Shown here piece after piece: positions 1 to 64,000 of a stretch of 64,000 nt of DNA. The notes under the pieces were generated by a model, which worked only from the letters and a program-made list of their open reading frames with translations, made no database searches and was not told the DNA's origin. The position numbers were made by a program, and so were the translations under genes. Source of the stretch: Akkermansia muciniphila (GTDB lineage Bacteria; Verrucomicrobiota; Verrucomicrobiia; Verrucomicrobiales; V1-33). Location of the stretch: contig CAMAUV010000024.1 in the NCBI GenBank assembly GCA_945861415.1, forward strand, positions 1 to 64,000, read 5' to 3'. Each line of letters starts with the position of its first letter. Within the stretch, counting starts at the first letter, position 1.

Positions 1-1140
1 CTGCGAGGACTGGAAAAGCACAAGGCGAACATGTGCATTCTCCAGGGCTTGTCCTGCATGATGAGCGAGAACGGCCACTTCTCCTACTCGTCCATTATGG
101 GTGCCTACAAATCCAATCGCGACACGCTCAGCGGCATTAAACGCGCCACGATCGATTTCGAATTGGCCAAACTCTTTCCCTCGCCCTTCGGCCACATTGA
201 ACTGTCTCTGACCGGCAACTACTCGACCTACCGCACCGGCATCGTCTCCGGCTACTCCGCCTCCGGACCCCACCAGCGGAACTATTGCTACGCCGACCCG
301 ATGACCGCCTATAACGAACTGTTCCGCGCCGTCACGAATCCCAGCGTGGTTCACTCCGATAATGCCATGTTCAAATTCCTGGAACGCGAGGAAACATTCA
401 AGGCGAGCGTTCAGCAGGGCTATGAGAAGCTTAAACTCAGCAACCACATCAACTCCATCGAAGCCATTCAGGCACGGAATCTGAAATTATCCAAGATGAC
501 CGGTTCCATCGCAAAACACCTGCCGAAGATCGACAAAGTCCACGAGAACGGTGGACTGACCGCCACTACACCGCAAAAGGAGGAGGCCATGACAGAAATC
601 CTGATCGCCGCCCTGATCACCGGGCTGACGAATGTGGTGACCTACACGATTGATGATTTGGGCACTCCTATGCGGGGGCTGCCCGGAACCGAGGGCGACA
701 ACGTCAATATCCACGCCCTCGGGCACAACGGCAGTTTCAGTGGTGTCCCGGCCGATAAAATCCGGGAAAATATCCGCATCATGCAAATGAAGCAGGTGAC
801 CCGCATCGTCGAACGCCTGAAGGCCGAACCCGAGGGCAAAGGCACGATGTTTGACAATACCATGATCATGGATTTCCCCGAAGGCGGCGAAACACATCAC
901 GGCCTCGGCACCGAAGCGCCCTTCGTCATCCTGGCGGGGGATAAGTGCAATCTCGACCTGGCCGGCCGCTACATCCGCCTGCCTTACCATGCCACCGAAG
1001 GCCACAAGACCATCGGCAACTGGTACACCACCCTGCTCAACGCCCACGGTAATCCGATCAAACACTACGGCGACTTCGACCTCACGATGTCCCGACTGAA
1101 GCTGGATCAGGCCGGTGCCATCAAGCAGTTCATGGCATAA
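1..1140 (+). CDS. DUF1552 family protein, 5' truncated by window edge
   Basis: The reading frame is open from base 1, so the first in-frame ATG (31) is probably internal and the N-terminus, including any Tat-type signal, lies outside the window. The visible ~380 residues resemble the C-terminal two thirds of DUF1552 (HXXSHH-type) exported proteins of Planctomycetes and Verrucomicrobia. A HALGHN stretch sits where the family has HxxSHH, so the His spacing is kept but Ser is Gly. A late DNTMIMDFPEGG-type strand followed by HHG is also family-like. The function of DUF1552 is unknown; members usually neighbour DUF1592/PSCyt cytochromes, as the related gene at 2346 does. It is a diverged paralogue of that gene. 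The ORF ends TAA 75 bases before the next start. Confidence 0.8.
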   Translation: MRGLEKHKANMCILQGLSCMMSENGHFSYSSIMGAYKSNRDTLSGIKRATIDFELAKLFPSPFGHIELSLTGNYSTYRTGIVSGYSASGPHQRNYCYADPMTAYNELFRAVTNPSVVHSDNAMFKFLEREETFKASVQQGYEKLKLSNHINSIEAIQARNLKLSKMTGSIAKHLPKIDKVHENGGLTATTPQKEEAMTEILIAALITGLTNVVTYTIDDLGTPMRGLPGTEGDNVNIHALGHNGSFSGVPADKIRENIRIMQMKQVTRIVERLKAEPEGKGTMFDNTMIMDFPEGGETHHGLGTEAPFVILAGDKCNLDLAGRYIRLPYHATEGHKTIGNWYTTLLNAHGNPIKHYGDFDLTMSRLKLDQAGAIKQFMA

Positions 1141-1215
1141 GTCGAAGGGAGATCGCGAAGGGTTTCATCACCATGAGCCAACGCATTCCCCAAAAATCTG
1201 TATGCCAACGAATCA

Positions 1216-2175
1216 ATGGTAATGAAACCAACTGCAATCCTAACCGCAGCGCTGCTGTGCGTCCTTTCGCCGATCTCCTTCGCCAAGCCGATCAAGGTCT
1301 TCATCCTCGCCGGGCAGTCCAACATGGAAGGCCAAGGCTCGGTGGATCATGAAGGCGATCGCAAGGATGGTAAGGGCAATCTGGTCTGGTCGATGGAACA
1401 CTCGAAGAGTGCCGACAAGATGAAGAAGCTCAAGAATGACAAAGGAGAATGGGTCGTCCGGGACGATGTGCAGATCTCATACAAGGTGGGCGACAAGCTC
1501 CTGAAGGGTGGCCTCTCGGTGGGCTACACCGGCTATGCCGCAGACGGATCGAGAAGGCACATCGGACCCGAGCTTGGGTTCGGTTTTGTCCTTGGCGACT
1601 ACTTTGAGGAGCCGGTGCTTTTGATCAAGACGGCCTGGGGCGGGCACAGCCTGCACGGACATTTCCGTTCGCCAAGTTCCGGCAAGCCGGCCTATGATAC
1701 CGGCACCTGGCCAAAACCGGAGGATATTGGGCAGTCTTATCGCCAAATGGTGAAAGAAGTCCGCGCCGCCTTGGCGGATCTCGGGGATCAGAAATATGAA
1801 ATCGCGGGTTTTTACTGGCAGCAGGGCTACAACGACATGGTCACCCCACAGGCGATACCCGAGTATGCGCAGCTTCTCGTCAATCTGGTCAGCGATCTCC
1901 GCAAGGAATTCAATGTGCCAAACATGCCGGTGGTGGTCGGCGAGCTTGGCAATGGTGGACCGGTGACCGAGGGCGCGATGTTTGAATTCAGAAAGGCGCA
2001 GGAAGAGGGGACCAAGCGGATCAAAAATGCTGTATTCGTCAAGACTACCGATTTTGACCGGCCGCCAGAACTCTCGCCCTGTCCCGGGCATGGACATCAC
2101 TGGTATGCCAATGCGGAGAGTTATTTTCTGATCGGCGAAGCGTGCGGCGAGGGTATGAAGAGCCTTTTGAAGTAA
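1216..2175 (+). CDS. Secreted sialate-O-acetylesterase-like (SASA, SGNH) carbohydrate esterase
   Basis: 319 residues with a signal peptide (about residues 1-23, ending SFA-K). The SASA/SGNH fold is shown by block I GQSNM (Ser35 the expected nucleophile), a WQQGYND segment near residue 200 and a GHHWYAN segment near residue 295 supplying the catalytic His. SASA enzymes remove acetyl groups from sialic acids or from plant and algal polysaccharides such as xylan. The length fits a single-domain acetylxylan-esterase-like member. ATG 1216 or ATG 1222 could be the start; both precede the same signal peptide and neither has a strong Shine-Dalgarno. It lies between two DUF1552 genes. Substrate unknown. 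Confidence 0.85.
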   Translation: MVMKPTAILTAALLCVLSPISFAKPIKVFILAGQSNMEGQGSVDHEGDRKDGKGNLVWSMEHSKSADKMKKLKNDKGEWVVRDDVQISYKVGDKLLKGGLSVGYTGYAADGSRRHIGPELGFGFVLGDYFEEPVLLIKTAWGGHSLHGHFRSPSSGKPAYDTGTWPKPEDIGQSYRQMVKEVRAALADLGDQKYEIAGFYWQQGYNDMVTPQAIPEYAQLLVNLVSDLRKEFNVPNMPVVVGELGNGGPVTEGAMFEFRKAQEEGTKRIKNAVFVKTTDFDRPPELSPCPGHGHHWYANAESYFLIGEACGEGMKSLLK

Positions 2176-2199
2176 CCCTTTTCCGTTAGCACCTGCATG

Positions 2200-2349
2200 A
2201 TGAAGACATCGATCAAAACCATCGGCCTGCTGGTCATTCCGCTACGACCTCCGCCTAGATTACCCTTGCCTGCATTGCAGTCTTTCTCTAGATTGATGCA
2301 CAGACGATTCGGAGCCTGCACACCGGACGCAATGACTACCACACGATGA
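2200..2349 (+). pseudogene. Vestigial leader copy of the PDZ/HEAT gene start at 6214
   Basis: A 49-codon ORF whose first ten codons (MKTSIKTIGL) match the first codons of the gene at 6214 (MKSSIKTIGL). Identity extends upstream through TTAGCACCT and includes an uninterrupted run of over 20 bases beginning at the CATCGATC motif. After about 40 bases the similarity stops and the remaining codons (proline- and arginine-rich) look non-coding. Its TGA overlaps the ATG of the DUF1552 gene at 2346 as ATGA, so it could still act as a short upstream coupling ORF. The simplest reading is a recombination or duplication scar that carried only the 5' end of the downstream gene. Confidence 0.55.
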
Positions 2350-3674
2350 TTACTCGCAGAAAAATGCTCCAAAAAGTGGCGACGGGGACCGGTGCGGTGC
2401 TCGGCACCAGCTTGTTTCCAGACCTTGGCCTCGCTGCGGACAAATCCATCATCCAGGCGGCGGGCAGTCCGCAACGTGTCATTTTCTTTCTACAAAACCA
2501 CGGCTTTGACCCTCTGACCTGCATCCCCAAGGATCTCAAGGAAAGCTGTGCTCTCGACGGCTTGACACTTGCAGAGCCGATGCAGGCTTTGGAGCCTTAC
2601 AAGAACAGGATGCATATCATCACGGGTTTGCATGGCCGGCATACGAACCCGGGGCACAGCGCGTATTTCGGGGCTCTGGGTGCTTTTCGTGGTGGAACGG
2701 GTGTGCCTCCGTCTGCCGCGACCATTGATTACGTGCTCAGCCAATCGCTTCCGCAGACGATTCTCCCGCCACTGTGCATTGGCATGGAGTCCTTGGATAG
2801 CATGAGGGCGCGTCCGACCCTCGCCACACTTTCCGCGTCGGGGCCGAATCAGCCGCTCTTCATGCATTGCGACCCTAACATGCTTTACCAGATGCTTTTT
2901 GGCAGCATCGCCGAGGGTGCTATTAAGCAGCACTACGAGGCTCGTTCCAATGTGATGCTGGAGGTGGAGCGTGCGGCCCAACTCAAAACCAGGGGATTAC
3001 CCGTGAGCGATGGCGAACGCTATGGGAGGTATGTCAGCGGATTTCAGGAACTGAACGGCTTGAGCGAAAAACTATCCCGGATTTCTGACCGGCTGAAGAA
3101 ATTCGCCCCGAAGCTTGATCACCGCTACACGACTCCGAAGTTCGAGACCGACTGGCATGATGCCCTGTTGGAAATCGGGATCTCGGCTCTTCAGGCCAAC
3201 CTCACCAATGTCCTGACAATCGCCTCGGGATGCGGTGAGTATTTCGGCTCCTGGAAAGGTCTGGGCATCAATGAAACCGGCCACGGGCTGGGTCACGTCG
3301 ATCAACCCGGCAATGTGATCTGGACAAAGATTCGCCAGTATAACTGTGAGATGCTGGTCAAGCTCATGAAAGCTCTGGAGGCCACTCCCGAAGGCTCAGG
3401 CTCCATGATGGATAACACCTTGATCGTCTATTCGAGCAACAATGCGGAGAAGCAGCATTCCGAAGGCGCGACCTGGCCTTTTGTGCTGCTCGGTAACGCC
3501 GGCGGACGCTTTAAGACCGGTCAATACACCCACATCAAAGAGCGTCCGATTAACGATCTCTACGCCACCTTCCTTCACGGAGTTGGCGCGCCGGTGGACC
3601 ACTTCAACATGGACAAGAACATGGCCAGCCTCCATCACAGCAAGGTTGGCCCCATCGAAGAACTTCTGACCTGA
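2346..3674 (+). CDS. DUF1552 family exported protein
   Basis: 442 residues. The N-terminus MITRRKMLQK followed by a hydrophobic stretch and LAADKS resembles a twin-arginine-type signal (second position after RR is K), usual for DUF1552 and DUF1501 proteins. DUF1552 hallmarks are an early FFLQNHGFDP segment, an LHGRHTNPGHS segment around residue 100, a central PSAATIDYVLSQ segment and a C-terminal TGHGLGHVD in place of HxxSHH. Length matches the family (about 430-480). It is followed after one base by a DUF1592/DUF1588/DUF1585 cytochrome, the most common DUF1552 neighbour, implying a joint periplasmic function that remains undefined. The start is fixed by the signal and by the ATGA overlap with the short leader ORF. 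Confidence 0.88.
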   Translation: MITRRKMLQKVATGTGAVLGTSLFPDLGLAADKSIIQAAGSPQRVIFFLQNHGFDPLTCIPKDLKESCALDGLTLAEPMQALEPYKNRMHIITGLHGRHTNPGHSAYFGALGAFRGGTGVPPSAATIDYVLSQSLPQTILPPLCIGMESLDSMRARPTLATLSASGPNQPLFMHCDPNMLYQMLFGSIAEGAIKQHYEARSNVMLEVERAAQLKTRGLPVSDGERYGRYVSGFQELNGLSEKLSRISDRLKKFAPKLDHRYTTPKFETDWHDALLEIGISALQANLTNVLTIASGCGEYFGSWKGLGINETGHGLGHVDQPGNVIWTKIRQYNCEMLVKLMKALEATPEGSGSMMDNTLIVYSSNNAEKQHSEGATWPFVLLGNAGGRFKTGQYTHIKERPINDLYATFLHGVGAPVDHFNMDKNMASLHHSKVGPIEELLT

Positions 3675-3675
3675 G

Positions 3676-6108
3676 ATGAGCATTTGCCGGTTGATAGGCT
3701 GCGCGCTTGCGTGGGCATTGCTGCTCTCCGGATTTCGCGCTGCGAGTCAGGCGCAGGCAGCCGACGAGGGTTCAGATGCCTTCAAGAATAAGGTGCGGCC
3801 TTTTCTCGAAAACTACTGCTTTGATTGCCATGACGATGAGACCCAGAAGGGGAATGTTTCCCTGCAAAGTCTGACTGATGTCACGGCGGATAATGCCAGC
3901 ATGTGGAAACGCATCTGGGAACAGGTGGCCCTGAAGGAAATGCCGCCGAGGAAAAAGTCCAACCAGCCCCAATTGACCGAGCGTCTGGAACTCTCCAATT
4001 GGATTACAGATGGACTGACCAAGGCCATGAAGGACAAGGGCGGGTTCAGCGAGCACATGCGGCCGGGCAAGGGCAACCATCTGGATCACGATCTCCTTTT
4101 TGGCACCAGGCTGGAGAACCTTGAGCCCGCATCCACACCCGCGCGCATCTGGCGCATCCATCCTCAAGAACAACTCGTCCGTCTCAATGATCTCATTTGC
4201 CTCAAACGCAAATACAACCCCGAGCGTCCCGGCCTGTGGACGCACGGCGATCACATCCCCTCAAACCTGGAAGGAGAGACCAAGGTCTATTTCGGTTTGG
4301 ATAGCTACCTGGGGAGCTTCAATGATGCCTATAACTTTGGCGTCAGCGGTTTTCAATCCAGCCTGTCCATGATCCGGGATCCTGGCTTGCGGAATTACCC
4401 ATTCCTTTACTCCATCAACAGCTCCGAGTCGCTCCAGCTTGCCGGCATCGCGGAAAAGATTTTGCGCTTCATGGCCAACGGCCCGGCTGCAGAGCCCTAC
4501 CAGTTTGCCGATGATATCGAAAAAGTCCCCGGTGAATATCGGAACCTGAATGTCATCTTCTACAAAAATGGAATCTACCGCCCGCTGACGCCCGTGTATG
4601 AGTTGATGAAAACCCCCGGCGTCAGCGATGACCGATTGAAAGAAGTCATCCGCTTCCTCTTTGAATCCCTCACGCTGCGCCCGCCGAGTGAAAACGAGAC
4701 CGCCCTCTACTTGGAAATCGCGAATAAGTCCATCACCGCACTCGGCAAAGAAGAGGGCGTCTTCCTCGGGTTGGTCCCCATCTTTCTCGACCGCGACGCC
4801 CTCTTTCGCCCCGAGCTTTGCGAAGGTGGAAATCCCGACCCGCATGGTCGCGTGATGTTACAGGGCGACGAGCTCGCCCTCGCCATCAACGCCGCCTTTT
4901 CCTACATCCGCCCGGAGACAGACAACTTGAGATCTGCGCTGGCCGAGGGGAAACTGAAGACCCGCGAGGACGTCAAACGTGAAGTCACACGTATCCTGAA
5001 TGACGAGAGCATCCGGAAACCCCGCATCCTGCAATTCTTCAGGGATTATTTTGACTATGAACGCGCCGCCACGATCTGCAAGACGAGACAGTCCATTGAG
5101 GGAGAGGGAGCGCATTACGAGTCGCACCCCGCAGTGATGAACAGCATGATCGCCAATACCGACGGCCTGATCGAATTGATTCTGCGGGAGGATAAGAATG
5201 TTCTCAAGGAATTGCTGACGACCGACCGCGTTATCTACCAGCCCTACACGTCCGTGCGGCTACAACGTGGCATGACTACCGATATTGCTTACTTCATCAA
5301 CCGGGGGAAACCGTTCGTTCCGATACTGACTTACAATGCAGCTTTGGTTAAGAAAGGAGAGGAAGAAAAAGAGGAGCATGCAGTTCGTAATGGGAACCAG
5401 CTTAATCACATTTTGCCGAATCCCGCCCAGCCGGTTTACGTGCGTCAGTCACAATTCGACAACGGCATTTTCCCGCCCGCCAAAGATGCTCTGAAGGCTA
5501 TGACCACCGTCAACACCAGCGAGCGCCTCGGCATACTCACCCACCCTGTGTGGCTCGTGGCGCACTCGGATGCCATGGACAACCATGCCATCTCCCGCGG
5601 ACGCTGGGTTCGCGAACGTCTCCTCGGTGATGCTGTGCCCGACATCCCCATCACGGTGGACGCTAGGTTGCCCGATGAGCCCCATTCAACTCTCCGACAC
5701 CGCATGCGCGTCACCCGCGAAACGGATTGCTGGCGCTGCCATCAAAAGATGGACCCTCTTGGCCTGCCTTTTGAAATGTATAATCATCTGGGAATGCTCC
5801 GAGACCAGGAGCAAGGCAAACCGGCAGACACCACCGGTGAAATCATCCTCAGCGGCGACCCCTCCCTGGACGGCCCCGTAAAAGACCCCTTGGAAATGAT
5901 CCAAAAACTCGCCGCCAGCGAACGCGTGAAACAAGTCTTCGTCCGCCACGCCTTCCGGTTTTGGATGGGCCGCAACGAAACCATCAACGACGCCCCCATT
6001 CTTCAGGCCGCCTACCGCGCTTATCGCGACAACAACGGCAGCATGAAAGCTCTTCTCACATCCATCCTCACCTCCGACGCTTTTCTCTATCGCAAAGTCA
6101 GCAAGTAG
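3676..6108 (+). CDS. Planctomycete-type c-type cytochrome protein (PSCyt1-DUF1592-DUF1588-DUF1585)
   Basis: 810 residues with a signal peptide ending around QAQA-AD (residue 29). Residues 35-115 form the PSCyt1 domain with haem motif CFDCH at 48-52. The middle resembles DUF1592 (about 380-540). Residues about 600-720 are DUF1588, with a second haem motif CWRCH at 685-689 followed by MDPLGLPFE. The tail (VRHAFRFWMGR, then SMKALLTSILTSDAFLYR) is DUF1585. These are predicted extracytoplasmic dihaem proteins of unknown reaction. The ATG lies one base after the stop of the upstream DUF1552 gene, so the pair is co-transcribed and likely coupled. The pre-domain DUF1587 is diverged: an RLNDLI remnant is followed by an insert of about 170 residues. 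Confidence 0.9.
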   Translation: MSICRLIGCALAWALLLSGFRAASQAQAADEGSDAFKNKVRPFLENYCFDCHDDETQKGNVSLQSLTDVTADNASMWKRIWEQVALKEMPPRKKSNQPQLTERLELSNWITDGLTKAMKDKGGFSEHMRPGKGNHLDHDLLFGTRLENLEPASTPARIWRIHPQEQLVRLNDLICLKRKYNPERPGLWTHGDHIPSNLEGETKVYFGLDSYLGSFNDAYNFGVSGFQSSLSMIRDPGLRNYPFLYSINSSESLQLAGIAEKILRFMANGPAAEPYQFADDIEKVPGEYRNLNVIFYKNGIYRPLTPVYELMKTPGVSDDRLKEVIRFLFESLTLRPPSENETALYLEIANKSITALGKEEGVFLGLVPIFLDRDALFRPELCEGGNPDPHGRVMLQGDELALAINAAFSYIRPETDNLRSALAEGKLKTREDVKREVTRILNDESIRKPRILQFFRDYFDYERAATICKTRQSIEGEGAHYESHPAVMNSMIANTDGLIELILREDKNVLKELLTTDRVIYQPYTSVRLQRGMTTDIAYFINRGKPFVPILTYNAALVKKGEEEKEEHAVRNGNQLNHILPNPAQPVYVRQSQFDNGIFPPAKDALKAMTTVNTSERLGILTHPVWLVAHSDAMDNHAISRGRWVRERLLGDAVPDIPITVDARLPDEPHSTLRHRMRVTRETDCWRCHQKMDPLGLPFEMYNHLGMLRDQEQGKPADTTGEIILSGDPSLDGPVKDPLEMIQKLAASERVKQVFVRHAFRFWMGRNETINDAPILQAAYRAYRDNNGSMKALLTSILTSDAFLYRKVSK

Positions 6109-6213
6109 CCTCCCCGGCGGAACTCTCGCCTAATCCCACACACTGCCATCACTAGTTCGGCAAGGCGGAGTAATCCTTTTCCAAACAATTCTTTTCTATT
6201 TAGCACCTACCTC

Positions 6214-8718
6214 ATGAAGTCATCGATCAAAACCATCGGCCTCGTGGCCGCACTCGCGATGGGCCTCACCAGCCCGCTATTCTCTCAAGCGCCCGACCTC
6301 ACCAGGGACACAAAATCGGTCGACCGCAAAGAGACCTACAATCTGGGTGCGACTGGCCTGCGAGGCTGGATCTACACCAAGGCGGCGAACAATCTCGATG
6401 CCGCACAGGGCCGCTCCACGCTGGCCAGCCGCCAGATACTGGTCACCCATGTGGGCGCCGCATCACCTGCCGACGGCGTCGTGATGGTGGACGATGTAAT
6501 TCTCGGTGTGGATGACAAGCCCTTCGGCGACGATGCCCGTAAGGCTATCGCAGTCGCCATTCAGGAAGCGGAAACGAAGGCCCGGGACGGGGTGCTCAAG
6601 CTCAAGGTTTGGCGTGCTGGGCAAACGCGGGATCTCGCATTGAAGCTCGCCGTGCTGGGCACCTACAGCGACACGGCGCCATGGAACTGCGATAAATCGA
6701 AACGCATTCTCGATGGTGCCATCAAGGTGCTGGAAAAAGAAACGATGGAGGCCAACTGGGCCGGACCCATCCAAGGGCTGGCCCTGCTGGCCACGGGCAA
6801 GCCAGAGTATTTGCCAAAACTGCGCGAGTTCGCCCACGGCCTCGCCAGGGAGAATCCCGATCCTGACAAGAAACCCGCCGGGCCCAACTGGGGCGAGACG
6901 TGGCAGACGAGCTATCGCCTGCTGTTTCTCTGCGAGTATTTCATGGTCAGCCGCGACCAGGAGGTGCTGCCCTCGATCGAAAAAAGCGCCCTCCAACTGG
7001 CCCGAGGCCAGAGCATGTATGGAACCTTCGGCCATGGCTTCGCCGCACTTACCAGGGACGGCAAATTCAACGGCTCCGTGCCGCCATACGGTCCCGTGAA
7101 CATGGCCGGACTGCCGGCCAATCTCGGCATCGTCCTTGCCAGGAAATGCGGCGTGAAGCACCCGGAAATAGATCGGGCCACACTCCGCGCCGCCGGGTTC
7201 TTCGGCTATTTTACTGACAAAGGTGCCATCCCCTACGGCGAGCACGAGCCGTGGCCCTATCATGAGAACAATGGCAAAAACTCCATTACCGCGGTGATGT
7301 TTGCGGCTATCGGCAACAAGCCGAAGGAGACGGAGTTCTTCGCCCGCATGGCCACGGCAGGTTTCGCCTGTCGCGAATATGGTCACACCGGGCAGGGATT
7401 CAGCTATCTGTGGAGTGCTCTCGGTGCCGCGGTCGGCGGACCGGAGACGGCGGCGGCGTTTTGGCGCAAGTCCTCGTGGCACCTTGATCTGGTCCGGCGT
7501 TCGGACGGATCGTTCACCTATGACGGTGGCGAACAATACGGAGCCGGACAGACGCATGACAATACCTACTTTGGAGACAGCAGTTACAACGGGCTGAGTC
7601 CCGCCGCCACCTATGTGCTCACCTACTCGCTCCCACTGAGGAAACTCGTCATCACCGGCCGCGACGTGAATCCATCGGGTTGGCTCAACAAGAAGGATGC
7701 CGCCTCAGCCGTGGCAGCCGGCCATTTCGATCTTGATCGACGCGGCTTGTCCCCAGCGGAACTGGTCGCCGCCTTCGACAACTGGTCGCCGATCGTTCGC
7801 GGCTGGGCGGCGGAGGAACTGGCGGCGCGTGCCGAGTCCAAGTCAATGGTGGCCGAACTCATCAAACTGGCAGAGACTGGCAATCCGCATCAGATTCAGG
7901 CTGCCTGCGAGGCGCTGGGGCTCATCAAAACTCCCGAGGCACTGCCCGTCCTGGTCAAACAACTCGCCCACCCGGACCGCTGGGTGCGCTACAAGGCGGC
8001 TGCGGCTATTAAAGAGATGGGCGGCACCGCCAAGCCCGCCATCGAAAGCATCTTCAAGGCCCTCGTAGCGACGGCGGAACCCTCGTGGCCGATCCGTTGG
8101 GAAGACCCAGTGCAAATCGCGCACGGCCAGTTGGCCGCCGCCGTGTTCTCCGGCCCGCTAAGGGAGGAGCTCGACAAAGTGGACCCCAAGTTGAGGAACC
8201 AGGCCATCCGCGCGGTATCCAAGAATCCGGATGGTATGGCCCGCGCCACGCTCGAACACTGCTTCCAGAACCAGCTCAGCGAGGATGATGTCATCGAACT
8301 CGCCCCGGCCATTCTCGCGGCGGTGGAGAGCCCCAGTCCGGCGGACACCATGTTCAACAATGTGATCCGTATGGCGGGCTTGAAGGCGCTCACCAAATAT
8401 CATTTCGAAGAAGGCATCGCGGCAGCGGTCGGTCTGGCGAAAACCCAGGGCGGGCATGGCAGCGAAAGCCGCACGGGCGAGATCATGAAATTGATCACCG
8501 GCTACGGATCCGCCGCCAAATCGCAGATCCCGGCGCTGAGGCAGTTGATCGCCAGCCTCAACACCGAGGTCGAGCGCGGAGAGTTTCCTGGTGGCGAACT
8601 TAACAACCGGCGTGTCGGCGCCGTGGAGGAAGCCATCAAGGTCATCGAGGCCGCCAAGGATCATCCCCCGCTCCGCAGCACCACTTCACCGCCCCGGAAG
8701 ACGGATCCGAACAAATAG
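6214..8718 (+). CDS. Exported PDZ and HEAT-repeat protein (DUF6288-like)
   Basis: 834 residues. The signal peptide (MKSSIKTIGL... to about residue 25, LFSQA) is followed by a GWIY segment and a PDZ-like domain at about residues 70-145 (SPADGVVMVDDVILGVD). A long alpha-helical toroid-like region follows (about 150-480; NWGETWQTSY, TFGHGFAAL, SYNGLSPAATYVLTY), with HEAT-like repeats at about 525-640 and a helical tail. This is the arrangement of the verrucomicrobial DUF6288 family. The alpha-toroid suggests carbohydrate or terpenoid-type six-hairpin architecture, but no catalytic residue can be assigned. The first codons are duplicated at 2200. It precedes the DUF2341/LamG/SASA gene by seven bases, suggesting one transcript. 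Confidence 0.75.
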   Translation: MKSSIKTIGLVAALAMGLTSPLFSQAPDLTRDTKSVDRKETYNLGATGLRGWIYTKAANNLDAAQGRSTLASRQILVTHVGAASPADGVVMVDDVILGVDDKPFGDDARKAIAVAIQEAETKARDGVLKLKVWRAGQTRDLALKLAVLGTYSDTAPWNCDKSKRILDGAIKVLEKETMEANWAGPIQGLALLATGKPEYLPKLREFAHGLARENPDPDKKPAGPNWGETWQTSYRLLFLCEYFMVSRDQEVLPSIEKSALQLARGQSMYGTFGHGFAALTRDGKFNGSVPPYGPVNMAGLPANLGIVLARKCGVKHPEIDRATLRAAGFFGYFTDKGAIPYGEHEPWPYHENNGKNSITAVMFAAIGNKPKETEFFARMATAGFACREYGHTGQGFSYLWSALGAAVGGPETAAAFWRKSSWHLDLVRRSDGSFTYDGGEQYGAGQTHDNTYFGDSSYNGLSPAATYVLTYSLPLRKLVITGRDVNPSGWLNKKDAASAVAAGHFDLDRRGLSPAELVAAFDNWSPIVRGWAAEELAARAESKSMVAELIKLAETGNPHQIQAACEALGLIKTPEALPVLVKQLAHPDRWVRYKAAAAIKEMGGTAKPAIESIFKALVATAEPSWPIRWEDPVQIAHGQLAAAVFSGPLREELDKVDPKLRNQAIRAVSKNPDGMARATLEHCFQNQLSEDDVIELAPAILAAVESPSPADTMFNNVIRMAGLKALTKYHFEEGIAAAVGLAKTQGGHGSESRTGEIMKLITGYGSAAKSQIPALRQLIASLNTEVERGEFPGGELNNRRVGAVEEAIKVIEAAKDHPPLRSTTSPPRKTDPNK

Positions 8719-8725
8719 CCGCTCC

Positions 8726-11700
8726 ATGAAACAGCGCCTCCTAAAACCGTTATTCCTCGTTGCGTCACTGCTCACGCTATGGGCGACGGGGACTGCTGCA
8801 CAATACCCGGGATGGCAGCACTCGGGATCGATGTTCGTCCTCACCACGCCGGAAGGAGCCGACCTGCCGGCATCAGCGACAGTGAAGGATTTTCCGGTCC
8901 TGGTGCGACTGCACAAGGACTTCTTCGACTACAGCAAAGCCAGGGAGGACGGGGCCGACCTGCGGTTCTCGACCAGGAACGGTGAACCACTGGCGTATCA
9001 AATCGAGCACTGGGATGCGACCATCGGCAACGCCAGCGTTTGGGTATGCATCCCGGCCATCGAGGGCAACGCACGCCAGGAGATCAAGCTCCACTGGGGT
9101 AAGGCGGACGCCGCGAACGAGTCGAGCGGCAAGGCGGTGTTCAGCGCGGACAACGGCTACGTGAGCGTGTTGCACATGGACGGGGCTCTGCGAGACGAAC
9201 TCGACTCCATCGCTCCCAAGGATCAGGGCACGACCACCACCGCCGGTCTCATCGGCGAAGCGCGTCATCTTAAGCGCGGCAAGGGCATCCTCGGCGGCGA
9301 CCACGTCACGAACTATCCGTTTGGCGATGGTGCGTTCACTTCGGAGGCTTGGTTTCGCGCGGAGCTGGCGGGGACGACGATCCTTTACTGGGGCCGGTAT
9401 GCCACGCGGCTCAATGGCAAAACGGGTGACGGCAATGAAGTGGACCTCAACATCGGAGCGCCGGCGAGTCTGGGCTGGGCATCCGACGGACCTGGCGGAG
9501 CCAGCGCGGCGACCGCGCCTGTCCTAAGGCAATGGAATCATGTCGCCGCCACGTATGAAAACGGCACCAGCAACATCTACGTGAACGGGAAGCTCGATGG
9601 AACTCGTTACCACAAGGCGGCGATGTCCATCGTGAAGGACATCGTGATGAGCATCGGCGGAATGCGGGGCACAGACTTCCGATACGTCGGCGACATCGAC
9701 GAAGTGCGCGTCTCGCGCGTCGCCCGCTCCGCCGATTGGATAAAGCTGCAATACGAGAATCAGAAAGCCATGCAGTCGCTGGTCGGTCCCATCGTGCAAA
9801 AGGGTTCGGAGTTCGCGCTCAGCCACACGGCGATCCAAATTCATGAGGGCAAAACCGTCACGGTCACCGCCCAAGCGGGCGGTGCGCAGAAGACCTATTG
9901 GATTCTCAAGAAGGATGGCGCGGAAACGCTCACGGCGGTGGACCGGTTTGCCTTCACCCTGCCTGCGGGTCGCGTGACGACCGACACGTCCATGACGCTT
10001 CAATTCAAGGCCGTCTTCGCCGACGGGACGAAGATCAGGGATATTCCGGTGACGATCCTCGAAGCCATTCCTGAACCGGCCGTCACTCTGAAAGCACCGC
10101 TGCAATGGAATGGCCGGGACACCATCGAAATCATCCCGACGGTCAGCAACCTCGCCCCCATGCAGGCCAAAGGCGCGGGGGAGATAAAAACAACCTGGTC
10201 GGTGCTGGGCGGCGCGGTGATCAAGGAAATCGCGCCCGAAAAACTCATCCTCAAGCGCTCTCAATTCACGGGCGACATTACCGTGCAGGCGGCGGTCAAC
10301 AACGGCGGTGCTGACTCGATTGCCACCGCCACAATTCGGGTGACCGAACCCAAGAAAGACCCGTGGGTGCAACGCGTGCCCGGCAAGGACGAACAGCCCG
10401 AGGAAAACCAGTTCTTCGCACGCGATGACAAAAACCAGGGCACGCTGTTCTACAATGGCACGCTCGCAGCGCCTGCCGGCGAGGTGTTTTTAAAGCTCTA
10501 CGCCGACGACAAGCTGCAAAGCACGCAAAGCCAGAAGCCCAAAGCCGACAAGAGCTATGCGTTCACCGCCAAGCTCAAATCCGGGCTGATCAAATACAAA
10601 GTCGAATTCGGCACCAAAACCGGCGGAGTCGAAACCGTTGCAAAAGCCGTGGGCAATCTGATTTGCGGCGACGCCTACATCATCGAAGGACAATCGAACG
10701 CCGAGGCCACCGGCCCCAACAACGGCCCGGACGAAGACCCGGTTTCGCCGGTCGGCGAGTGGATTCGCAGCTACGGCAACCAGCATCAAGGCAGCACCAA
10801 AGGCGGCTGGGGCAACGCGGTGCGCACTCATATTTGGGGCAAGCCAAACTATGGCGACCACCAAATCGGCGCGTGGGGTATGCCTCTTGCGGTTGGACTT
10901 GTCGCCAAATACAGCATCCCGGTGTGTTTCATCAACGGCGCGGTGGGTGGCACGCCGATTTTTCTGCACCAGTCCAACCCGGCCAATCGCTTCGACACCA
11001 GCGGCGACTTTTACACCAATCCCTACAAGATTTACGGCAGCCTGCTAACGCGCGTGGCAGCGGCCAAATTAACGCACGGCATTCGCGGGGTCATCTGGCA
11101 TCAGGGCGAAAACGACAGCGGTTCGGGCGCGCCCACCGGCGACTGGAACTACAAATCGTATCAGCAATACTTCGTGGACATGGCGGCAGCGTGGAAACAG
11201 GATTTTCCCAACATCCAGCATTACTATGTCTTTCAGGTCTGGCCGCTGCCGTGCGGCATGGGGCCAAAAGACGACCACATCCGCGAAGCGCAACGCACGC
11301 TGCCCCGGCTGTTTTCCAACCTGCACACCATGTCCACCATTGGTGCAGCCTCGGAGAAGGCCGGGCGCGGCTCGTGCCACTTCGAACTCGATACCTACGC
11401 GCAGTTCGCGCGCTTTATCAGTCCACTTATGGAGCAGGACAACTACGGCCTAGTCTCAAAGGTTCCGGTCACAGCGCCGAACCTGATCAGCGCCCGGTTC
11501 ACCAGCGCCACGCGCGATGAAATCGCCCTCGATTTTGGCCAACCGGTGGAGTGGAACGACGAAGTCAAAAGCTCGTTCAATTTCGATGAAACGATGGCCC
11601 CGATTGCCTCGGCTTCGGTGGCAGGCAACGTGCTGACATTGAAACTGTCAGCGCCTTCGCCAGCCAAAACCATCACTTACCTAACCGGGCGCGACTGGAA

Positions 11701-11779
11701 CGGCAAACCAGCGCAACTGCTCATCGGCGCCAATGGCATCGCTGCGTTGACATTTTGCAAAGTTGCGATCGAGCACTAA
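8726..11779 (+). CDS. DUF2341-LamG-SASA multidomain secreted esterase
   Basis: 1017 residues from ATG 8726 (MKQRLLKPLF..., signal ending TAAQ). An upstream in-frame start at 8591 would overlap the preceding gene and lacks a signal, so 8726 is preferred. Domains: DUF2341 (about 30-130, DFPVLVRL and DGADLRFST); LamG/concanavalin-like (about 165-335, RQWNHVAATYENG and YVGDIDEVRVSR); Ig-like stretches (about 360-560); a C-terminal SASA/SGNH esterase (about 645-900) with GQSNAEA (Ser657), WHQGENDSG and a late HFELDTYAQFA. DUF2341 and LamG are typically glycan-binding, so this is probably a polysaccharide acetyl- or acyl-esterase attached to its substrate by lectin domains. The catalytic His is not certain. 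Confidence 0.85.
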   Translation: MKQRLLKPLFLVASLLTLWATGTAAQYPGWQHSGSMFVLTTPEGADLPASATVKDFPVLVRLHKDFFDYSKAREDGADLRFSTRNGEPLAYQIEHWDATIGNASVWVCIPAIEGNARQEIKLHWGKADAANESSGKAVFSADNGYVSVLHMDGALRDELDSIAPKDQGTTTTAGLIGEARHLKRGKGILGGDHVTNYPFGDGAFTSEAWFRAELAGTTILYWGRYATRLNGKTGDGNEVDLNIGAPASLGWASDGPGGASAATAPVLRQWNHVAATYENGTSNIYVNGKLDGTRYHKAAMSIVKDIVMSIGGMRGTDFRYVGDIDEVRVSRVARSADWIKLQYENQKAMQSLVGPIVQKGSEFALSHTAIQIHEGKTVTVTAQAGGAQKTYWILKKDGAETLTAVDRFAFTLPAGRVTTDTSMTLQFKAVFADGTKIRDIPVTILEAIPEPAVTLKAPLQWNGRDTIEIIPTVSNLAPMQAKGAGEIKTTWSVLGGAVIKEIAPEKLILKRSQFTGDITVQAAVNNGGADSIATATIRVTEPKKDPWVQRVPGKDEQPEENQFFARDDKNQGTLFYNGTLAAPAGEVFLKLYADDKLQSTQSQKPKADKSYAFTAKLKSGLIKYKVEFGTKTGGVETVAKAVGNLICGDAYIIEGQSNAEATGPNNGPDEDPVSPVGEWIRSYGNQHQGSTKGGWGNAVRTHIWGKPNYGDHQIGAWGMPLAVGLVAKYSIPVCFINGAVGGTPIFLHQSNPANRFDTSGDFYTNPYKIYGSLLTRVAAAKLTHGIRGVIWHQGENDSGSGAPTGDWNYKSYQQYFVDMAAAWKQDFPNIQHYYVFQVWPLPCGMGPKDDHIREAQRTLPRLFSNLHTMSTIGAASEKAGRGSCHFELDTYAQFARFISPLMEQDNYGLVSKVPVTAPNLISARFTSATRDEIALDFGQPVEWNDEVKSSFNFDETMAPIASASVAGNVLTLKLSAPSPAKTITYLTGRDWNGKPAQLLIGANGIAALTFCKVAIEH

Positions 11780-11831
11780 GTATTTCCAGAAGGGGCGATG
11801 AAGAAGTAGATCAGCCAAAAGAAATTTTAAA

Positions 11832-14800
11832 ATGAGACACCCAACCCAAATTGCTAAACCAAGGGAAATCAAAAAGCACATCATTTCATTCACAGTGGCC
11901 GTGATCATGGCACTGGGTGCCTCCGCTCCATCCGGAGCGCGAGGCGAGGATCTGGAACTGCCGAAGGATACGCGCGTCGTGCTGCTCGGCAATGGCCTCG
12001 GTTCGAGGATGCTGCGCTTTGGGCATTTCGAAACGGAAATGCACTTGCGCTATCCCGACGATCACCTGGTGATCCGCAACCTTTGTGACGAAGGCGACAC
12101 TCCGGGCTTTCGTCCGAACGCCGGCCGGGCGAGTCCGTGGGCCTTTCCGGGCGCGGAAAAATTCCGCCGCCTCTTGGAGTCCAATGACCACTGGGGCGGC
12201 AATTCGGGTGAGGGGCGTTTCCCGGAGCCTGACGCGTGGCTCAAGAAACTGAAGCCAGACATCATCGTGGCCTTTTTCGGCTACAACGAATCGTTCGAGG
12301 GCCCGGCGGGCCTGCCGAATTTCAAGGCTGAGTTGGAGGCTTTCGTCACCCACACTTTGCAGCAGAGATACAACGACAGGGATGTTCCCAAGCTGGCCCT
12401 GGTCTCGCCGACCGCCTTTCAGGACTTGTCCGCGCTTTTTGGGACGCCAAATGGCATTACGCAAAATGCAAATCTCGCCTTGTACTCCAAGGTTATGGAG
12501 GAAGTCGCCGCCGCGCATCAGTTGAAGTTCGTCAATCTCTTTGCTCCGACCAGCGCATGGTTCACTAGGGCGGCTAAACCTTTGACCCGCGACGGGGCTT
12601 TGCTCACCGATGAAGGCTACGCCAGGCTTGCGCCCCTGCTCATCGACCAGCTCTTTGGTTCCCGAAAACCCACCGCGAAGGGCAACCCCGTCGCGGTCAA
12701 GAAGGCCGTGGATGACAGTAACTGGATGTGGCTTTCCTACTACAAGATCCCCAACGGCGTGCATGTCTATGGTCGGAGGCATGGCCCCTTTGGTCCGGAA
12801 AACTATCCCGCGGAGTTGCGCAAGCTGGAGAAGATAGTGGACGTGCGCGATCAAGCCATCTGGGCCGCGGCTGCCGGCCAGACCTTTGACGTCGCGGCAG
12901 CTGATGCCAGGACCGGGGTGCTGCCGGTGATTGGCAAGGTGGACCCCAACATCAAATACTTTTCTGGCGAGGATGCCGTGAAGACCTTAGCCGTCCCGCA
13001 GGGGTATGAGATCGGGCTGTTTGCCGACGAAATCCGGTTCCCCGCTGTGGCGAATCCGGTGCAGTTGTCCTTTGACAACAAGGGCCGTCTCTGGGTCGCC
13101 ACCATGCCTTCCTATCCACATTACAAGCCGGGCGATTCGCTTCCAAACGATAAATTGATCATTCTCGAAGACACCGACGGAGACGGTCGCGCGGATCAGG
13201 AAACGGTCTTTGCGGATCGCCTCCATCTGCCGATGGGTTTCGAACTATCCCACGACGGCGTCTATGTCGCGCAGGGCACTTCGCTCATGTTGCTCCAGGA
13301 CACGAATGGCGACGACAAGGCGGACGTGCGCGAGATTGTGATGAGCGGCTTCGACGACCACGATACCCATCACGCCATCTCCGCCTTCTGCGCGGATCCC
13401 TCCGGGGCTATCCTGATGGGCGAAGGCACCTTCCTCCGCAGCCACATCGAGACGGCCTATGGACCGGTGCGCAGTTCCAATGGCGGATTTTTCCGGTACA
13501 ACCCCGGGCGTCGGCATCTGGAAAGGACCGTCCGCCTTTCCATCCCGAATCCCTGGGGCATCGCCTTCGACCAATGGGGCCAGGATTTTTTCTCGGACAC
13601 CTCTGACCCACACGTGCGCTGGATGTTGCAAGGCTCCCTGCAAGTGCCACTTGGCAGCTTCTCGCCCACACCGCCCAATTTATTATCCGTCCTCGTGCGA
13701 CCGACCTCCGGTCTGGAGTTTATCTCCAGCCGCCATTTCCCCGGTGCGGTGCAGGGCGACCTGCTGATCAATAACACGATTGGTTTCCAGGGCACCAAAC
13801 AGCACACCATGACCGACGAAGGCACCGGCTATGTGAGCAAGTTCCGCCAGGACCTCTTGAAGGGATCGGACCCGAACTTCCGCCCGGTGGATATGGAGTT
13901 CGCTCCCGATGGCTCTTTGTATGTGGTGGATTGGCACAATGCCCTGGTCGGCCACATGCAGCACAGCGCCCGTGATCCCAATCGCGATCGCACCCATGGA
14001 CGCATCTATCGCATTACCTATCCGTCGCGACCGCTGGTGAAGCCGGCGGTCATCGCCGGTGCTTCCATCGAGAAGTTGTTGAAGAACCTCGAACTCCCCG
14101 AATACCGCACCCGCTACCGCACGCGCAGAGAATTGCGGGGCAGAACGGCTACCGAAGTATTGGCGGGGGTGAGGAAGTGGGTCGATGGTTTGAATAAGTC
14201 CGACGCCAACTATGAGCACAACCTCGTGGAAGCCATGTGGGTCACATGGGGAATCAACCAAGTGAGCGAACCCCTCGTGCGCACCCTCCTGCAGGCCAAG
14301 GACTACCGCGCCCGTGCTGCTGCCGTCCGGGCGCTACGCTACAATGGACATTTGATCGTCGGCCAAACGGAACTGCTCAAAACCGCCGCCGCCGATGAGC
14401 ATGGGCGAGTACGGCTCGAAGCGATCATCGCCGCGACATGGCTGGATAACACCGCGGGTCACACTGTCCTCGATGCTGCCGCCGCCTATAAAGGCAAAGA
14501 TGGCAACCCCATGGATCAGTGGATCGCCCCCGTTTACGAAACCGCCAGCGCTGTCCTCAATGGACAAAAGATCAAAGCCGAACCTCCACCTGTGTTTGCC
14601 ACCCATCTCACGGGCGCCGACAACGAACAGTTCCTCCGCGGTTCACAGGTCTTCCTGCGCGATGGTCATTGCGGCACCTGTCATCAGAAAGATGGCAACG
14701 GCTTGCCCGAGGCGCAGTTTCCCCCGCTGGCAGGGAGCGAGTGGGTGCAAGGCAGCGAGGAACGTCTCATCCGCCTCACCCTGCACGGCTTGATCGGACC

Positions 14801-15011
14801 CATTGAGGTGAAAGGCGTCAAGTATCCCGGTGCCGTCCCCATGACCCCCTTCAAAATGCTCACCAATGAGGAGCTTGCTGATGTCCTCACCTTTGTCCGC
14901 AACGCCTTTGGCAACAAAGCCACACCCATCAGCCCGAAAACCGTCGCCAAAGTCCGCGCCGAAACCGAGGATCGAACCAGTTTCTATGAGGTCTCCGAGC
15001 TGCTGAAGTAA
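11832..15011 (+). CDS. SGNH-like domain fused to PVC-type membrane-bound dehydrogenase with C-terminal cytochrome c
   Basis: 1059 residues. Signal-like segment at about 15-36. Residues 40-280 form an SGNH-hydrolase-like domain (VVLLGNGLGSRML, FFGYNES, LLTDEGYARL), but the nucleophile block reads GNG and the DxxH block lacks His, so esterase activity is doubtful. Residues about 380-740 are the PVC-type dehydrogenase domain (TIGR02604-like beta-propeller; GYEIGLFADE, LIILEDTDGDGRAD, PVDMEFAPDGSLYVVDWHNA). HEAT-like helices follow, and a cytochrome c motif CGTCH at 947-951. Such proteins are thought to be periplasmic sugar or alcohol dehydrogenases passing electrons to haem. The same SGNH-propeller-haem order recurs inside the giant protein at 19478. 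Confidence 0.88.
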   Translation: MRHPTQIAKPREIKKHIISFTVAVIMALGASAPSGARGEDLELPKDTRVVLLGNGLGSRMLRFGHFETEMHLRYPDDHLVIRNLCDEGDTPGFRPNAGRASPWAFPGAEKFRRLLESNDHWGGNSGEGRFPEPDAWLKKLKPDIIVAFFGYNESFEGPAGLPNFKAELEAFVTHTLQQRYNDRDVPKLALVSPTAFQDLSALFGTPNGITQNANLALYSKVMEEVAAAHQLKFVNLFAPTSAWFTRAAKPLTRDGALLTDEGYARLAPLLIDQLFGSRKPTAKGNPVAVKKAVDDSNWMWLSYYKIPNGVHVYGRRHGPFGPENYPAELRKLEKIVDVRDQAIWAAAAGQTFDVAAADARTGVLPVIGKVDPNIKYFSGEDAVKTLAVPQGYEIGLFADEIRFPAVANPVQLSFDNKGRLWVATMPSYPHYKPGDSLPNDKLIILEDTDGDGRADQETVFADRLHLPMGFELSHDGVYVAQGTSLMLLQDTNGDDKADVREIVMSGFDDHDTHHAISAFCADPSGAILMGEGTFLRSHIETAYGPVRSSNGGFFRYNPGRRHLERTVRLSIPNPWGIAFDQWGQDFFSDTSDPHVRWMLQGSLQVPLGSFSPTPPNLLSVLVRPTSGLEFISSRHFPGAVQGDLLINNTIGFQGTKQHTMTDEGTGYVSKFRQDLLKGSDPNFRPVDMEFAPDGSLYVVDWHNALVGHMQHSARDPNRDRTHGRIYRITYPSRPLVKPAVIAGASIEKLLKNLELPEYRTRYRTRRELRGRTATEVLAGVRKWVDGLNKSDANYEHNLVEAMWVTWGINQVSEPLVRTLLQAKDYRARAAAVRALRYNGHLIVGQTELLKTAAADEHGRVRLEAIIAATWLDNTAGHTVLDAAAAYKGKDGNPMDQWIAPVYETASAVLNGQKIKAEPPPVFATHLTGADNEQFLRGSQVFLRDGHCGTCHQKDGNGLPEAQFPPLAGSEWVQGSEERLIRLTLHGLIGPIEVKGVKYPGAVPMTPFKMLTNEELADVLTFVRNAFGNKATPISPKTVAKVRAETEDRTSFYEVSELLK

Positions 15012-15077
15012 GGCGAAGCACGGAAAATTTCCCGCCTTTTGCTGCACCTGCCGAAACTCGTGCGCGGAGCCTTTTCA

Positions 15078-15129
15078 GCGGGCTTCGGGTGCGATGCCCG
15101 CGGGTCAAGTCGGGGCTGCAGGGCAGCCC
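15078..15129. terminator. Two adjacent GC-rich stem-loops in the intergenic gap
   Basis: In the 209-base gap after the gene ending at 15011, GCGGGC (15078-15083) can pair with GCCCGC (15096-15101), and GGGCTGC (15113-15119) pairs perfectly with GCAGCCC (15123-15129) around a three-base loop. No T-tract follows, so this is not a classical intrinsic terminator; it may be an attenuation or 3' stabilising structure separating the transcript from the DUF1549/DUF1553 gene at 15221. Nothing else is recognisable in the gap. Confidence 0.3.
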
Positions 15130-15220
15130 GCCTGTCGATCCCCCCATTCATATCTGATAGAATGCGTCCTTTCCCGACGAAATATAGTAGGTTCTATGGT
15201 GAGCCGTAGCGATTATCCCA

Positions 15221-17128
15221 ATGTATAAAATTTCCACGAATCTCCTCCACCTTTGCCTCGCCTTCGCTGCGCTGACAACCATCGCTCAGGCGGCAGAGCC
15301 CGCTCCGCGCGAAATGCCACCCGCGGCCAACCAAGCAATTGATTTCGCCAAGGACATCAAACCGATCCTTGAGCGCAGTTGCGTCGAGTGCCATGCCAGC
15401 GGAAAGCGCAAAGGGGGCTTCAGCATGGACCACCTGCATTCCCTGCAGGCGGGCGGCGAGACAGGTCCCGCGGTCGCCATAGGCAAGAGTGCCGAAAGCC
15501 TTATCATCAAGCGGGTGCTCAGCGGCGATCCGGATGAACTTATGCCCTCCAAAGGGGACCCGCTGAGCTTGGAAGAGGTCGGGCTCATGCGAGCATGGAT
15601 TGATCAGGGTCTAAAATGGGAGAAGGGATTCACTTTCTCGAAGGTCAAGAACGCTCCGCTAGCCCCCCGTGAAATTGTAATTCCCGACGTGCCCGAGGCC
15701 AATCCCATCGACCGTTTGCTCGCCACCGACTACGCAAGGAACAAGGTGGCGCCGGGAGCGAAGGTCAGTGACGAAGGATTTGTCCGGCGGGTTTATCTGG
15801 ACACCATCGGCCTATTGCCGACGGCTGCCGAGATTGAAAAATTCCGCGCCGACCAGACTCCCGAGAAACACGCGCGGCTGGTGGCCGAGCTTCTGGGCGA
15901 CAATCAGAATTACGCCGAGCACTGGATCACCTTCTGGAACGATTGCCTGCGCAATAGCTATGATCGCCAGTATCATGGCGGCGGTGGGGGGCAGATTACC
16001 GAATGGTTGAAGAAAGCGCTGGCAGAAAACAAGCCCTACGATCAGTTCGTGCGGGAACTTATCAACCCAGTCAATGGCTCCGATGGTTTCATCAAGGGCG
16101 TGGCGTGGCGCGGCACGGTTAATGCCTCGCAGGTGGCCGAAATGCAGGCCGCCCAAAATGTCGCACAAGTGTTTCTGGGTCTGAATATAAAGTGCGCGTC
16201 CTGCCACGACTCGTTCATCAACGACTGGACGCTCAATCAAGCCTACTCCCTAGCTTCCATCTTCGCAGAACGGCCAATGGACATTCATCGCTGCGATAAA
16301 CCGACCGGAGAGAAGGCCGCCCCGGCATTCCTTTATCCGGAACTAGGGACGGTCGATCCCGCGGCCCCGCGCCCCGAGCGGGTGAAGCGCCTCGCGGAAA
16401 TCATGACCTCTCCGCAGAACGGCCGCCTCGCCCGCACGGCGGTGAACCGCTTGTGGGCCATCTTCTTCGGTCGCGGACTGGTGGAGCCGGTCGATGAAAT
16501 GGACAATCCGGCATGGAATCAGGACCTGCTCGACTGGCTGGCAGTCGATTTCGTCAAGAATGGCTACAACCTGAAGCACACTATGAGCCTGATGCTCACA
16601 TCGAAGGCATATCTGCGGCCCTCAGTCGCGCTGGATACCAAGGCCGATCAGTTCGTCTTCCAAGGTCCAGTCGTGAGGAGAATGTCCGGCGAACAGTTCG
16701 TTGACAGCTTGGATCAAGTGATTTTCGCCGCAAGTGAGAGTGCAGCCAATCAAGGGACACGTGGGACTGGCAGCAACCGGGCAGGCCTTCGCAATGTCGA
16801 CCACCTCCTGCGGACCCTCGGCCGGACGGACCGTGACGTAGTGCTAACCCAGCGGGAGTCCGTGGCCACCACCGCGCAGTTCATCGAACTGTCCAATGGC
16901 AAGGCCGTGGCTGACCTGATGGCGCATGGCGGCAAGGCCTGGCTCGGGTCGGGCAAAGCCTCCCCGGAGATGGTCAACGCCCTGTTCGTCAGCGCTCTCG
17001 GCCGGTTGCCCTCCGAAAAAGAGAAGAATTCTGCTGCGGAGATCGTTGGTTCCCCTGCCGGTGCGCAGGGTGTCGAAGACCTCCTGTGGATGCTGTCACT
17101 GCACCCCGAATTTCAGCTGATCAACTAA
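15221..17128 (+). CDS. PSCyt1-DUF1549-DUF1553 c-type cytochrome protein
   Basis: 635 residues with a signal peptide ending QAAE (about residue 25). PSCyt1 domain with haem motif CVECH at 54-58 and a GDPDELMPSKGDPLS segment; DUF1549 from about 165 (GFVRRVYLDTIGLLPTAAEIEKFRAD) containing a second motif CASCH at 325-329; C-terminal DUF1553 from about 395 (NGRLARTAVNRLWAIFFGRG). The domain order is standard, but at 635 residues it is shorter than the usual 700-1100 because it lacks a LamG or Ig insert. It is followed after 19 bases by a DUF1501 gene, the canonical partner. Predicted extracytoplasmic redox protein, reaction unknown. Confidence 0.92.
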   Translation: MYKISTNLLHLCLAFAALTTIAQAAEPAPREMPPAANQAIDFAKDIKPILERSCVECHASGKRKGGFSMDHLHSLQAGGETGPAVAIGKSAESLIIKRVLSGDPDELMPSKGDPLSLEEVGLMRAWIDQGLKWEKGFTFSKVKNAPLAPREIVIPDVPEANPIDRLLATDYARNKVAPGAKVSDEGFVRRVYLDTIGLLPTAAEIEKFRADQTPEKHARLVAELLGDNQNYAEHWITFWNDCLRNSYDRQYHGGGGGQITEWLKKALAENKPYDQFVRELINPVNGSDGFIKGVAWRGTVNASQVAEMQAAQNVAQVFLGLNIKCASCHDSFINDWTLNQAYSLASIFAERPMDIHRCDKPTGEKAAPAFLYPELGTVDPAAPRPERVKRLAEIMTSPQNGRLARTAVNRLWAIFFGRGLVEPVDEMDNPAWNQDLLDWLAVDFVKNGYNLKHTMSLMLTSKAYLRPSVALDTKADQFVFQGPVVRRMSGEQFVDSLDQVIFAASESAANQGTRGTGSNRAGLRNVDHLLRTLGRTDRDVVLTQRESVATTAQFIELSNGKAVADLMAHGGKAWLGSGKASPEMVNALFVSALGRLPSEKEKNSAAEIVGSPAGAQGVEDLLWMLSLHPEFQLIN

Positions 17129-17147
17129 TGACTATACAAACGAGCCT

Positions 17148-18578
17148 ATGAAAACTCCACTCGACCGCCGCGACTTCCTCAAATCCGCCTCCGCCGCCAC
17201 CCTCGGGGCGCTGGCCGCCGGCTATCCCTCAACCACCGCTGCCGCTGCCGCGAATTTGGGGTCGCTCAAATCCAAGGCAGACACCGTGATCGTGCTCTGG
17301 CTCGCCGGTGGCATGGCCAGCACCGACACCTTCGATCCGAAACAGTATACGCCGTTTGAGAAGGGTCTCGATCCAGCAAGGGTTCTCTCTACCTTCCCCG
17401 CAGTGAATACGGCAGTGGACGGCCTCAAGTTCACGGAGGGCCTAGAGAAAATCGGGGCGGTGATGGACCGCGGGACGCTCATTAAAACCTACCGCGCCGC
17501 GGACCTTGGTTTTATTCTTCACGCCCGTCACCAGTTCCACTGGCACACCGCCTACGAACCGCCACAGTCGGTGGCCGCGCCGCACATTGGCTCTTGGATA
17601 GCCCGCACCCTCGGGCCGCTCAATCCGGACCTGCCCTCCTTCATCGATATTGGGCAGACCTTTGACGAAGGAGAGAAAGAAGCCCTCCAAGCCTTTCACA
17701 CCTCAGGATTCCTCGGGAGCGAGTTCTCCCCGTTCTTCCTCGTGGAACCAGACCAAGCAGTCCAAGCAGTCCAACCGCCCGCAGGCATGACCGACGCCCG
17801 CTTTGCCAACCGCTACAAGCTCTACAAGAAGCTGTTGGCCGACAGCCCTATTATGCAGCACGGCTCCGAACACCAGCGCGAGTCCCTCCTGAGGTCCGTA
17901 GACAGCTCCCACCGTCTGCTCTCCAGCCCCAAGGCACGCCAAGCCTTCGATCTGAGCCTAGAGCCGAAAGAAAGCTACGATACCTACAAGGTCGGCGGTC
18001 GCTTCGGACTCGGCTGCCTCTTGGCGCGACGGCTCACTGAGGCCGGGGCGCGCTTCATCGAGGTCACCCACGGCTACTACCCCTTCAAGTATTTCGACAC
18101 CCACGAGAACGGCCACACCCGCATGAGGGAACTCAAAGCCATGATCGACGCGCCCATCGCTCAGCTAGTACTCGACCTTGAGTCCCGCAAGCTGCTCGAC
18201 CGTACCCTTATAGTTGTCGCCAGCGAATTTAGCCGCGACATGATGATGGAGGGCAAGCCTGAGAAAAAAGTCCAGGATCAGGTGCAGGTTCCGAGCAAGC
18301 TCGAAGATATGAAGCACTACGGAATGCACCGGCACTTCTCCGGAGCCGGCAGCGTCCTGCTCTTCGGCGGCGGAGTCAAAAAGGGATACGTCCACGGCGT
18401 CACCGCCGACGAGCGTCCCTGCACCACGGTGAAGGATCCGGTAACCACTGAGCAGTTGCACGCCTCCATATACCACTCACTCGGAATCCCGCACGACCAT
18501 CACTACAACGTCGAGCAACGCCCCTTCTACGTCACGCCCGACGGGAAAACGAAGCCCGTACTGGAGCTGTTCGGCTAG
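17148..18578 (+). CDS. DUF1501 family protein with Tat-type signal
   Basis: 476 residues. The N-terminus carries LDRRDFLKSASA, a twin-arginine motif with a following hydrophobic Ala-rich segment. DUF1501 belongs to the alkaline phosphatase/sulfatase-like superfamily. Family blocks seen are VIVLWLAGGMASTDTFDPK near residue 45, FGLGCLLARRLTEAGARFIEV near 285, LLDRTLIVVASEFSR near 350 and HRHFSGAGSVLLFGGGVKKG near 395. It forms an operon with the DUF1549/DUF1553 gene 19 bases upstream. Export in folded form through Tat suggests a cofactor or metal, but no activity has been established for the family. Confidence 0.92.
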   Translation: MKTPLDRRDFLKSASAATLGALAAGYPSTTAAAAANLGSLKSKADTVIVLWLAGGMASTDTFDPKQYTPFEKGLDPARVLSTFPAVNTAVDGLKFTEGLEKIGAVMDRGTLIKTYRAADLGFILHARHQFHWHTAYEPPQSVAAPHIGSWIARTLGPLNPDLPSFIDIGQTFDEGEKEALQAFHTSGFLGSEFSPFFLVEPDQAVQAVQPPAGMTDARFANRYKLYKKLLADSPIMQHGSEHQRESLLRSVDSSHRLLSSPKARQAFDLSLEPKESYDTYKVGGRFGLGCLLARRLTEAGARFIEVTHGYYPFKYFDTHENGHTRMRELKAMIDAPIAQLVLDLESRKLLDRTLIVVASEFSRDMMMEGKPEKKVQDQVQVPSKLEDMKHYGMHRHFSGAGSVLLFGGGVKKGYVHGVTADERPCTTVKDPVTTEQLHASIYHSLGIPHDHHYNVEQRPFYVTPDGKTKPVLELFG

Positions 18579-18657
18579 GCGATCACTCCATCAGATGCCT
18601 CCCTATCTGAGCCCGAACAGGCAGCTCAACTCATCCTCGCAATCACTAACTACCCCG

Positions 18658-19422
18658 ATGCTAAATCACACGATCCAGCTCCGTCCCTCCGCCACTACTG
18701 TCGTTCTCACGCTGACCGCCATCTTGACTGCACCGCTCCTGCAGGCGCAGGATCCGGCACCAAAGCGCAGCGCAAAGGCCGAAGGCGGCGAGCCGAAATT
18801 CATGGAGGGTAAGAACGGCAAGGCGATCGAGTTCAGTCCCGATGCGGCCATGATCCGCCTCCCTGCCTACTCTGAGTTGCGTCCGCTTGAAGCGACCACA
18901 GTTTGCGCGTGGGTCAAACCAACCGTGGAAACGAAGGGGAAGCAAACCGTTTTCCGCATCGAGGACGGAGGGGATCGACGCTTCATGGCCATCGGCGGTG
19001 CCAAGGGCATCTGGGGTCTTTGGTTCGGCTTAGGGATCTCTGGAACATACACCGAAATTTCCACTGATTACGATCCCAAGAAACTCATTGATGGCCAGTG
19101 GCATCATGTCGCAGGGACCTTTGACGGAAAGCATATGCGGCTGTATATCGACGGCAAGAAAGTCAGCGAGCTTGCGGCTCCGGGGAAGCTAGCCCCCGGC
19201 AAGCCGACGGTTGGGTCGATCGGTGCCTATAACGGCCGCAATGAGCCATTCAATGGTGGCATAGACGACATGCGTGTTTATACCGGGGCCCTAGCCGACG
19301 GGCAGGTGGCCGAACTTGTGGCCGGCAATAGTGAACCGGTTCCAGAGACGATCGTGGGCCATTGGAAATTGGACGGCAATCTCGACAACGAAGCCGATAA
19401 GAAGGTCTCAACCGCCAAGTGA
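18658..19422 (+). CDS. Small secreted LamG/concanavalin A-like domain protein
   Basis: 254 residues from ATG 18658, which begins a good signal peptide (to LLQAQ, about residue 30). An in-frame ATG at 18595 would prepend 21 polar residues and is less likely. After the signal comes an EGGEPKFMEGKNG segment and one LamG domain: TTVCAWVKP, DGQWHHVAGTFDGKHMRLYIDGK, GGIDDMRVYTGAL, ending VGHWKLDGNLDNE. The whole domain is closely similar to an internal domain of the protein encoded immediately downstream (19478), including the EGGEPKF(M/I)EGK entry and the VGHWKLDG exit. Likely role: carbohydrate or protein binding outside the cell. The two genes lie 55 bases apart on the same strand. Confidence 0.85.
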   Translation: MLNHTIQLRPSATTVVLTLTAILTAPLLQAQDPAPKRSAKAEGGEPKFMEGKNGKAIEFSPDAAMIRLPAYSELRPLEATTVCAWVKPTVETKGKQTVFRIEDGGDRRFMAIGGAKGIWGLWFGLGISGTYTEISTDYDPKKLIDGQWHHVAGTFDGKHMRLYIDGKKVSELAAPGKLAPGKPTVGSIGAYNGRNEPFNGGIDDMRVYTGALADGQVAELVAGNSEPVPETIVGHWKLDGNLDNEADKKVSTAK

Positions 19423-19477
19423 GCCCAACGCCCGGCAGTTAGTCTCTGGAATTCCAAATCTCCTTATTCTTAATCCC

Positions 19478-22400
19478 ATGCAACGTCTTCTCTTCCGCGG
19501 TTCCTCGATCCTTCTCTCGCTCGCAGGGTTCTTCATGTTGCCGGGGCACGCGAAGGAATTACAGCCGATCCCTGACAAGCTCGTCGTGCTCACTTTCGAC
19601 GATGCGAACAAATCGGATCGTAAGTTTGTTGCGGATGTGCTGAAGAGGCATGGGTTCGGCGGGACATTTTATGTCACCGAAGGCCTGGGCTTTTTGAAGA
19701 ATAAGGACCACTACACCACGTGGCAGGAGATCCGCGAACTGCACGATCTGGGTTTTGAGATCGGCAACCACACGCAGTTTCATGAAAATGTCGCCCGGGT
19801 TACGCACGAGCAGTTGACCGCTTCGCTGAAACACATCGACCAGCGGTGCATCGAACATGGCATCCCGCTGCCCACGACGTTTTGCTATCCGGGCTTCCAC
19901 CACAGCCTCGGGGCGGTGCGAACGCTGGAAGGACTGCAATTCCATTTTGCGCGTCGGGGCGTCGGACCGGAATTTTCAGACGGCGGCGAAGGCGGTCGCG
20001 GGCCGGCTTACGACCCGAAAAGCGACCACCCGCTGCTGATTCCGACCACCGGCTATGCCGGACCGAAGTGGGGCTTTGACGATCTGAAATGGGCCGTCGA
20101 TCAGGCGCGTGATGGCAAAATCTGCGTGCTGAATTTTCACGGTGTTCCGGCATTGGATCATCCGTGGGTGAGCACGAATCCGGGGGACTTCGAGAGGTAT
20201 ATGCAGTATCTCAAAGACGAAAAGTGCACGGTGATCGCGACGCGGGATTTGGCAAGGCATGTCGATCCGGCGCTGCGCCCGAAGGACCCTTACGCCCCAA
20301 TCAACCGCCGCCTGGAGGGGCCTCGCGAACTGGTCGCCAAGCCGGTCGCCAACCCGCTCGGCTTGAATCTGGATGAGTATTTTCTGGGATGGCAACTTCC
20401 CGCGGCCGGAGGAAAACAAACGGCGTTCCATATTCTCGTGGCGAGCAATCGCCAGAAGCTCGACGCCAACGTCGGTGATCTGTGGGACAGCGGATGGCGG
20501 CATTCGGCGCAGAATGCGGATGTGCTCTATCGCGGTGCCTCCCTGCCCGCGAGGTCAGAAGTCTGGTGGAAGGTCCGAATCCGCACAGACATCAGCGCCA
20601 CTGGTGCATTCAGCGAAGCATCATCCATCAAAATAGCGGCCCTCCCGAAACCGCCCGCGCCGCCCCAGCCCAGCGCAAGCTCCGAAGGAGGGGAGCCGAA
20701 ATTCATCGAGGGGAAGATCGGCACCGCGGTTGAGTTCGGCGGCGGGGCTCCGACGATCCGCATTTCCGATTATCCCGAGTTGCGACCGACCCTTGGAACC
20801 ACGATCTGCGCCTGGATCAAAACGTCAGTCACGTCAAAACAATGGCAAACTGTATTCCGCAAAGAGGAAGAAATTAACCGCCGCGTGCTGGCGATCGGAG
20901 CTGTCGGCGACGTTTGGGGGTTGTGTTTCGGGCTGGGCGTCGATGGCCGCTACCGTGAACTGGCGGCCGCCTATCCGCCCGACAAACTCGCCGATGGCCA
21001 GTGGCATCATGTGGCGGGAACCTTCGATGGAAAGCTGCTCCGGCTGTATATTGACGGAAAAATGGTCGCCGAACGTGAGGACCCTGGCCAAATCGGCCAC
21101 GGGAGTTCGACGTCCTCTTTCATCGGTTCCTTTGGTGAACGCAAAGAGCCGTTCCACGGAGGCATCGATGACGTGCGCGTCTACGGCCGCGCCTTGACCG
21201 ATGCCCAAGTCGCCGAACTGGCGGCCGGCGGAAAGGAAGCGGCGGCGCACGCGATCGTGGGCCATTGGAAACTCGATGGCCATCTCGACAACGAAGTCAC
21301 GCACGCGCCGGGGCCCTCGCAGAATCGGATCGTCTTTCTGGGCAACACGCTGATGTATGGCATGGATCAGAACGGCTACCTAGAAACCGCCCTGACCGCC
21401 CGCTGGCCGCATCATGACCTCACGTTCCGCAACCTTGGCTGGCCGGCGGATGATGTATTTGGCACGGCCCGCTCCGAGTTCGGCTCAGACCAGAACACTC
21501 GCGGGTGGCAACCGCCCGGCGCAAAGCAGGGGTTCGGTTACACGGTCATGATGCAACAGCTCACCGACGCCCGTCCCACGAGCGTGATCGTTGGCTACGG
21601 CAGTGAAGCGGCGTTTGCCGCGAGTGAGTCTGAGTTCAAACGGTTTCAGGAAGGCTACGAGTATCTGTTGGCCGCTCTGGAAAAGAGCGGTGCCAAAATC
21701 ATTCTGCTGGGGCCGCCGCGGCACGAGGCGCTCAGCCCTCCGATGCCCGATCCCGCAGAACACAATGTCCGCCTCCAGCGCGTCTCCACATGGATCGGTG
21801 AAGTCGCGAAGAAGCGCGGCCACCGCTTCGTCGAACTTTTCGACTCCCTCGTGGCCCGCAACAAGGAAGAGCGCCTCACGGATAATGGCGTTCATCTAAA
21901 CCGGCTCGGTTATCAGCGGATGGCGGAAACGGTGCTCCGTCAGCTCGGCCTCCAGGAGGACGGCGCGAGTGTCGCCTTTGGAAGCGGCGGCAGAGTTCTT
22001 CAATCCAGCGGATCGCGGCTGAGCGAGGTTGAACAGACCAAGCGCGGCTTCCGATTCGACCTCACGACTGACACACTTCCCACCGCCGCCTGGACCGCTC
22101 CGGCGCGCATTGCCGCCACCGGCGACACAATGCTGAAGATCGATGCCGAAATGCGCGCCGAGACCGGCGGAGAGCAGTGGGGCAAGGGCGTGTCCATCAC
22201 CTCCAGCCCGGACATCGACCAGGCCGAGGAATTACGCCAGTTGATCGAGAAGAAAAATAAATTCTACCGCTGGCGGCTGCGCCCAATTAACAAGACCTAC
22301 ATCTTTCTTTTCCGCCGCCACGAAATGGGGCACTTGGCCTATGAATTGGACGACCTCCAGCGGCTGGCTGAGGAGAACGAAGAGGTGATCGCCAAGCTCC

Positions 22401-25294
22401 GGGTCCCCCGGACGCACCGCTACAGCCTTGAGCAGAGCAGAGGCTGGAAGTCGCCGAGGGAATACCCCGACCACGAGGTTCCGAAGAACATTCCCTCGCC
22501 GAATACCGACAATGAATTGAAGGAGTTCACCGTCGCGGATGGTCTCGAAATCAATCTTTTCGCCGAGAATCCGATGATCGCCAACCCGATCAATCTTAAC
22601 TGGGATACTCGCGGGCGGGCCTGGGTTTCGACCTCGACAACCTACCCCCACATCAAACCTGGACACATTCCGAACGATCGCATCGTGATCCTCGAAGATA
22701 CCAATCAGGACGGCCGCGCTGACAAGCACACGGTTTTTGCTGAAGGTCTGCTGGTGCCGCATTCAGTAATGCCGGTGCCGGGCGGAGCGTATGTATGCAG
22801 CACGACAGAGTTTCTGTTCCTGGCCGACGCTGATGGTGACGACGTGTCGGAATCGCGCCGCGTCGTGTATTCCGGCTTTGGCAATGCGGACGTCCACCAC
22901 ATGATCCACGGCCTGCGCTGGGCACCGTGGGGCGACCTTCACTTCACGCAGTCGATCTACATCAATAGCTTTGTGGAAACCCCATGGGGCAACCGGCGCA
23001 TCAACGGCAGCGGCATCTGGCGCTTCCGCCCCGAGACCGGCCAGCTCGATCCCCTCGCGGTCGGCATGGTCAATCCATGGGGTTACGCTCTGAACCCTTG
23101 GGGGCAGGGTTTCGGCACCGACGGCGCAGGTGGCTCCGGGCCGCACTACGTTTTCCCTGGCGCCGCGTTTCCCACCGCCGTTGGAGTTCACCGGGTGCTC
23201 AAAGGGCTGGTCCCCGGCAAGCCCAAGAACACCGGCGCCGAGTTCATCTCTGGTCGGCACATGCCGGAGCGTTTGGTGGGCGGACTTCTCGGCAATGACT
23301 TCCGCGCCAACCGCACCGTGCGCTACGAACTGCAGGAAAGCGGCAGCGGCTATAAAGCAGCCGAAGTGGAGACGATCTTGGAATCGAAACACCGCTCGTT
23401 CAGGCCGGTCGATCTCAAAATGGGACCCGAGGGCGCGCTCTACGTCGTCGATTGGTACAACGCAATTATCGACCACGGTGAAGTCGATTTCCACCACCCA
23501 CAGCGCGACAAGTCGCACGGACGAATCTGGCGTTTGACAGCCAAAGGCCGCCCGCTGGTCGAGCGTCCGAAGATCCACGGGGCTCCAATCCCAGATCTCC
23601 TGAACCTGCTCAAAGCGCCCGAGCAGTATACCCGCACTCAGGCGAACCGCGAACTCGCGACGCGGCCCAGCCAGGAGTTGCCGAAGCAGGTCATGGAGTG
23701 GGTCGCCGCACTCGACACCACCCACCCGGAATACGAACAACACCGCCTTGAAGCGCTCTGGGTGCTTATGGCCCACCGGGTCGAGCCACCAAGGCTTGTT
23801 GAGGACATCCTCCGCTCTCCCGACCACCACGCCCGCGCTGCCGCCGTCCGCGCCGTCTCAAACTGGCGCTCGCAGGCCGGAAATATTGATCAGCTCGCTC
23901 TGCTAACCAGGGCAGTCGAAGACGATCACCCCCAGGTCCGCTTGGAGGCCGTGAATGGTCTGCGAGGCCTCAATAGTCTTGAGGGCGTTAGTGCCGCCCT
24001 GCGGGCCCTCGATCGCGAGAACGACGACGGTTTGAAATTCGCCATCGAACTCACCGTCCGCTCTCTGCGTGACGTTTGGCTGCCCGCGCTAGAAAGCGGC
24101 AAGCCCGTCTTCGACGGCAACGCTGCGCGGCTGGACTACGCGCTGCGCGAAGTCAACGACCCCCGCGCAGTCGGCCGCCTGATCGAGATCGTAAAACGCG
24201 GCGGTCTGGAAGGCGAACAGCTCGCCAACGCCGCCCGCACCGTCGCCACCCTCGGCACTGCCGAAGACCTCGATGCGCTGCTCACGCAGCCGCCGGCGCT
24301 GCTGCCAGCAATCGCCGAAGGCGCGCGCTCCAATCCCGCCAAAGCCAGCAAGACCGAGAAACTGGTCGAATTGTTGAATGGCGACGCAACCCTCGCCTCC
24401 GCCGCCGCGGAACTCTGCGGTCGCTGGGGCGTTGCTGCAGCAGTCGAGCCGCTGGTGAAGCTGGTGCGCGAAAAGGACGTGGCCAGCGCCGCCGTGGCAC
24501 TCGCCAGACTGGGTGCGATCGAGCAACTGAAAGCCATCAACACACCGACCTCGATCGCCGCTTGGGCCGCAGCGCAACCCGCCGAAGCCTTGCCAGCAGC
24601 CATCGCGAAGTTCTCCGAGCCCATCGTCGCCGCCTACCTGCAGCACGCGGAAGGCCCCGCAATCCTCGCCGGCGGATTTGCCAACGTCAAAGTACCCGAA
24701 GCGCTCGCCATCGCCGCGACGCGTCTTGCATACGCTTCCGGCCGCGACGTCGGGCCGCTCGTCGCCGCGCTGAACACCGCCGGGAGCCTGAAGTCGGTTG
24801 GCCTGCAACTCACCCCAGATGACCGCCGCACGCTCCTCGCCGACGCCGCAACCAATGGCGATGCCGCCCGCGGGCGGGATATCTACAACCGCAAGGATCT
24901 GCTCTGCGCGACCTGCCACACGATCGACAACAAGGGAGGCCAGCTCGGCCCCGACCTCTCCACCGTCGGCAGCTATATGACGCCCGAGTCCCTGCTCGAA
25001 TCGCTGATCAACCCCAGCACCGCCATCAAGCAGGGCTATGAAACTGTGATGGTGACCACCAAGGACAACACCGTCGTGACCGGCTTGCTGCAGCGGAAAA
25101 CCAACGACGCCCATTTGGTCCGAGATCCCGCTGGCAAGGTCGTGCCCGTCCAGAACAGCGATATCGCCAAGCTGGATACCAGCCCGGTTTCTCTGATGCC
25201 GCCCGGCCTGACCGCACCCCTTCGCCGCGACGAACTAGTCGATTTGATGCGCTATCTGACTTCGAGAGGTAAGAAAGACCAACAACTAAGGTAG
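19478..25294 (+). CDS. Giant fusion: polysaccharide deacetylase - GH78-N-like - LamG - SGNH - PVC dehydrogenase - HEAT - cytochrome c
   Basis: 1938 residues from ATG 19478, which starts a signal peptide (MQRLLFRGSS... to PGHAK, about 25). (1) NodB-type deacetylase, about 30-265: TFDD (Asp41, Asp42), GNHTQFH (His98, His102) and LNFHG (His221) give the metal and base residues, so it looks active. (2) About 285-385: fibronectin-like domain like the N-terminus of GH78 rhamnosidases (GDLWDSGW, EVWWKVRIRTD) without a GH78 catalytic barrel. (3) LamG, about 395-600. (4) SGNH domain, about 625-830, with LTDNGVHLNRLGY. (5) PVC dehydrogenase propeller, about 1015-1370. (6) HEAT-like region. (7) TIGR02603-type haem domain with CATCH at 1810-1814. 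The frame is uninterrupted for 5.8 kb. Predicted secreted or periplasmic, acting on a glycan. Confidence 0.88.
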   Translation: MQRLLFRGSSILLSLAGFFMLPGHAKELQPIPDKLVVLTFDDANKSDRKFVADVLKRHGFGGTFYVTEGLGFLKNKDHYTTWQEIRELHDLGFEIGNHTQFHENVARVTHEQLTASLKHIDQRCIEHGIPLPTTFCYPGFHHSLGAVRTLEGLQFHFARRGVGPEFSDGGEGGRGPAYDPKSDHPLLIPTTGYAGPKWGFDDLKWAVDQARDGKICVLNFHGVPALDHPWVSTNPGDFERYMQYLKDEKCTVIATRDLARHVDPALRPKDPYAPINRRLEGPRELVAKPVANPLGLNLDEYFLGWQLPAAGGKQTAFHILVASNRQKLDANVGDLWDSGWRHSAQNADVLYRGASLPARSEVWWKVRIRTDISATGAFSEASSIKIAALPKPPAPPQPSASSEGGEPKFIEGKIGTAVEFGGGAPTIRISDYPELRPTLGTTICAWIKTSVTSKQWQTVFRKEEEINRRVLAIGAVGDVWGLCFGLGVDGRYRELAAAYPPDKLADGQWHHVAGTFDGKLLRLYIDGKMVAEREDPGQIGHGSSTSSFIGSFGERKEPFHGGIDDVRVYGRALTDAQVAELAAGGKEAAAHAIVGHWKLDGHLDNEVTHAPGPSQNRIVFLGNTLMYGMDQNGYLETALTARWPHHDLTFRNLGWPADDVFGTARSEFGSDQNTRGWQPPGAKQGFGYTVMMQQLTDARPTSVIVGYGSEAAFAASESEFKRFQEGYEYLLAALEKSGAKIILLGPPRHEALSPPMPDPAEHNVRLQRVSTWIGEVAKKRGHRFVELFDSLVARNKEERLTDNGVHLNRLGYQRMAETVLRQLGLQEDGASVAFGSGGRVLQSSGSRLSEVEQTKRGFRFDLTTDTLPTAAWTAPARIAATGDTMLKIDAEMRAETGGEQWGKGVSITSSPDIDQAEELRQLIEKKNKFYRWRLRPINKTYIFLFRRHEMGHLAYELDDLQRLAEENEEVIAKLRVPRTHRYSLEQSRGWKSPREYPDHEVPKNIPSPNTDNELKEFTVADGLEINLFAENPMIANPINLNWDTRGRAWVSTSTTYPHIKPGHIPNDRIVILEDTNQDGRADKHTVFAEGLLVPHSVMPVPGGAYVCSTTEFLFLADADGDDVSESRRVVYSGFGNADVHHMIHGLRWAPWGDLHFTQSIYINSFVETPWGNRRINGSGIWRFRPETGQLDPLAVGMVNPWGYALNPWGQGFGTDGAGGSGPHYVFPGAAFPTAVGVHRVLKGLVPGKPKNTGAEFISGRHMPERLVGGLLGNDFRANRTVRYELQESGSGYKAAEVETILESKHRSFRPVDLKMGPEGALYVVDWYNAIIDHGEVDFHHPQRDKSHGRIWRLTAKGRPLVERPKIHGAPIPDLLNLLKAPEQYTRTQANRELATRPSQELPKQVMEWVAALDTTHPEYEQHRLEALWVLMAHRVEPPRLVEDILRSPDHHARAAAVRAVSNWRSQAGNIDQLALLTRAVEDDHPQVRLEAVNGLRGLNSLEGVSAALRALDRENDDGLKFAIELTVRSLRDVWLPALESGKPVFDGNAARLDYALREVNDPRAVGRLIEIVKRGGLEGEQLANAARTVATLGTAEDLDALLTQPPALLPAIAEGARSNPAKASKTEKLVELLNGDATLASAAAELCGRWGVAAAVEPLVKLVREKDVASAAVALARLGAIEQLKAINTPTSIAAWAAAQPAEALPAAIAKFSEPIVAAYLQHAEGPAILAGGFANVKVPEALAIAATRLAYASGRDVGPLVAALNTAGSLKSVGLQLTPDDRRTLLADAATNGDAARGRDIYNRKDLLCATCHTIDNKGGQLGPDLSTVGSYMTPESLLESLINPSTAIKQGYETVMVTTKDNTVVTGLLQRKTNDAHLVRDPAGKVVPVQNSDIAKLDTSPVSLMPPGLTAPLRRDELVDLMRYLTSRGKKDQQLR

Positions 25295-25393
25295 CGGACT
25301 TTCGATATTCCAGTTTCTGCAATTTTCGTGCGAACACCTCCATTACTTGGAGTTTGGCTACGGGCGTAAGGGTCAGTTTCCGGCCACTAGTGT

Positions 25394-25409
25394 ATCGTTA
25401 CGCAACGAT
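25394..25409. terminator. Short palindromic stem-loop between convergent genes
   Basis: ATCGTT (25394-25399) and AACGAT (25404-25409) form a perfect six-base stem with loop ACGC, placed in the 117-base gap between the convergent genes ending at 25294 and 25412. It could serve as a bidirectional transcription end, but lacks a T-tract on either side and the stem is short. Confidence 0.2.
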
Positions 25410-25411
25410 CA

Positions 25412-26317
25412 TCACTGCGACTTTGGCGTGGCGTCAGCCGGAAGTTCACCGAGCGCATACTGGATGCCGGCGAGGTAATGTTGGACGACCACCGGTTCCC
25501 AGAACATTTCATAATTGTGGCCAAGCGAGCAGTAAAACGTTTTGCCTTTTCCATAAGTGGATAGCCATGACACGGGATACAAGCCCCTGTCCGGCTTGCC
25601 ATCTTTATTACCATCGTCCTTATCCATATTGGGGCCAGTGGGGTCGAGCGCCAGCAACATTCGGCGTGCATCAGGTTGGGCTGTATCCGGGCGGAACAAA
25701 TAGATTTCGTCCTGAACGGTCAGCCCTTCGCCCTTGAAGGCAACTGTCAGTGGATGCTTCGGCTCTAGGTTTTTCAATCGTACCGTGTCTTTTGAATTCC
25801 ATGGGTGACCGGCAAAGGCCCCGCCCATCATATCGGTGTATTCCTTCCAGTTCTGATACGTGTCCGTGGCCGAGTGCATCCCAACCAAGCCTTTACCACT
25901 TTGAACGAAATCGACGAGGCTCTTCTTGAGGACGTCCTCCCCCGCCGCCGCGCCCTTAAAAATTTCACCGGTGGTGTTGAGCATAATGACGGCCCCAAAT
26001 TTCTTTAGGCTGTCCGGCGCGAACACCTCCGGGTCTTCTGAATGTGTTACATTAAAGAGGCCGGTCTTCGTACCAAGTTGTTTCATGCATTCCAACCCCT
26101 CCGGAATGGAACCGTGACGAAAACCGGCAGTCTTTGTGAAGACCAGCACCTCATGCTTCGACTTAAACGAGGCCGGTGTGCCCTCTGGCAGCGAGGCCTT
26201 GATTTTCTCAACCTTTTCAGGTGTAACGGCAAAGGGATCCGCCCCCGGCTGGCCAATAGAGAGCGAAACGGCAGCGGCGAGGCAGGTGACAGGAAGAGCG
26301 AAGCGGAGTGATTTTAT
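25412..26317 (-). CDS. ThuA-like domain protein, start codon apparently ATA
   Basis: The frame encodes a ThuA-type (trehalose utilisation, class-I-glutamine-amidotransferase-like) domain: VLVFTKTAGFRHGS, GAVIMLNTTGEIF, GKGLVGMHSATDT, GRGLYPVSW-like and GKTFYCSLGHNYEMF blocks. The first GTG (26149) falls just before the first beta strand and would remove a clear upstream signal peptide. Reading back in frame gives KSLRFALPVTCLAAAV... preceded by ATA at 26315-26317, exactly where ATG is expected; no in-frame ATG, GTG or TTG exists before the upstream gene. Either ATA is used (about 301 residues) or the start has been lost by a G to A change and the gene is decaying. It is the last gene of the minus-strand run from 34233. 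Confidence 0.7.
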   Translation of the reverse strand: MKSLRFALPVTCLAAAVSLSIGQPGADPFAVTPEKVEKIKASLPEGTPASFKSKHEVLVFTKTAGFRHGSIPEGLECMKQLGTKTGLFNVTHSEDPEVFAPDSLKKFGAVIMLNTTGEIFKGAAAGEDVLKKSLVDFVQSGKGLVGMHSATDTYQNWKEYTDMMGGAFAGHPWNSKDTVRLKNLEPKHPLTVAFKGEGLTVQDEIYLFRPDTAQPDARRMLLALDPTGPNMDKDDGNKDGKPDRGLYPVSWLSTYGKGKTFYCSLGHNYEMFWEPVVVQHYLAGIQYALGELPADATPKSQ

Positions 26318-26366
26318 TAATTCAGTTTTGGGGGTATGTGGAAGCGGTGAGTGAAGAACGAGGGAT

Positions 26367-28928
26367 TCATTTTGTCGAAAGCTCCGGCTGGGTCCACGGC
26401 GTTTTACGATCTTTGAATCTCTCCCGCGCGGAAGCTACTTCGGAGGGCTGGACCGCAGAGCCCGTGTTACCCCACTCGCGTCTCACGTAGGTCAAGACGG
26501 AGGCTACCCACTCGTCAGTGTTCGCGGTTCCCAACGGTGCCATCATGGCATCATATTTCTTACCGTCGAGGTCTCCAATTAGTCCATGCAGCATGATCTG
26601 GATCGACGCCTCGCGGTTCTGCTGGAGTCGTGGTGAGCCAGGAAGCGGGGCACCAAGAATTGCTGCGCCAGCTGCTGGGGCTTTCGTCCCCTCGCCATCG
26701 GGACCATGACAAGCGGTGCAGAGTTCGTTATAGATAACTTTACCTTTATCGAAGAGCACCCGATCTCCCTTGCTCAGACCCTGCTGCTCTTGGACTGCTG
26801 CCGACTCGTAAGTCGGAAGTCCCGGCCACGTGAACAGGTGCGAGATTTGGTTAAACTGCTCGCGGATTTCCGGCTCGGGGCGTTGATCGAGTGCGCTGAG
26901 ACCCTCGGGCATTGTCTTAAGAATGATGAGCTTGTTTTCGTTGGCGGACACTGCGCTGTGAATTACCTGCAGCATCGGGATGGCGGCCCCGGGTTTCGTG
27001 GCTGCCACGATCGAAAAGAGGCGGGAAAGTGCCTCCACGCTGCCGCTGGAAACTACGCCGCTGATGCTGAACCGCCGCCAGCGATCCAGCCAAGCGCTCT
27101 CGTTGGCACTAAGTGGTTCTTTTTGGAATACCGGGTGACCATGGACGGTGACAAGGATTTCCACAAGACGGCTGGGAGGCGTCACGGTCTGCACGGCATG
27201 GAAAATCGTCTCATGCGTCGGATGTTTCGCAATACACTTCGCGATGAGATTACCGGCGGGCTCCGTTTCCATTTTCCCGACTGCCAGCACGATATGCGCA
27301 ATCACCTGCGGGCTAGGGTCGCCGAGCATGGCGTCCATTCGGCTGTATACCTCCGCCGCGTTTTGGTCGCCGGAGATGAACGACTCCATGGTGCGAATCG
27401 CAGCCGAGCGGATCCGCTGTTCAGCGTCTTTAGTGAGCGCAAGGCAAGTCTTTAAATCGAGCTTCCCAAGTCCATCAAGGGTCCAGAGGGCGTGCAGTCG
27501 GGCGAGAGGAGTTTCGTGCTTCAACGCCATCTCCCTCAGAGCGGGGGCGACCGATTGTTCGCCACGCGTGACGAGAATGCTCTGTGCAGTATCGCGCCAC
27601 CAGCCGTTGGGGTGCGCGAGGTTCTTCACGAGTTCGGATGGCGGGGCGGCGAGAAGATTCGGCTTAGGGCCGGGCTTCACGCCCTCACGCACAACGCGGT
27701 ATATGCGCCCGCGACCGATGTTCTTGTCATATCCGGCCTTAAGGATTTGTTCCCGCAAGTAGGGGGTGAGGAAATTGAGTTCCTGGATGACGCCGCGATA
27801 CATATCCAGAAAGTAGAGGCAACCGTCAGGACCGGTGTAGCAATTCACGGGTCGAAAGTTGCCGTCAGTCGAACTGACAAACTCGCCAATATCGTTTTCG
27901 TGCGGGTTGGTTAATTCGACGTGACCAGAGTCAGGATAATTGACCTTTGAGCGACGCACAAGACGGCCGACGGGTTCGCAGACGAAATAGTCGCCGTTGA
28001 TACCGTCGCCCAGCCGGTCTCCACGAAAGAAAGCCTGCCCGCAGGCCGACGTGTAGCTAGTCAGTGTGCCCTTGTCTTTACGGACCCCGTCCGGACCGCT
28101 TTGGAGATCCGGTGTCACCATGGCAGGCCAAACGCTGTGATAGGCGTCCATGGGACGTACCGGGTCTGCCACACTACGGCCAGAACCCTTATTCCAATCG
28201 GCTCCGAGGTATCTCGGTGCCACGAACACCCCTTTCGCCGGGTTGCTGTTGCCGGAGAAAATGAGGCGCCCCTCGTCATTCTGAGCAAGGCCCCATTGGC
28301 CGATGGCTGGCCCGCGCTCTTGCCGAACCTTCTTGCCTATTACTTGGTAGCGCCGCCCATGTTGGGAGACGTGAATCCAGTTGTCGATTCCCCACAGCGG
28401 GCTGTTGGCCTTGTGCTACACGTTGCTGTCACGACGCGAAAACTGATCGGCGACGCGCTCTTTGGTGTCGGCCTTCCCGTCGCCGTCGGAGTCCCTACAA
28501 TACCACAGATCCGGCGGCTCTCCTACCAGCAGTCCACCATCAATGGCCAAGACTGCGCGAGGCTCGACCAACCTCTCGAGATACAGAGATTTCTTATCCA
28601 TTTTGCCATCCCAGTCGGTATCCTCAAGCAGTGAAATCCTGCCAACCGGCTCCTTCGCGCCCGTCCCGTTGATGTCCTGCATGTAGCCGCACATCTCCGC
28701 GACGAATAGGCGCCCATTGCCGTCCCAAGAGAGGGCTACCGGTTCACGAATCATCGGTTCTGACGCAACCAGTTCAATCCGAAAGCTAGGGGCAACTTTA
28801 AACCGCTCCATCGATGCTCCCGGAGACAGCGGCTGCAAGTTCGGATTTTTCTCTATGGTCCAATCAGTCGGAACGGCGAGGGCCGCGGAGCCGGCAGCAA
28901 GAAACAGCAAATGAAGAAATCGAATCAT
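26367..28928 (-). pseudogene. PVC-type haem-binding dehydrogenase split by an in-frame amber codon
   Basis: One frame of 854 codons from ATG 28928 to TGA, interrupted by TAG at codon 171 (28416-28418). The N-terminal part has a signal peptide and the start of the propeller (FRIELVASEPMIREPVAL, ISLLEDTDWDGKMD). After the TAG the same frame continues with HKANSPLWGIDNW, matching the paralogue next door, where the residue at this place is Glu (NIEHQNSGMLW), so GAG to TAG is the likely change. The C-terminal part holds the GQAFFRGDR segment, HEAT-like repeats and a cytochrome c motif CTACH at 737-741. Translation restarting at 28229 would give a headless protein without signal. The upstream gene ends 13 bases before this ATG. 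A sequencing error cannot be excluded. Confidence 0.82.
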
Positions 28929-28941
28929 TCGCCAACACGGC

Positions 28942-31077
28942 TCACTTTCTGTAAATCTCGAGCAGCTCTTCGTAGGTCCACGGCGTCCCGCGATCGGCGG
29001 TGTCTTTGCGCACAGCGGCGACGTCAGCGGCGGTCATGGGTTTACCCCACTTGTGCCAGCGCTCGCCAATATAGTTGAGGACGTTGGCGACTTGTTCGTC
29101 GTTGTATGTTCCCGCCAGCGGGACCATCAGACCTTCGCCGTAGGTCACGCCATCGATAGGTCCGGTTTGCCCCTGTAGGACGATACGGGCGAGGACGCTC
29201 ACTTTGCCGTCGTGCTTGAACCAGCGTGATTTCGAAAATGCAGGGGCGAGTAGTTTGTCTCCCTGCTTCACACCCTCACCGTCGGCACCGTGGCAGGAGG
29301 TGCATAGAGTTTCATAGATTTGTTTACCTTTGGTGGCGGCTTTACCGAGGACGGACGTAGCCCTCAATTTTTCCATCAGAGGGGGGATGATCGCACTCTG
29401 GCTCGTGATGAGCGCCTCCGGCTGACCCAGCCCGGCGGCATGGTTCGCGAGGACCAATTGGGTACGCACGTGGGCATCCGGGTCGGCGACGAGCGCAGTG
29501 AGCGAAGCCGCGGTTTCCTCGTCCTTGCTCATGAGCCACGGTTCGGCGAGTTGCACTGCGGCGCGGCGGACCCGCGGGTTGGCGTGTTTTGTGGCGGCGA
29601 GGATGGCCTCCTTCGTCAGCGCCTCCAGCCCCTGTAGCGCCCAGATCGCATGGATGCGGGCGTTGGCGTCGGCGTGGCTGGTAGCCATTTCCGTCAGCGC
29701 GGGCACCGCTGATTTATCGCCGCGCGAAACGATCAGCATCTGCGCGGTGTCGCGCCACCAGCCGTTAGCATGCGCGAGATGGGCCACGAGCTGCACCGGC
29801 GTCTCGTCCAGCATGCGCGGCTGCTGGCCGGGCTTTTTATCCTCGGGCACGAGGCGGAAAATGCGGCCGTGGCGCACGACCTTTATCATCCCCCACTTCT
29901 TCACACGATGATAGCGGTCGACCCAAGGTTTGTTTCCGCCCTCCGTTGGGAACCAAGCTTTTTCCTGGATGATGCCGCGATACAAATCGGAAAATACGAG
30001 CGTGCCGTCGGGCGCGGTCTCGCTCCATACGGGCCGGAAGTATGCGTGAGTGCTGCGGATGAACTCGTTTTGGGGAAACGAGTTGTGCGCCACGCCGAGA
30101 CCGTCTTTCCAGTCAACCGTGGTCATGCGCAGAAAGCGTCCCACCGGCTCACATGTCACCACGCGTCCGTAGTATTCCGGCATCAAATGGCTGCGCAGCA
30201 CCGTCTGCCCGCAGCAGGCCGACAGATCTTTGAGGATGCGTTGTTCCTTGAAGTGGTAACCGCCCGATGAGTCATCCCACACAGGGCAAGAGGCATACGG
30301 CACTCGGTAGCTCGGTCCATGTTCCGCCACCTTAAGGATGGGATACCCGGCCGGAAGCTGGAAAGAGTGGGCTGGATTCGCCCCACCCGCCCATGAGCAA
30401 AAAAGCCGTCCGTCGTCATCCCGCGCAAGACCCCACTGGCTGATGCGTCCCACATGGTGTTTTCCGGGCACAAGCCTGCCGTCTGCGTAGCGATAACGAA
30501 AATCGTTCGTGCAAATCGTGTTGTCTAGATTCCACAACATGCCGGAATTCTGATGCTCAATGTTTCCGCCGTTTCTCCCGCCCTCGAAGATCACTTCGTG
30601 GCGATCCGAGACACCGTCTTTGTTGTCATCGAAATAGGCGTAGACCGAATTGGACTGCGTGAAATTCACCAGCACCCGGTCGTGCATCGGGAGCACCGTA
30701 CGCGGAAGGATCATGTTGTCGATAAACACCGTGCGTTTGTCCATGATCCCGTCGCCGTCCGTGTCCACCAGCTTCACAATGCGGCTAACGGGATCGAGCT
30801 GCTTTGTGGCGTGTTCGTCCTGCATGTAAGTGCGCCACTCACAGACATACATCGCCCCATTTCCGTCGTAGGCAAAGCTCGCCGGCTCCTCGACCATCGG
30901 TTCGCTCGCGATGCACTCCAGTCGGTAGCCCTTCGGGATTTCCATCGTTTTGATTTGCTCTGTTGGAGTGAGGGTGGGGAAAGTCGAATCGGGATTCCAC
31001 CCTTGCTCCTCCGCCAGCAGCGTGCCAGCGACGGCGATTGAAAGGACGGTGAGGGTCAGCGTTCGGTTTGGTGTCAT
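28942..31077 (-). CDS. PVC-type haem-binding membrane-bound dehydrogenase with cytochrome c domain
   Basis: 711 residues from ATG 31077 (MTPNRTLTLTVLSIAV..., signal ending LLAEE); a TTG five codons upstream is less likely. The PVC dehydrogenase propeller covers about 40-440 (GYRLECIASEPMVEEPAS, IVKLVDTDGDGIMDK, SACCGQTVLRS, PVWSETAPDGTLVFSDLYRGI). HEAT-like repeats run from about 450 to 570, and a class I cytochrome c domain with CTSCH at 592-596 and GLMVPL as likely distal Met ligand follows. Predicted periplasmic dehydrogenase of the TIGR02604 type, substrate unknown. It lies 13 bases upstream of a related but broken gene; the pair probably arose by duplication. Confidence 0.9.
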   Translation of the reverse strand: MTPNRTLTLTVLSIAVAGTLLAEEQGWNPDSTFPTLTPTEQIKTMEIPKGYRLECIASEPMVEEPASFAYDGNGAMYVCEWRTYMQDEHATKQLDPVSRIVKLVDTDGDGIMDKRTVFIDNMILPRTVLPMHDRVLVNFTQSNSVYAYFDDNKDGVSDRHEVIFEGGRNGGNIEHQNSGMLWNLDNTICTNDFRYRYADGRLVPGKHHVGRISQWGLARDDDGRLFCSWAGGANPAHSFQLPAGYPILKVAEHGPSYRVPYASCPVWDDSSGGYHFKEQRILKDLSACCGQTVLRSHLMPEYYGRVVTCEPVGRFLRMTTVDWKDGLGVAHNSFPQNEFIRSTHAYFRPVWSETAPDGTLVFSDLYRGIIQEKAWFPTEGGNKPWVDRYHRVKKWGMIKVVRHGRIFRLVPEDKKPGQQPRMLDETPVQLVAHLAHANGWWRDTAQMLIVSRGDKSAVPALTEMATSHADANARIHAIWALQGLEALTKEAILAATKHANPRVRRAAVQLAEPWLMSKDEETAASLTALVADPDAHVRTQLVLANHAAGLGQPEALITSQSAIIPPLMEKLRATSVLGKAATKGKQIYETLCTSCHGADGEGVKQGDKLLAPAFSKSRWFKHDGKVSVLARIVLQGQTGPIDGVTYGEGLMVPLAGTYNDEQVANVLNYIGERWHKWGKPMTAADVAAVRKDTADRGTPWTYEELLEIYRK

Positions 31078-31154
31078 GGCTAAGTTGGGCAATCTGAATC
31101 TATAGGAATAGAAAATGGGGCGAATTGTCTAACGGAGGCAACCCCGGATTTGTA

Positions 31155-31619
31155 TCACCCTTGGGAGTTTTTACAGATATAAATTTTCGAAGAAATTGCA
31201 GCATCTTGGGTCCATGCGGCGACCTCGTTTGTGTGCAGCGCTGAAGACGCGCGGCCAGCGCCATTAAAGCAAAAGAGGATCGGCCGATTGCTGCCGGTTT
31301 TCGCGGCGAGGCGCTTCCTGTCGGCGCCGATCACGGCGCAGTAGACATAGAACACATCTGCCTTCACCGTAGCGTCGTCCTTAAGCACCGGGATGGTCAC
31401 GCTCTATGCGGCACATCCCACCACAGGGCCACTAAGGATGACGCGACCCATGCGCGCCTGCGGCTTTACCTCGTTGCCGCCCCCATTTGTCTCGTCTTTG
31501 CTCTCCTCTCTCTTCTCCGACGCATTGGGCTCACCGCCCGGCTTCCCATTGGATTCCTCAGCGGAAGCAAGGCTCTGAAGAAGCGCGGAGAGGGCGAGTA
31601 TTACAAGGAGGTGAGCCAT
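31155..31619 (-). pseudogene. Truncated S10 serine-carboxypeptidase-like remnant with internal amber
   Basis: From ATG 31619 the frame gives a signal peptide (MAHLLVILALSALL, ending ASAEE), a Lys/Glu/Gly-rich linker, then TAG at 31404-31406 and, in the same frame, TIPVLKDDATVKADVFYVY and RPILFCFNGAGRASSA. This is the N-terminal region of verrucomicrobial S10-family peptidases, where the FxFNGGPGSSS oxyanion block is expected; here it is corrupted to FNGAGRASSA. The frame ends at 31155, so about 350 residues including the catalytic Ser, Asp and His are missing. A non-functional remnant inside an otherwise tight minus-strand run. Confidence 0.65.
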
Positions 31620-31783
31620 AAAAGAAGAAATTGATTGAGTTCTAACCGCTATTTTCTTCAAAGGATTAGGGCGGCGGAAAAACACCGGGGCAACGACCAG
31701 AAGCTCACCGGGGTGCTGCCCCGCAAGATCATGAAGGATACCCTCACCCGATCCTTTCCATATCGCCGCCTGCCCAACTCGTC

Positions 31784-33031
31784 TCAGCCATCGATTGGCA
31801 GGATGCGCAGAGTTGTGGGGGTGCTGGATATCTTTAATCGGGGCACGGTGATCAGCCCCTGAGTGTCGAGTCGGCCGTCGCCCTGAGTCTGGCCGAAGTG
31901 CCAGCGAAAGGCAGCGCCGGGCTTTAGCTTAGACTGCTGTTGGCGTCGTATGCTGACATCGGCGCTGGCTTCCTTGGGGATTTCGAATTTTGTCTTCAGG
32001 TCCGTGGAAGTGAGCAAAAAGAGCGACATTTCCAACTCCTGTGCGGTGTCCTCCAGAGTCTTCCAGCGGAAGAAGGCATTAACCTGTCCGGCCTCCGTGC
32101 TCTGCAGGTTATCGGGCCAAGGGAGCATGGAGTTGGACGAAGAATTGGTGAAGACCGGATAGGCTTCGGTCTTTCTGACCTGCAGCCAGTCAAAGGAGTC
32201 AATCAAGTCGTTCACCTCCTTGATTTTCGCCGAGTTATTTCCGTGCCCGAACGGACCCCAGTAGAAAAAAAGCGCACATTTGCGGTCGTGCATCGCCTGC
32301 ACGAAACGGTCGTGGCCGAGCGACCATTTGTCGTTCTGACCGGAGTAGTTGATGCAGATTGGCGGATCGGGCAGGACTAGGTCTGCCGGGATGGCCTTTG
32401 GTGGGAAGAAGAGGCGCTCGGAGACATGCTCGATGCCGGCAGGGACATTCGCTTTTATGGCGGCGAAGACGTCGCCGTGTCTCATGCCAATCCCGAGCAC
32501 GCCACTGCCGCCCATCGAGTTGCCCGCGAGGTAGACGCGATTCGGGTCAATTTTGAAACGCTGAATCGTCCATGCCACGGTGTCCATAACGCGCTTCTCG
32601 ACCGGCATGGTGTTCCCGCCGGAATTCCTTTCAATCAACCCTTTATCCCCGGGATGCATGCCGCCCCACCACCAGTCCTTCTTGTTCTTCCGGCAGTCGA
32701 GATAGAGGGCGTAGTGATCATCGGGCGCGCGGTAAATATCATGGTTACCGACGGTGCTCGTACAGTTGACCGCCGAAAACACATCGTGACCGGCGGAGTG
32801 CAGCACGACGTATAGAGGCGCGTTCTCACGGACGGTATTTGGATGCACCACGACAAAAGAATCTTCCTGCGCCGCCGCATACCCCCACTCCGGCTTAACG
32901 CCATGCTGGAAGGTCTCCATCGCGCGACCGTTGATTGTCGAGCTTTTGGATGGTTCCATCGGAGGCCACTCAGCGGCAGGCAAAGCGGTGACCCCGACCA
33001 GCAAGAGAGCGATGGTGAGCAATGGGTTCAT
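31784..33031 (-). CDS. Secreted alpha/beta-hydrolase (esterase-like)
   Basis: 415 residues with signal peptide (MNPLLTIALLLVGVTALPAAE). The alpha/beta-hydrolase core is indicated by PLYVVLHSAGHD after strand 3, the nucleophile elbow GNSMGGSG near residue 172, and a His in WGPFGHGNN near residue 265. Similarity is to the secreted LpqC/feruloyl-esterase/PHB-depolymerase-like group. A beta-rich C-terminal domain of about 130 residues (FRWKTLEDTAQELEMSLFLL) is additional. Unlike the two esterases at 34421 and 37058, it appears intact. It sits between a beta-helix-like gene (33 bases upstream of its start) and the S10 remnant. Likely cleaves ester groups on a glycan outside the cytoplasm; substrate unknown. 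Confidence 0.75.
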   Translation of the reverse strand: MNPLLTIALLLVGVTALPAAEWPPMEPSKSSTINGRAMETFQHGVKPEWGYAAAQEDSFVVVHPNTVRENAPLYVVLHSAGHDVFSAVNCTSTVGNHDIYRAPDDHYALYLDCRKNKKDWWWGGMHPGDKGLIERNSGGNTMPVEKRVMDTVAWTIQRFKIDPNRVYLAGNSMGGSGVLGIGMRHGDVFAAIKANVPAGIEHVSERLFFPPKAIPADLVLPDPPICINYSGQNDKWSLGHDRFVQAMHDRKCALFFYWGPFGHGNNSAKIKEVNDLIDSFDWLQVRKTEAYPVFTNSSSNSMLPWPDNLQSTEAGQVNAFFRWKTLEDTAQELEMSLFLLTSTDLKTKFEIPKEASADVSIRRQQQSKLKPGAAFRWHFGQTQGDGRLDTQGLITVPRLKISSTPTTLRILPIDG

Positions 33032-33063
33032 GCTATTTCATCACCACAGGTCGCGCCCCGCAC

Positions 33064-34233
33064 TTATTTATCCCGAAGGTCAAATTTCACTTCCTTCGCG
33101 TAAAGTTTTTTCTCGCCGCCTTCGAGGGTGACTTCTACGGTCGTCTTTACCGTAAATTGCGGGAGGGCATCAGGCAGTTGTGGAACCTCGTGGATGAGGC
33201 GGGTAGTTAGCCCTTTCTCGTGGATGGTGGTGGTCTCCACTTTTAGGGAGCGCGTGTTGAGCGGGGCGCGACTCGTGAATCGGGGACCTGAGACCGCGAC
33301 ACCCTTGACGGGTTTCTGGCCAAACCCCACGTCTTGGAGTTTTCCACTGTCACCAATGGTGCCATAGAAGTTCGCGCCGCCCGTGAGTTGGTACGCTCCA
33401 GTGCGGGGATGTTTCTGCGGCCCTCCCACGGACACCATCTCCTGGATGACTGCGTGGCTCTCATTGCAGTCGATGATTTCTTTGGCCCGCTCGCCCACAA
33501 GGCGCTCGATAGAAATGCCAGAGCAGCGTGAGTTGAGATCGAGCGTCTCGTCCGTCAACGCGCCCGGCTCAGCGGCCAGATTTGCGATCATTCCCAAGTG
33601 GCAGTCCTCACATCCCTCCATGGCGAGGGCATTGCCCACCCCGGTGAGTGTAACGAGTGGCACCTGGACTTTTTTGGAGTCCACGAACCAGTAACCATCG
33701 GGGACCTTGCCCGTGCTCAGCAGCATGCCGCCCTTCAGGCCGCAGTCGCCCTTTTCATTACGTCCATCGAACATCACGGGAAAGCCAGGTGTCGTCACTG
33801 TGCCAAACAAGAGCAGGCGGAAATTGTTCTTCTGGTTGTAGATCAAAAGAGCGCCGAACGGGGTGCGCGTGCCGTCCCGACTGCGAAACCCCGGGGTCAC
33901 CGGCGTGAATTTGGTATCCGGCTTTTGTGAAATCTCGGCGCCCTGATCAATGATGAGCGTGACGCCATCACGTGGAACGTCGATGCGGTCGGCCACTGCA
34001 TACATACCGGCCAGCACGATGGTATTACGGGCATTGGTCAGGCCCCACTCGATCGCGAGGTGCGGATCGGAGTTCTTGTAGAGAATCGTGTCGCTGCCCA
34101 CGCGCCGCACGACTGTTTCTGCACCCTGTGGCGAGACGAGCACGGTTTCATTCTTCCATTCGTCGGGTGCGGACTGCAACGGCAGGGCGAGTGCCAGCAG
34201 GACAAGGGTGAGGGAGGCGGATGGTATGTGCAT
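33064..34233 (-). CDS. Exported beta-helix-like protein with conserved CxxCH, copy 1 (intact)
   Basis: 389 residues from ATG 34233 (MHIPSASLTLVLLALALPLQSA signal); TTG 34245 is an upstream alternative. No family is recognised with certainty, but the repeating pattern of short strands with stacked Cys and Asn (LAMEGCEDCHLGMI, NSRCSGISIERLV, IIDCNESHAVIQEMV) is typical of right-handed parallel beta-helices as in pectate-lyase-like proteins. CEDCH satisfies the haem c attachment motif and is kept in the broken copy at 35824, though it may only be beta-helix stacking. The C-terminal about 70 residues form a beta-rich tail (PQFTVKTTVEVTLEGGEKK). It is transcribed divergently from the esterase copy at 34421. 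Confidence 0.7.
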   Translation of the reverse strand: MHIPSASLTLVLLALALPLQSAPDEWKNETVLVSPQGAETVVRRVGSDTILYKNSDPHLAIEWGLTNARNTIVLAGMYAVADRIDVPRDGVTLIIDQGAEISQKPDTKFTPVTPGFRSRDGTRTPFGALLIYNQKNNFRLLLFGTVTTPGFPVMFDGRNEKGDCGLKGGMLLSTGKVPDGYWFVDSKKVQVPLVTLTGVGNALAMEGCEDCHLGMIANLAAEPGALTDETLDLNSRCSGISIERLVGERAKEIIDCNESHAVIQEMVSVGGPQKHPRTGAYQLTGGANFYGTIGDSGKLQDVGFGQKPVKGVAVSGPRFTSRAPLNTRSLKVETTTIHEKGLTTRLIHEVPQLPDALPQFTVKTTVEVTLEGGEKKLYAKEVKFDLRDK

Positions 34234-34250
34234 CGAAGTGAACAATCTGA

Positions 34251-34278
34251 TTCTCGGAGAACCGCGGCTAACCGAGAA
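34251..34278. promoter_or_regulatory. Inverted repeat in the divergent promoter region
   Basis: TTCTCGG (34251-34257) and CCGAGAA (34272-34278) are perfect seven-base inverted arms separated by 14 bases that themselves contain CCGCGG. The element lies 17 bases before the start of the beta-helix gene (34233) in the 187-base gap shared with the divergent esterase copy. It could be an operator for a dimeric repressor or a transcript hairpin in the 5' leader. It was not found in the corresponding gap of the second copy (36913-37057). Confidence 0.3.
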
Positions 34279-34420
34279 GCTAACAAACCCAGTTAGAAGC
34301 CATAAACGACAGCAGGCAATTCATTCCAGATTTATGAGAAACGGCTGAACGAGTCGATACATTTCAACCGTCTTAGTAATATTTGGCCACCATGCTAACT
34401 CTCAGCCCCCGCATTAATCT

Positions 34421-35697
34421 ATAAATCTTCTGCTGCTCAACTCCGCGCTATTCCTTTCGCTAAGCATCTGCGCCACCGCCCAGATTCCAGCCGCCAAGAT
34501 TACGCCGGGGACCCAGCATCTCTTTTCGCACGAAGCCGGAAATGTGCCGGCGGATACCTATCAATACTCGCTCTGGGTGCCACAGGACTACCTGCCGCAT
34601 CATTACTCATCTTCCTCCACGGGGGAGACGGGCGGAAGCATCCCAGCGAAGGCACGAGGAATATGATGGCCGATCGCCTCACGAAGAGCAGCCGATGGTC
34701 CACTCCGGGCTACACCGGCAATATCCCCAATCAATTCTCGCACGGATACCTTCACGTCGCACCGGTCAAACCGGGCACGCATTGGGAGGCGGACAAATTC
34801 AAACGAATGCTCGACCACGTGAAGGGCACGCTGAACACCGACGCGAAACGCTTTTACGTAATCGGATACAGCATGGGCGGCCAGGGGGCGTGGCTGGTGG
34901 CGGGAGCGGATGGAGTCGAAATCGCCGGCACGATACCCATCGGAGCGTGGGGTTGCGATGAAGTGAAGCGCGGCAACACCCCGGAAACCTGTCTGACCGC
35001 AAGAACACCGGCCTGGGTCCAGCATTGCCCGTATGACGACGTCTCGAAAATCTCAGAGCAGATTTCACTCTACCAGAACCATCTCGACTGCGGCGGCTAC
35101 GGGCGATTGACCATGAGCCCCGGTAAGGGACACCACGACTGGCCCGGCAGTGCGGATAACCGGCACCTCGGCCTGCGCATGGAGTGGCTGCTCGCGCAAA
35201 CCTACGGCACACCAGCCAACTACTTCGTGCAGGTGGACGGCGGGATCGTCCTGCAATTTGAGAGCGGGGAGCGCGGCCATATCGGCGACAGCTCACGCCA
35301 CGGTTTCTTCGAGCCCGGGAGCGTGATCCGCGTCACCGCGCCCGCAACCCGGGACGGCAAACCTTTCGTCAAATGGGCCAGCGTCACCGGCAAATTCGCC
35401 GACCCTGCGGCACGAACCGCCACTTATACCACAGCCGCCAGCGATGCTCAGCTCATGCCCATCTACGGCAGCGGCCCCGTGAAGCTAACCGTCGTCGGAG
35501 GCAACGCCAAACCTGCCGCTCCACAACCCGGTGACACCGTGACCGTCACCGCCGAAGCCGCCAGCGGCGCCAGCAGTTTTCTCTTCTGGACCACCGGGCA
35601 AGGAATCGACATCGCCCATCCCCACCAGCGGTCTGTCACCTTCATCATGCCTTCCCGGGACGTGACTTTCACTGCGAAATCGAACGTGGCTGAGTAG
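34421..35697 (+). pseudogene. Secreted esterase copy 1: start codon ATA and frameshift
   Basis: Alignment with copy 2 (37058) places the start at ATA 34421, where copy 2 has ATG; a stop lies two codons upstream, so no other start is available. The signal-like segment (LLLLNSALFLSLSICATAQ) and VPADTYQYSLWVP follow in frame 2. Near 34595-34608 about 19 bases are missing relative to copy 2 and reading moves to frame 1 (IFLHGGDGRK and onward). The rest is an intact alpha/beta-hydrolase domain with nucleophile elbow GYSMGGQGAW, a late His in GKGHHDW, and a C-terminal beta region like InlB-type bacterial repeats (GKPFVKWASVTG; VTFIMPSRDVTFTAK). The ATG at 34663 lies inside the hydrolase core and would not restore it. 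Confidence 0.75.
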
Positions 35698-35823
35698 GGT
35701 TCGAACTGCGCTCCTTGGAGCATTCTCCTGTCCCCATTCTCCTGCCTCAGTCGTTTGGATTAGCAGCATAATGCTTGCAATAGAATGGCCAAAGCATGCC
35801 GACGGCTCTGCCCCGCCCCGCGC

Positions 35824-36912
35824 TCATTTCTCGCTGAGGTCAACGGTCACTTCCTTGCTGAAGAGTTTTTTCCCGCCACCCTCGCAATTGACTTCGATGG
35901 TTGTCTTCACTGCGAATTTCGGGAGGGCATCGGGCAGTTTGGGAATATCGTGGATGAGTCGGGAACTCACCGCATCCCTGATGATGGTGGTGGACCTCAC
36001 ATCGAGGGAACGTGTGCTGAATGACCTGCGGGTGGTGAGACGGGGACCGGAGGGGTTCCCGCGCATCATAAGTTGCCGCGGCTCACCGATGGACACGATC
36101 TCACGCACTACGACGTGGCTCTCATTGCAGTCAATGAGCTGTTCGCCTCGCTCCCCGAAAATTGTATCGATGGTCATATTGAAGCAGCGGGAGTTGAGAT
36201 CGATAGTCTCGCCCGTCATCCCGCCGGGATCTCCCGCCAGACTTGCAATCAAGCCAAGGTGACAGTCCTCACATCCCTCCATGGAGATGGCCTGACCGGG
36301 TTTGACTGCAATGATCGGGATCTGGACTTTGCTGGAGTCACTCATCCATTACATATCGCTGGGTTCGTCCGTTTTCCCGAGGGCCATGATCATGCCGCCC
36401 TGAATGCCGCAGTCACCCTTTTCATTCCGTCCGTCGAACATCACGGGAAAGCCTTTTGTCTTCATCGTGCCAAACACGAGCACGCGGACGTTGTTCTTCT
36501 GATTGTAGATCCCGGTGCCGAACGGATACAACATGCCGTTGCTGCTGCGAAACCCCGGACTTGGCGATGTGAAGGTGGTCTCCGGCTTCGGTGAAATCTC
36601 GGCGCCTTGATCAATAATGTGCGTGACTCCATCCCGCGGAACATCGATGCGATCGGCCATTACATACTTGCCGGCCAGCACGATCGTATTGCGGGCAATG
36701 GCCATGCCCCACTCGATCGCAAGTTGCGGATCAGGGTTCTTGTAAAGGATCTCGTCGCTGCCGTGGCGCCGCACCACCGTCTCAGTATCCTGCCGCGAGA
36801 CGAGAGCGGTTTCTTTTTCCCAGTCGTCGGGAGCGGACTGGACCGGCAGGGCGGGAGCCAGCAAAGCGAGGACGAGGGCGAGGGAGGCGGATAGTGTGTG
36901 CTTGGTGATCAT
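35824..36912 (-). pseudogene. Beta-helix-like protein copy 2, interrupted by ochre codon
   Basis: Paralogue of the gene at 33064-34233 over nearly its full length. From ATG 36912 (signal peptide ending LPVQSA) the frame is open to TAA at codon 188 (36349-36351) and then continues in the same frame to 35824. The intact copy reads GYWFVDSKKVQVP where this one reads M-stop-WMSDSSKVQIP, so the ochre replaces Tyr (TAT or TAC to TAA). The MEGCEDCHLG motif survives after the stop. Relative to copy 1 a segment of about 27 residues is missing in the middle (after VSIGEPR). Either half alone would lack a complete helix, so the copy is probably inactive. Confidence 0.8.
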
Positions 36913-37057
36913 GGATGCCGCTACTATGTCACTGAATGGCGGATTATGACAAGATATTGTAACCGGTCGCGTTTAAGTCCCGCGATCCTCTCCAAGCCGG
37001 CCGTTAATGCGTGGCCATGTCAGCTGTCATTCCATTAATAATGCCACCATATTACCC

Positions 37058-38356
37058 ATGAAGCATCTTCGCCTCTCCGCCACACTTCTCCTTTCTCTCG
37101 GCAACTGCGCCAACGCCCAGGTGCCGTCCGCCAACTTGAAACTAGGGGAGCACAATCTCTACTCGCACGAGGCCGGAAATGTCCCGGCGGACACCTATCA
37201 ATACTCGCTCTAGGTGCCGAAGCAGTTCCGTGAGCAGCCGGCGTATCTAAGCTGGCCGGTGGTCATCTTCCTCCACGAGGGAGAGATGAAGCTTCCCCAA
37301 CAAGGCACGAGAAACATGGTCGGCGCCCGCCTCTCGCAAAACAATCCGTAGTCCGCGCCGGGCTACAGCGGCAACATTCCCAGTAGTTTCGGAAGATCAG
37401 GCAATGATCGTGCCTTCGGATACCTCCACGTCGCACCGGTCAACGAGGGCACCCATTGGGAGGCGGACAAGCTGAAGCGGTTGCTCGACCACGTGAAAAC
37501 CCAGGTCCCGAACATTCAGGCGGATCGCATTTACGTCGTCGGATCCGGCATGGGCGGGCAGGGGGCGTGGCAGCTCGCAAGCGCGGGAGTCAGGATCGCC
37601 GCGATCATGCCCATCGGGGCACGAAGCTGCGATGAGGTGAAGCGCGGCAACACCCCGGAAACCAGTCTGACCGCGAAAACACGAGTCTGGGCCCATCATA
37701 ACCCGTCCGACCCCAACTCGAAGTTCTCCGAGCACACTGCTCTCTGCCAGAGTCACCTCGACGGCGGTGGCTATGGGCGATTCGCCATGAGCCCTGGCAC
37801 AGGGCTGGACTGGCCTGCCAACACTGACGCCAGAAATCTAGACGTGCGCATGGAGTGGCTGCTCTCGCAATCCTGCGATACGCCACCAAACTACTTCGTG
37901 CAGGTGGACGGCGGAGTCATCCTCGAATTTGCGGGCGGCGAGCGCGGCTTCATCGGCGACAACTCCCGCCGTGGCTACTTCGAGTCCGAGAGCGTAATCC
38001 GCGTCACCGCTCCCAAAACCCGGGACGGCAAACCTTTCGTCAAATGGGCCAGCGTCATCGGTAAATTCGCCGACCCTGCGGCACGGACTGCCACCTACAC
38101 CACCGCCGCCGGCGACGCCCAACTCGTGCCCGTCTACGGCACCGAGCCCGTGAAACTAACCGTCATCGGAGGCACCGCCAAACCCGCCGCTCCACAACCT
38201 GGCGATACTGTGACCATCACCGCCGATGCCGCCAGCTTCCTCTTCTGGGCCACCGAGCAGGTAGTCGACATCGCCCATCCCCAGCAGCGGTCCTTTACTT
38301 TCGCCATGCCTTCCTGGGACGTGACTTTAACCGCGAAACTGAACGCGCCAAAATAG
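37058..38356 (+). pseudogene. Secreted esterase copy 2: two amber codons and lost nucleophile Ser
   Basis: 433 codons in a single frame from ATG 37058 (signal MKHLRLSATLLLSLGNCANAQ). TAG at codon 52 (37211-37213) and TAG at codon 98 (37349-37351) both replace codons that are TGG (Trp) in copy 1, that is, G to A changes. The nucleophile elbow reads GSGMGGQGAW instead of GYSMGGQGAW, so the catalytic Ser is Gly. The C-terminal InlB-like repeat region (GKPFVKWASVIG; FTFAMPSWDVTLTAK) is well preserved. No frameshift is present, unlike copy 1. Translation from an internal start at 37481 would begin in the middle of the hydrolase fold. Confidence 0.82.
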
Positions 38357-38429
38357 GCTCCGGGAAGCAATCTCCCCGCCAATATTGTAACTTGGCATTG
38401 CCGGTGAACAGCGCTTGAAAAGCGCCTTA

Positions 38430-39395
38430 ATGAGGACAACTCAAAAACTCGCCGCGATTCTCCTGACGCTGCTTCTGCCCTCCGCTTCGTTCTCTCAACT
38501 GGTCCCTCCACCGCGAGTTGAACCGGTCGGGCCACCGCTCTTCGTCGTGACAGTGAAGAGCAAAGACGGTTTTATGGATAGCGACGGTAAAATCGCCATC
38601 GAGCCCGCCTTCGAAAAGGCGTATCCGTTCACTGACGGACTCGCCGCTATCCAGCAGGAGGGTCAGTGGGGGTTCATTGACACAAAAGGGCGCATCGTTA
38701 TCGAGCCGCAATTTATCAGCGTGAGCCACTTTTCTGAAGGGCTGGCGACCTTCCAGCACAAGCGATACTCTGATAAACAGGGCTACATCAACAAGGCAGG
38801 CAAGGTAGTCATTGAGCCGCAGTTCGATGTTGCGGAACCATTTCGCAATGGCGTGGCCCGGGTTGGTTTTGCGACGCTCAAAGGCCGGCTGCTCGGTTTG
38901 ATTGCCGATGTCGGCGTGGAGTGCGATTTCGAGTTCATTGACCGGACCGGCAAGATCGTGCCGGAACCGTCTCCGCTGCATTACGCGACCGGCGAGCCGG
39001 GAGAACTCATTCCTTTTTGGAAGAACGATCTGGCGGGCTATCTCAACGCCAAGGGAGAGGTCGTAATCGAGCCAAAATTCCATGTAGGCTCCGCTTTTTC
39101 GGAAGGATTGGCCATCGCCTGCAAAGACAAGTTGTTAGGCTTCATCGACAAGCGCGGGGAGTGGGTGATTCCTCCGCGCTTTGAATACGCCAGCGAATTT
39201 TCCGATGGGCTCGCAGGAGTATCTCTGGGCAAAGATGGCTGGGGCTTCATTGATCGCACCGGCAAAGTGGTGATTACGGGCAAGTTCGCATGGGTCTACG
39301 GGGGCTTTCGCCACGGCATCGCGCAAGTCACCTTCGACTGTAAAATCGCCTACATCAACATGAAGGGCGAGTGGGTCTGGCCACCCAGCGAATAA
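38430..39395 (+). CDS. Exported WG-repeat protein
   Basis: 321 residues from ATG 38430 (MRTTQKLAAILLTLLL, signal ending SFSQ); an upstream TTG at 38415 is less likely. The body is about seven WG beta repeats (PF14903-type) with the pattern G-(W/F)-I-D-x-x-G-x-x-(V/I)-I-x-P-x-F: QWGFIDTKGRIVIEPQF, QGYINKAGKVVIEPQF, LAGYLNAKGEVVIEPKF, LLGFIDKRGEWVIPPRF, GWGFIDRTGKVVI. WG repeats form beta-propeller-like or solenoid scaffolds, often surface exposed; no enzymatic activity is expected. It converges with the gene ending at 39427. It starts 74 bases after the second esterase copy. Confidence 0.88.
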   Translation: MRTTQKLAAILLTLLLPSASFSQLVPPPRVEPVGPPLFVVTVKSKDGFMDSDGKIAIEPAFEKAYPFTDGLAAIQQEGQWGFIDTKGRIVIEPQFISVSHFSEGLATFQHKRYSDKQGYINKAGKVVIEPQFDVAEPFRNGVARVGFATLKGRLLGLIADVGVECDFEFIDRTGKIVPEPSPLHYATGEPGELIPFWKNDLAGYLNAKGEVVIEPKFHVGSAFSEGLAIACKDKLLGFIDKRGEWVIPPRFEYASEFSDGLAGVSLGKDGWGFIDRTGKVVITGKFAWVYGGFRHGIAQVTFDCKIAYINMKGEWVWPPSE

Positions 39396-39426
39396 GCTGC
39401 GAATTGCTGGAGAGCAGCAGCGCAGC

Positions 39427-42400
39427 TTATTCCACCCACGGCCGTTGCGCCTTGTAAGCTTCAAGGTGCCGGGCGATTTCGGGAAGCAGCGACGCCTCGC
39501 CGGTGGCTCGCGCGAGGGCCAGGGCCTGCTGTGCTGTTTGGGCGGCGGCTTTCAAATCACCGGTCGAAGCCTGCGCGGCGGCGAGGTTGTCGAGCACGGC
39601 GGGATTCTGGCCGGCGGTGGCTTTGGCTAATTGCTGCGCCAGCGCGAGGGCTTTGTCCGGTTGGCGAAGGCTGACGTCTTTGGCGGTGGCAAGCAGCCAT
39701 GCGAGATTGCTGGCGGCATCGAGGAGTTGAGGATTCAATTTCAATACCGATTCGTAGCCGGCGATGGCTTCCGCGGTCGCGCCGGTGAACTGGCAGGCCA
39801 CCGCCCGATTAAAGACCACCTCGGCATTCTCCGGCGCGGCGGCGAGGCTGGTAGTGAAGGCGTCGCGTGCTTTTGCGTGTTCGCCGAGTGCCTGCCAGAC
39901 TTTGCCGACCTGATTCTGGAAATCGGCTGCGTCTTTGTTTAGCAGCGCAGCTCTCTGCATGTGAGCAGTGGCCTCCTTGTGTTCGCCGCTTTTCCACATG
40001 GCAGCAGACACTGCGAGGAGTGTCGCGCTGTCGTCCGGCGCAAAGGCTAGCGCCTTTTTCCAAGCGGCGAGCGCGGCGTCCCAGCGACCGGCCGATTCTT
40101 CGAGGTCGGCGATGAGCCGCCAGCCACCGGCCCCGCTGTTGGGCAGGCTTTGCTCCAGCAGTGCCCGGGCATCAACAAAGTAACCGGCATCCCGCAGCGT
40201 CTGCGCCTGACCGGCAACGGTCAGCGGGAAAAGCTTTTTCGCACTGCGCCCAGAGAAAGGAAACGCGGCTGCCTCCGGGTCGGCGGGTGTCTGCGCCGCC
40301 AAGGCAGCGTCTTTGACCAATTGCTCCACTCCAGCGCGACCGTGGTAGATGAAGGCCAGTTTGCCGTCGGTGCCAATCAAATAAGCGCTAGGTAGTGCCA
40401 GCGGGCGCTCCGGATAGAGAGCGCGGGCCTCCAGCATCGCGAGCGCGCGCACCGTGGCCTGGGAGGCGAACCCAGCGTCGAATTTCCAACCACGACCGCT
40501 CAGCCCGGCACGAACATCGCTAATGGCAGACTTCTCCGGCTCCGGCTTCGCGGTATCCACGGCCAGCGCCAAAATGCGGACGCCGCTCAACTCCGTGGCG
40601 CGCTTCACCATTTCATGCATCTCAGCCGTGCATACCGGGCACCAGCTTCCCCAAAAGAGGACCAGCAAGGGCTGCGGCTGCGCGCCTTCCAGCGATTTCA
40701 CATGGCCTTGAAGGTCGAGATATTCCAGTTTCGGCACCGGCAGACGATTAGCCAGTACGGCGCGGACTTCCGGCTTTTCGGCGGGCAATGTGGCAGCTCC
40801 AGCGGCAAGGGCGAGTAGCTTTAGCTCCACCGGATGCGCAGCGGCAGCTTGGGTAAGTTTGTAGAGTCGTCCGGCATCCGGCACGGGCACAATGTCTTCG
40901 TCCACTCCCGGGGCGGGCCAGCGAATGACGAGGCGCTCAACTTTCTCCTCCGCACGGAATCCAAAGTGCAGCGTCTTTGGAGCCTGACTCAGGAATCCAT
41001 CGCCCGCCTTCACACGCCGCCAGAGCGTGCGCTTGGTCCCGTCCGCGGCGGTCAGTGTGAGTTCAGCGCGGGCGCCAATGGCGTCGCGGTTGGAGGTGCG
41101 GCCTTCGAGTTGCAGCGCCAGCCATGCGTTGCCGCTGACCATGTCATTGCGCATGAATCGGACGCGCGGTGCGCTACGATTACTATACCAGAGATCGAGA
41201 TCGCCGTCCCCGTCCCAGTCGACGGGAATGACGGCGCGCGAGTCATCGGCGTGATCAAGATGCACCGCGCCACTGGCGCAGGCGAACGATACCTCCTTCC
41301 CGCCGAGATTGAGGAAAACGCAGTTGCGCTCGCGACCGCTGAACGACTTCCCCTGCGCGATGAGCGCACCGAGCGTATCCCAGCTTTTCGCATAGGCGCC
41401 GTCGGCGGAGTCCGTGTTGGACTCGGGACTTTGCGCCACGACCTGGCGCCAGTAGAAGCTTCACAAGTCAGCGGCGTCGGGCTGCGTAATGTAGCCATTG
41501 GCCACCACGAGATCGTCCCAGCCGTCGTTGTTGAGGTCGGCAAAGCGGCTGCCCCACGCCCAGCGGCCCATGGTGACGCCAGATGGTTCACTCACATCGC
41601 GGAAGGTGCCGTCGCCAGTGTTCTGAAAGAGAGAGTTCCCGCGCGCGTGACGCTGGAAGGCGGCCAGCCCGCCGCTGCCCTCGCGGAAACGCCGCTGGTA
41701 GGCGACGCGATTTCCCGCGCTGCTCCACATGTTGCTTACATAGAGGTCGGGACGCCCGTCGTTGTCGGCATCGCCCCAGCTCGCGCTCATGCCGGCGCTG
41801 ATGTCCTCCACGCCGGCCTCCGCGGCTACGTCTTTGAAAGTGAGGCTGTCCGCCGTGCGGTCGCAGCGGTAGAGATTGTTGCGACCGAAGTCGTTGGCCA
41901 CATAGAGATCAAGGTCGCCGTCGCTGTCGTAGTCTTCCCATGCGACGGCGAAGGAGAAGCGCTGATTGTTCTCATGGAGTCCCACGGATTTCGTCACATC
42001 GCGCCAGCGCCATGAGCGGTCGTTGCGCAGGAGCATATTGCGGGAGCCGTTGTTGGCGTCGTGATAAGGCAGCGGCCGGGCGAGAAAGCGGTGCTCGACG
42101 CCGGAGGAGCGTTTGCCATAGCAGCACACGTAGAGATCAAGGTCGCCGTCGGCATCGAAGTCGGCGGCGGCGAGCGAGTAGGACATGCCTTCCGGGCTGA
42201 GCTTGCTGGCTGCGGGCTGGAACTTGCCGCTGCCGTCGTTGGCGAGAAAGAGCACGCCCCAGATCATGGCCAGAGCGAGGTCCTGATCGCCGTCGTTGTC
42301 CCAGTCACAGAAAAGCGCCGCCTGGGTTTGATCCCAGAAATCCACGCCGCTCTCCCCTGCCCTGTCGGAGAGTGTGCCGTCGGCGTTTTGGACGAGCAGG

Positions 42401-43317
42401 CGATTCGGCAGGCCGCCGGGCTGACAAACGTAAAGGTCCTGACGGCCGTCGCCGTTGGCGTCACCCATCGCAAATCCCTCCCAGCCGCTGGGACCGAAGA
42501 CATATTGCTGCTCCATGCGTGCGACCCAGTGATCCAGGCTGTGCGCCAGATGTTCGCTGAACGCCTTGTCCCCGCCAAGCAGCGTGCCGGTGCAATCGGT
42601 GAAGGTGCGCGCCGTGTCGGTGACGGTTTCCTCAAACGACTCCACAATGACAGAGGCGAGCAGTGGATCGCCGTCTGCGCGCTTTTCCCAGCGGCAGCGC
42701 CAGTGGGCGATCTGCTGCATGGAGCGCGAGGCGCTGCGGGCGACCAGCTCGACGCGAGCGGTGGTCTCCGGCGGATCGGCGGTGACGCGGAAGATTTTGA
42801 AGTTGGTGGTGATCTCCACCGGCTGCGGCACCGCCGTGAGCAGCGGGCGCAGTTGCCCAGCAAAAGCAGCCGCATCCACCGACTGCGGCTGCGCAGAGGC
42901 GCCCGCCATGCGCTGCACGGTGAGCGGTGGCTGCGTGAGCACCGTGGTTGACTCAGGGCGGAGCGGGGTGCTCTGGAGCGCCGGGGAGAAAACGGCTGGA
43001 AGTTCTGTTTGATCTGACTGAGCAGTTTGTAGCACCAGCCACTTCCCCAGAGCCTTGAGCTGCTGCCCCGCGGCGTCATTGAGATGCTCCGTGTCCCATG
43101 CGTGGTCCTCCAGGCGGGCGGGCACTTCCTTGTGGACCATGCCGATGTCCTCCAGCGGCACCGCGGACGGGCGCGCCTGGACCGCGGGCGGCGGAGAGGG
43201 TACCGGCGCGGCGCCGGGCTCGGGCTTTTTCCCGCAGCCGGCCAAAAGAACGGCCCCTGCTGCGAACAACAGGGGCCGGACGGGAATTGGTTTATGCAGG
43301 CGGCTCACGCAGCGCAC
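39427..43317 (-). CDS. FG-GAP/ASPIC-UnbV (CRTAC1-like) lipoprotein with thioredoxin and TPR domains, interrupted by in-frame TGA
   Basis: One frame of 1297 codons from GTG 43317 to 39427, with TGA at codon 619 (41461-41463). N-terminal part: lipobox LAGC-GKK (Cys28), a linker domain, then FG-GAP/VCBS repeats (DANGDGRQDLYV, DWDNDGDQDLAL, DYDSDGDLDLYV). Right after the TGA the frame continues SFYWRQVVAQSP, a segment typical of CRTAC1-family proteins, then more FG-GAP, ASPIC/UnbV (about 700-770), a thioredoxin-like domain with FWGSWCPVC, and TPR repeats to the end. The downstream ORF has no signal, no obvious start and begins mid-fold, so two separate genes are unlikely. Options are a selenocysteine codon, a nonsense mutation or a base error. 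Nine bases separate it from the PEP-CTERM gene upstream. Confidence 0.75.
41433..41463 (-). promoter_or_regulatory. Candidate SECIS-like hairpin downstream of in-frame TGA
   Basis: On the coding (minus) strand, the TGA at 41461-41463 is followed after 11 bases by a six-base perfect stem GCGCCA/TGGCGC (41444-41449 with 41433-41438) closed by the five-base loop GGTCG. The apical loop begins 17 bases after TGA and opens with GG, in the range known for bacterial SECIS elements; the loop of E. coli fdhF also contains GGUC. A short extra ACT/AGT pairing lies below the stem. However, the stem also encodes the conserved peptide WRQVVA, which in a GC-rich genome tends to form such a hairpin by chance. 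Confidence 0.3.
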
Positions 43318-43326
43318 TTAGCACTC

Positions 43327-44070
43327 TTACCTACGGCGGCGCAAGAGTCCGAGCGCGGCAAGGCCGGCCAGCATGGCGGCAGACGGCTCTGGAACGATAG
43401 TCGCTAGCGTGATGCCGGACCAGATGGCGTTTGCATCCGTCCCCGGACCGCCAGGGAAGGGAGCACCGCCTATCTGCCCCAACGCAACATTCACCGTCGA
43501 GTCCCCGGCCAGAAAGTCATAGGAATACAAGATGCCGCGGTTGAGACTGTACGGCGGAGGGCCGCTGCCAGTATCCACCCCGAGGGAGGTGATGTTATCC
43601 ACCACGAGCGTTCCCTCCACCTGGATGTCCCAGATGCGGTTTTCCGGGATGTTACCGGGAATCAGGACCTAGAGCCGGTACATCTGGCCAGGGGTGACAT
43701 CCATACTGGCCGTCAGGTTTGGCTCCGGGGGAAAAACGCCCTGATTTGTCCAGCGGATGTCGTGGTAAATTTCCTCAAGCGCATTGTCGTCGGCAGTAGC
43801 ACCGAATTCGGGCTTGGTCTGCCAACTGCCCAGGAGATTCGGGCCAGATGAAGAGAAGCCCACCGGCGGCAAGCTGTCCGTGGCAAAGGTCACGCCGTTG
43901 ACGGTCTGGGGGCCATCGGGGCTGAAACGGACGGCATAGACGATGTTCGTGAGGTCCACACTTCCGGGGCCGGTCACGTTGTTGATGGAACCGGCATTGA
44001 CGGTAGTAGCGGCCTGAGAGGTGCCGCAAACCGCAGTCAGGGCGAGGGTGAGGAGTAGGATTTTGGTCAC
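43327..44070 (-). pseudogene. PEP-CTERM sorted exported protein split by amber codon
   Basis: One frame of 248 codons from GTG 44070 (signal MTKILLLTLALTAVCGTSQA) to TAA at 43327. TAG at codon 134 (43669-43671) interrupts DVTPGQMYRL-stop-VLIPGNIPENRIWD; this segment in related extracellular carbohydrate-binding-like proteins normally reads GQxYxLQ, so CAG to TAG is likely. The C-terminus VPEPSAAMLAGLAALGLLRRRR is a textbook PEP-CTERM signal: VPEP motif, hydrophobic helix and Arg cluster. The protein would be an exosortase-anchored, roughly 26 kDa beta-rich envelope protein. The truncated product would lack the sorting signal. It lies nine bases upstream of the FG-GAP gene start. Confidence 0.8.
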
Positions 44071-44182
44071 GGTGTGAGGTTAAATCGAAAACCAACTTTC
44101 CCCTGGATGACGTTAATACGTCCGTCAATCACTTTTAGGACCAAATTCATGGTTTCAAGTTCTCCTCTCCCCGCTCCTTCCC

Positions 44183-44548
44183 CTATCTGGAAGTTCCGGC
44201 ATCGGATTCGCCTTCTCCCAATTGGGCGAGAAGTTGACTCCGCAAACTCTCGTCCTTCACCGCACTGGCCCAGGCTTTGGCTCCATCTGGATCCACGGGC
44301 CGGACCTGGTGGAAAAACTGCTCCACGACCTCGTTGTAATAGGGAGAATCGGTGTGGGTGTTCAGCCAGTTACCGATCGTGTTGATCGTGTTCGTGGAGG
44401 CTCCCTCAATGCACTTGCGGATAAAGTCCTGACGGTTCTGCGCCAACAACTCGTTTTGAGGACCGTATTCATTGAGGAGGTCCAGGGTTCGTCCCGGATT
44501 GTAGCGGGCGGTTCGCCACGCCATTTGCGGCACCCCAGCTCCGAACAA
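44183..44548 (-). CDS. Short alpha-helical hypothetical protein, probably a C-terminal fragment
   Basis: Up to 121 residues (TTG 44548, or ATG 44524). The tail DPDGAKAWASAVKDESLRSQLLAQL resembles the repeat-like C-termini of large verrucomicrobial alpha-helical proteins built from W-A-x-x-L-P-x-G-x-x-R units, so this may be what remains of a longer gene. A TAG lies two codons upstream of the TTG and no signal or usual start is present. It begins 131 bases downstream of the tRNA-Pro gene on the same strand. Function unknown. Confidence 0.35.
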   Translation of the reverse strand: MFGAGVPQMAWRTARYNPGRTLDLLNEYGPQNELLAQNRQDFIRKCIEGASTNTINTIGNWLNTHTDSPYYNEVVEQFFHQVRPVDPDGAKAWASAVKDESLRSQLLAQLGEGESDAGTSR

Positions 44549-44679
44549 CGCCTAGGAGCTACACGGGATTGCTCTTCATGCAAAGACAGGATTTAGTAGA
44601 ATCGCGGTGGCAGTATCTAATTTGAAAAGTGCGCAGGATACTCCGGCAAATTCGAGCCACAATCCCTTCAATATGAAAG

Positions 44680-44756
44680 TGGTCGGGGCGGCCAGATTCG
44701 AACTGACGACTTCCTGCTCCCAAAGCAGGCGCTCTACCAGGCTGAGCTACGCCCCG
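44680..44756 (-). tRNA. tRNA-Pro (anticodon TGG), CCA encoded
   Basis: The minus strand folds into a standard cloverleaf: acceptor CGGGGCG (44756-44750) pairs with CGCCCCG near 44690-44684, D-arm GCTC...GAGC, anticodon arm CCTGC-TTTGGGA-GCAGG with anticodon TGG, and T-arm GTCAG-TTCGAAT-CTGGC. A discriminator A and a genomically encoded CCA (44682-44680) follow. It reads Pro codons CCA and, by wobble, others. About 190 bases on its 5' side (44757-44943) hold no recognised feature. Confidence 0.95.
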
Positions 44757-44970
44757 TTAATTGCAAGGCGCGCCTGTAGTTGCCCCGGCGCGGGATGCAA
44801 GGCGATGTTTCCAAGTTCTCAAATTTTGCTGCAATTAGAATGAACGGGCTTCTTCCGGCAGGGATGTCGTGGTCATAAATTGCCGCAGACGGAACAGGCG
44901 TAGAAGTTTGAGTCTCCAGCCAAATCGCGTATAGACATAGCCGATGTCCATACTATATAAATACATCGCC

Positions 44971-46617
44971 ATGACTCTCCTCCCCCGCAATTTAGCTCTC
45001 TTTTCCCTGATTTTGAGCTCCCCTGCGCTCGCGCAGCAGCCTGCGCCCCGGCCAGCCTCTGAACCAAAGACAGCTTCAGCGACCGCTCCTGCGGCGCCAC
45101 CAACCGTGCCTCCGGACCAGCAGAAACTGGATGTGTCGCGGCATCAGCGCCTCGCGGAAGCAGCGGCGATCGGATTGAAGTGGCAGGATCATGTCAAGGC
45201 GGGCACGCTGGAGAAAGGAACGGACCTCTGGGGGTATCAGGCCTTTGACCGGGTGACAAAGGAGCAAACGCTGGCGCGCTTTACCACGCCGCCACTGGGA
45301 AAACTGGCATACACCGCACTTCTGGAGGATCGCTGCGCCATTGATCCGGATGGACTGGCTACGGGCCAGCCAGGGACTTACATTACCCTCCGGTTTTTTT
45401 CGGAATATGAATCAGGACCGCGGAGGGAAACCCTCACGCTGCATGAACCGGTGAAAGGCGGGAGCGGGTTGAAAGTGATCGCGCTCAAACGGCAGGTGAT
45501 CCCATCGGGATCTCAGGGGATGTTTGATTTTGCGGCGAACATGGGACAGGTTTGCCTCCTCAAGCTGCACGCCGCACCGAAGTGGCGTTATGAACCACTG
45601 CTGCGCGAGGCGAAAGCTCTGGCCTCGCTACTAAACATTACTCTTCCGGAGATACCGGAGCAGACTAAGGAGAATGACGAGGTTTTTGGCGAAAAACTCG
45701 TGAAGCTTATTCTTGAACAGACGCCCGAATTGATCGCCACAGTCCCCCGCCCTACCAGCGCCCCCCCGTCATTCGAAAGTGCTCTACCCGCAGCGAAGGC
45801 GATCCTGCACGCGTATGCGCTGATGTTGCTTTACACTCCCGGGGAGGAGACCGCGTCCCGGCTTGCCGTGATTGCCGCGACAGAAGCAGAAAAAGCGAAA
45901 TTGCCCCGGCCATTTTATAAACCAATGGTCGAGCAGGTACACAAGAAAGCGACTCTGCCGGAAGTGCAGGAGACGGTGCTGACGATGGCCAGCGATATTT
46001 CATCACTTCTAGAGGACGCGGAGACGGCGTTTACGGTCGCTCAGGCACCGAGTGAAGTGATGGCGGCCGCGCTGAAGAACATGGAGAGCCTACCCACTTA
46101 TGAAGCTCTGGCCCGGTTCACCGCCCAGGACGGCCGGAGCTCGACGATCCAAGCGGTGCTGGCCCCCGGCGTAATCGATCTCATGCTCACGGGTTTCGAT
46201 CAAGCCAAACAATTTCGTAACGCTAGCAAGGATGGCTTTTTTGTCAGCACTGATGAGGGGAAAACATGGCAGCGTGAGGATAAGCAGGAGACAACCGAAG
46301 GGCTCTGCCGCAGCGTGCAAGCACCGTTGACGGGAAATGTGCACAAGAATTATCTATTTTTCTTTCGCGGTATTGAATCAGTGGAGGGTGAAGCTCTTTA
46401 CCGATTCAGCACTGAAGTACCGGACGAAAAATCTCAGCCGCGCGACTACTGGATTCTACTCAGCGGCAAAGGCGCGGTGATCAGGCAGGCGCGCATGCCG
46501 ATGAAGTTCGGCGACCTTGAGACAGACGCGCTGTTTCGATATACCAAACTTGGCAAGGAGGTGCAGCCGTTGAGCCCTCCTGCTGCAGCCCCAAAAACAA
46601 CGCCGTCGAGACAGTAA
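44971..46617 (+). CDS. Secreted protein of unknown function
   Basis: 548 residues from ATG 44971, which directly precedes a signal peptide (MTLLPRNLALFSLILSSPALAQ); ATG 44944 would add nine residues. After the signal comes a Pro/Ala-rich linker (about 22-60), then a mixed alpha/beta body with no recognised family. The segments IDPDGLATGQPGTYITLRFF and GFFVSTDEGKTWQREDK are notable; the latter resembles a BNR/Asp-box-like turn (S-x-D-x-G-x-T-W), but only one is seen. No catalytic motif is evident. It is convergent with the membrane protein gene ending at 46655. The exported, soluble, proline-linker layout is what can be supported. Confidence 0.7.
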   Translation: MTLLPRNLALFSLILSSPALAQQPAPRPASEPKTASATAPAAPPTVPPDQQKLDVSRHQRLAEAAAIGLKWQDHVKAGTLEKGTDLWGYQAFDRVTKEQTLARFTTPPLGKLAYTALLEDRCAIDPDGLATGQPGTYITLRFFSEYESGPRRETLTLHEPVKGGSGLKVIALKRQVIPSGSQGMFDFAANMGQVCLLKLHAAPKWRYEPLLREAKALASLLNITLPEIPEQTKENDEVFGEKLVKLILEQTPELIATVPRPTSAPPSFESALPAAKAILHAYALMLLYTPGEETASRLAVIAATEAEKAKLPRPFYKPMVEQVHKKATLPEVQETVLTMASDISSLLEDAETAFTVAQAPSEVMAAALKNMESLPTYEALARFTAQDGRSSTIQAVLAPGVIDLMLTGFDQAKQFRNASKDGFFVSTDEGKTWQREDKQETTEGLCRSVQAPLTGNVHKNYLFFFRGIESVEGEALYRFSTEVPDEKSQPRDYWILLSGKGAVIRQARMPMKFGDLETDALFRYTKLGKEVQPLSPPAAAPKTTPSRQ

Positions 46618-46654
46618 TAAAAAGAGAGGAACTCCGTGCGTATGGCCCGCTGCG

Positions 46655-47995
46655 CTATTCGCGGCGCTTCCACTTTACGGCCTGATCCTGCCATCGTGTG
46701 GCTGTCAAATCATCGATACGCACTATATTAACAATGCCGGCTCCGCCTTCAAAATGCAACCAGACGTTGGCCGCATGCCACTGATCATCTTTGCAGAGAT
46801 CCGCTAAGCTCTGAGCGACCCGGTCCGCCAGAAGCACATAGCCAGTGAGCCGGGGAGGACCACTGCGGTGCTCCATGTCGTAGGCCTGATACTTCTCTTT
46901 GCTGTAAATTCCCTCGTAATGCTCGGATTTGCGCATCTGCACCCGCATAGCAGCCGGTGGAATGGGTCGACTGGCGCAGTAACTCTGCCAGTTCTGATCC
47001 CCATAACCGATGAAATTTTCCCAGTCGATCCGCACCCCCTCTACAGTTTCCTCCATCACGAGGGTAGTGGACGTTCCCATACTGTCTTCAATCGTGAGCG
47101 GAAGGTAATCACCTTGTGGCCCGGTGATAGGAGAACCGACAGACCATGAAACAATTTTCGGGTCGGCGCCCCGTTGCTGACCGTAGTAAGTTTCCATCTT
47201 GGCCCGTGCCTGATCCGGCGCAATGATCCAGCGCAGCCGGGAATCAACGCTTACCGCACCCGCGAAATCCTGAAAGAGTTCTTGCACTGCTTTCGTCGCC
47301 CGTTCAACGCGCTCTGTGGCACTGAGCTTCTGGACTTGCTCTTCAACCACTGAAGATGGTCTGCCGGTTTTGAGAGACTGGAAAAAAATCCAGCCAACGT
47401 AGCCCATAATAATTAGCGGGATTACGGATATTACAATGAGTCGCGGTCCGGCGCGGTCCATGGTATCGAGCCACTTGAGCGGTGAATGCAGATAAATGCT
47501 GTTCAGAACGCCAAAAAGTTTATTGGGTCGGTAGGTCAGTGAACCGCGCCCGCTGCGACCATCTCCCCCAATCCCCCCACCTCCCTGCGGTAATCTTTCG
47601 AAATCCGCAGGAGATTCGGACACCGGAAGGGCAGCCAGGGCGACTTCCGGCCGTGGCCCAAAGCGGTTAAACTTAGAGCTCCCTAGATTGACTGCGTTTT
47701 TCTTCTCAATCCGCATATTTTTCCGGGTATTCTCTGTGACCTCCTCAGCGCGAGCTGGCGCTCGATTGCGAACTTTCGGGGCTGAAACACCGTTGTTGGG
47801 AAGGGGGAGCGAGACCGGCACAGGACTCGGCCGCGACCGAAAAACGGGCTCAGCAAGTTCAAGCTCATCATCATTTTCGGTTTGCCGTTCGCCCTCCGTC
47901 CGGGTGGCCGACTTCAAGGAAACATCGCCCTCTTTTTTGGGGGTGGCCTCGCCGGCTCCGGAGCTGGCTTCATTCGAGTCGCGTGGCAAATTCAT
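46655..47995 (-). CDS. Single-pass membrane protein with disordered N-terminus, function unknown
   Basis: 446 residues. Residues 1-165 are polar, Pro/Ser/Glu/Gly-rich and likely disordered (an RPSPVPVSLPLPNN and a GGGGIGG stretch). One membrane helix at about 185-208 (LIVISVIPLIIMGYVGWIFF) follows a basic flank, leaving an extracytoplasmic domain of about 235 residues (ERVERATKAVQELFQDFAGA; SLADLCKDDQWHAANVWLHFEGG). No family is recognised. A TATACT hexamer lies about ten bases before the ATG on the coding strand, so the transcript may have a very short leader. It is on the same strand as nusB-ribH, which ends 59 bases upstream. Confidence 0.7.
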   Translation of the reverse strand: MNLPRDSNEASSGAGEATPKKEGDVSLKSATRTEGERQTENDDELELAEPVFRSRPSPVPVSLPLPNNGVSAPKVRNRAPARAEEVTENTRKNMRIEKKNAVNLGSSKFNRFGPRPEVALAALPVSESPADFERLPQGGGGIGGDGRSGRGSLTYRPNKLFGVLNSIYLHSPLKWLDTMDRAGPRLIVISVIPLIIMGYVGWIFFQSLKTGRPSSVVEEQVQKLSATERVERATKAVQELFQDFAGAVSVDSRLRWIIAPDQARAKMETYYGQQRGADPKIVSWSVGSPITGPQGDYLPLTIEDSMGTSTTLVMEETVEGVRIDWENFIGYGDQNWQSYCASRPIPPAAMRVQMRKSEHYEGIYSKEKYQAYDMEHRSGPPRLTGYVLLADRVAQSLADLCKDDQWHAANVWLHFEGGAGIVNIVRIDDLTATRWQDQAVKWKRRE

Positions 47996-48054
47996 CTATG
48001 GAAAGTATAACACTATGTCGGGACTGCGCTAGGAGTAAATTATGTCGAGCGCCG

Positions 48055-48492
48055 TTATGCGGTCTGGCCCGGCACGGCTTCCCGGAGCGGTCTTGTCAGG
48101 CCTTGTTTGAGTTTGTCGAGCACACCATTCACAAAACGGCCGCTGTCTATGCCGCCAAAACGCTTGGCGATTTCCACGGCTTCATTTATGGCGACAATCG
48201 GTGGCACTTCCGGGCAATGGTGCATTTCGTAAACGGCGACGCGGAGGATGTTCCGGTCGGTGCCGCTGAGCCGGTCCATGCTGAAATTTTCCAGCACTGG
48301 GACGATCATACCGTCAATTTCCTCACGACGTTCGGTGACGCCGCTGTAAAGTTCCTCGGCATGCCGACGCACTGCCTTGTCTGCGCTGTGAAGCTGGAAA
48401 AAGCTCTCCACATCGTGTTCATCCTTTCCGGCAAATTCACTGCTGAAAAGTAATTGTACGGCTGTTTCCCTTCCCTCCCGGCGCTTACTCAT
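48055..48492 (-). CDS. nusB: Transcription antitermination factor NusB
   Basis: 145 residues from ATG 48492 (MSKRREGRETAVQLLF); an in-frame upstream start at 48579 would lie inside ribH and is rejected. NusB features are the basic N-terminal helix RREGRETAVQLLFSSEF, the central RxxIDxxI-like segment, ILRVAVYEM, the hallmark PPIVAINEAVEIAKRFGGIDSGRFVNGVLDKL and the expected length of about 140. NusB with NusE binds boxA and promotes processive rRNA transcription. Its start overlaps the end of ribH by eight bases, indicating translational coupling, a common bacterial ribH-nusB arrangement. Confidence 0.95.
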   Translation of the reverse strand: MSKRREGRETAVQLLFSSEFAGKDEHDVESFFQLHSADKAVRRHAEELYSGVTERREEIDGMIVPVLENFSMDRLSGTDRNILRVAVYEMHHCPEVPPIVAINEAVEIAKRFGGIDSGRFVNGVLDKLKQGLTRPLREAVPGQTA

Positions 48493-48994
48493 CCTCTTCC
48501 TTTTTCGGCGTAGGGTAGGCTGTGTGGAGCTTGGTGAAGAGTTCGGCCATATTGAGCGCGGCTCGGGCAGCCTCGACACCCCGGTTCATCCGGTCTCCAA
48601 AGCAGCGCTCTCGGGCCTCCTGCTCACTGTTGACGTGCAGCACCATGTTGATGACAGGCGTAAGGTGCCGGGTCGCCATTTTCTGCAGTTCATTGGCCAC
48701 GGAGTTGGTAATGATGTCCGCATGACCGGTCTCTCCCCGGATGACCACGCCCAGAGCGATGATAGCGTCCGCATTGGTGTATTGCAGGACGTATTCGGCA
48801 CAGACGGGAATTTCCCACGCGCCCGGCACCCGGAAGAGCGGCACGCTGGCGCTGGGCATAATACTCAGCAGCTCATTTTTCGTCGACTCCAGCAGCCCGG
48901 CCATGCAGGCCTCGTTGTACATACTGGCTACGATAGCGAAGGTTTTGCGCGGGCCGATAAGGCGCGGGCGGCGAGGTAATGTTTGTGAAGCCAT
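48485..48994 (-). CDS. ribH: 6,7-dimethyl-8-ribityllumazine synthase
   Basis: 169 residues. RibH condenses 5-amino-6-ribitylaminouracil with dihydroxybutanone phosphate in riboflavin synthesis, forming icosahedral or pentameric assemblies. Family motifs are FAIVASMYNEACMAGLLEST (substrate pocket), VPGAWEIPVCAEY, LGVVIRGETGHADII (catalytic His in GETGH) and PVINMVLHVNSEQEARER. The usual FGVLTT segment is replaced by INMVLHV, a variation seen in divergent members. No FMN riboswitch-like sequence was recognised in the 106 bases upstream. It overlaps nusB by eight bases. Confidence 0.95.
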   Translation of the reverse strand: MASQTLPRRPRLIGPRKTFAIVASMYNEACMAGLLESTKNELLSIMPSASVPLFRVPGAWEIPVCAEYVLQYTNADAIIALGVVIRGETGHADIITNSVANELQKMATRHLTPVINMVLHVNSEQEARERCFGDRMNRGVEAARAALNMAELFTKLHTAYPTPKKEEDE

Positions 48995-49100
48995 AAGGAA
49001 AAGCGGGTCAAACTATCAAACCGCGGCAGCGGCAGCGCAACAAGGTGTTTTTTAAACCCGGAGTGGAACATTCCCGCGGCCGAACCAGCTCGCGGGCCGC

Positions 49101-50393
49101 TCAGGCAAACACCGCAGACACCGGCTTTCCTCTATTTCCCACACTGAAAGGCCTGCCGCTGGGACTCGTAGCTTCCTTATCAATTGGGAGGCCGGCCGCC
49201 CAGCCGATGGTGGCATGGAGGTCGCCTACGGTCACCGGATCCGAAGCCACTCGCCCTCCGTCGGCATCACTGGCACCGTAGGCAATGCCACGCTTCACTC
49301 CCGCGCCGGCCAGCACAGACGTGAAGGCCAGCGGATGGTGTCCGCGGCCACTACCCTCGAACTGCGGCTTCCGGCCGAACTCCGTGGCCACGACTATCAG
49401 CGTGCTGTCCAGAAGTCCCCTTACTTCGAGATCGCTGATCAGCGCGGCAAAGGCCGTATCAAATTCCGCTCCACGATCCTCCATGCCGCCTTCGATATCC
49501 TTGTGCATGTCCCACCCGCCGCTCTCTACTTCGACGAAGCGCACACCGCCCTCCACAAGGCGGCGGGCCAGCAGGCAGCCCTGACCGAAACGGTTCTGGC
49601 CGTATTTCGTGCGCAGATCGGCGGTCTCTTTGGAAAGGTCAAAAACTTCCAGATCCTTGCCCTTCATGAGGCGGAGTGTGCTCTGGTAAAAGTCATCATA
49701 GGCGCTGACTGCCGGGGCCTTTTGATTGCTGGAAAATTTGGCATCCAGTTCACCCAACATGGCGAGGCGTTTTTCCTGTCGTGCGGCCTCCGCTGATGGC
49801 GTCGAGTTCCTCAGTCCCTCGTCTGGAGCGAGGATGGGCAGCGGACTCATAGTGGCTGGAAAGAATCCGTTTCCGCTGTTGGAGTTGCGATTTACGCACA
49901 CGCTGCTGGGCAGAGTGGGATGGCTGTCCCCGAGATAATGCTGCGCCCAAGCGCCGAGGGTGGGATGTACGATGGTGCCGCGCTTTTCATAACCGGTGCG
50001 CATGAGGTAGCGTGCCGATTCGTGAACACCGACTTTGGCCGTCATGCTGCGTATGACGCAAAGCTTGTTCGCCACTTTTGCTGTGTTAGGCAAATACGAG
50101 GTGACCTGAAAATCAGCGCTCGTCTTCACTGCATCCGCAGGTCCCTTCGAACGGCCGGATTTGGGATCGAAAGTGTCGATGTGGCTCATGCCGCCTGAGA
50201 GCTGTAGCATGATGACTGCCCGGGCAGAGCCAAATCCCGGCGCGCGGCCTCCCGCTGGCACTGGCGATTTAATCTCCACAGCTTTGGCTGCGGAACCGGG
50301 AAGAAAAGGCAGGATGGTCAGCCCAAGGGAAGTGCGGGCGAGCCGCTCTGCAAATGTGCGGCGGGAGAGCTCGTCGCGGAAAAGATCGTTCAT
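49101..50393 (-). CDS. DUF1501 family protein with Tat-type signal
   Basis: 430 residues. SRRTFAERLARTSLG near residue 10 is a twin-arginine type signal. DUF1501 blocks: RAVIMLQLSGGMSHIDTFDPK near 60, ARYLMRTGYEKRGTIVHPTLG near 125, FGQGCLLARRLVEGGVRFVEV near 270, LLDSTLIVVATEFGRKP near 325 and GRGHHPLAFTSVLAGAGVKRG. Last gene of a four-gene minus-strand operon ECF sigma - FecR - DUF1549/DUF1553 - DUF1501; the upstream DUF1549 gene ends 37 bases before this start. It belongs to the alkaline phosphatase/sulfatase-like superfamily with unknown activity. Confidence 0.93.
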   Translation of the reverse strand: MNDLFRDELSRRTFAERLARTSLGLTILPFLPGSAAKAVEIKSPVPAGGRAPGFGSARAVIMLQLSGGMSHIDTFDPKSGRSKGPADAVKTSADFQVTSYLPNTAKVANKLCVIRSMTAKVGVHESARYLMRTGYEKRGTIVHPTLGAWAQHYLGDSHPTLPSSVCVNRNSNSGNGFFPATMSPLPILAPDEGLRNSTPSAEAARQEKRLAMLGELDAKFSSNQKAPAVSAYDDFYQSTLRLMKGKDLEVFDLSKETADLRTKYGQNRFGQGCLLARRLVEGGVRFVEVESGGWDMHKDIEGGMEDRGAEFDTAFAALISDLEVRGLLDSTLIVVATEFGRKPQFEGSGRGHHPLAFTSVLAGAGVKRGIAYGASDADGGRVASDPVTVGDLHATIGWAAGLPIDKEATSPSGRPFSVGNRGKPVSAVFA

Positions 50394-50430
50394 AGCTTGG
50401 ATACCTGGCTGGAGGATTCTGGTAGGAAAA

Positions 50431-52566
50431 TTACTGAATGAAAAGGAACTCTCGGGAATTGAGCAGCACCCACGCTAGATCGGCGGCGCTGAGCTCGCCG
50501 GTCATGGCGGCGGCCGCTTTTTGAGCCTCCTCAGACGATGGGGGTCTGGCGAGGAAGGCATGATAGAGGGCCACAACTGCGTCTTTTGACCCTGCTGCCT
50601 CCGCCAGCACAAAACTTGCACTGGTAGAAATCTCCTGCACCGGACCATTCATGAGCTGGAGGATTTGAGGAACGCTGCCGTCTGTGGTGCCGGTGTCGGC
50701 AACGAGGCGGTCGCTCTGACCAAAGAGTCGCAAAAAGTGGCTCTCAGGCGCCGGTTGCGGCAGTTCGCTCGCGCGGGCCAGCACCATGCCGGAGCGCTGC
50801 GCTGGGATTCTTCCCTCGTAGGCAGATTCCAAAGCGCGGACGTTCACCTTCGCATTGCCTTTATTCTTTTTTCCGCCGCCTTTACTCATCACCACACTGC
50901 TGTCGCGCACCTTTTGCAGCACCGCTTTTACCACTTCCGGTGTGATCTTTCCGTCCGGAAGGTCACCGAGACGCACCTCGTCACCGCGGCGCAGAAACGA
51001 TTGATCAATCCCCGGTCCCTGAGCAAGAGTTAGAATCGAATCCCATGCTTGTTCCGCGGTCATCCGGCGCAACTGCGGCCCTGGAAATCTAAACTTTTTA
51101 AAGTCCTCGGGTTCCGGCGAGGACTGGCGCTGGTAGGCGGCCGTATTGAAAAGAATCCGCTGAAATTCCCGCAAATCAAACTTCGCCTGCCTCATGTAGG
51201 TGGTGATGTGCTGCAGTAGCTCAGGATTGCTGGCTCCTTCCGGGCTGTCGATATCGCTGACGGGTTCCTGCACGGCGATGCCGAACACTTTCTTCCACAT
51301 GCGGTTGGCGATTGCGGTGGCAAAGCGCGGGTTATCCGAGTGCGTCATCCACTTTGCAAACTCATCGCGCAGTGCCGCAGCGTTGGCCGTGTTCACCTTA
51401 CTGATGGAACTGGAGACATCCATACTGCTCCAGTTGATAAGTTCCGGTAGGGCAGGCTGATTTGGCCTCGCGTTATCGTATTTATAGTCCTCGGGAAAAC
51501 GCAGTCTGTTCTGCGGCAGGTCCACGAGGTCGAAGGGATTGGAGCCCAACAGGCGCTGTATCTGACCTTTCTCGACACCTACGAGCCCCTTCTTCGCGAT
51601 GCTGCGGATCTGTTTGAAGCGGTCCTCATGATACCCGTCGGTCGCACCAAAGAACGCAGCCATGCCGTAGAAGTCCTTCTGCGTCCACTCGGCGAAGGGG
51701 TGATCGTGACACTGGGCGCAGGAAACATCCGCGCCGAGGAAAGTGGTGAGCATGTTCGAGACCCCGTCGAGCGGCATCTGCGCGTCCCGCAACAAAAACC
51801 CCGCGGCGCCGTTTTCTGTGAGCCCACCATCAGCCGTGAGCATGTTGCGCACCATTCCGTCCCACGGCCTGTTGATGGCGATTTGGTCCTTTAACCAGTC
51901 CTCGTAGAGATAACTGCGCGCACCTTTCGAGTAATCGTCCTTCACCCGCAGCATGTCCGCGAGGTAATTGAACATGTGCATAGTGTAGCCCGTGGAATTG
52001 AGCAGGGCGTTGATGAGTTTGGCGCGGCGGTCCGGGGATCGGTCAGCGAGGAAATTCTCCGCTTCGGCCTGGGTGGGAATGCGCCCGGTTACGTCCAGAT
52101 AAATGCGCCGCAGGAACTGAGCATCCGTCGTAGTGGCGTTGGGGGCCACAGCGCCGGCCTTGAGTCCGGCATTGATCACCCCGTCCAGTCTGGCCGCTGC
52201 GCGCTCAACCACCTCCTGAGCCATCGCCGGGCGCGGAAGAAGTTCCCGGCAGACCCGGGCGTATTGCTGGTCCCCCGCATTCAGCATGGTGAGCGGAAAG
52301 CGGAACGACTTCCCGGCTTTAGACTCGACTGTCAGAATACCGGATTCGAGCGCAATGAATTTTGCCTCCACGGCAGTTCCCGCAGCATTGGTCCATGTGT
52401 GCCATTCATCAGGCCGTGAGGGCATAGGAGCGCCCGGCGGAACGACTGGTGCGACCTGAGTCCCTGCGGCGCGTGCACGCTTGTTCTTCTTGTTGGCGGG
52501 AGCGGCCATGAGCGCGATTGGTGCCGCGGCCAAAGCGATGGTGAGGAGCAGAATCGAGCGTTTCAT
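50431..52566 (-). CDS. SHD1-like - DUF1549 - DUF1553 exported protein
   Basis: 711 residues with signal peptide (MKRSILLLTIALAAAPIALMAAPA). Residues about 50-110 resemble an SHD1/SLA1-type small beta domain (EWHTWTNAAGTAVEAKFIAL, FPLTMLNAGDQQY). DUF1549 begins at about 145 (FLRRIYLDVTGRIPTQAEAENFLAD) and includes CAQCHDHPF, a CxxCH haem motif. DUF1553 follows (NPRFATAIANRMWKKVFG; RRMTAEQAWDSILTL). No PSCyt1 domain is present, unlike the gene at 15221, so only one haem is predicted. Its start lies 11 bases after the FecR-like gene, so it is probably controlled by the ECF sigma factor encoded in the same operon. Confidence 0.92.
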   Translation of the reverse strand: MKRSILLLTIALAAAPIALMAAPANKKNKRARAAGTQVAPVVPPGAPMPSRPDEWHTWTNAAGTAVEAKFIALESGILTVESKAGKSFRFPLTMLNAGDQQYARVCRELLPRPAMAQEVVERAAARLDGVINAGLKAGAVAPNATTTDAQFLRRIYLDVTGRIPTQAEAENFLADRSPDRRAKLINALLNSTGYTMHMFNYLADMLRVKDDYSKGARSYLYEDWLKDQIAINRPWDGMVRNMLTADGGLTENGAAGFLLRDAQMPLDGVSNMLTTFLGADVSCAQCHDHPFAEWTQKDFYGMAAFFGATDGYHEDRFKQIRSIAKKGLVGVEKGQIQRLLGSNPFDLVDLPQNRLRFPEDYKYDNARPNQPALPELINWSSMDVSSSISKVNTANAAALRDEFAKWMTHSDNPRFATAIANRMWKKVFGIAVQEPVSDIDSPEGASNPELLQHITTYMRQAKFDLREFQRILFNTAAYQRQSSPEPEDFKKFRFPGPQLRRMTAEQAWDSILTLAQGPGIDQSFLRRGDEVRLGDLPDGKITPEVVKAVLQKVRDSSVVMSKGGGKKNKGNAKVNVRALESAYEGRIPAQRSGMVLARASELPQPAPESHFLRLFGQSDRLVADTGTTDGSVPQILQLMNGPVQEISTSASFVLAEAAGSKDAVVALYHAFLARPPSSEEAQKAAAAMTGELSAADLAWVLLNSREFLFIQ

Positions 52567-52577
52567 GGTGGAATCGG

Positions 52578-53912
52578 TTAGGGGACGGAAACAAGGACGC
52601 GGAACTCATCCGAATCTGTATCCGAATTCAGGTTAAAGAAGAGCCGGCGCCCGTCGCGGCTGATGCGGAGCATGTCACGTTCCCCTGGAATCTTTTTGGG
52701 CTTTTCGATGCCGCGCCGCGGCTTATCTCGGTAATGGACCCGGGGGTGGCCCAGTGCTTCATCTGTGGCCTGAAGCAGAGCGCTGTCAGAAATGATTCCG
52801 ATGACAGGCTGGGCAAAGGCGATGCTGCCGCTAATGGTGTGAGGGCCGGGCTCTCCGCCATCAGAGGGGCGGAAGAAGAGCATGTAGCTGCGCAGTTTTT
52901 TACCCTTAGCCAGCAGGTGCGGCCCTTTGGCGACTTTAGCAACCCCTGGTCCGGGGGCAGGCAAAAGATTCACCGCAAAGGTGCCGTCGCTGATAAATCT
53001 CTGGCGCTCCGGCATCAGAAAGAGCCGGGTATCGCTGTGGTAATCGTTCCATTTGTGTTTAGGGCTCGGTACGATGAACTCCACCAGATGCGAGAGGTTA
53101 TCAATGCCAAGGGTCAGAGGCCACAGGTCTTCAAAGCTGCGGGCCGGACGGCCGGGCTGGAGAACGTGAGATTTCCTAGCATGGGCGCGAATAGTGCCGC
53201 CCTGTTCAATGCGCTGCATCTGGCTGCCGCCGGGAGGCATCACATCCACCATGCCTTCCAGCACGGATACAAGGGCTTCGCCGTCAGGCGCTACATCCAC
53301 ACCGAAAACTGTGCCGCGATCCAGCACGGTGAGCGCATCGGTGAACACCGTAAAACCTTTCTCCGGTTCTGAAACTTGAGCGCTGAGCCGGCCCTCATGC
53401 AGCCGGATGTGGCCGGGAGCAGTGAGATCAAACCTTGCGGGTCCCGCGAGGGTGGCGATGGTCCCGTCATGGGCCATGGCGAGGCGGACTGTTCCGGAAG
53501 CGAGCGAGTATGCACCCGGGGCCAACTGACCATCCACCGGCCCATTTTCCCATTCTGCCGCTTCATCGAAAGTGACACTGGCCACAGCACCGGCCTCAAC
53601 ATTCCCCGGACGAAAAATCAGTGTCAACGATCCCGCCACAATGAGGGCAGCGGCCGCAGCGATAGCCCAGCGGAAGCGATAGAGGATTTTGGGCTTCGGT
53701 GCCGATTTCGGCACGGGGGCGTATGCTTCCCGGCGCAGCAGTTCGTTCAGCATGAGGGACCTCATTTGCATTTCTGCAAAAGTCCGGCGCTTCTCTTCAC
53801 TGGTCATCATTTCCACCTCGAGGGCCGCAATTCCCTGTCCGGATAAAGTCCCATCCTGCCAGCGGATCACGCGCTGGAGGAAGTCTTCGGAGGATGTGTC
53901 ATGGTCTTTCAT
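52578..53912 (-). CDS. FecR-like transmembrane regulator (anti-sigma type)
   Basis: 444 residues from ATG 53912, four bases after the ECF stop codon; an in-frame upstream start would overlap the sigma gene. Cytoplasmic N-terminus (FLQRVIRWQDGTLSG, about 1-80), one membrane helix at about 90-110 (FRWAIAAAAALIVAGSLTLIF), then a FecR domain (LASGTVRLAMAHDG, LTVLDRGTVFGVDVAPDGEALVSVLEG). The C-terminal about 200 residues are extra beta-rich sequence ending RLFFNLNSDTDSDEF, possibly a sensory domain. By analogy with ECF/FecR pairs it should bind and regulate the sigma factor from the membrane in response to an envelope signal. Confidence 0.88.
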   Translation of the reverse strand: MKDHDTSSEDFLQRVIRWQDGTLSGQGIAALEVEMMTSEEKRRTFAEMQMRSLMLNELLRREAYAPVPKSAPKPKILYRFRWAIAAAAALIVAGSLTLIFRPGNVEAGAVASVTFDEAAEWENGPVDGQLAPGAYSLASGTVRLAMAHDGTIATLAGPARFDLTAPGHIRLHEGRLSAQVSEPEKGFTVFTDALTVLDRGTVFGVDVAPDGEALVSVLEGMVDVMPPGGSQMQRIEQGGTIRAHARKSHVLQPGRPARSFEDLWPLTLGIDNLSHLVEFIVPSPKHKWNDYHSDTRLFLMPERQRFISDGTFAVNLLPAPGPGVAKVAKGPHLLAKGKKLRSYMLFFRPSDGGEPGPHTISGSIAFAQPVIGIISDSALLQATDEALGHPRVHYRDKPRRGIEKPKKIPGERDMLRISRDGRRLFFNLNSDTDSDEFRVLVSVP

Positions 53913-53916
53913 GGGC

Positions 53917-54429
53917 TCAGTGTTCCTCTGCGGCGAGGCGTTGTTTAACGCAATCGCCAAGGATTTTGTGAATGCGCGCGAGCGCCTGGTAAATGGTATT
54001 GAGCTGGCGCCCCATGCTCTCCGCCACCGCGGCGCCAGCACGACCTTCAAAATAGCGCAGCCGTACGATTTCCTGATTATTGGGCGTCAGTCGCTCAAGG
54101 CACTTCCGCAGCGCTTCCATCGCCGGCGACCCGGTGTCATCAGCAACCGGCCAGACGGGCTCAAGGGCGGCCAGCATCTCTTCGCTGAGCCCCACCACTT
54201 TTCCGTCCCGAGACCGGAGCACATCAATGCCACAACGGCGACCAGTGAGACGCGCCCAGTTCATCAGGTGCTGAGGCGACTCGTATTCCGCGGCCCGCGC
54301 CACAGCCTTAACGCAGACATCCTGATAAATGTCCTCGGCGATATGAAAATCCCGCGTCACCGACGAAATGAAGCCCACCAGCGCGAGACGTTCGCGCAGC
54401 AGGCAGGCAGTGATTTCTTCGGCGGTCAT
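53917..54429 (-). CDS. ECF-type RNA polymerase sigma factor
   Basis: 170 residues. Region 2 is visible as LVGFISSVTRDFHIAEDIYQDVCVKAV (region 2.2 DIYQDV) and HLMNWARLTGRRCGIDVLRSR (2.4-like). Region 4 is LERLTPNNQEIVRLRYFEGRAGAAVAESMG followed by QLNTIYQALARIHKIL, the helix-turn-helix for the -35 element. Length fits the ECF family. First gene of the ECF-FecR-DUF1549/1553-DUF1501 operon, so it likely directs RNA polymerase to this operon and possibly to the similar DUF clusters in the first 25 kb. No -35/-10 could be matched with confidence in front of it. Confidence 0.92.
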   Translation of the reverse strand: MTAEEITACLLRERLALVGFISSVTRDFHIAEDIYQDVCVKAVARAAEYESPQHLMNWARLTGRRCGIDVLRSRDGKVVGLSEEMLAALEPVWPVADDTGSPAMEALRKCLERLTPNNQEIVRLRYFEGRAGAAVAESMGRQLNTIYQALARIHKILGDCVKQRLAAEEH

Positions 54430-54494
54430 GGTTACGCAACATACTGCGGCCAGAGTGCCGAAGACTCGACAACAAATTTTCCGCGGCCGCGTGG

Positions 54495-55160
54495 TTATTT
54501 GGCGGCCACGGGTATCACTTCCACATCGTCGAACTGCACGGGGAGTTCAGCATAGGGCGTAGCCCAGACCGACGCCTTCCCTTGCCCTACTGCATCTGCG
54601 GACGCGTATTTAACCGAAGGCTGCTCGGGGCGCGGCTGACCTTCGGCCCAGACCCGGCCGTCAATGGTGGCGGATTTACCGTCAGCCGAGGGCGTGAGAT
54701 TGATTTCGACCCAGACCCACGTGCCGCTCTTCCAATCCAGGGGGGCGCTGGCCACTGTTTCCTCCTTCTCCACGTTGCGTACAATTTCGATGGTTTTGGA
54801 GGCCGGCATGAGCATCAATCGCGGGCCGCTCACCCCGTGGAGGCCGACTCCAAATCTGGGCTGCGTGCGGCGCTTGCCGGCGGCTTTGATTTTGGCTTTT
54901 ACCCGGGCACCTCCTTTGACGGATTTCCCAAGAAGCACTCCACCGTCGATGATTGGCTGGCCGGCCAGTTCGAGCACTTTGTTTTCCCCGTCTGCGACGA
55001 TGCTGAACTTTGCCTCCTGGTCTGTGGGCATGAGTTCATCTGGCACGGGGCCAGCCGCGAGTGCCTGAAAGTCAAATTTCTGTTCCGCAGGTGTGATCGC
55101 CTCTTGGGCGGTGACCAGAGTGGAAAAAGCAAGGGCTGCAAGAATGCGCGGGAGTGTCAT
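54495..55160 (-). CDS. Secreted concanavalin A-like (LamG/DUF1080-type) protein
   Basis: 221 residues from ATG 55160 (MTLPRILAALAFSTLVTAQE signal); the longer in-frame start at 55250 adds non-signal residues. The body shows a beta-sandwich pattern: KFSIVADGENKVLELAGQP, GGARVKAKIKAAGKRR, FGVGLHGVSGPRLML, DWKSGTWVWVEINLTP, ending VQFDDVEVIPV. This resembles the lectin/glucanase-like domains (DUF1080-like) common in PVC bacteria, typically binding or acting on carbohydrates. No catalytic acidic pair is obvious. It ends 66 bases before the ECF gene start on the same strand. Confidence 0.65.
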   Translation of the reverse strand: MTLPRILAALAFSTLVTAQEAITPAEQKFDFQALAAGPVPDELMPTDQEAKFSIVADGENKVLELAGQPIIDGGVLLGKSVKGGARVKAKIKAAGKRRTQPRFGVGLHGVSGPRLMLMPASKTIEIVRNVEKEETVASAPLDWKSGTWVWVEINLTPSADGKSATIDGRVWAEGQPRPEQPSVKYASADAVGQGKASVWATPYAELPVQFDDVEVIPVAAK

Positions 55161-55256
55161 AAAGGAGGCGATAGGAACTGTAGCCGCGGAGATTGCGGAA
55201 AAATCCAAGTAGTAGGGCCGGGCAGTCTGCGAGCGGTTTTTCTCCTGCACAGAAAG

Positions 55257-56192
55257 TTAGAGCCCGAAGGCTTTTTCCATCTGCTGGCGCACAGTGGTCA
55301 GGCGCTTCACATCGCCGCCGCCCACTTCCGCCGTCGTCCAGCCAGTCCAGCCGATGTCTGAGATGGCCTTGCGCACCTGATCCCAAGGGAGGTCGTCGTT
55401 TTCGCCGGTGATGTCCGCCCAGTCTTGTTTAGCGCGGCTGTAGCCCTTCAGGTCGAACTTAACTGCCCGGGGCCCAAATGCCCTAAGCCACTCGCCCGGC
55501 TGACCATACTTCCAGTGGTTCCCGATGTCGTAATACTGTCCCACCCACGGACTCTGGAAGCTGTCGATGAATCTGATAAATCGCTCCGGCGTCTGCTCCG
55601 GGGGCTTGTCATGGTCATAGTGCATCTTGTTCCAGACGTTTTCAAAAAGGATGCGCTGCCCCAGCGAGGCGGCGAGCGGGATGCTTTTTTTGATCTCAAC
55701 CCGGCAGCGCTCTTCAATTTCCGGTTCCGGTCCGTCCCCGGCCTGGCCGATGACAATCAGGATGGCGCTGCCGCCAGCCGCGTGAGAAACGCGGAGACAG
55801 TGGTCCATGTTTGCGCGGGCCTTGGCGCGGGTCTCTGGATTGGGATCCGTGAGCCGGACACCCCAGTGCGTGTGATTTATCGCATTGTGGACAAACACGC
55901 CGCTTTGCTTCACGGCATCGCGCACCTGCTCTGGAGTCACCCCACCGGCTTCGTCAAAATCCACACCGTCGAATCCGGCCTCGGCAGCCATGCTGAGACG
56001 CTGGGCGATGGTGAGCTTTTCCTCTCCGCGCTTGTGGGAGATCATGCCCATCTTGCACGAAAGGAGCACCGGCCGGGAAGAGCGCGGTTTAACGACTGGC
56101 TCAGGAGCACTAGAGGCTGTTGTCTCCGCGGCAGCAACATTGGCGGCAGGCAGCGAGAGAGCAGAGGCGGAAAGAAAGGAGCGTCTATTCAT
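55257..56192 (-). CDS. Sugar phosphate isomerase/epimerase-like TIM barrel, exported
   Basis: 311 residues from ATG 56192, giving MNRRSFLSASALSLP, a Tat-type signal; an upstream in-frame start at 56225 is less likely. The xylose-isomerase-like (AP endonuclease 2) TIM barrel is indicated by LSMAAEAGFDGVDFDEAG, GVFVHNAINHTHWG, ILFENVWNKMHYD (Glu metal ligand), VGQYYDIGNHWKYG (Asp, His) and VKFDLKGY, ending GWTGWTTAEVGGG. Glu, Asp, His and the final Glu fit a divalent-metal site. Such Tat-exported members are frequent in Planctomycetes and Verrucomicrobia; substrate unknown, probably a sugar or sugar derivative. Confidence 0.85.
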   Translation of the reverse strand: MNRRSFLSASALSLPAANVAAAETTASSAPEPVVKPRSSRPVLLSCKMGMISHKRGEEKLTIAQRLSMAAEAGFDGVDFDEAGGVTPEQVRDAVKQSGVFVHNAINHTHWGVRLTDPNPETRAKARANMDHCLRVSHAAGGSAILIVIGQAGDGPEPEIEERCRVEIKKSIPLAASLGQRILFENVWNKMHYDHDKPPEQTPERFIRFIDSFQSPWVGQYYDIGNHWKYGQPGEWLRAFGPRAVKFDLKGYSRAKQDWADITGENDDLPWDQVRKAISDIGWTGWTTAEVGGGDVKRLTTVRQQMEKAFGL

Positions 56193-56269
56193 AGCAAATA
56201 GTAGGTGAGCATGCAGGGGCCGCAAGGCCCAAACAATTCCATAAACGAGAATTAATCACACTTCCCCGC

Positions 56270-58813
56270 TTACGGCCACGCGTAGGTCGCCTTGAGCGCA
56301 GCCGCCAGTTCCTTCGGGTCCGAAATAGAATTCTCCGGTTTGAAGGCGCTGCACAGGTGGACAGTCGCCTTACCCGGCTGTCCGGCTAGGGCGCTGAGGT
56401 CTGGAACTTTAGCCGTCAGGAATTTTTCGCCCTCGCCTCCGTCCATGTAGAGCAGCGGAACCCCGGGACGGAATACCTTGCGTAACTCGGCGATTAGTTC
56501 TTTGCGGCCGGGAGCGTCAGGCGCTCCGCTGATCACGATCTGGCGGGACGAGTCCCCGAGGACGTCCGCGGCACGCAAAAACCGGTAAAATGCGGTGGGC
56601 AAGAATGCGGCCTGCGAGCCAAAGCGCTCGACGACTCGGCGGCCCTTATCGCGATAGTCCGCGTTATTCAGTGAGACGCTCAGAAGGACGAGGTTGATGA
56701 GGCTGCTGGAGCCGGCGGAAATTTCGCTGGATTCGTCCATGCTCTTCATGCGGAAGAAGAGATGGGGCGTTTCAGGCCCGTCGAAGAAACCGCCATCTTC
56801 TTTGTCCCACAGGTCTTTGATCTGTCTGTCCTGCAGTTCCACCGCGGAAGTCAGCCAGCGGACTTCGCCAGTGGCTTCATAGAGGTCAATGAGCGCGCCG
56901 ACGAACGTGGCATAATCTTCACTGTAGCCCGGCAGCGGGGAGGGACCGTCGAGGTAGGCATGCAGCAGGGCACCATCTTTTGAGCGAAGTTTTGTCAGGA
57001 TAAAGTCCGCGGCCTTGATACCCCGGTTCACGAGGGACTCATCAGCTAGGGCGAAACCGGTGCGGGCAAAGCCGGACAAGGCAATGCCGCTCCAACTGGT
57101 GAGGACTTTATCGTCCAGCATTGGCCGGGGCCGTTTGCGGCGGACTTCGAGAAGCCTCTTCCGTCCTTCGTCGTAGAGTGCTCGGCCAGCGGCGGCACTC
57201 ACACCTAGGGCCTTGCCAGCGTCCTCCGGCGTCTGACGGATGGCGAGCACGTTAGTGTTTCCAAGCCGGTTCCTCATACTGGAGTCCATGGGCAAATTCC
57301 CCCGCTCCTCGATCCCAAAGACGGCACTAAGCAAAGGGGTCTTGTCTCCGGCGGCAGTCTTAAAGTCTGCCTCACTCCATATGTAGTGGGCTCCTTCCAC
57401 CATCGCCGCACTACCGTCAGTGGCTCCAGCACTGCTGCTTCCCTCCGCGCAATAGAATCCACCCTGCGGATGGGATAGTTCCGCAGAGGCATAACCCAGC
57501 GTCTCCACCGCAGCGCGGGCGCATGTTTGATCACCCAGCACCTGATAGGCCGCCACCAGTGCGCAGGCCATATAGCCCTGATCATAAATCATTTTTTCAA
57601 ACTGCGGGACCATCCAGTAGACATCCGTGCTGTAGCGGTGCCATCCTCCCGCCAGATGGTCAAATATGCCGCCGCGAAGTGACTTTTCGAGCGTCTGCCG
57701 CACCATGTCCACGGCTTCTTTGTCAGCGCCGAACTGGCTACCTCTGTGCCGAACGGCGTAATTCAGCAGAAACTCCAGCGACTGGTGGGGGGCAAACCTC
57801 GGCGGGGGGCCAAAGCCACCATTGGACGGGTCGAAGGTGCTGCGGAGCTTGGCAAAGGAGTCTTTCCGCACTTCTGCGAGATACTGCTGCTGCGCTGCAA
57901 CCCGAGTGGGACCGCTGAGTTTGGCGAAGAGCACAGCCGCCGGCATTCCTCTGAGACGCGCCACGAGGCCGCTGCTCTGCTCCGGAGTCATTCGTTTCCA
58001 AAGTTTCTCCAGCTTTGCCGCCGGCAGATGCGAGACCGCGTTCTGCAGCCAATCGGAACTCGCTGTTAGGATTTCATTCAACTGATCATCCTCAGACTTT
58101 CCGAGGAAAGCCTTGGCCACTTTGGAACTAACGTCGCCCTCCATCATCGGCCCCTGCCAGCGGATTCGGTAGTTGCGTTTGAACTCATTGGCATCCTTCA
58201 GCGCCACCTTCGCTTCATGAGCCGGGTCCTTTAGCCAGCGACTGGCTGTATTTTCCAGCAGCAGACCCCAGCCGGGCGAATTTCCGGTGGAGACCGGTGG
58301 AATATAGACAGCCTTCTCCATCGGCAGGCCGTCCGGCGTCAGCCACACATGGAGGGGCCATCCGCTCTGACTTCCGCTGCTTTTCCAGAATACATAGCTT
58401 AGCAGCGCGGTATTGATATCAGGGCGCTCCTCCCGATCCACCAGCACACAAACGAAGTGCTTGTTGGCAATCCGCGCCGTCTTGGCATTGGTATAGGACT
58501 CCTCCGTCATCTTTTGTGACCACGGGCAGCTTGCGTAGCCCACTGCCACTAGCACCGGTTTGTTCTCCTTCTTCGCCCTCGCGAAAGCTTCGTCCCCCCA
58601 TGGATGCCACTCCATCGGGTCGTTGGCGTGGCGGCGTAGAAATGCAGACTGTTCATTCTTTAAGCGGCTGCCCATGCCACTGGCTGGCAGCGCCCCACCC
58701 TTTTCCACTCTACCCTCTTTGTCCACGATGGGGGCAATCTCGGGCTTGCCGCAGCCACTCAAAAACATGGCCGCCGCGAAGGTCGCCAAGGCGATGGGAA
58801 AGATATGTCTCAT
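56270..58813 (-). CDS. SPATA20/YyaL-like (DUF255 thioredoxin plus alpha-toroid) lipoprotein
   Basis: 847 residues from ATG 58813: lipoprotein signal MRHIFPIALATFAAAMFLSGC-GK. Then a thioredoxin-like DUF255 domain (SAFLRRHANDPMEWHPWGDEAFARAKKENKPVL begins it) and a long six-hairpin-type alpha region (GGIFDHLAGGWHRYSTDVYW, FEKMIYDQGYMA, DDKVLTSWSGIALSGFA, YSEDYATFVGALIDLYEATG). The usual SxxxCHWCH redox motif of this family is here ASCPWSQKM, so the second Cys is Ser and thiol-disulfide exchange through CxxC is not possible. An insert of about 200 residues separates the two parts. The role of the family is unclear; membrane-anchored periplasmic location is predicted. Confidence 0.85.
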   Translation of the reverse strand: MRHIFPIALATFAAAMFLSGCGKPEIAPIVDKEGRVEKGGALPASGMGSRLKNEQSAFLRRHANDPMEWHPWGDEAFARAKKENKPVLVAVGYASCPWSQKMTEESYTNAKTARIANKHFVCVLVDREERPDINTALLSYVFWKSSGSQSGWPLHVWLTPDGLPMEKAVYIPPVSTGNSPGWGLLLENTASRWLKDPAHEAKVALKDANEFKRNYRIRWQGPMMEGDVSSKVAKAFLGKSEDDQLNEILTASSDWLQNAVSHLPAAKLEKLWKRMTPEQSSGLVARLRGMPAAVLFAKLSGPTRVAAQQQYLAEVRKDSFAKLRSTFDPSNGGFGPPPRFAPHQSLEFLLNYAVRHRGSQFGADKEAVDMVRQTLEKSLRGGIFDHLAGGWHRYSTDVYWMVPQFEKMIYDQGYMACALVAAYQVLGDQTCARAAVETLGYASAELSHPQGGFYCAEGSSSAGATDGSAAMVEGAHYIWSEADFKTAAGDKTPLLSAVFGIEERGNLPMDSSMRNRLGNTNVLAIRQTPEDAGKALGVSAAAGRALYDEGRKRLLEVRRKRPRPMLDDKVLTSWSGIALSGFARTGFALADESLVNRGIKAADFILTKLRSKDGALLHAYLDGPSPLPGYSEDYATFVGALIDLYEATGEVRWLTSAVELQDRQIKDLWDKEDGGFFDGPETPHLFFRMKSMDESSEISAGSSSLINLVLLSVSLNNADYRDKGRRVVERFGSQAAFLPTAFYRFLRAADVLGDSSRQIVISGAPDAPGRKELIAELRKVFRPGVPLLYMDGGEGEKFLTAKVPDLSALAGQPGKATVHLCSAFKPENSISDPKELAAALKATYAWP

Positions 58814-58900
58814 AAGAAAGAAATCGGAGCCCGGCAGGAAGTGCTGGCAAGAGAATATGTCCGCGGCCTGCCCTGAAATGCAACCCATTTGGCTGTCGCC

Positions 58901-60019
58901 TCACCGTCCGGCCCCGGCTTCACTCAAAAGCCAGTCGCGCCAGCGGAGGCCGTAGGATTCCACGGTATAATTCTCCAGGTAGCGGCGGCGATTCCGAGCG
59001 CCCATGAGCGCGCGCATCGAGGCATCCGTGATCAATTTCTCCAGCGCTGCCCGCATGGCGCAGGCATCCTTCGGCGGCACGATCCAGCCACCTTCGCCTT
59101 GCGTCACCGCATCCGGCACTCCCCCAACCATGGTGGCCACGATGGGCAGGCCTGCGGCCATCGCTTCCAGCACCGAGAGCGGGAAGGCCTCGTGGAAAGA
59201 TGGAAAAGCAAAGACGTCGGCGTCGGCGAGCGCCTGCCACTTGTCTTCACCATAAACCGGTCCTAGATACCGGATACGCCCACTCCCGTCGTCAGTCGCG
59301 ATGCTCCCGCGCACGTCCTGCTCGGTGAGCCCAAAGGCCGGCCGGCCGTGAAAGACAAACTCCACCTTGGGATGCTCCCGGCAAATCATCCGCGCAGCCT
59401 CCAGCAAAACCTGCCAGCCTTTGGCCTGCTCAAGGTTTGATAGATAGAGTATGCGCAGCAGGCCATCCTCTGCACGGGATCGCCGCGCAATAGGTGCGGG
59501 GATTCCATTGGGCAGCGCCACGGTGCGGTCAGCCGGCAACCAGCCGGGCATAAAATCGCGCAGTCCCGGCGAGCAAATCACATATCCCGCACAGCGCCGG
59601 AAAGTGACCCTCACCAGCCACCGCGCCGGAGCCGGCAGACGGTCATAGCCCATGGCCCGGTAGTCCATGTGCAGCCATGCAACTGTGCGACGGCGCAGCA
59701 CGAGCGTGCTCCACCAGATGAGGATCGCATCCTTGAGGAATGGCTTGAAGTAAAAAGTGGGCGTCAGGACCGCAAGGTCCACGCCGCCGCGCCAAACATG
59801 CCGGAGCATTTGCCCCGCATAGGTGAAGATGCGCAAGGCTTTCTTCGGCGCAAACTTCCCTATGTCATCAAGCCCTGCGGCGAACTTGCTGTCCACATGC
59901 AGCACCTCCAGTTGGCAGTCCCTGAGTTGCTCCAGCAAATACTGCATGGCGAGCGCGCCGCCATGCACCGGCGGCGGCGCAGGCGCGACAAAGAGCACGC
60001 ATGGTCTTCCGTTTCGCAT
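58901..60019 (-). CDS. Glycosyltransferase family 4 (GT-B)
   Basis: 372 residues, no signal. The N-terminal Rossmann domain begins PCVLFVAPAPPPVHGGALAM; the C-terminal domain starts at about 188 with LLRILYLSNLEQAKGWQVLLEA and contains VEFVFHGRPAF, RIRYLGPVYGEDKWQALADADVFAFPSFHEAFPLSVLEAMA, the GT4 E(x7)E donor-binding motif (EAFPLSVLE), followed by GLPIVATMVGGVPDAV. Transfers a sugar from a nucleotide donor, probably in surface polysaccharide or lipid glycosylation. Cytoplasmic or peripherally membrane-bound. It starts 40 bases after the L,D-transpeptidase gene stop on the same strand. Confidence 0.93.
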   Translation of the reverse strand: MRNGRPCVLFVAPAPPPVHGGALAMQYLLEQLRDCQLEVLHVDSKFAAGLDDIGKFAPKKALRIFTYAGQMLRHVWRGGVDLAVLTPTFYFKPFLKDAILIWWSTLVLRRRTVAWLHMDYRAMGYDRLPAPARWLVRVTFRRCAGYVICSPGLRDFMPGWLPADRTVALPNGIPAPIARRSRAEDGLLRILYLSNLEQAKGWQVLLEAARMICREHPKVEFVFHGRPAFGLTEQDVRGSIATDDGSGRIRYLGPVYGEDKWQALADADVFAFPSFHEAFPLSVLEAMAAGLPIVATMVGGVPDAVTQGEGGWIVPPKDACAMRAALEKLITDASMRALMGARNRRRYLENYTVESYGLRWRDWLLSEAGAGR

Positions 60020-60059
60020 CGTCCTTAATGCGGGCGCATCCCCTGCCCTGCCGCAAGCG

Positions 60060-60509
60060 CTACGTCAAAATTTCCACTTCACATCCTTCCTCCACGCGCT
60101 CAAAGAGATCAATCACATCCGCATTGGTCAGCCGCACACAACCGTGGCTCACGGGGCTGCCAATAAATTCATCTTGATTGGTTCCGTGAATGTAGATGTA
60201 GCGGTCGCGGGTATTGGCATTATGCTCCTCCAGTCCATCCAGCCAAAGGATGCGGGAAAGCACGTAGTCCTCCTCTGCCGGCCTGCCGTCCCAGAGACCC
60301 ACGGGTTCCCGGCTTTTAAAAATCGTGCCTTCTCGCGCCTCGCTGCCTATCTTCTGCGCAACGGCGAACCTACCCGGCGGCGTGCAATTGCTGCCGGGCT
60401 CCGTGCCGATCCCGTTGCGGGCTGTCGAGCAGAGATACTCTTTCAGCACCCCGCCAAGGCCATCGAGCAGGCGCAGCCGCTGGTCAGGAACAGATACTTC
60501 GATTTTCAT
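60060..60509 (-). CDS. L,D-transpeptidase (YkuD) catalytic domain protein without signal peptide
   Basis: 149 residues consisting almost only of the YkuD domain: starts MKIEVSVPDQRLRLLDG (the typical first strand), CTPPGRFAVAQKIG, YIYIHGTN and the active-site motif SHGCVRLTNADVIDLF with catalytic Cys and His. L,D-transpeptidases make 3-3 peptidoglycan crosslinks or attach proteins to peptidoglycan in the periplasm, yet no signal peptide or membrane helix precedes the domain, and no alternative upstream start was seen. It may be exported non-classically or act in the cytoplasm on precursors. Ten bases follow the stop of the rescue-factor gene. Confidence 0.9.
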   Translation of the reverse strand: MKIEVSVPDQRLRLLDGLGGVLKEYLCSTARNGIGTEPGSNCTPPGRFAVAQKIGSEAREGTIFKSREPVGLWDGRPAEEDYVLSRILWLDGLEEHNANTRDRYIYIHGTNQDEFIGSPVSHGCVRLTNADVIDLFERVEEGCEVEILT

Positions 60510-60518
60510 GAGATGCAG

Positions 60519-60923
60519 TCAGTCTTCACCTAGCGGCCTGCGGCGCAGGTTTTTTGTCACGCTCCGGTAGCGTTTTTCGCGCAGCATTTGGGCTTTGGTA
60601 GCTCGCGAGCGTTTGGCGTTCTGACGCCTTTTTCGGGCAACGGCGGCGCTTTGTCCCAGCCGCTGCTCCCGGAGCCGGGTCTCGAGTTTTTCACACAACG
60701 CCACCCGGGCAAGGTAGCGGTTTTGGGAGAGACTGCGCTCCTCCTGACACCTCACCTCCAGTCCGGTGGGCTGATGCCTCAGCCGCACGGTGGAGGAAGT
60801 TTTGTTAACCTTCTGCCCACCATGGCCGCTGCCGCGCATGAAGGATTCTTCAAGGTCATCCCGGGCGATGCCCAGTCGGCCCATGCGGACGAGAACGTCC
60901 CGGATGCTGTTACGCGATGTCAT
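60519..60923 (-). CDS. ArfB/MTRFR-like ribosome rescue peptide chain release factor
   Basis: 134 residues from ATG 60923; an in-frame start 19 codons upstream lacks similarity. Contains the GGQ loop (RGSGHGGQKVNKTSS), which triggers peptidyl-tRNA hydrolysis, and a highly basic C-terminal tail (AVARKRRQNAKRSRATKAQMLREKR) that in ArfB and mitochondrial MTRFR enters the empty mRNA channel of stalled ribosomes. No codon-recognition domain (PxT/SPF) is present, as expected for the family of about 130-140 residues. DLEESFMRG before the GGQ is closer to MTRFR-type than to E. coli ArfB. Confidence 0.88.
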   Translation of the reverse strand: MTSRNSIRDVLVRMGRLGIARDDLEESFMRGSGHGGQKVNKTSSTVRLRHQPTGLEVRCQEERSLSQNRYLARVALCEKLETRLREQRLGQSAAVARKRRQNAKRSRATKAQMLREKRYRSVTKNLRRRPLGED

Positions 60924-61551
60924 TGGAGGGTTCGGCCCGGGAGATTTTATGGACCATAAAAGCGAAACTTCAATAGTCATCGTAGCTAGGCAACATTTAA
61001 GTCAAATTTTCCCTCACGTAAATCACCCGTGGTCTGCGAAAACTGCCCTCGGCCCCCAAAGCTCCAAAGCAAGCCTCCCGCTCATCAATGAAAACACTAC
61101 TGCCCATAGGGGTAATTGCGACAGCCGCAGTTATCGCACTTTTCGCTACTCCTTCCGTGCAAGGCGCACCAAAAATATCGTGCCCCCCTAGTGCAGCACT
61201 TGTCGAAAAAGCCCCGGGGCCGGATGCCAGCAAGGCAACTTCAGGAAAAATGCGTTGCACCTCCTCCATCGCATGGTCCTCCAATCGGGCGGCGCGATTC
61301 GAGCCAGAAAGGCTGCGACCAGACCATCCATGCCAGCACTACCACCGACTGCCGCCAGCCAGCCCCGGAAAGCAGCCGTCCGCAAGGTTCCTGTCGGCAG
61401 CAATTTCATTCCGTTCCCTGTGCCATCCCGGCGACCCCGTCTCGCGGAAAATGAAATTGCCGGGTGGATCCACCGCTCCGCGCTGTTCAGCTTGACGGAT
61501 GCGCGCGGCAGTGCGGGTTTGCACTCACCGACCGAACTGTCGGCCGCACTT
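60924..61551. other. Intergenic stretch with a doubtful small ORF
   Basis: The 628 bases between the minus-strand rescue-factor gene and the plus-strand amidohydrolase contain one candidate, a plus-strand ORF at 61088-61495 (135 codons) starting with a plausible signal peptide (MKTLLPIGVIATAAVIALFA, then TPSVQGA). Beyond residue 50 its composition (His/Pro/Ser/Arg-rich) looks like out-of-frame translation, and other frames over the same bases are equally open, so it is not called as a gene. It may be the 5' end of a lost exported gene. The divergent promoters for the flanking genes should lie here, but no box could be assigned with confidence. Confidence 0.3.
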
Positions 61552-62766
61552 ATGAAACGCGCAATCTTCTTCCTCGCCTCAGCCATCTCGGCCCATGCTC
61601 AGCTGGCCGTGAAAGCGCGGACACTTTTTCCCATGACGGGAGACCTGCAGCCGATCAAAGAGGCGGTGGTGCTTTGCGGGCCCGATGGAAAAATCCAGCG
61701 CAGCGGCCCCGCAGCAGAGGTGCCCATCCCCGAAGGATGGAAGGTCATAGAGGCGGAAGTGGCGATCCCCGGCATTATCGATGCCCGCACCACGGTGGGA
61801 CTCTCAGGCGCCCTCAACTGGGACCGGCGCGATCAGGAACAACTGGAACCCTCTGCCCCGATCCAGCCGGAACTGCGCGCCATTGATGCCTTCAACGGCC
61901 GCGATCCTCTGGTGACATGGGTGCGCGAACTTGGAATCACCACCATCCACACTGGCCATGCTCCTGGCGCTCTGATCAGCGGTCAACTCATGGTTCTAAA
62001 GACGAACGTGCCCTCAGTGACCCGCACGGATGATACCCTCTCGGCCTTTTCCGCCGTAGCCGTGACCCTTGGTTCGGGAGGCTTCGGCGGCGGCGGCGCG
62101 CCCGGTACCAGAGCCAAATCAGTAGCCATGCTGCGTGCGGAACTGATCAAAGCCCAGGCCTATGTGAAGAAGCTGGGGCAGGCCGAGCCGGACAAACGCC
62201 CGGAGCGCGACCTTCGTCTCGAATCCCTAGCAGCCGTGCTCCGCAAAGAGGTCCCGTTTCTCATCACCGCCGAACGCCATCACGACATCAGTGCGGCCCT
62301 GCGGCTTCGCGAAGAATTCGGATTCCGCCTGATCCTCGATGGAGCATCGGAGGCCTATCAACTGACGGACGCGATCAAAGCTGCGGGCGTCCCGGTCCTT
62401 GTGCATCCGGTCATGGGCCGGCCCGCCGGAGAGCGGGAAAACACGACATTTACCCTGCCCGCCAAACTCCTCGCCGCAGGCATCCCCTTTGCTCTTCAGA
62501 GCGGATTCGAATCCTATGTGCCCAAGACGCGCGTGGTACTCTTTGAAGCAGGCATGGCCGCGGCTTACGGTCTCACCCGGACGCAGGCGCTGGCAGCCAT
62601 CACCATTCGCCCGGCCGAAATCCTCGGACTGGAAAAACGCATCGGAAGTCTCGAGCCCGGAAAAGATGCCGACCTCGCGCTCTACAGCGGGGATCCGCTG
62701 GAGACCGTCACTCACTGCACCGGCGTCATTATTAACGGCAAAATCGCCGCCACCGGGAAACGTTGA
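61552..62766 (+). CDS. Exported amidohydrolase-superfamily protein lacking the HxH metal motif
   Basis: 404 residues from ATG 61552 (MKRAIFFLASAISAHAQLA signal); a longer in-frame TTG start at 61255 is not supported. Imidazolonepropionase/dihydroorotase-like features: the N-terminal composite beta domain (VKARTLFPMTG), VAIPGIIDARTTVGLSG where active members have DAHTHVG, an intact-looking LVHPVMGRP and the C-terminal LTRTQALAAITIRPAEILGLEKRIGSLEPGKDADLALY with VIINGKIA. With HxH replaced by RTT, a binuclear metal site is unlikely; such variants are known among exported PVC amidohydrolases that often come in pairs. The stop is three bases before the rsmH start. Confidence 0.85.
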   Translation: MKRAIFFLASAISAHAQLAVKARTLFPMTGDLQPIKEAVVLCGPDGKIQRSGPAAEVPIPEGWKVIEAEVAIPGIIDARTTVGLSGALNWDRRDQEQLEPSAPIQPELRAIDAFNGRDPLVTWVRELGITTIHTGHAPGALISGQLMVLKTNVPSVTRTDDTLSAFSAVAVTLGSGGFGGGGAPGTRAKSVAMLRAELIKAQAYVKKLGQAEPDKRPERDLRLESLAAVLRKEVPFLITAERHHDISAALRLREEFGFRLILDGASEAYQLTDAIKAAGVPVLVHPVMGRPAGERENTTFTLPAKLLAAGIPFALQSGFESYVPKTRVVLFEAGMAAAYGLTRTQALAAITIRPAEILGLEKRIGSLEPGKDADLALYSGDPLETVTHCTGVIINGKIAATGKR

Positions 62767-62769
62767 TCC

Positions 62770-63819
62770 ATGGACGATTCCGCTACCCGCCCGCCCCGCC
62801 GCAAACGCTACTCTGGCAACAATCCCCGCCGCTTCGAGGATAAGTATAAGGAGCACCGCGGCGATGAAGACACCCTTAGCAAGGTGGAGTCCTCCGGCAA
62901 AACTCCCGCCGGTCGCCACCGTCCCATCATGGTGCCCGAGGTGCTGGAAGTGCTCGCGCTCCAAACCGGCGAAACCATCGCCGACGGCACGCTGGGCTAT
63001 GGCGGGCACACCACGGAATTTCTGCGCGCCGGAGCCCACGTCATTGCCCTAGATGTGGACCCCCTTCAGCTTCCCCGCACCACGGAGCGCCTGCGCAGAG
63101 AGGGATTTGGCGAAGACGCGCTCAGCACACAACAGAGCAACTTCGCCGGACTGCCCCGCGTGCTTGTCGGGCTGGGACTCACCGACGGCGTGGACGCATT
63201 TTTTGCTGACCTCGGCGTCTCGTCCATGCAGATCGACGATCCCGCGCGCGGCTTTTCATGGAAATCCACCGGCCCGCTCGACATGCGGCTCAATCCATCC
63301 CGGGGCGTGACCGCAGAGGAACTTCTGAAAAAGACCAACCCGGCCAAGCTCCAAACCCTGCTGGAGGAAAACGCTGACGAGCCCCACGCCGCAATCCTTG
63401 CCACTGCACTCGCAGGTGTCTCACAGCCGGACACCCGCAGCCTCGCCGCGGCCATTCGCGCCGTGATGAAGCCCGTCCTGCGTCTGCGTGCGGACGCGGA
63501 AGACCAGGAGGAAAAAACCGTGCGCCGCGTTTTTCAGGCCCTGCGCATTGCCGTGAATGAAGAGTTCACTGCGCTCGATACCCTGTTGCGTGTGCTGCCA
63601 CAGTGCCTGCGCCCCGGAGGCCGCGCCGCCATCCTCACCTTCCACAGCGGCGAAGACCGTCGCGTGAAAAAGGCCTTTGCTGCATGGGCCGGCGACGGCG
63701 GCTGGGAACTTTACGCAGAAGACCAGCCGCGCCGGCCCTCCGCCGCCGAACTCCACGACAACCCCCGCAGTTCCAGCGCCAAGCTCCGCTGGATCACCCG
63801 GCTGAGTGAACGCGCTTAG
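62770..63819 (+). CDS. rsmH: 16S rRNA (cytosine(1402)-N(4))-methyltransferase RsmH
   Basis: 349 residues. The SAM-binding core is IADGTLGYGGHTTEFLRAGAHVIALDVD, with FFADLGVSSMQIDDPARGFSW and DMRLNP, the characteristic RsmH blocks, then QALRIAVNEEFTALDTLL, PGGRAAILTFHSGEDRRVKKAF (usually SFHSLEDRxVK; here TFHSGED) and a C-terminal NPRSSSAKLR. Family length is about 310; the extra about 50 N-terminal residues (PPRRKRYSGNNPRRFEDKYK) are basic and lineage-specific; the first strongly conserved residues are RHRPIMVPEVL. RsmH methylates the decoding centre of 16S rRNA in the cytoplasm and usually heads the dcw cell-division cluster, which may continue beyond the window. No mraZ precedes it. Confidence 0.95.
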   Translation: MDDSATRPPRRKRYSGNNPRRFEDKYKEHRGDEDTLSKVESSGKTPAGRHRPIMVPEVLEVLALQTGETIADGTLGYGGHTTEFLRAGAHVIALDVDPLQLPRTTERLRREGFGEDALSTQQSNFAGLPRVLVGLGLTDGVDAFFADLGVSSMQIDDPARGFSWKSTGPLDMRLNPSRGVTAEELLKKTNPAKLQTLLEENADEPHAAILATALAGVSQPDTRSLAAAIRAVMKPVLRLRADAEDQEEKTVRRVFQALRIAVNEEFTALDTLLRVLPQCLRPGGRAAILTFHSGEDRRVKKAFAAWAGDGGWELYAEDQPRRPSAAELHDNPRSSSAKLRWITRLSERA

Positions 63820-63833
63820 CAGTTGTCCGCGTT

Positions 63834-63962
63834 ATGGATATCCAGCCTGCCCATGACCTGTCGCTCCGAGACAGGCCCAAAAACGCCCGACGAGAGCCGA
63901 CACTTCCGCCTGCCCCGGGAGTCCCAAGCGCCGTTTTCAAAGCGCCGCCTAAGGCAAGCTGA
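63834..63962 (+). CDS. Possible 42-residue basic protein after rsmH
   Basis: ATG 63834 opens 42 codons (MDIQPAHDLSLRDRP... ending FKAPPKAS) ending TGA at 63960-63962, 14 bases after rsmH on the same strand. It is proline- and arginine-rich with no membrane helix, so it does not resemble FtsL, which occupies this position in many dcw clusters. It may be a small linker gene or a chance ORF. The last 38 bases of the window contain nothing recognisable. Confidence 0.25.
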   Translation: MDIQPAHDLSLRDRPKNARREPTLPPAPGVPSAVFKAPPKAS

Positions 63963-64000
63963 TTATACCCCCGCCAAAATCAACGGGCGGAAACATCCGC

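Follow-up and report, generated by a model that had tools for sequence, protein, structure and literature searches.

A rare fusion of a NodB-type deacetylase domain and a PVC-type haem-linked, dehydrogenase-like protein in a Verrucomicrobiales genome

The 64,000-nucleotide window analysed here (the whole stretch of DNA, at its full length) harbors a genuine, conserved and rare fusion gene, in which a NodB domain precedes a long dehydrogenase-like protein of the PVC type. As the first-pass annotation had claimed, the gene is a single uninterrupted frame, running from an ATG to a stop codon and encoding 1938 residues (Table 1), and its start codon is backed by an ortholog (L042) with which the product aligns from residue 1 onwards. 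We propose that the encoded product is a secreted modular carbohydrate-modifying protein, in which a CE4-type NodB domain has been placed before a pre-existing Ig-LamG-SGNH-propeller-HEAT-haem protein, and assign this reading, together with the mechanism outlined below, a probability of about 0.5. In this modular family the protein represents a new combination, and not a new kind of system.

Profile searches against Pfam and NCBIfam returned the domain order previously read from the sequence alone, namely NodB, a GH78-N-like domain, LamG, SGNH, propeller, HEAT repeats and a TIGR02603 domain. The translated product carries a signal peptide (residues 1-26) without a lipobox Cys, followed by matches to Polysacc_deac_1 (PF01522; residues 32-140; 58.4 bits against a gathering score of 23.1; e-value: 9e-16), Ig_Rha78A_N, which is the N-terminal Ig-like domain of GH78 rhamnosidases (residues 290-388; e-value: 2e-14), Laminin_G_3 (residues 422-579; e-value: 1e-26), Lipase_GDSL_2 (residues 687-814; e-value: 7e-10), DUF7133 (from residue 1011; e-value: 3e-71) and HEAT_2 (residues 1443-1524; e-value: 7e-11). 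The propeller scores 235.4 bits with TIGR02604 (curated cut-off: 122.2) and the haem domain 121.2 bits with TIGR02603 (residues 1794-1929; cut-off: 68.15). The CxxCH motif of the latter is CATCH (1810-1814), with a Met within SLMPPG (1905-1910) located downstream. Approximately 720 residues separate the NodB domain from the propeller.

Table 1. Location of the fusion gene, its domains and neighboring genes in the window
Feature	Residues	Position	Strand	Evidence or remark
PSCyt1-PSCyt2-PSD1 protein		15221..17128	+	profile match; similar gene flanks fusion in L042
DUF1501 protein, partner of PSCyt gene		17148..18578	+	profile match
Neighboring LamG gene		18595..19422	+	56% identical to fusion LamG; also upstream of fusion in L043 and L049
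Whole fusion gene	1938 aa	19478..25294	+	orthologs L042, L043
NodB/CE4 domain	28-275	19559..20302	+	profile match and motif residues
Ig_Rha78A_N domain	285-395	20330..20662	+	Pfam; matches 6i60 alpha-rhamnosidase
Laminin_G_3 module	422-579	20741..21214	+	Pfam
SGNH domain	612-835	21311..21982	+	Pfam and predicted fold; degenerate
SGNH unit, second part	836-1000	21983..22477	+	predicted fold with SGNH
DUF7133/TIGR02604 beta-propeller	1001-1420	22478..23737	+	Pfam, NCBIfam, predicted fold
HEAT-repeat linker	1421-1780	23738..24817	+	Pfam and model
TIGR02603 mono-haem c domain	1794-1929	24857..25264	+	NCBIfam and CATCH

The fusion is not restricted to a single assembly. An identical architecture is encoded in one 1963-codon frame of L042 (CAMAXN010000011.1; 84% identity over residues 1-1934), while L043 (CAMDJP010000047.1) contains the fusion in one 2006-codon frame (85% identity). 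In L044 (JAQBVV010000208.1) the NodB-Ig region is joined straight to SGNH in the absence of LamG, and the contig ends within the fusion; in L049 and G211 only the first 73 residues are present, at a contig end. Two separate genes in related genomes would, according to the first-pass annotation, have counted against the fusion; L042 and L043 instead show one frame at this point. A survey of Verrucomicrobiota genomes, likewise proposed there, showed that the fusion recurs, yet in only 2/387 genomes of an even sample of the order, the window genome (G000) and G237, scored by a NodB match within a frame of comparable length. G237 and the L042 record apparently represent one genome, as both show the 1963-codon frame with 84% identity, and were therefore counted once. 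No further NodB-propeller fusions were seen in two overlapping phylum draws of 388 and 368 genomes, one of which listed matches at E <= 1e-60 only, and the fusion is absent from the three genomes of the same genus. A viral origin was also considered, for which no match was found among viral contigs.

Pairwise dN/dS values (Nei-Gojobori; window against L042 or L043) are 0.07-0.14 for NodB, 0.06-0.10 for the propeller, 0.06-0.16 for the haem domain, 0.10-0.17 for SGNH, 0.12-0.13 for the region after SGNH, 0.14-0.15 for HEAT, 0.12-0.25 for Ig and 0.36-0.40 for LamG. The fusion orthologs are thus under purifying selection, and the intact fusion has been kept over ~0.5 synonymous substitutions per site. 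That the gene is an assembly chimaera, or a decaying fusion without a function, is extremely improbable given the identical junctions in independent assemblies and the purifying selection on domains throughout; for the architecture itself, a chimaera is ruled out by the single-frame orthologs.

The records of the carriers bear the titles Prosthecobacter debontii (L042), Akkermansia muciniphila (L043) and Acidobacteria (L044), and such labels on metagenome-assembled genomes may be unreliable. Prosthecobacter debontii belongs to the Verrucomicrobiaceae, and the family label of G237 differs from that of the window genome. As the NodB domains of carriers in different families share 83-92% amino acid identity, horizontal transfer of the fusion appears likely.

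Related genomes provide an indication of how the fusion was assembled. They encode an Ig-SGNH-propeller-haem core without NodB in frames of 1,459-1,552 codons, while a core that includes LamG, also without NodB, is found in G278, G346 and G226 (1,701-1,710 codons). Because such cores already exist in relatives, the sequence comparison indicates that NodB is the sole addition, placed before the Ig domain of a pre-existing core. The earlier proposal of an added deacetylating front end therefore holds for NodB, but not for the Ig and LamG domains, which were already part of the core. The closest paralog in the same genome (contig C67; L039, 8030-12505; 1492 codons) lacks NodB and LamG and shares 71% identity with the fusion, with 83% in the propeller, 82% in HEAT and 75% in the haem domain, against 41% in SGNH and 48% in Ig. 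Up to residue 1000 the two genes agree at 30-47% of third codon positions, and beyond it at 56-78%. This pattern indicates that recombination near residue 1000 placed a common back half behind differing front halves; the L043 fusion shows the same step against the C67 gene at approximately residue 1000, and the recombination would therefore predate the split between L043 and the window. The second half had been described as a repeat of the separate gene at 11832. The domain order of that gene is indeed the same, but it is distant (38% propeller identity), its haem domain matches Cytochrom_C and not TIGR02603, and the C67 gene is nearer. A parentage of NodB plus the gene at 11832 was rejected, as the back half is nearest to the C67 gene instead. 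Joint acquisition of NodB and Ig from NodB-Ig genes is likewise not favored, since the fusion NodB resembles stand-alone NodB (60-70% identity) more than the NodB of NodB-Ig genes (42-50%), and the fusion Ig is closer to the core Ig (45-48%) than to that of NodB-Ig genes (35%). Between L042 and L043 the LamG modules agree at 93%, whereas the window module shares 59-61% identity with these two; being divergent in the window and missing in L044, LamG is mobile as well. A recent copy of the neighboring LamG gene can be discounted as its source on the basis of their limited identity (56%).

Under the CE4 motif definitions of PMC5855634, motif 1 of the fusion NodB is TFDD (39-42) and motif 2, H(S/T)xxH, is HTQFH (98-102). 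The metal residues D42, H98 and H102, earlier reported as intact, are present and, with the base D41 and the acid H221, are kept in 59-61/61 aligned sequences; H221, the catalytic His of motif 5, is invariant (61/61). At motif 3, FCYPG (135-139) is found instead of RxPY, with the loss of the motif 3 Arg, and no conserved counterpart of motif 4, DxxD(W/Y), occurs in the alignment of 61 sequences. Two further residues, R159 and D183, are invariant in the alignment and might stand in for the residues of motifs 3 and 4. Since these two motifs depart from the CE4 definitions, the domain is more appropriately classed, by its sequence, as NodB-fold and CE4-like than as a canonical CE4 enzyme.

The SGNH call is borne out by the Lipase_GDSL_2 profile match, but the catalytic residues have been lost. 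T624 replaces the nucleophile Ser (GNT for GDS), E710 the block III (oxyanion) Asn (GSE for GxN) and N803 the Asp of the catalytic Asp-His pair; all three replacements are common to the four fusion orthologs, and a relative (G035) retains GDS. The domain is probably not an esterase and, with its catalytic residues replaced, is read here as a pseudo-esterase that possibly serves as a binding module. When SGNH is modelled together with residues 836-1000 (pLDDT 75), the two form one fold that resembles BT4096 (7br2), a deacetylase likewise built of two parts.

The best Foldseek matches of the propeller model (pLDDT 87, pTM 0.90) are PQQ glucose/aldose dehydrogenases (probability 1.00), at a TM-score of ~0.48 over the query and ~12-18% identity. 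The matches also include propellers outside the redox enzymes, for example lactonases and luciferin-regenerating enzyme, and no solved structure was matched when the propeller was searched as a single sequence. His1140 (conserved in 18/24) and Asn1199 (20/24), which from motif resemblance to soluble glucose dehydrogenase are candidates for the PQQ-site His and Asn, occupy plausible positions by motif, not superposition. The Arg that precedes this Asn in sugar dehydrogenases is V in the fusion and variable across the family, and conservation of the PQQ site appears partial. TIGR02604 genes number between 25 and 73 per genome of the order (16 genomes searched), and a literature search found neither a published activity or function for TIGR02604 proteins nor a functional study of a NodB-propeller fusion. 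The absence of a solved structure in the single-sequence search, the non-redox fold matches and the partial PQQ site are in keeping with a propeller-haem half that is a redox-sensing or electron-transfer scaffold and not a dehydrogenase, which would make the protein in effect a deacetylase with a large tail for binding and anchoring. We consider this improbable, as the top fold matches are sugar dehydrogenases and dN/dS is low in both the propeller and the haem domain.

In the order sample, stand-alone NodB genes (60-70% identity) are present in 27 genomes and the unfused core in 14. Of the core genomes, 10 also have the stand-alone NodB gene where 1.0 would be expected (hypergeometric P 4e-10), and at genus level the two genes occupy one common set of five genera (two fusion genera left out; P 6e-7), with P values that ignore shared ancestry. 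In genus g38, 6/7 fetched NodB loci adjoin a dehydrogenase-like gene, arranged divergently in G263, G277 and G378 and in tandem in G290, G254 and G338, and a tandem arrangement is also found in G007, a member of another family; these neighbors represent an SGNH-propeller subfamily that is more distantly related. Adjacency by chance would be expected in ~2% of loci (45 such genes among ~4000, the gene number being assumed). No dehydrogenase-like neighbor of NodB was found in genera g15, g18, g30 and g46.

NodB domains are also found in other combinations. The window genome encodes a stand-alone NodB-Ig gene (contig C19; L040, 7892-9265), and similar genes are present in G035, G187, G217, G278 and G383; the one in G187 is separated from a core gene by ~7 kb that include a sulfatase gene. 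Three metagenome-assembled genomes labelled Acidimicrobiaceae (L046-L048, 8941-12594) encode a 1218-codon NodB-Ig_Rha78A_N-GH78 alpha-L-rhamnosidase, which suggests a link between NodB and rhamnosidase. In L053 and L055, and in frames of ~1,000 codons among the genus and order genomes searched, Verrucomicrobiales NodB proteins are followed by PATR repeats and are apparently autotransporter-like deacetylases.

The distribution of the separate genes bears on a further alternative, in which NodB is an independent esterase that shares a chain with the dehydrogenase-like half only for co-expression, export and anchoring on the same glycan, each half acting on its own bond. Most genomes carry these genes separately, with little linkage outside genus g38, and modules have been swapped freely, as seen in the loss or divergence of LamG and the recombination of the back half with the C67 gene near residue 1000, all of which agree with independent halves. 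The co-occurrence of NodB and core in the same genera and the conservation of the intact fusion over its synonymous divergence argue in the other direction, and as such we regard this alternative as a serious, if less probable, one.

The genes upstream of the fusion, on the same strand, encode a DUF6288 protein, a LamG-SASA esterase, the SGNH-propeller-haem protein at 11832, and the PSCyt1-PSCyt2-PSD1, DUF1501 and LamG proteins of Table 1. In L042, PSCyt2-PSD1 and DUF1501 genes are located directly downstream of the fusion, while in L043 a sulfatase and a LamG gene are located upstream. In freshwater Verrucomicrobia, PSCyt genes that occur together with LamG modules and sulfatases have been linked to saccharide use; a role in carbohydrate use was proposed there, with the function left unassigned (He et al. 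2017, PMC5615132). The gene families upstream of and flanking the fusion therefore place it in a saccharide-handling setting. Two further loci can be observed in the window: positions 1-6105 harbor two DUF1552 genes, a SASA esterase gene and one for a PSCyt3/PSD protein, representing another planctomycete-type redox set, while a DUF7133-haem gene on the minus strand (26370-28826), with a match broken by one in-frame TAG, could be a pseudogene or a split gene, or could stem from an error in assembly.

In the carbohydrate-modifying reading that we prefer, the protein would first be exported, after which the Ig, LamG and catalytically dead SGNH unit would hold an acetylated glycan, perhaps rhamnose-containing or sulfated. 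NodB would strip acetyl groups from this glycan, and the propeller, acting together with NodB, would oxidise the same or a neighboring sugar, and the electrons released would travel via the covalently attached haem at the C-terminus into the respiratory chain. That one polypeptide couples the deacetylation of a substrate to its oxidation, as first proposed for this gene, is plausible. A stricter form, in which a metal-dependent deacetylase supplies the substrate of a haem-linked sugar dehydrogenase within a single exported chain, such that deacetylation gates oxidation of the same glycan and feeds electrons to respiration, is less likely than not and is put forward tentatively. The preferred reading draws support from the domain calls, the orthologs at 84-85% identity, the low dN/dS, the NodB residues and CATCH, as well as from the fold match of the propeller, the co-occurrence of NodB and core, the adjacency in g38 and the carbohydrate and redox genes upstream. 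It is weakened by the lack of a published TIGR02604 activity in the literature search, the unconserved propeller Arg, the deviating CE4 motifs 3 and 4, the mostly unlinked NodB and dehydrogenase-like genes and the distance between the two domains in the fusion. The fusion ties one TIGR02604 subfamily to a specific deacetylase and as such gives a direct hint of the class of its substrate, which becomes testable through the glycan accepted by NodB and the product offered to the dehydrogenase-like half. It furthermore illustrates how these proteins exchange front ends while retaining a shared redox back end.

Several known systems resemble parts of this protein. In the PSCyt/PSD proteins of freshwater Verrucomicrobia (PMC5615132), planctomycete-type cytochrome genes are combined with carbohydrate-binding modules and lie close to genes for LamG and sulfatases, but these families comprise other cytochrome domains and are neighbors, not parts, of the fusion. 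The SGNH esterase BT4096 (7br2) has a fold like that predicted for the fusion SGNH and the following 165 residues, from which the fusion differs by the loss of the catalytic Ser, Asn and Asp. The soluble PQQ glucose/aldose dehydrogenases (2ism, 3a9g, 1cq1) share the predicted beta-propeller fold, but at the low identity given above and with a PQQ site only partly conserved in the fusion. NodB-Ig_Rha78A_N proteins (the C19 gene and L046-L048) have NodB directly followed by the same Ig domain, as in the fusion, but stop behind the Ig domain or run on into a GH78 alpha-L-rhamnosidase, whereas the fusion runs on into a dehydrogenase-like protein. PVC-type haem-binding CxxCH proteins (TIGR02604 and TIGR02603; DUF7133) have the Ig-(LamG)-SGNH-propeller-HEAT-haem order of the fusion, as in the C67 gene and about a dozen loci of related genomes, but those with Ig and SGNH front ends carry no NodB. 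CE4 esterases (PF01522) agree with the fusion NodB in motifs 1 and 2 and the motif 5 His, but have RxPY at motif 3, where the fusion NodB family has [TS]F[CA]YPG together with an unconserved motif 4; unlike the CE4 esterases compared, the fusion NodB is joined to an electron-transfer protein.
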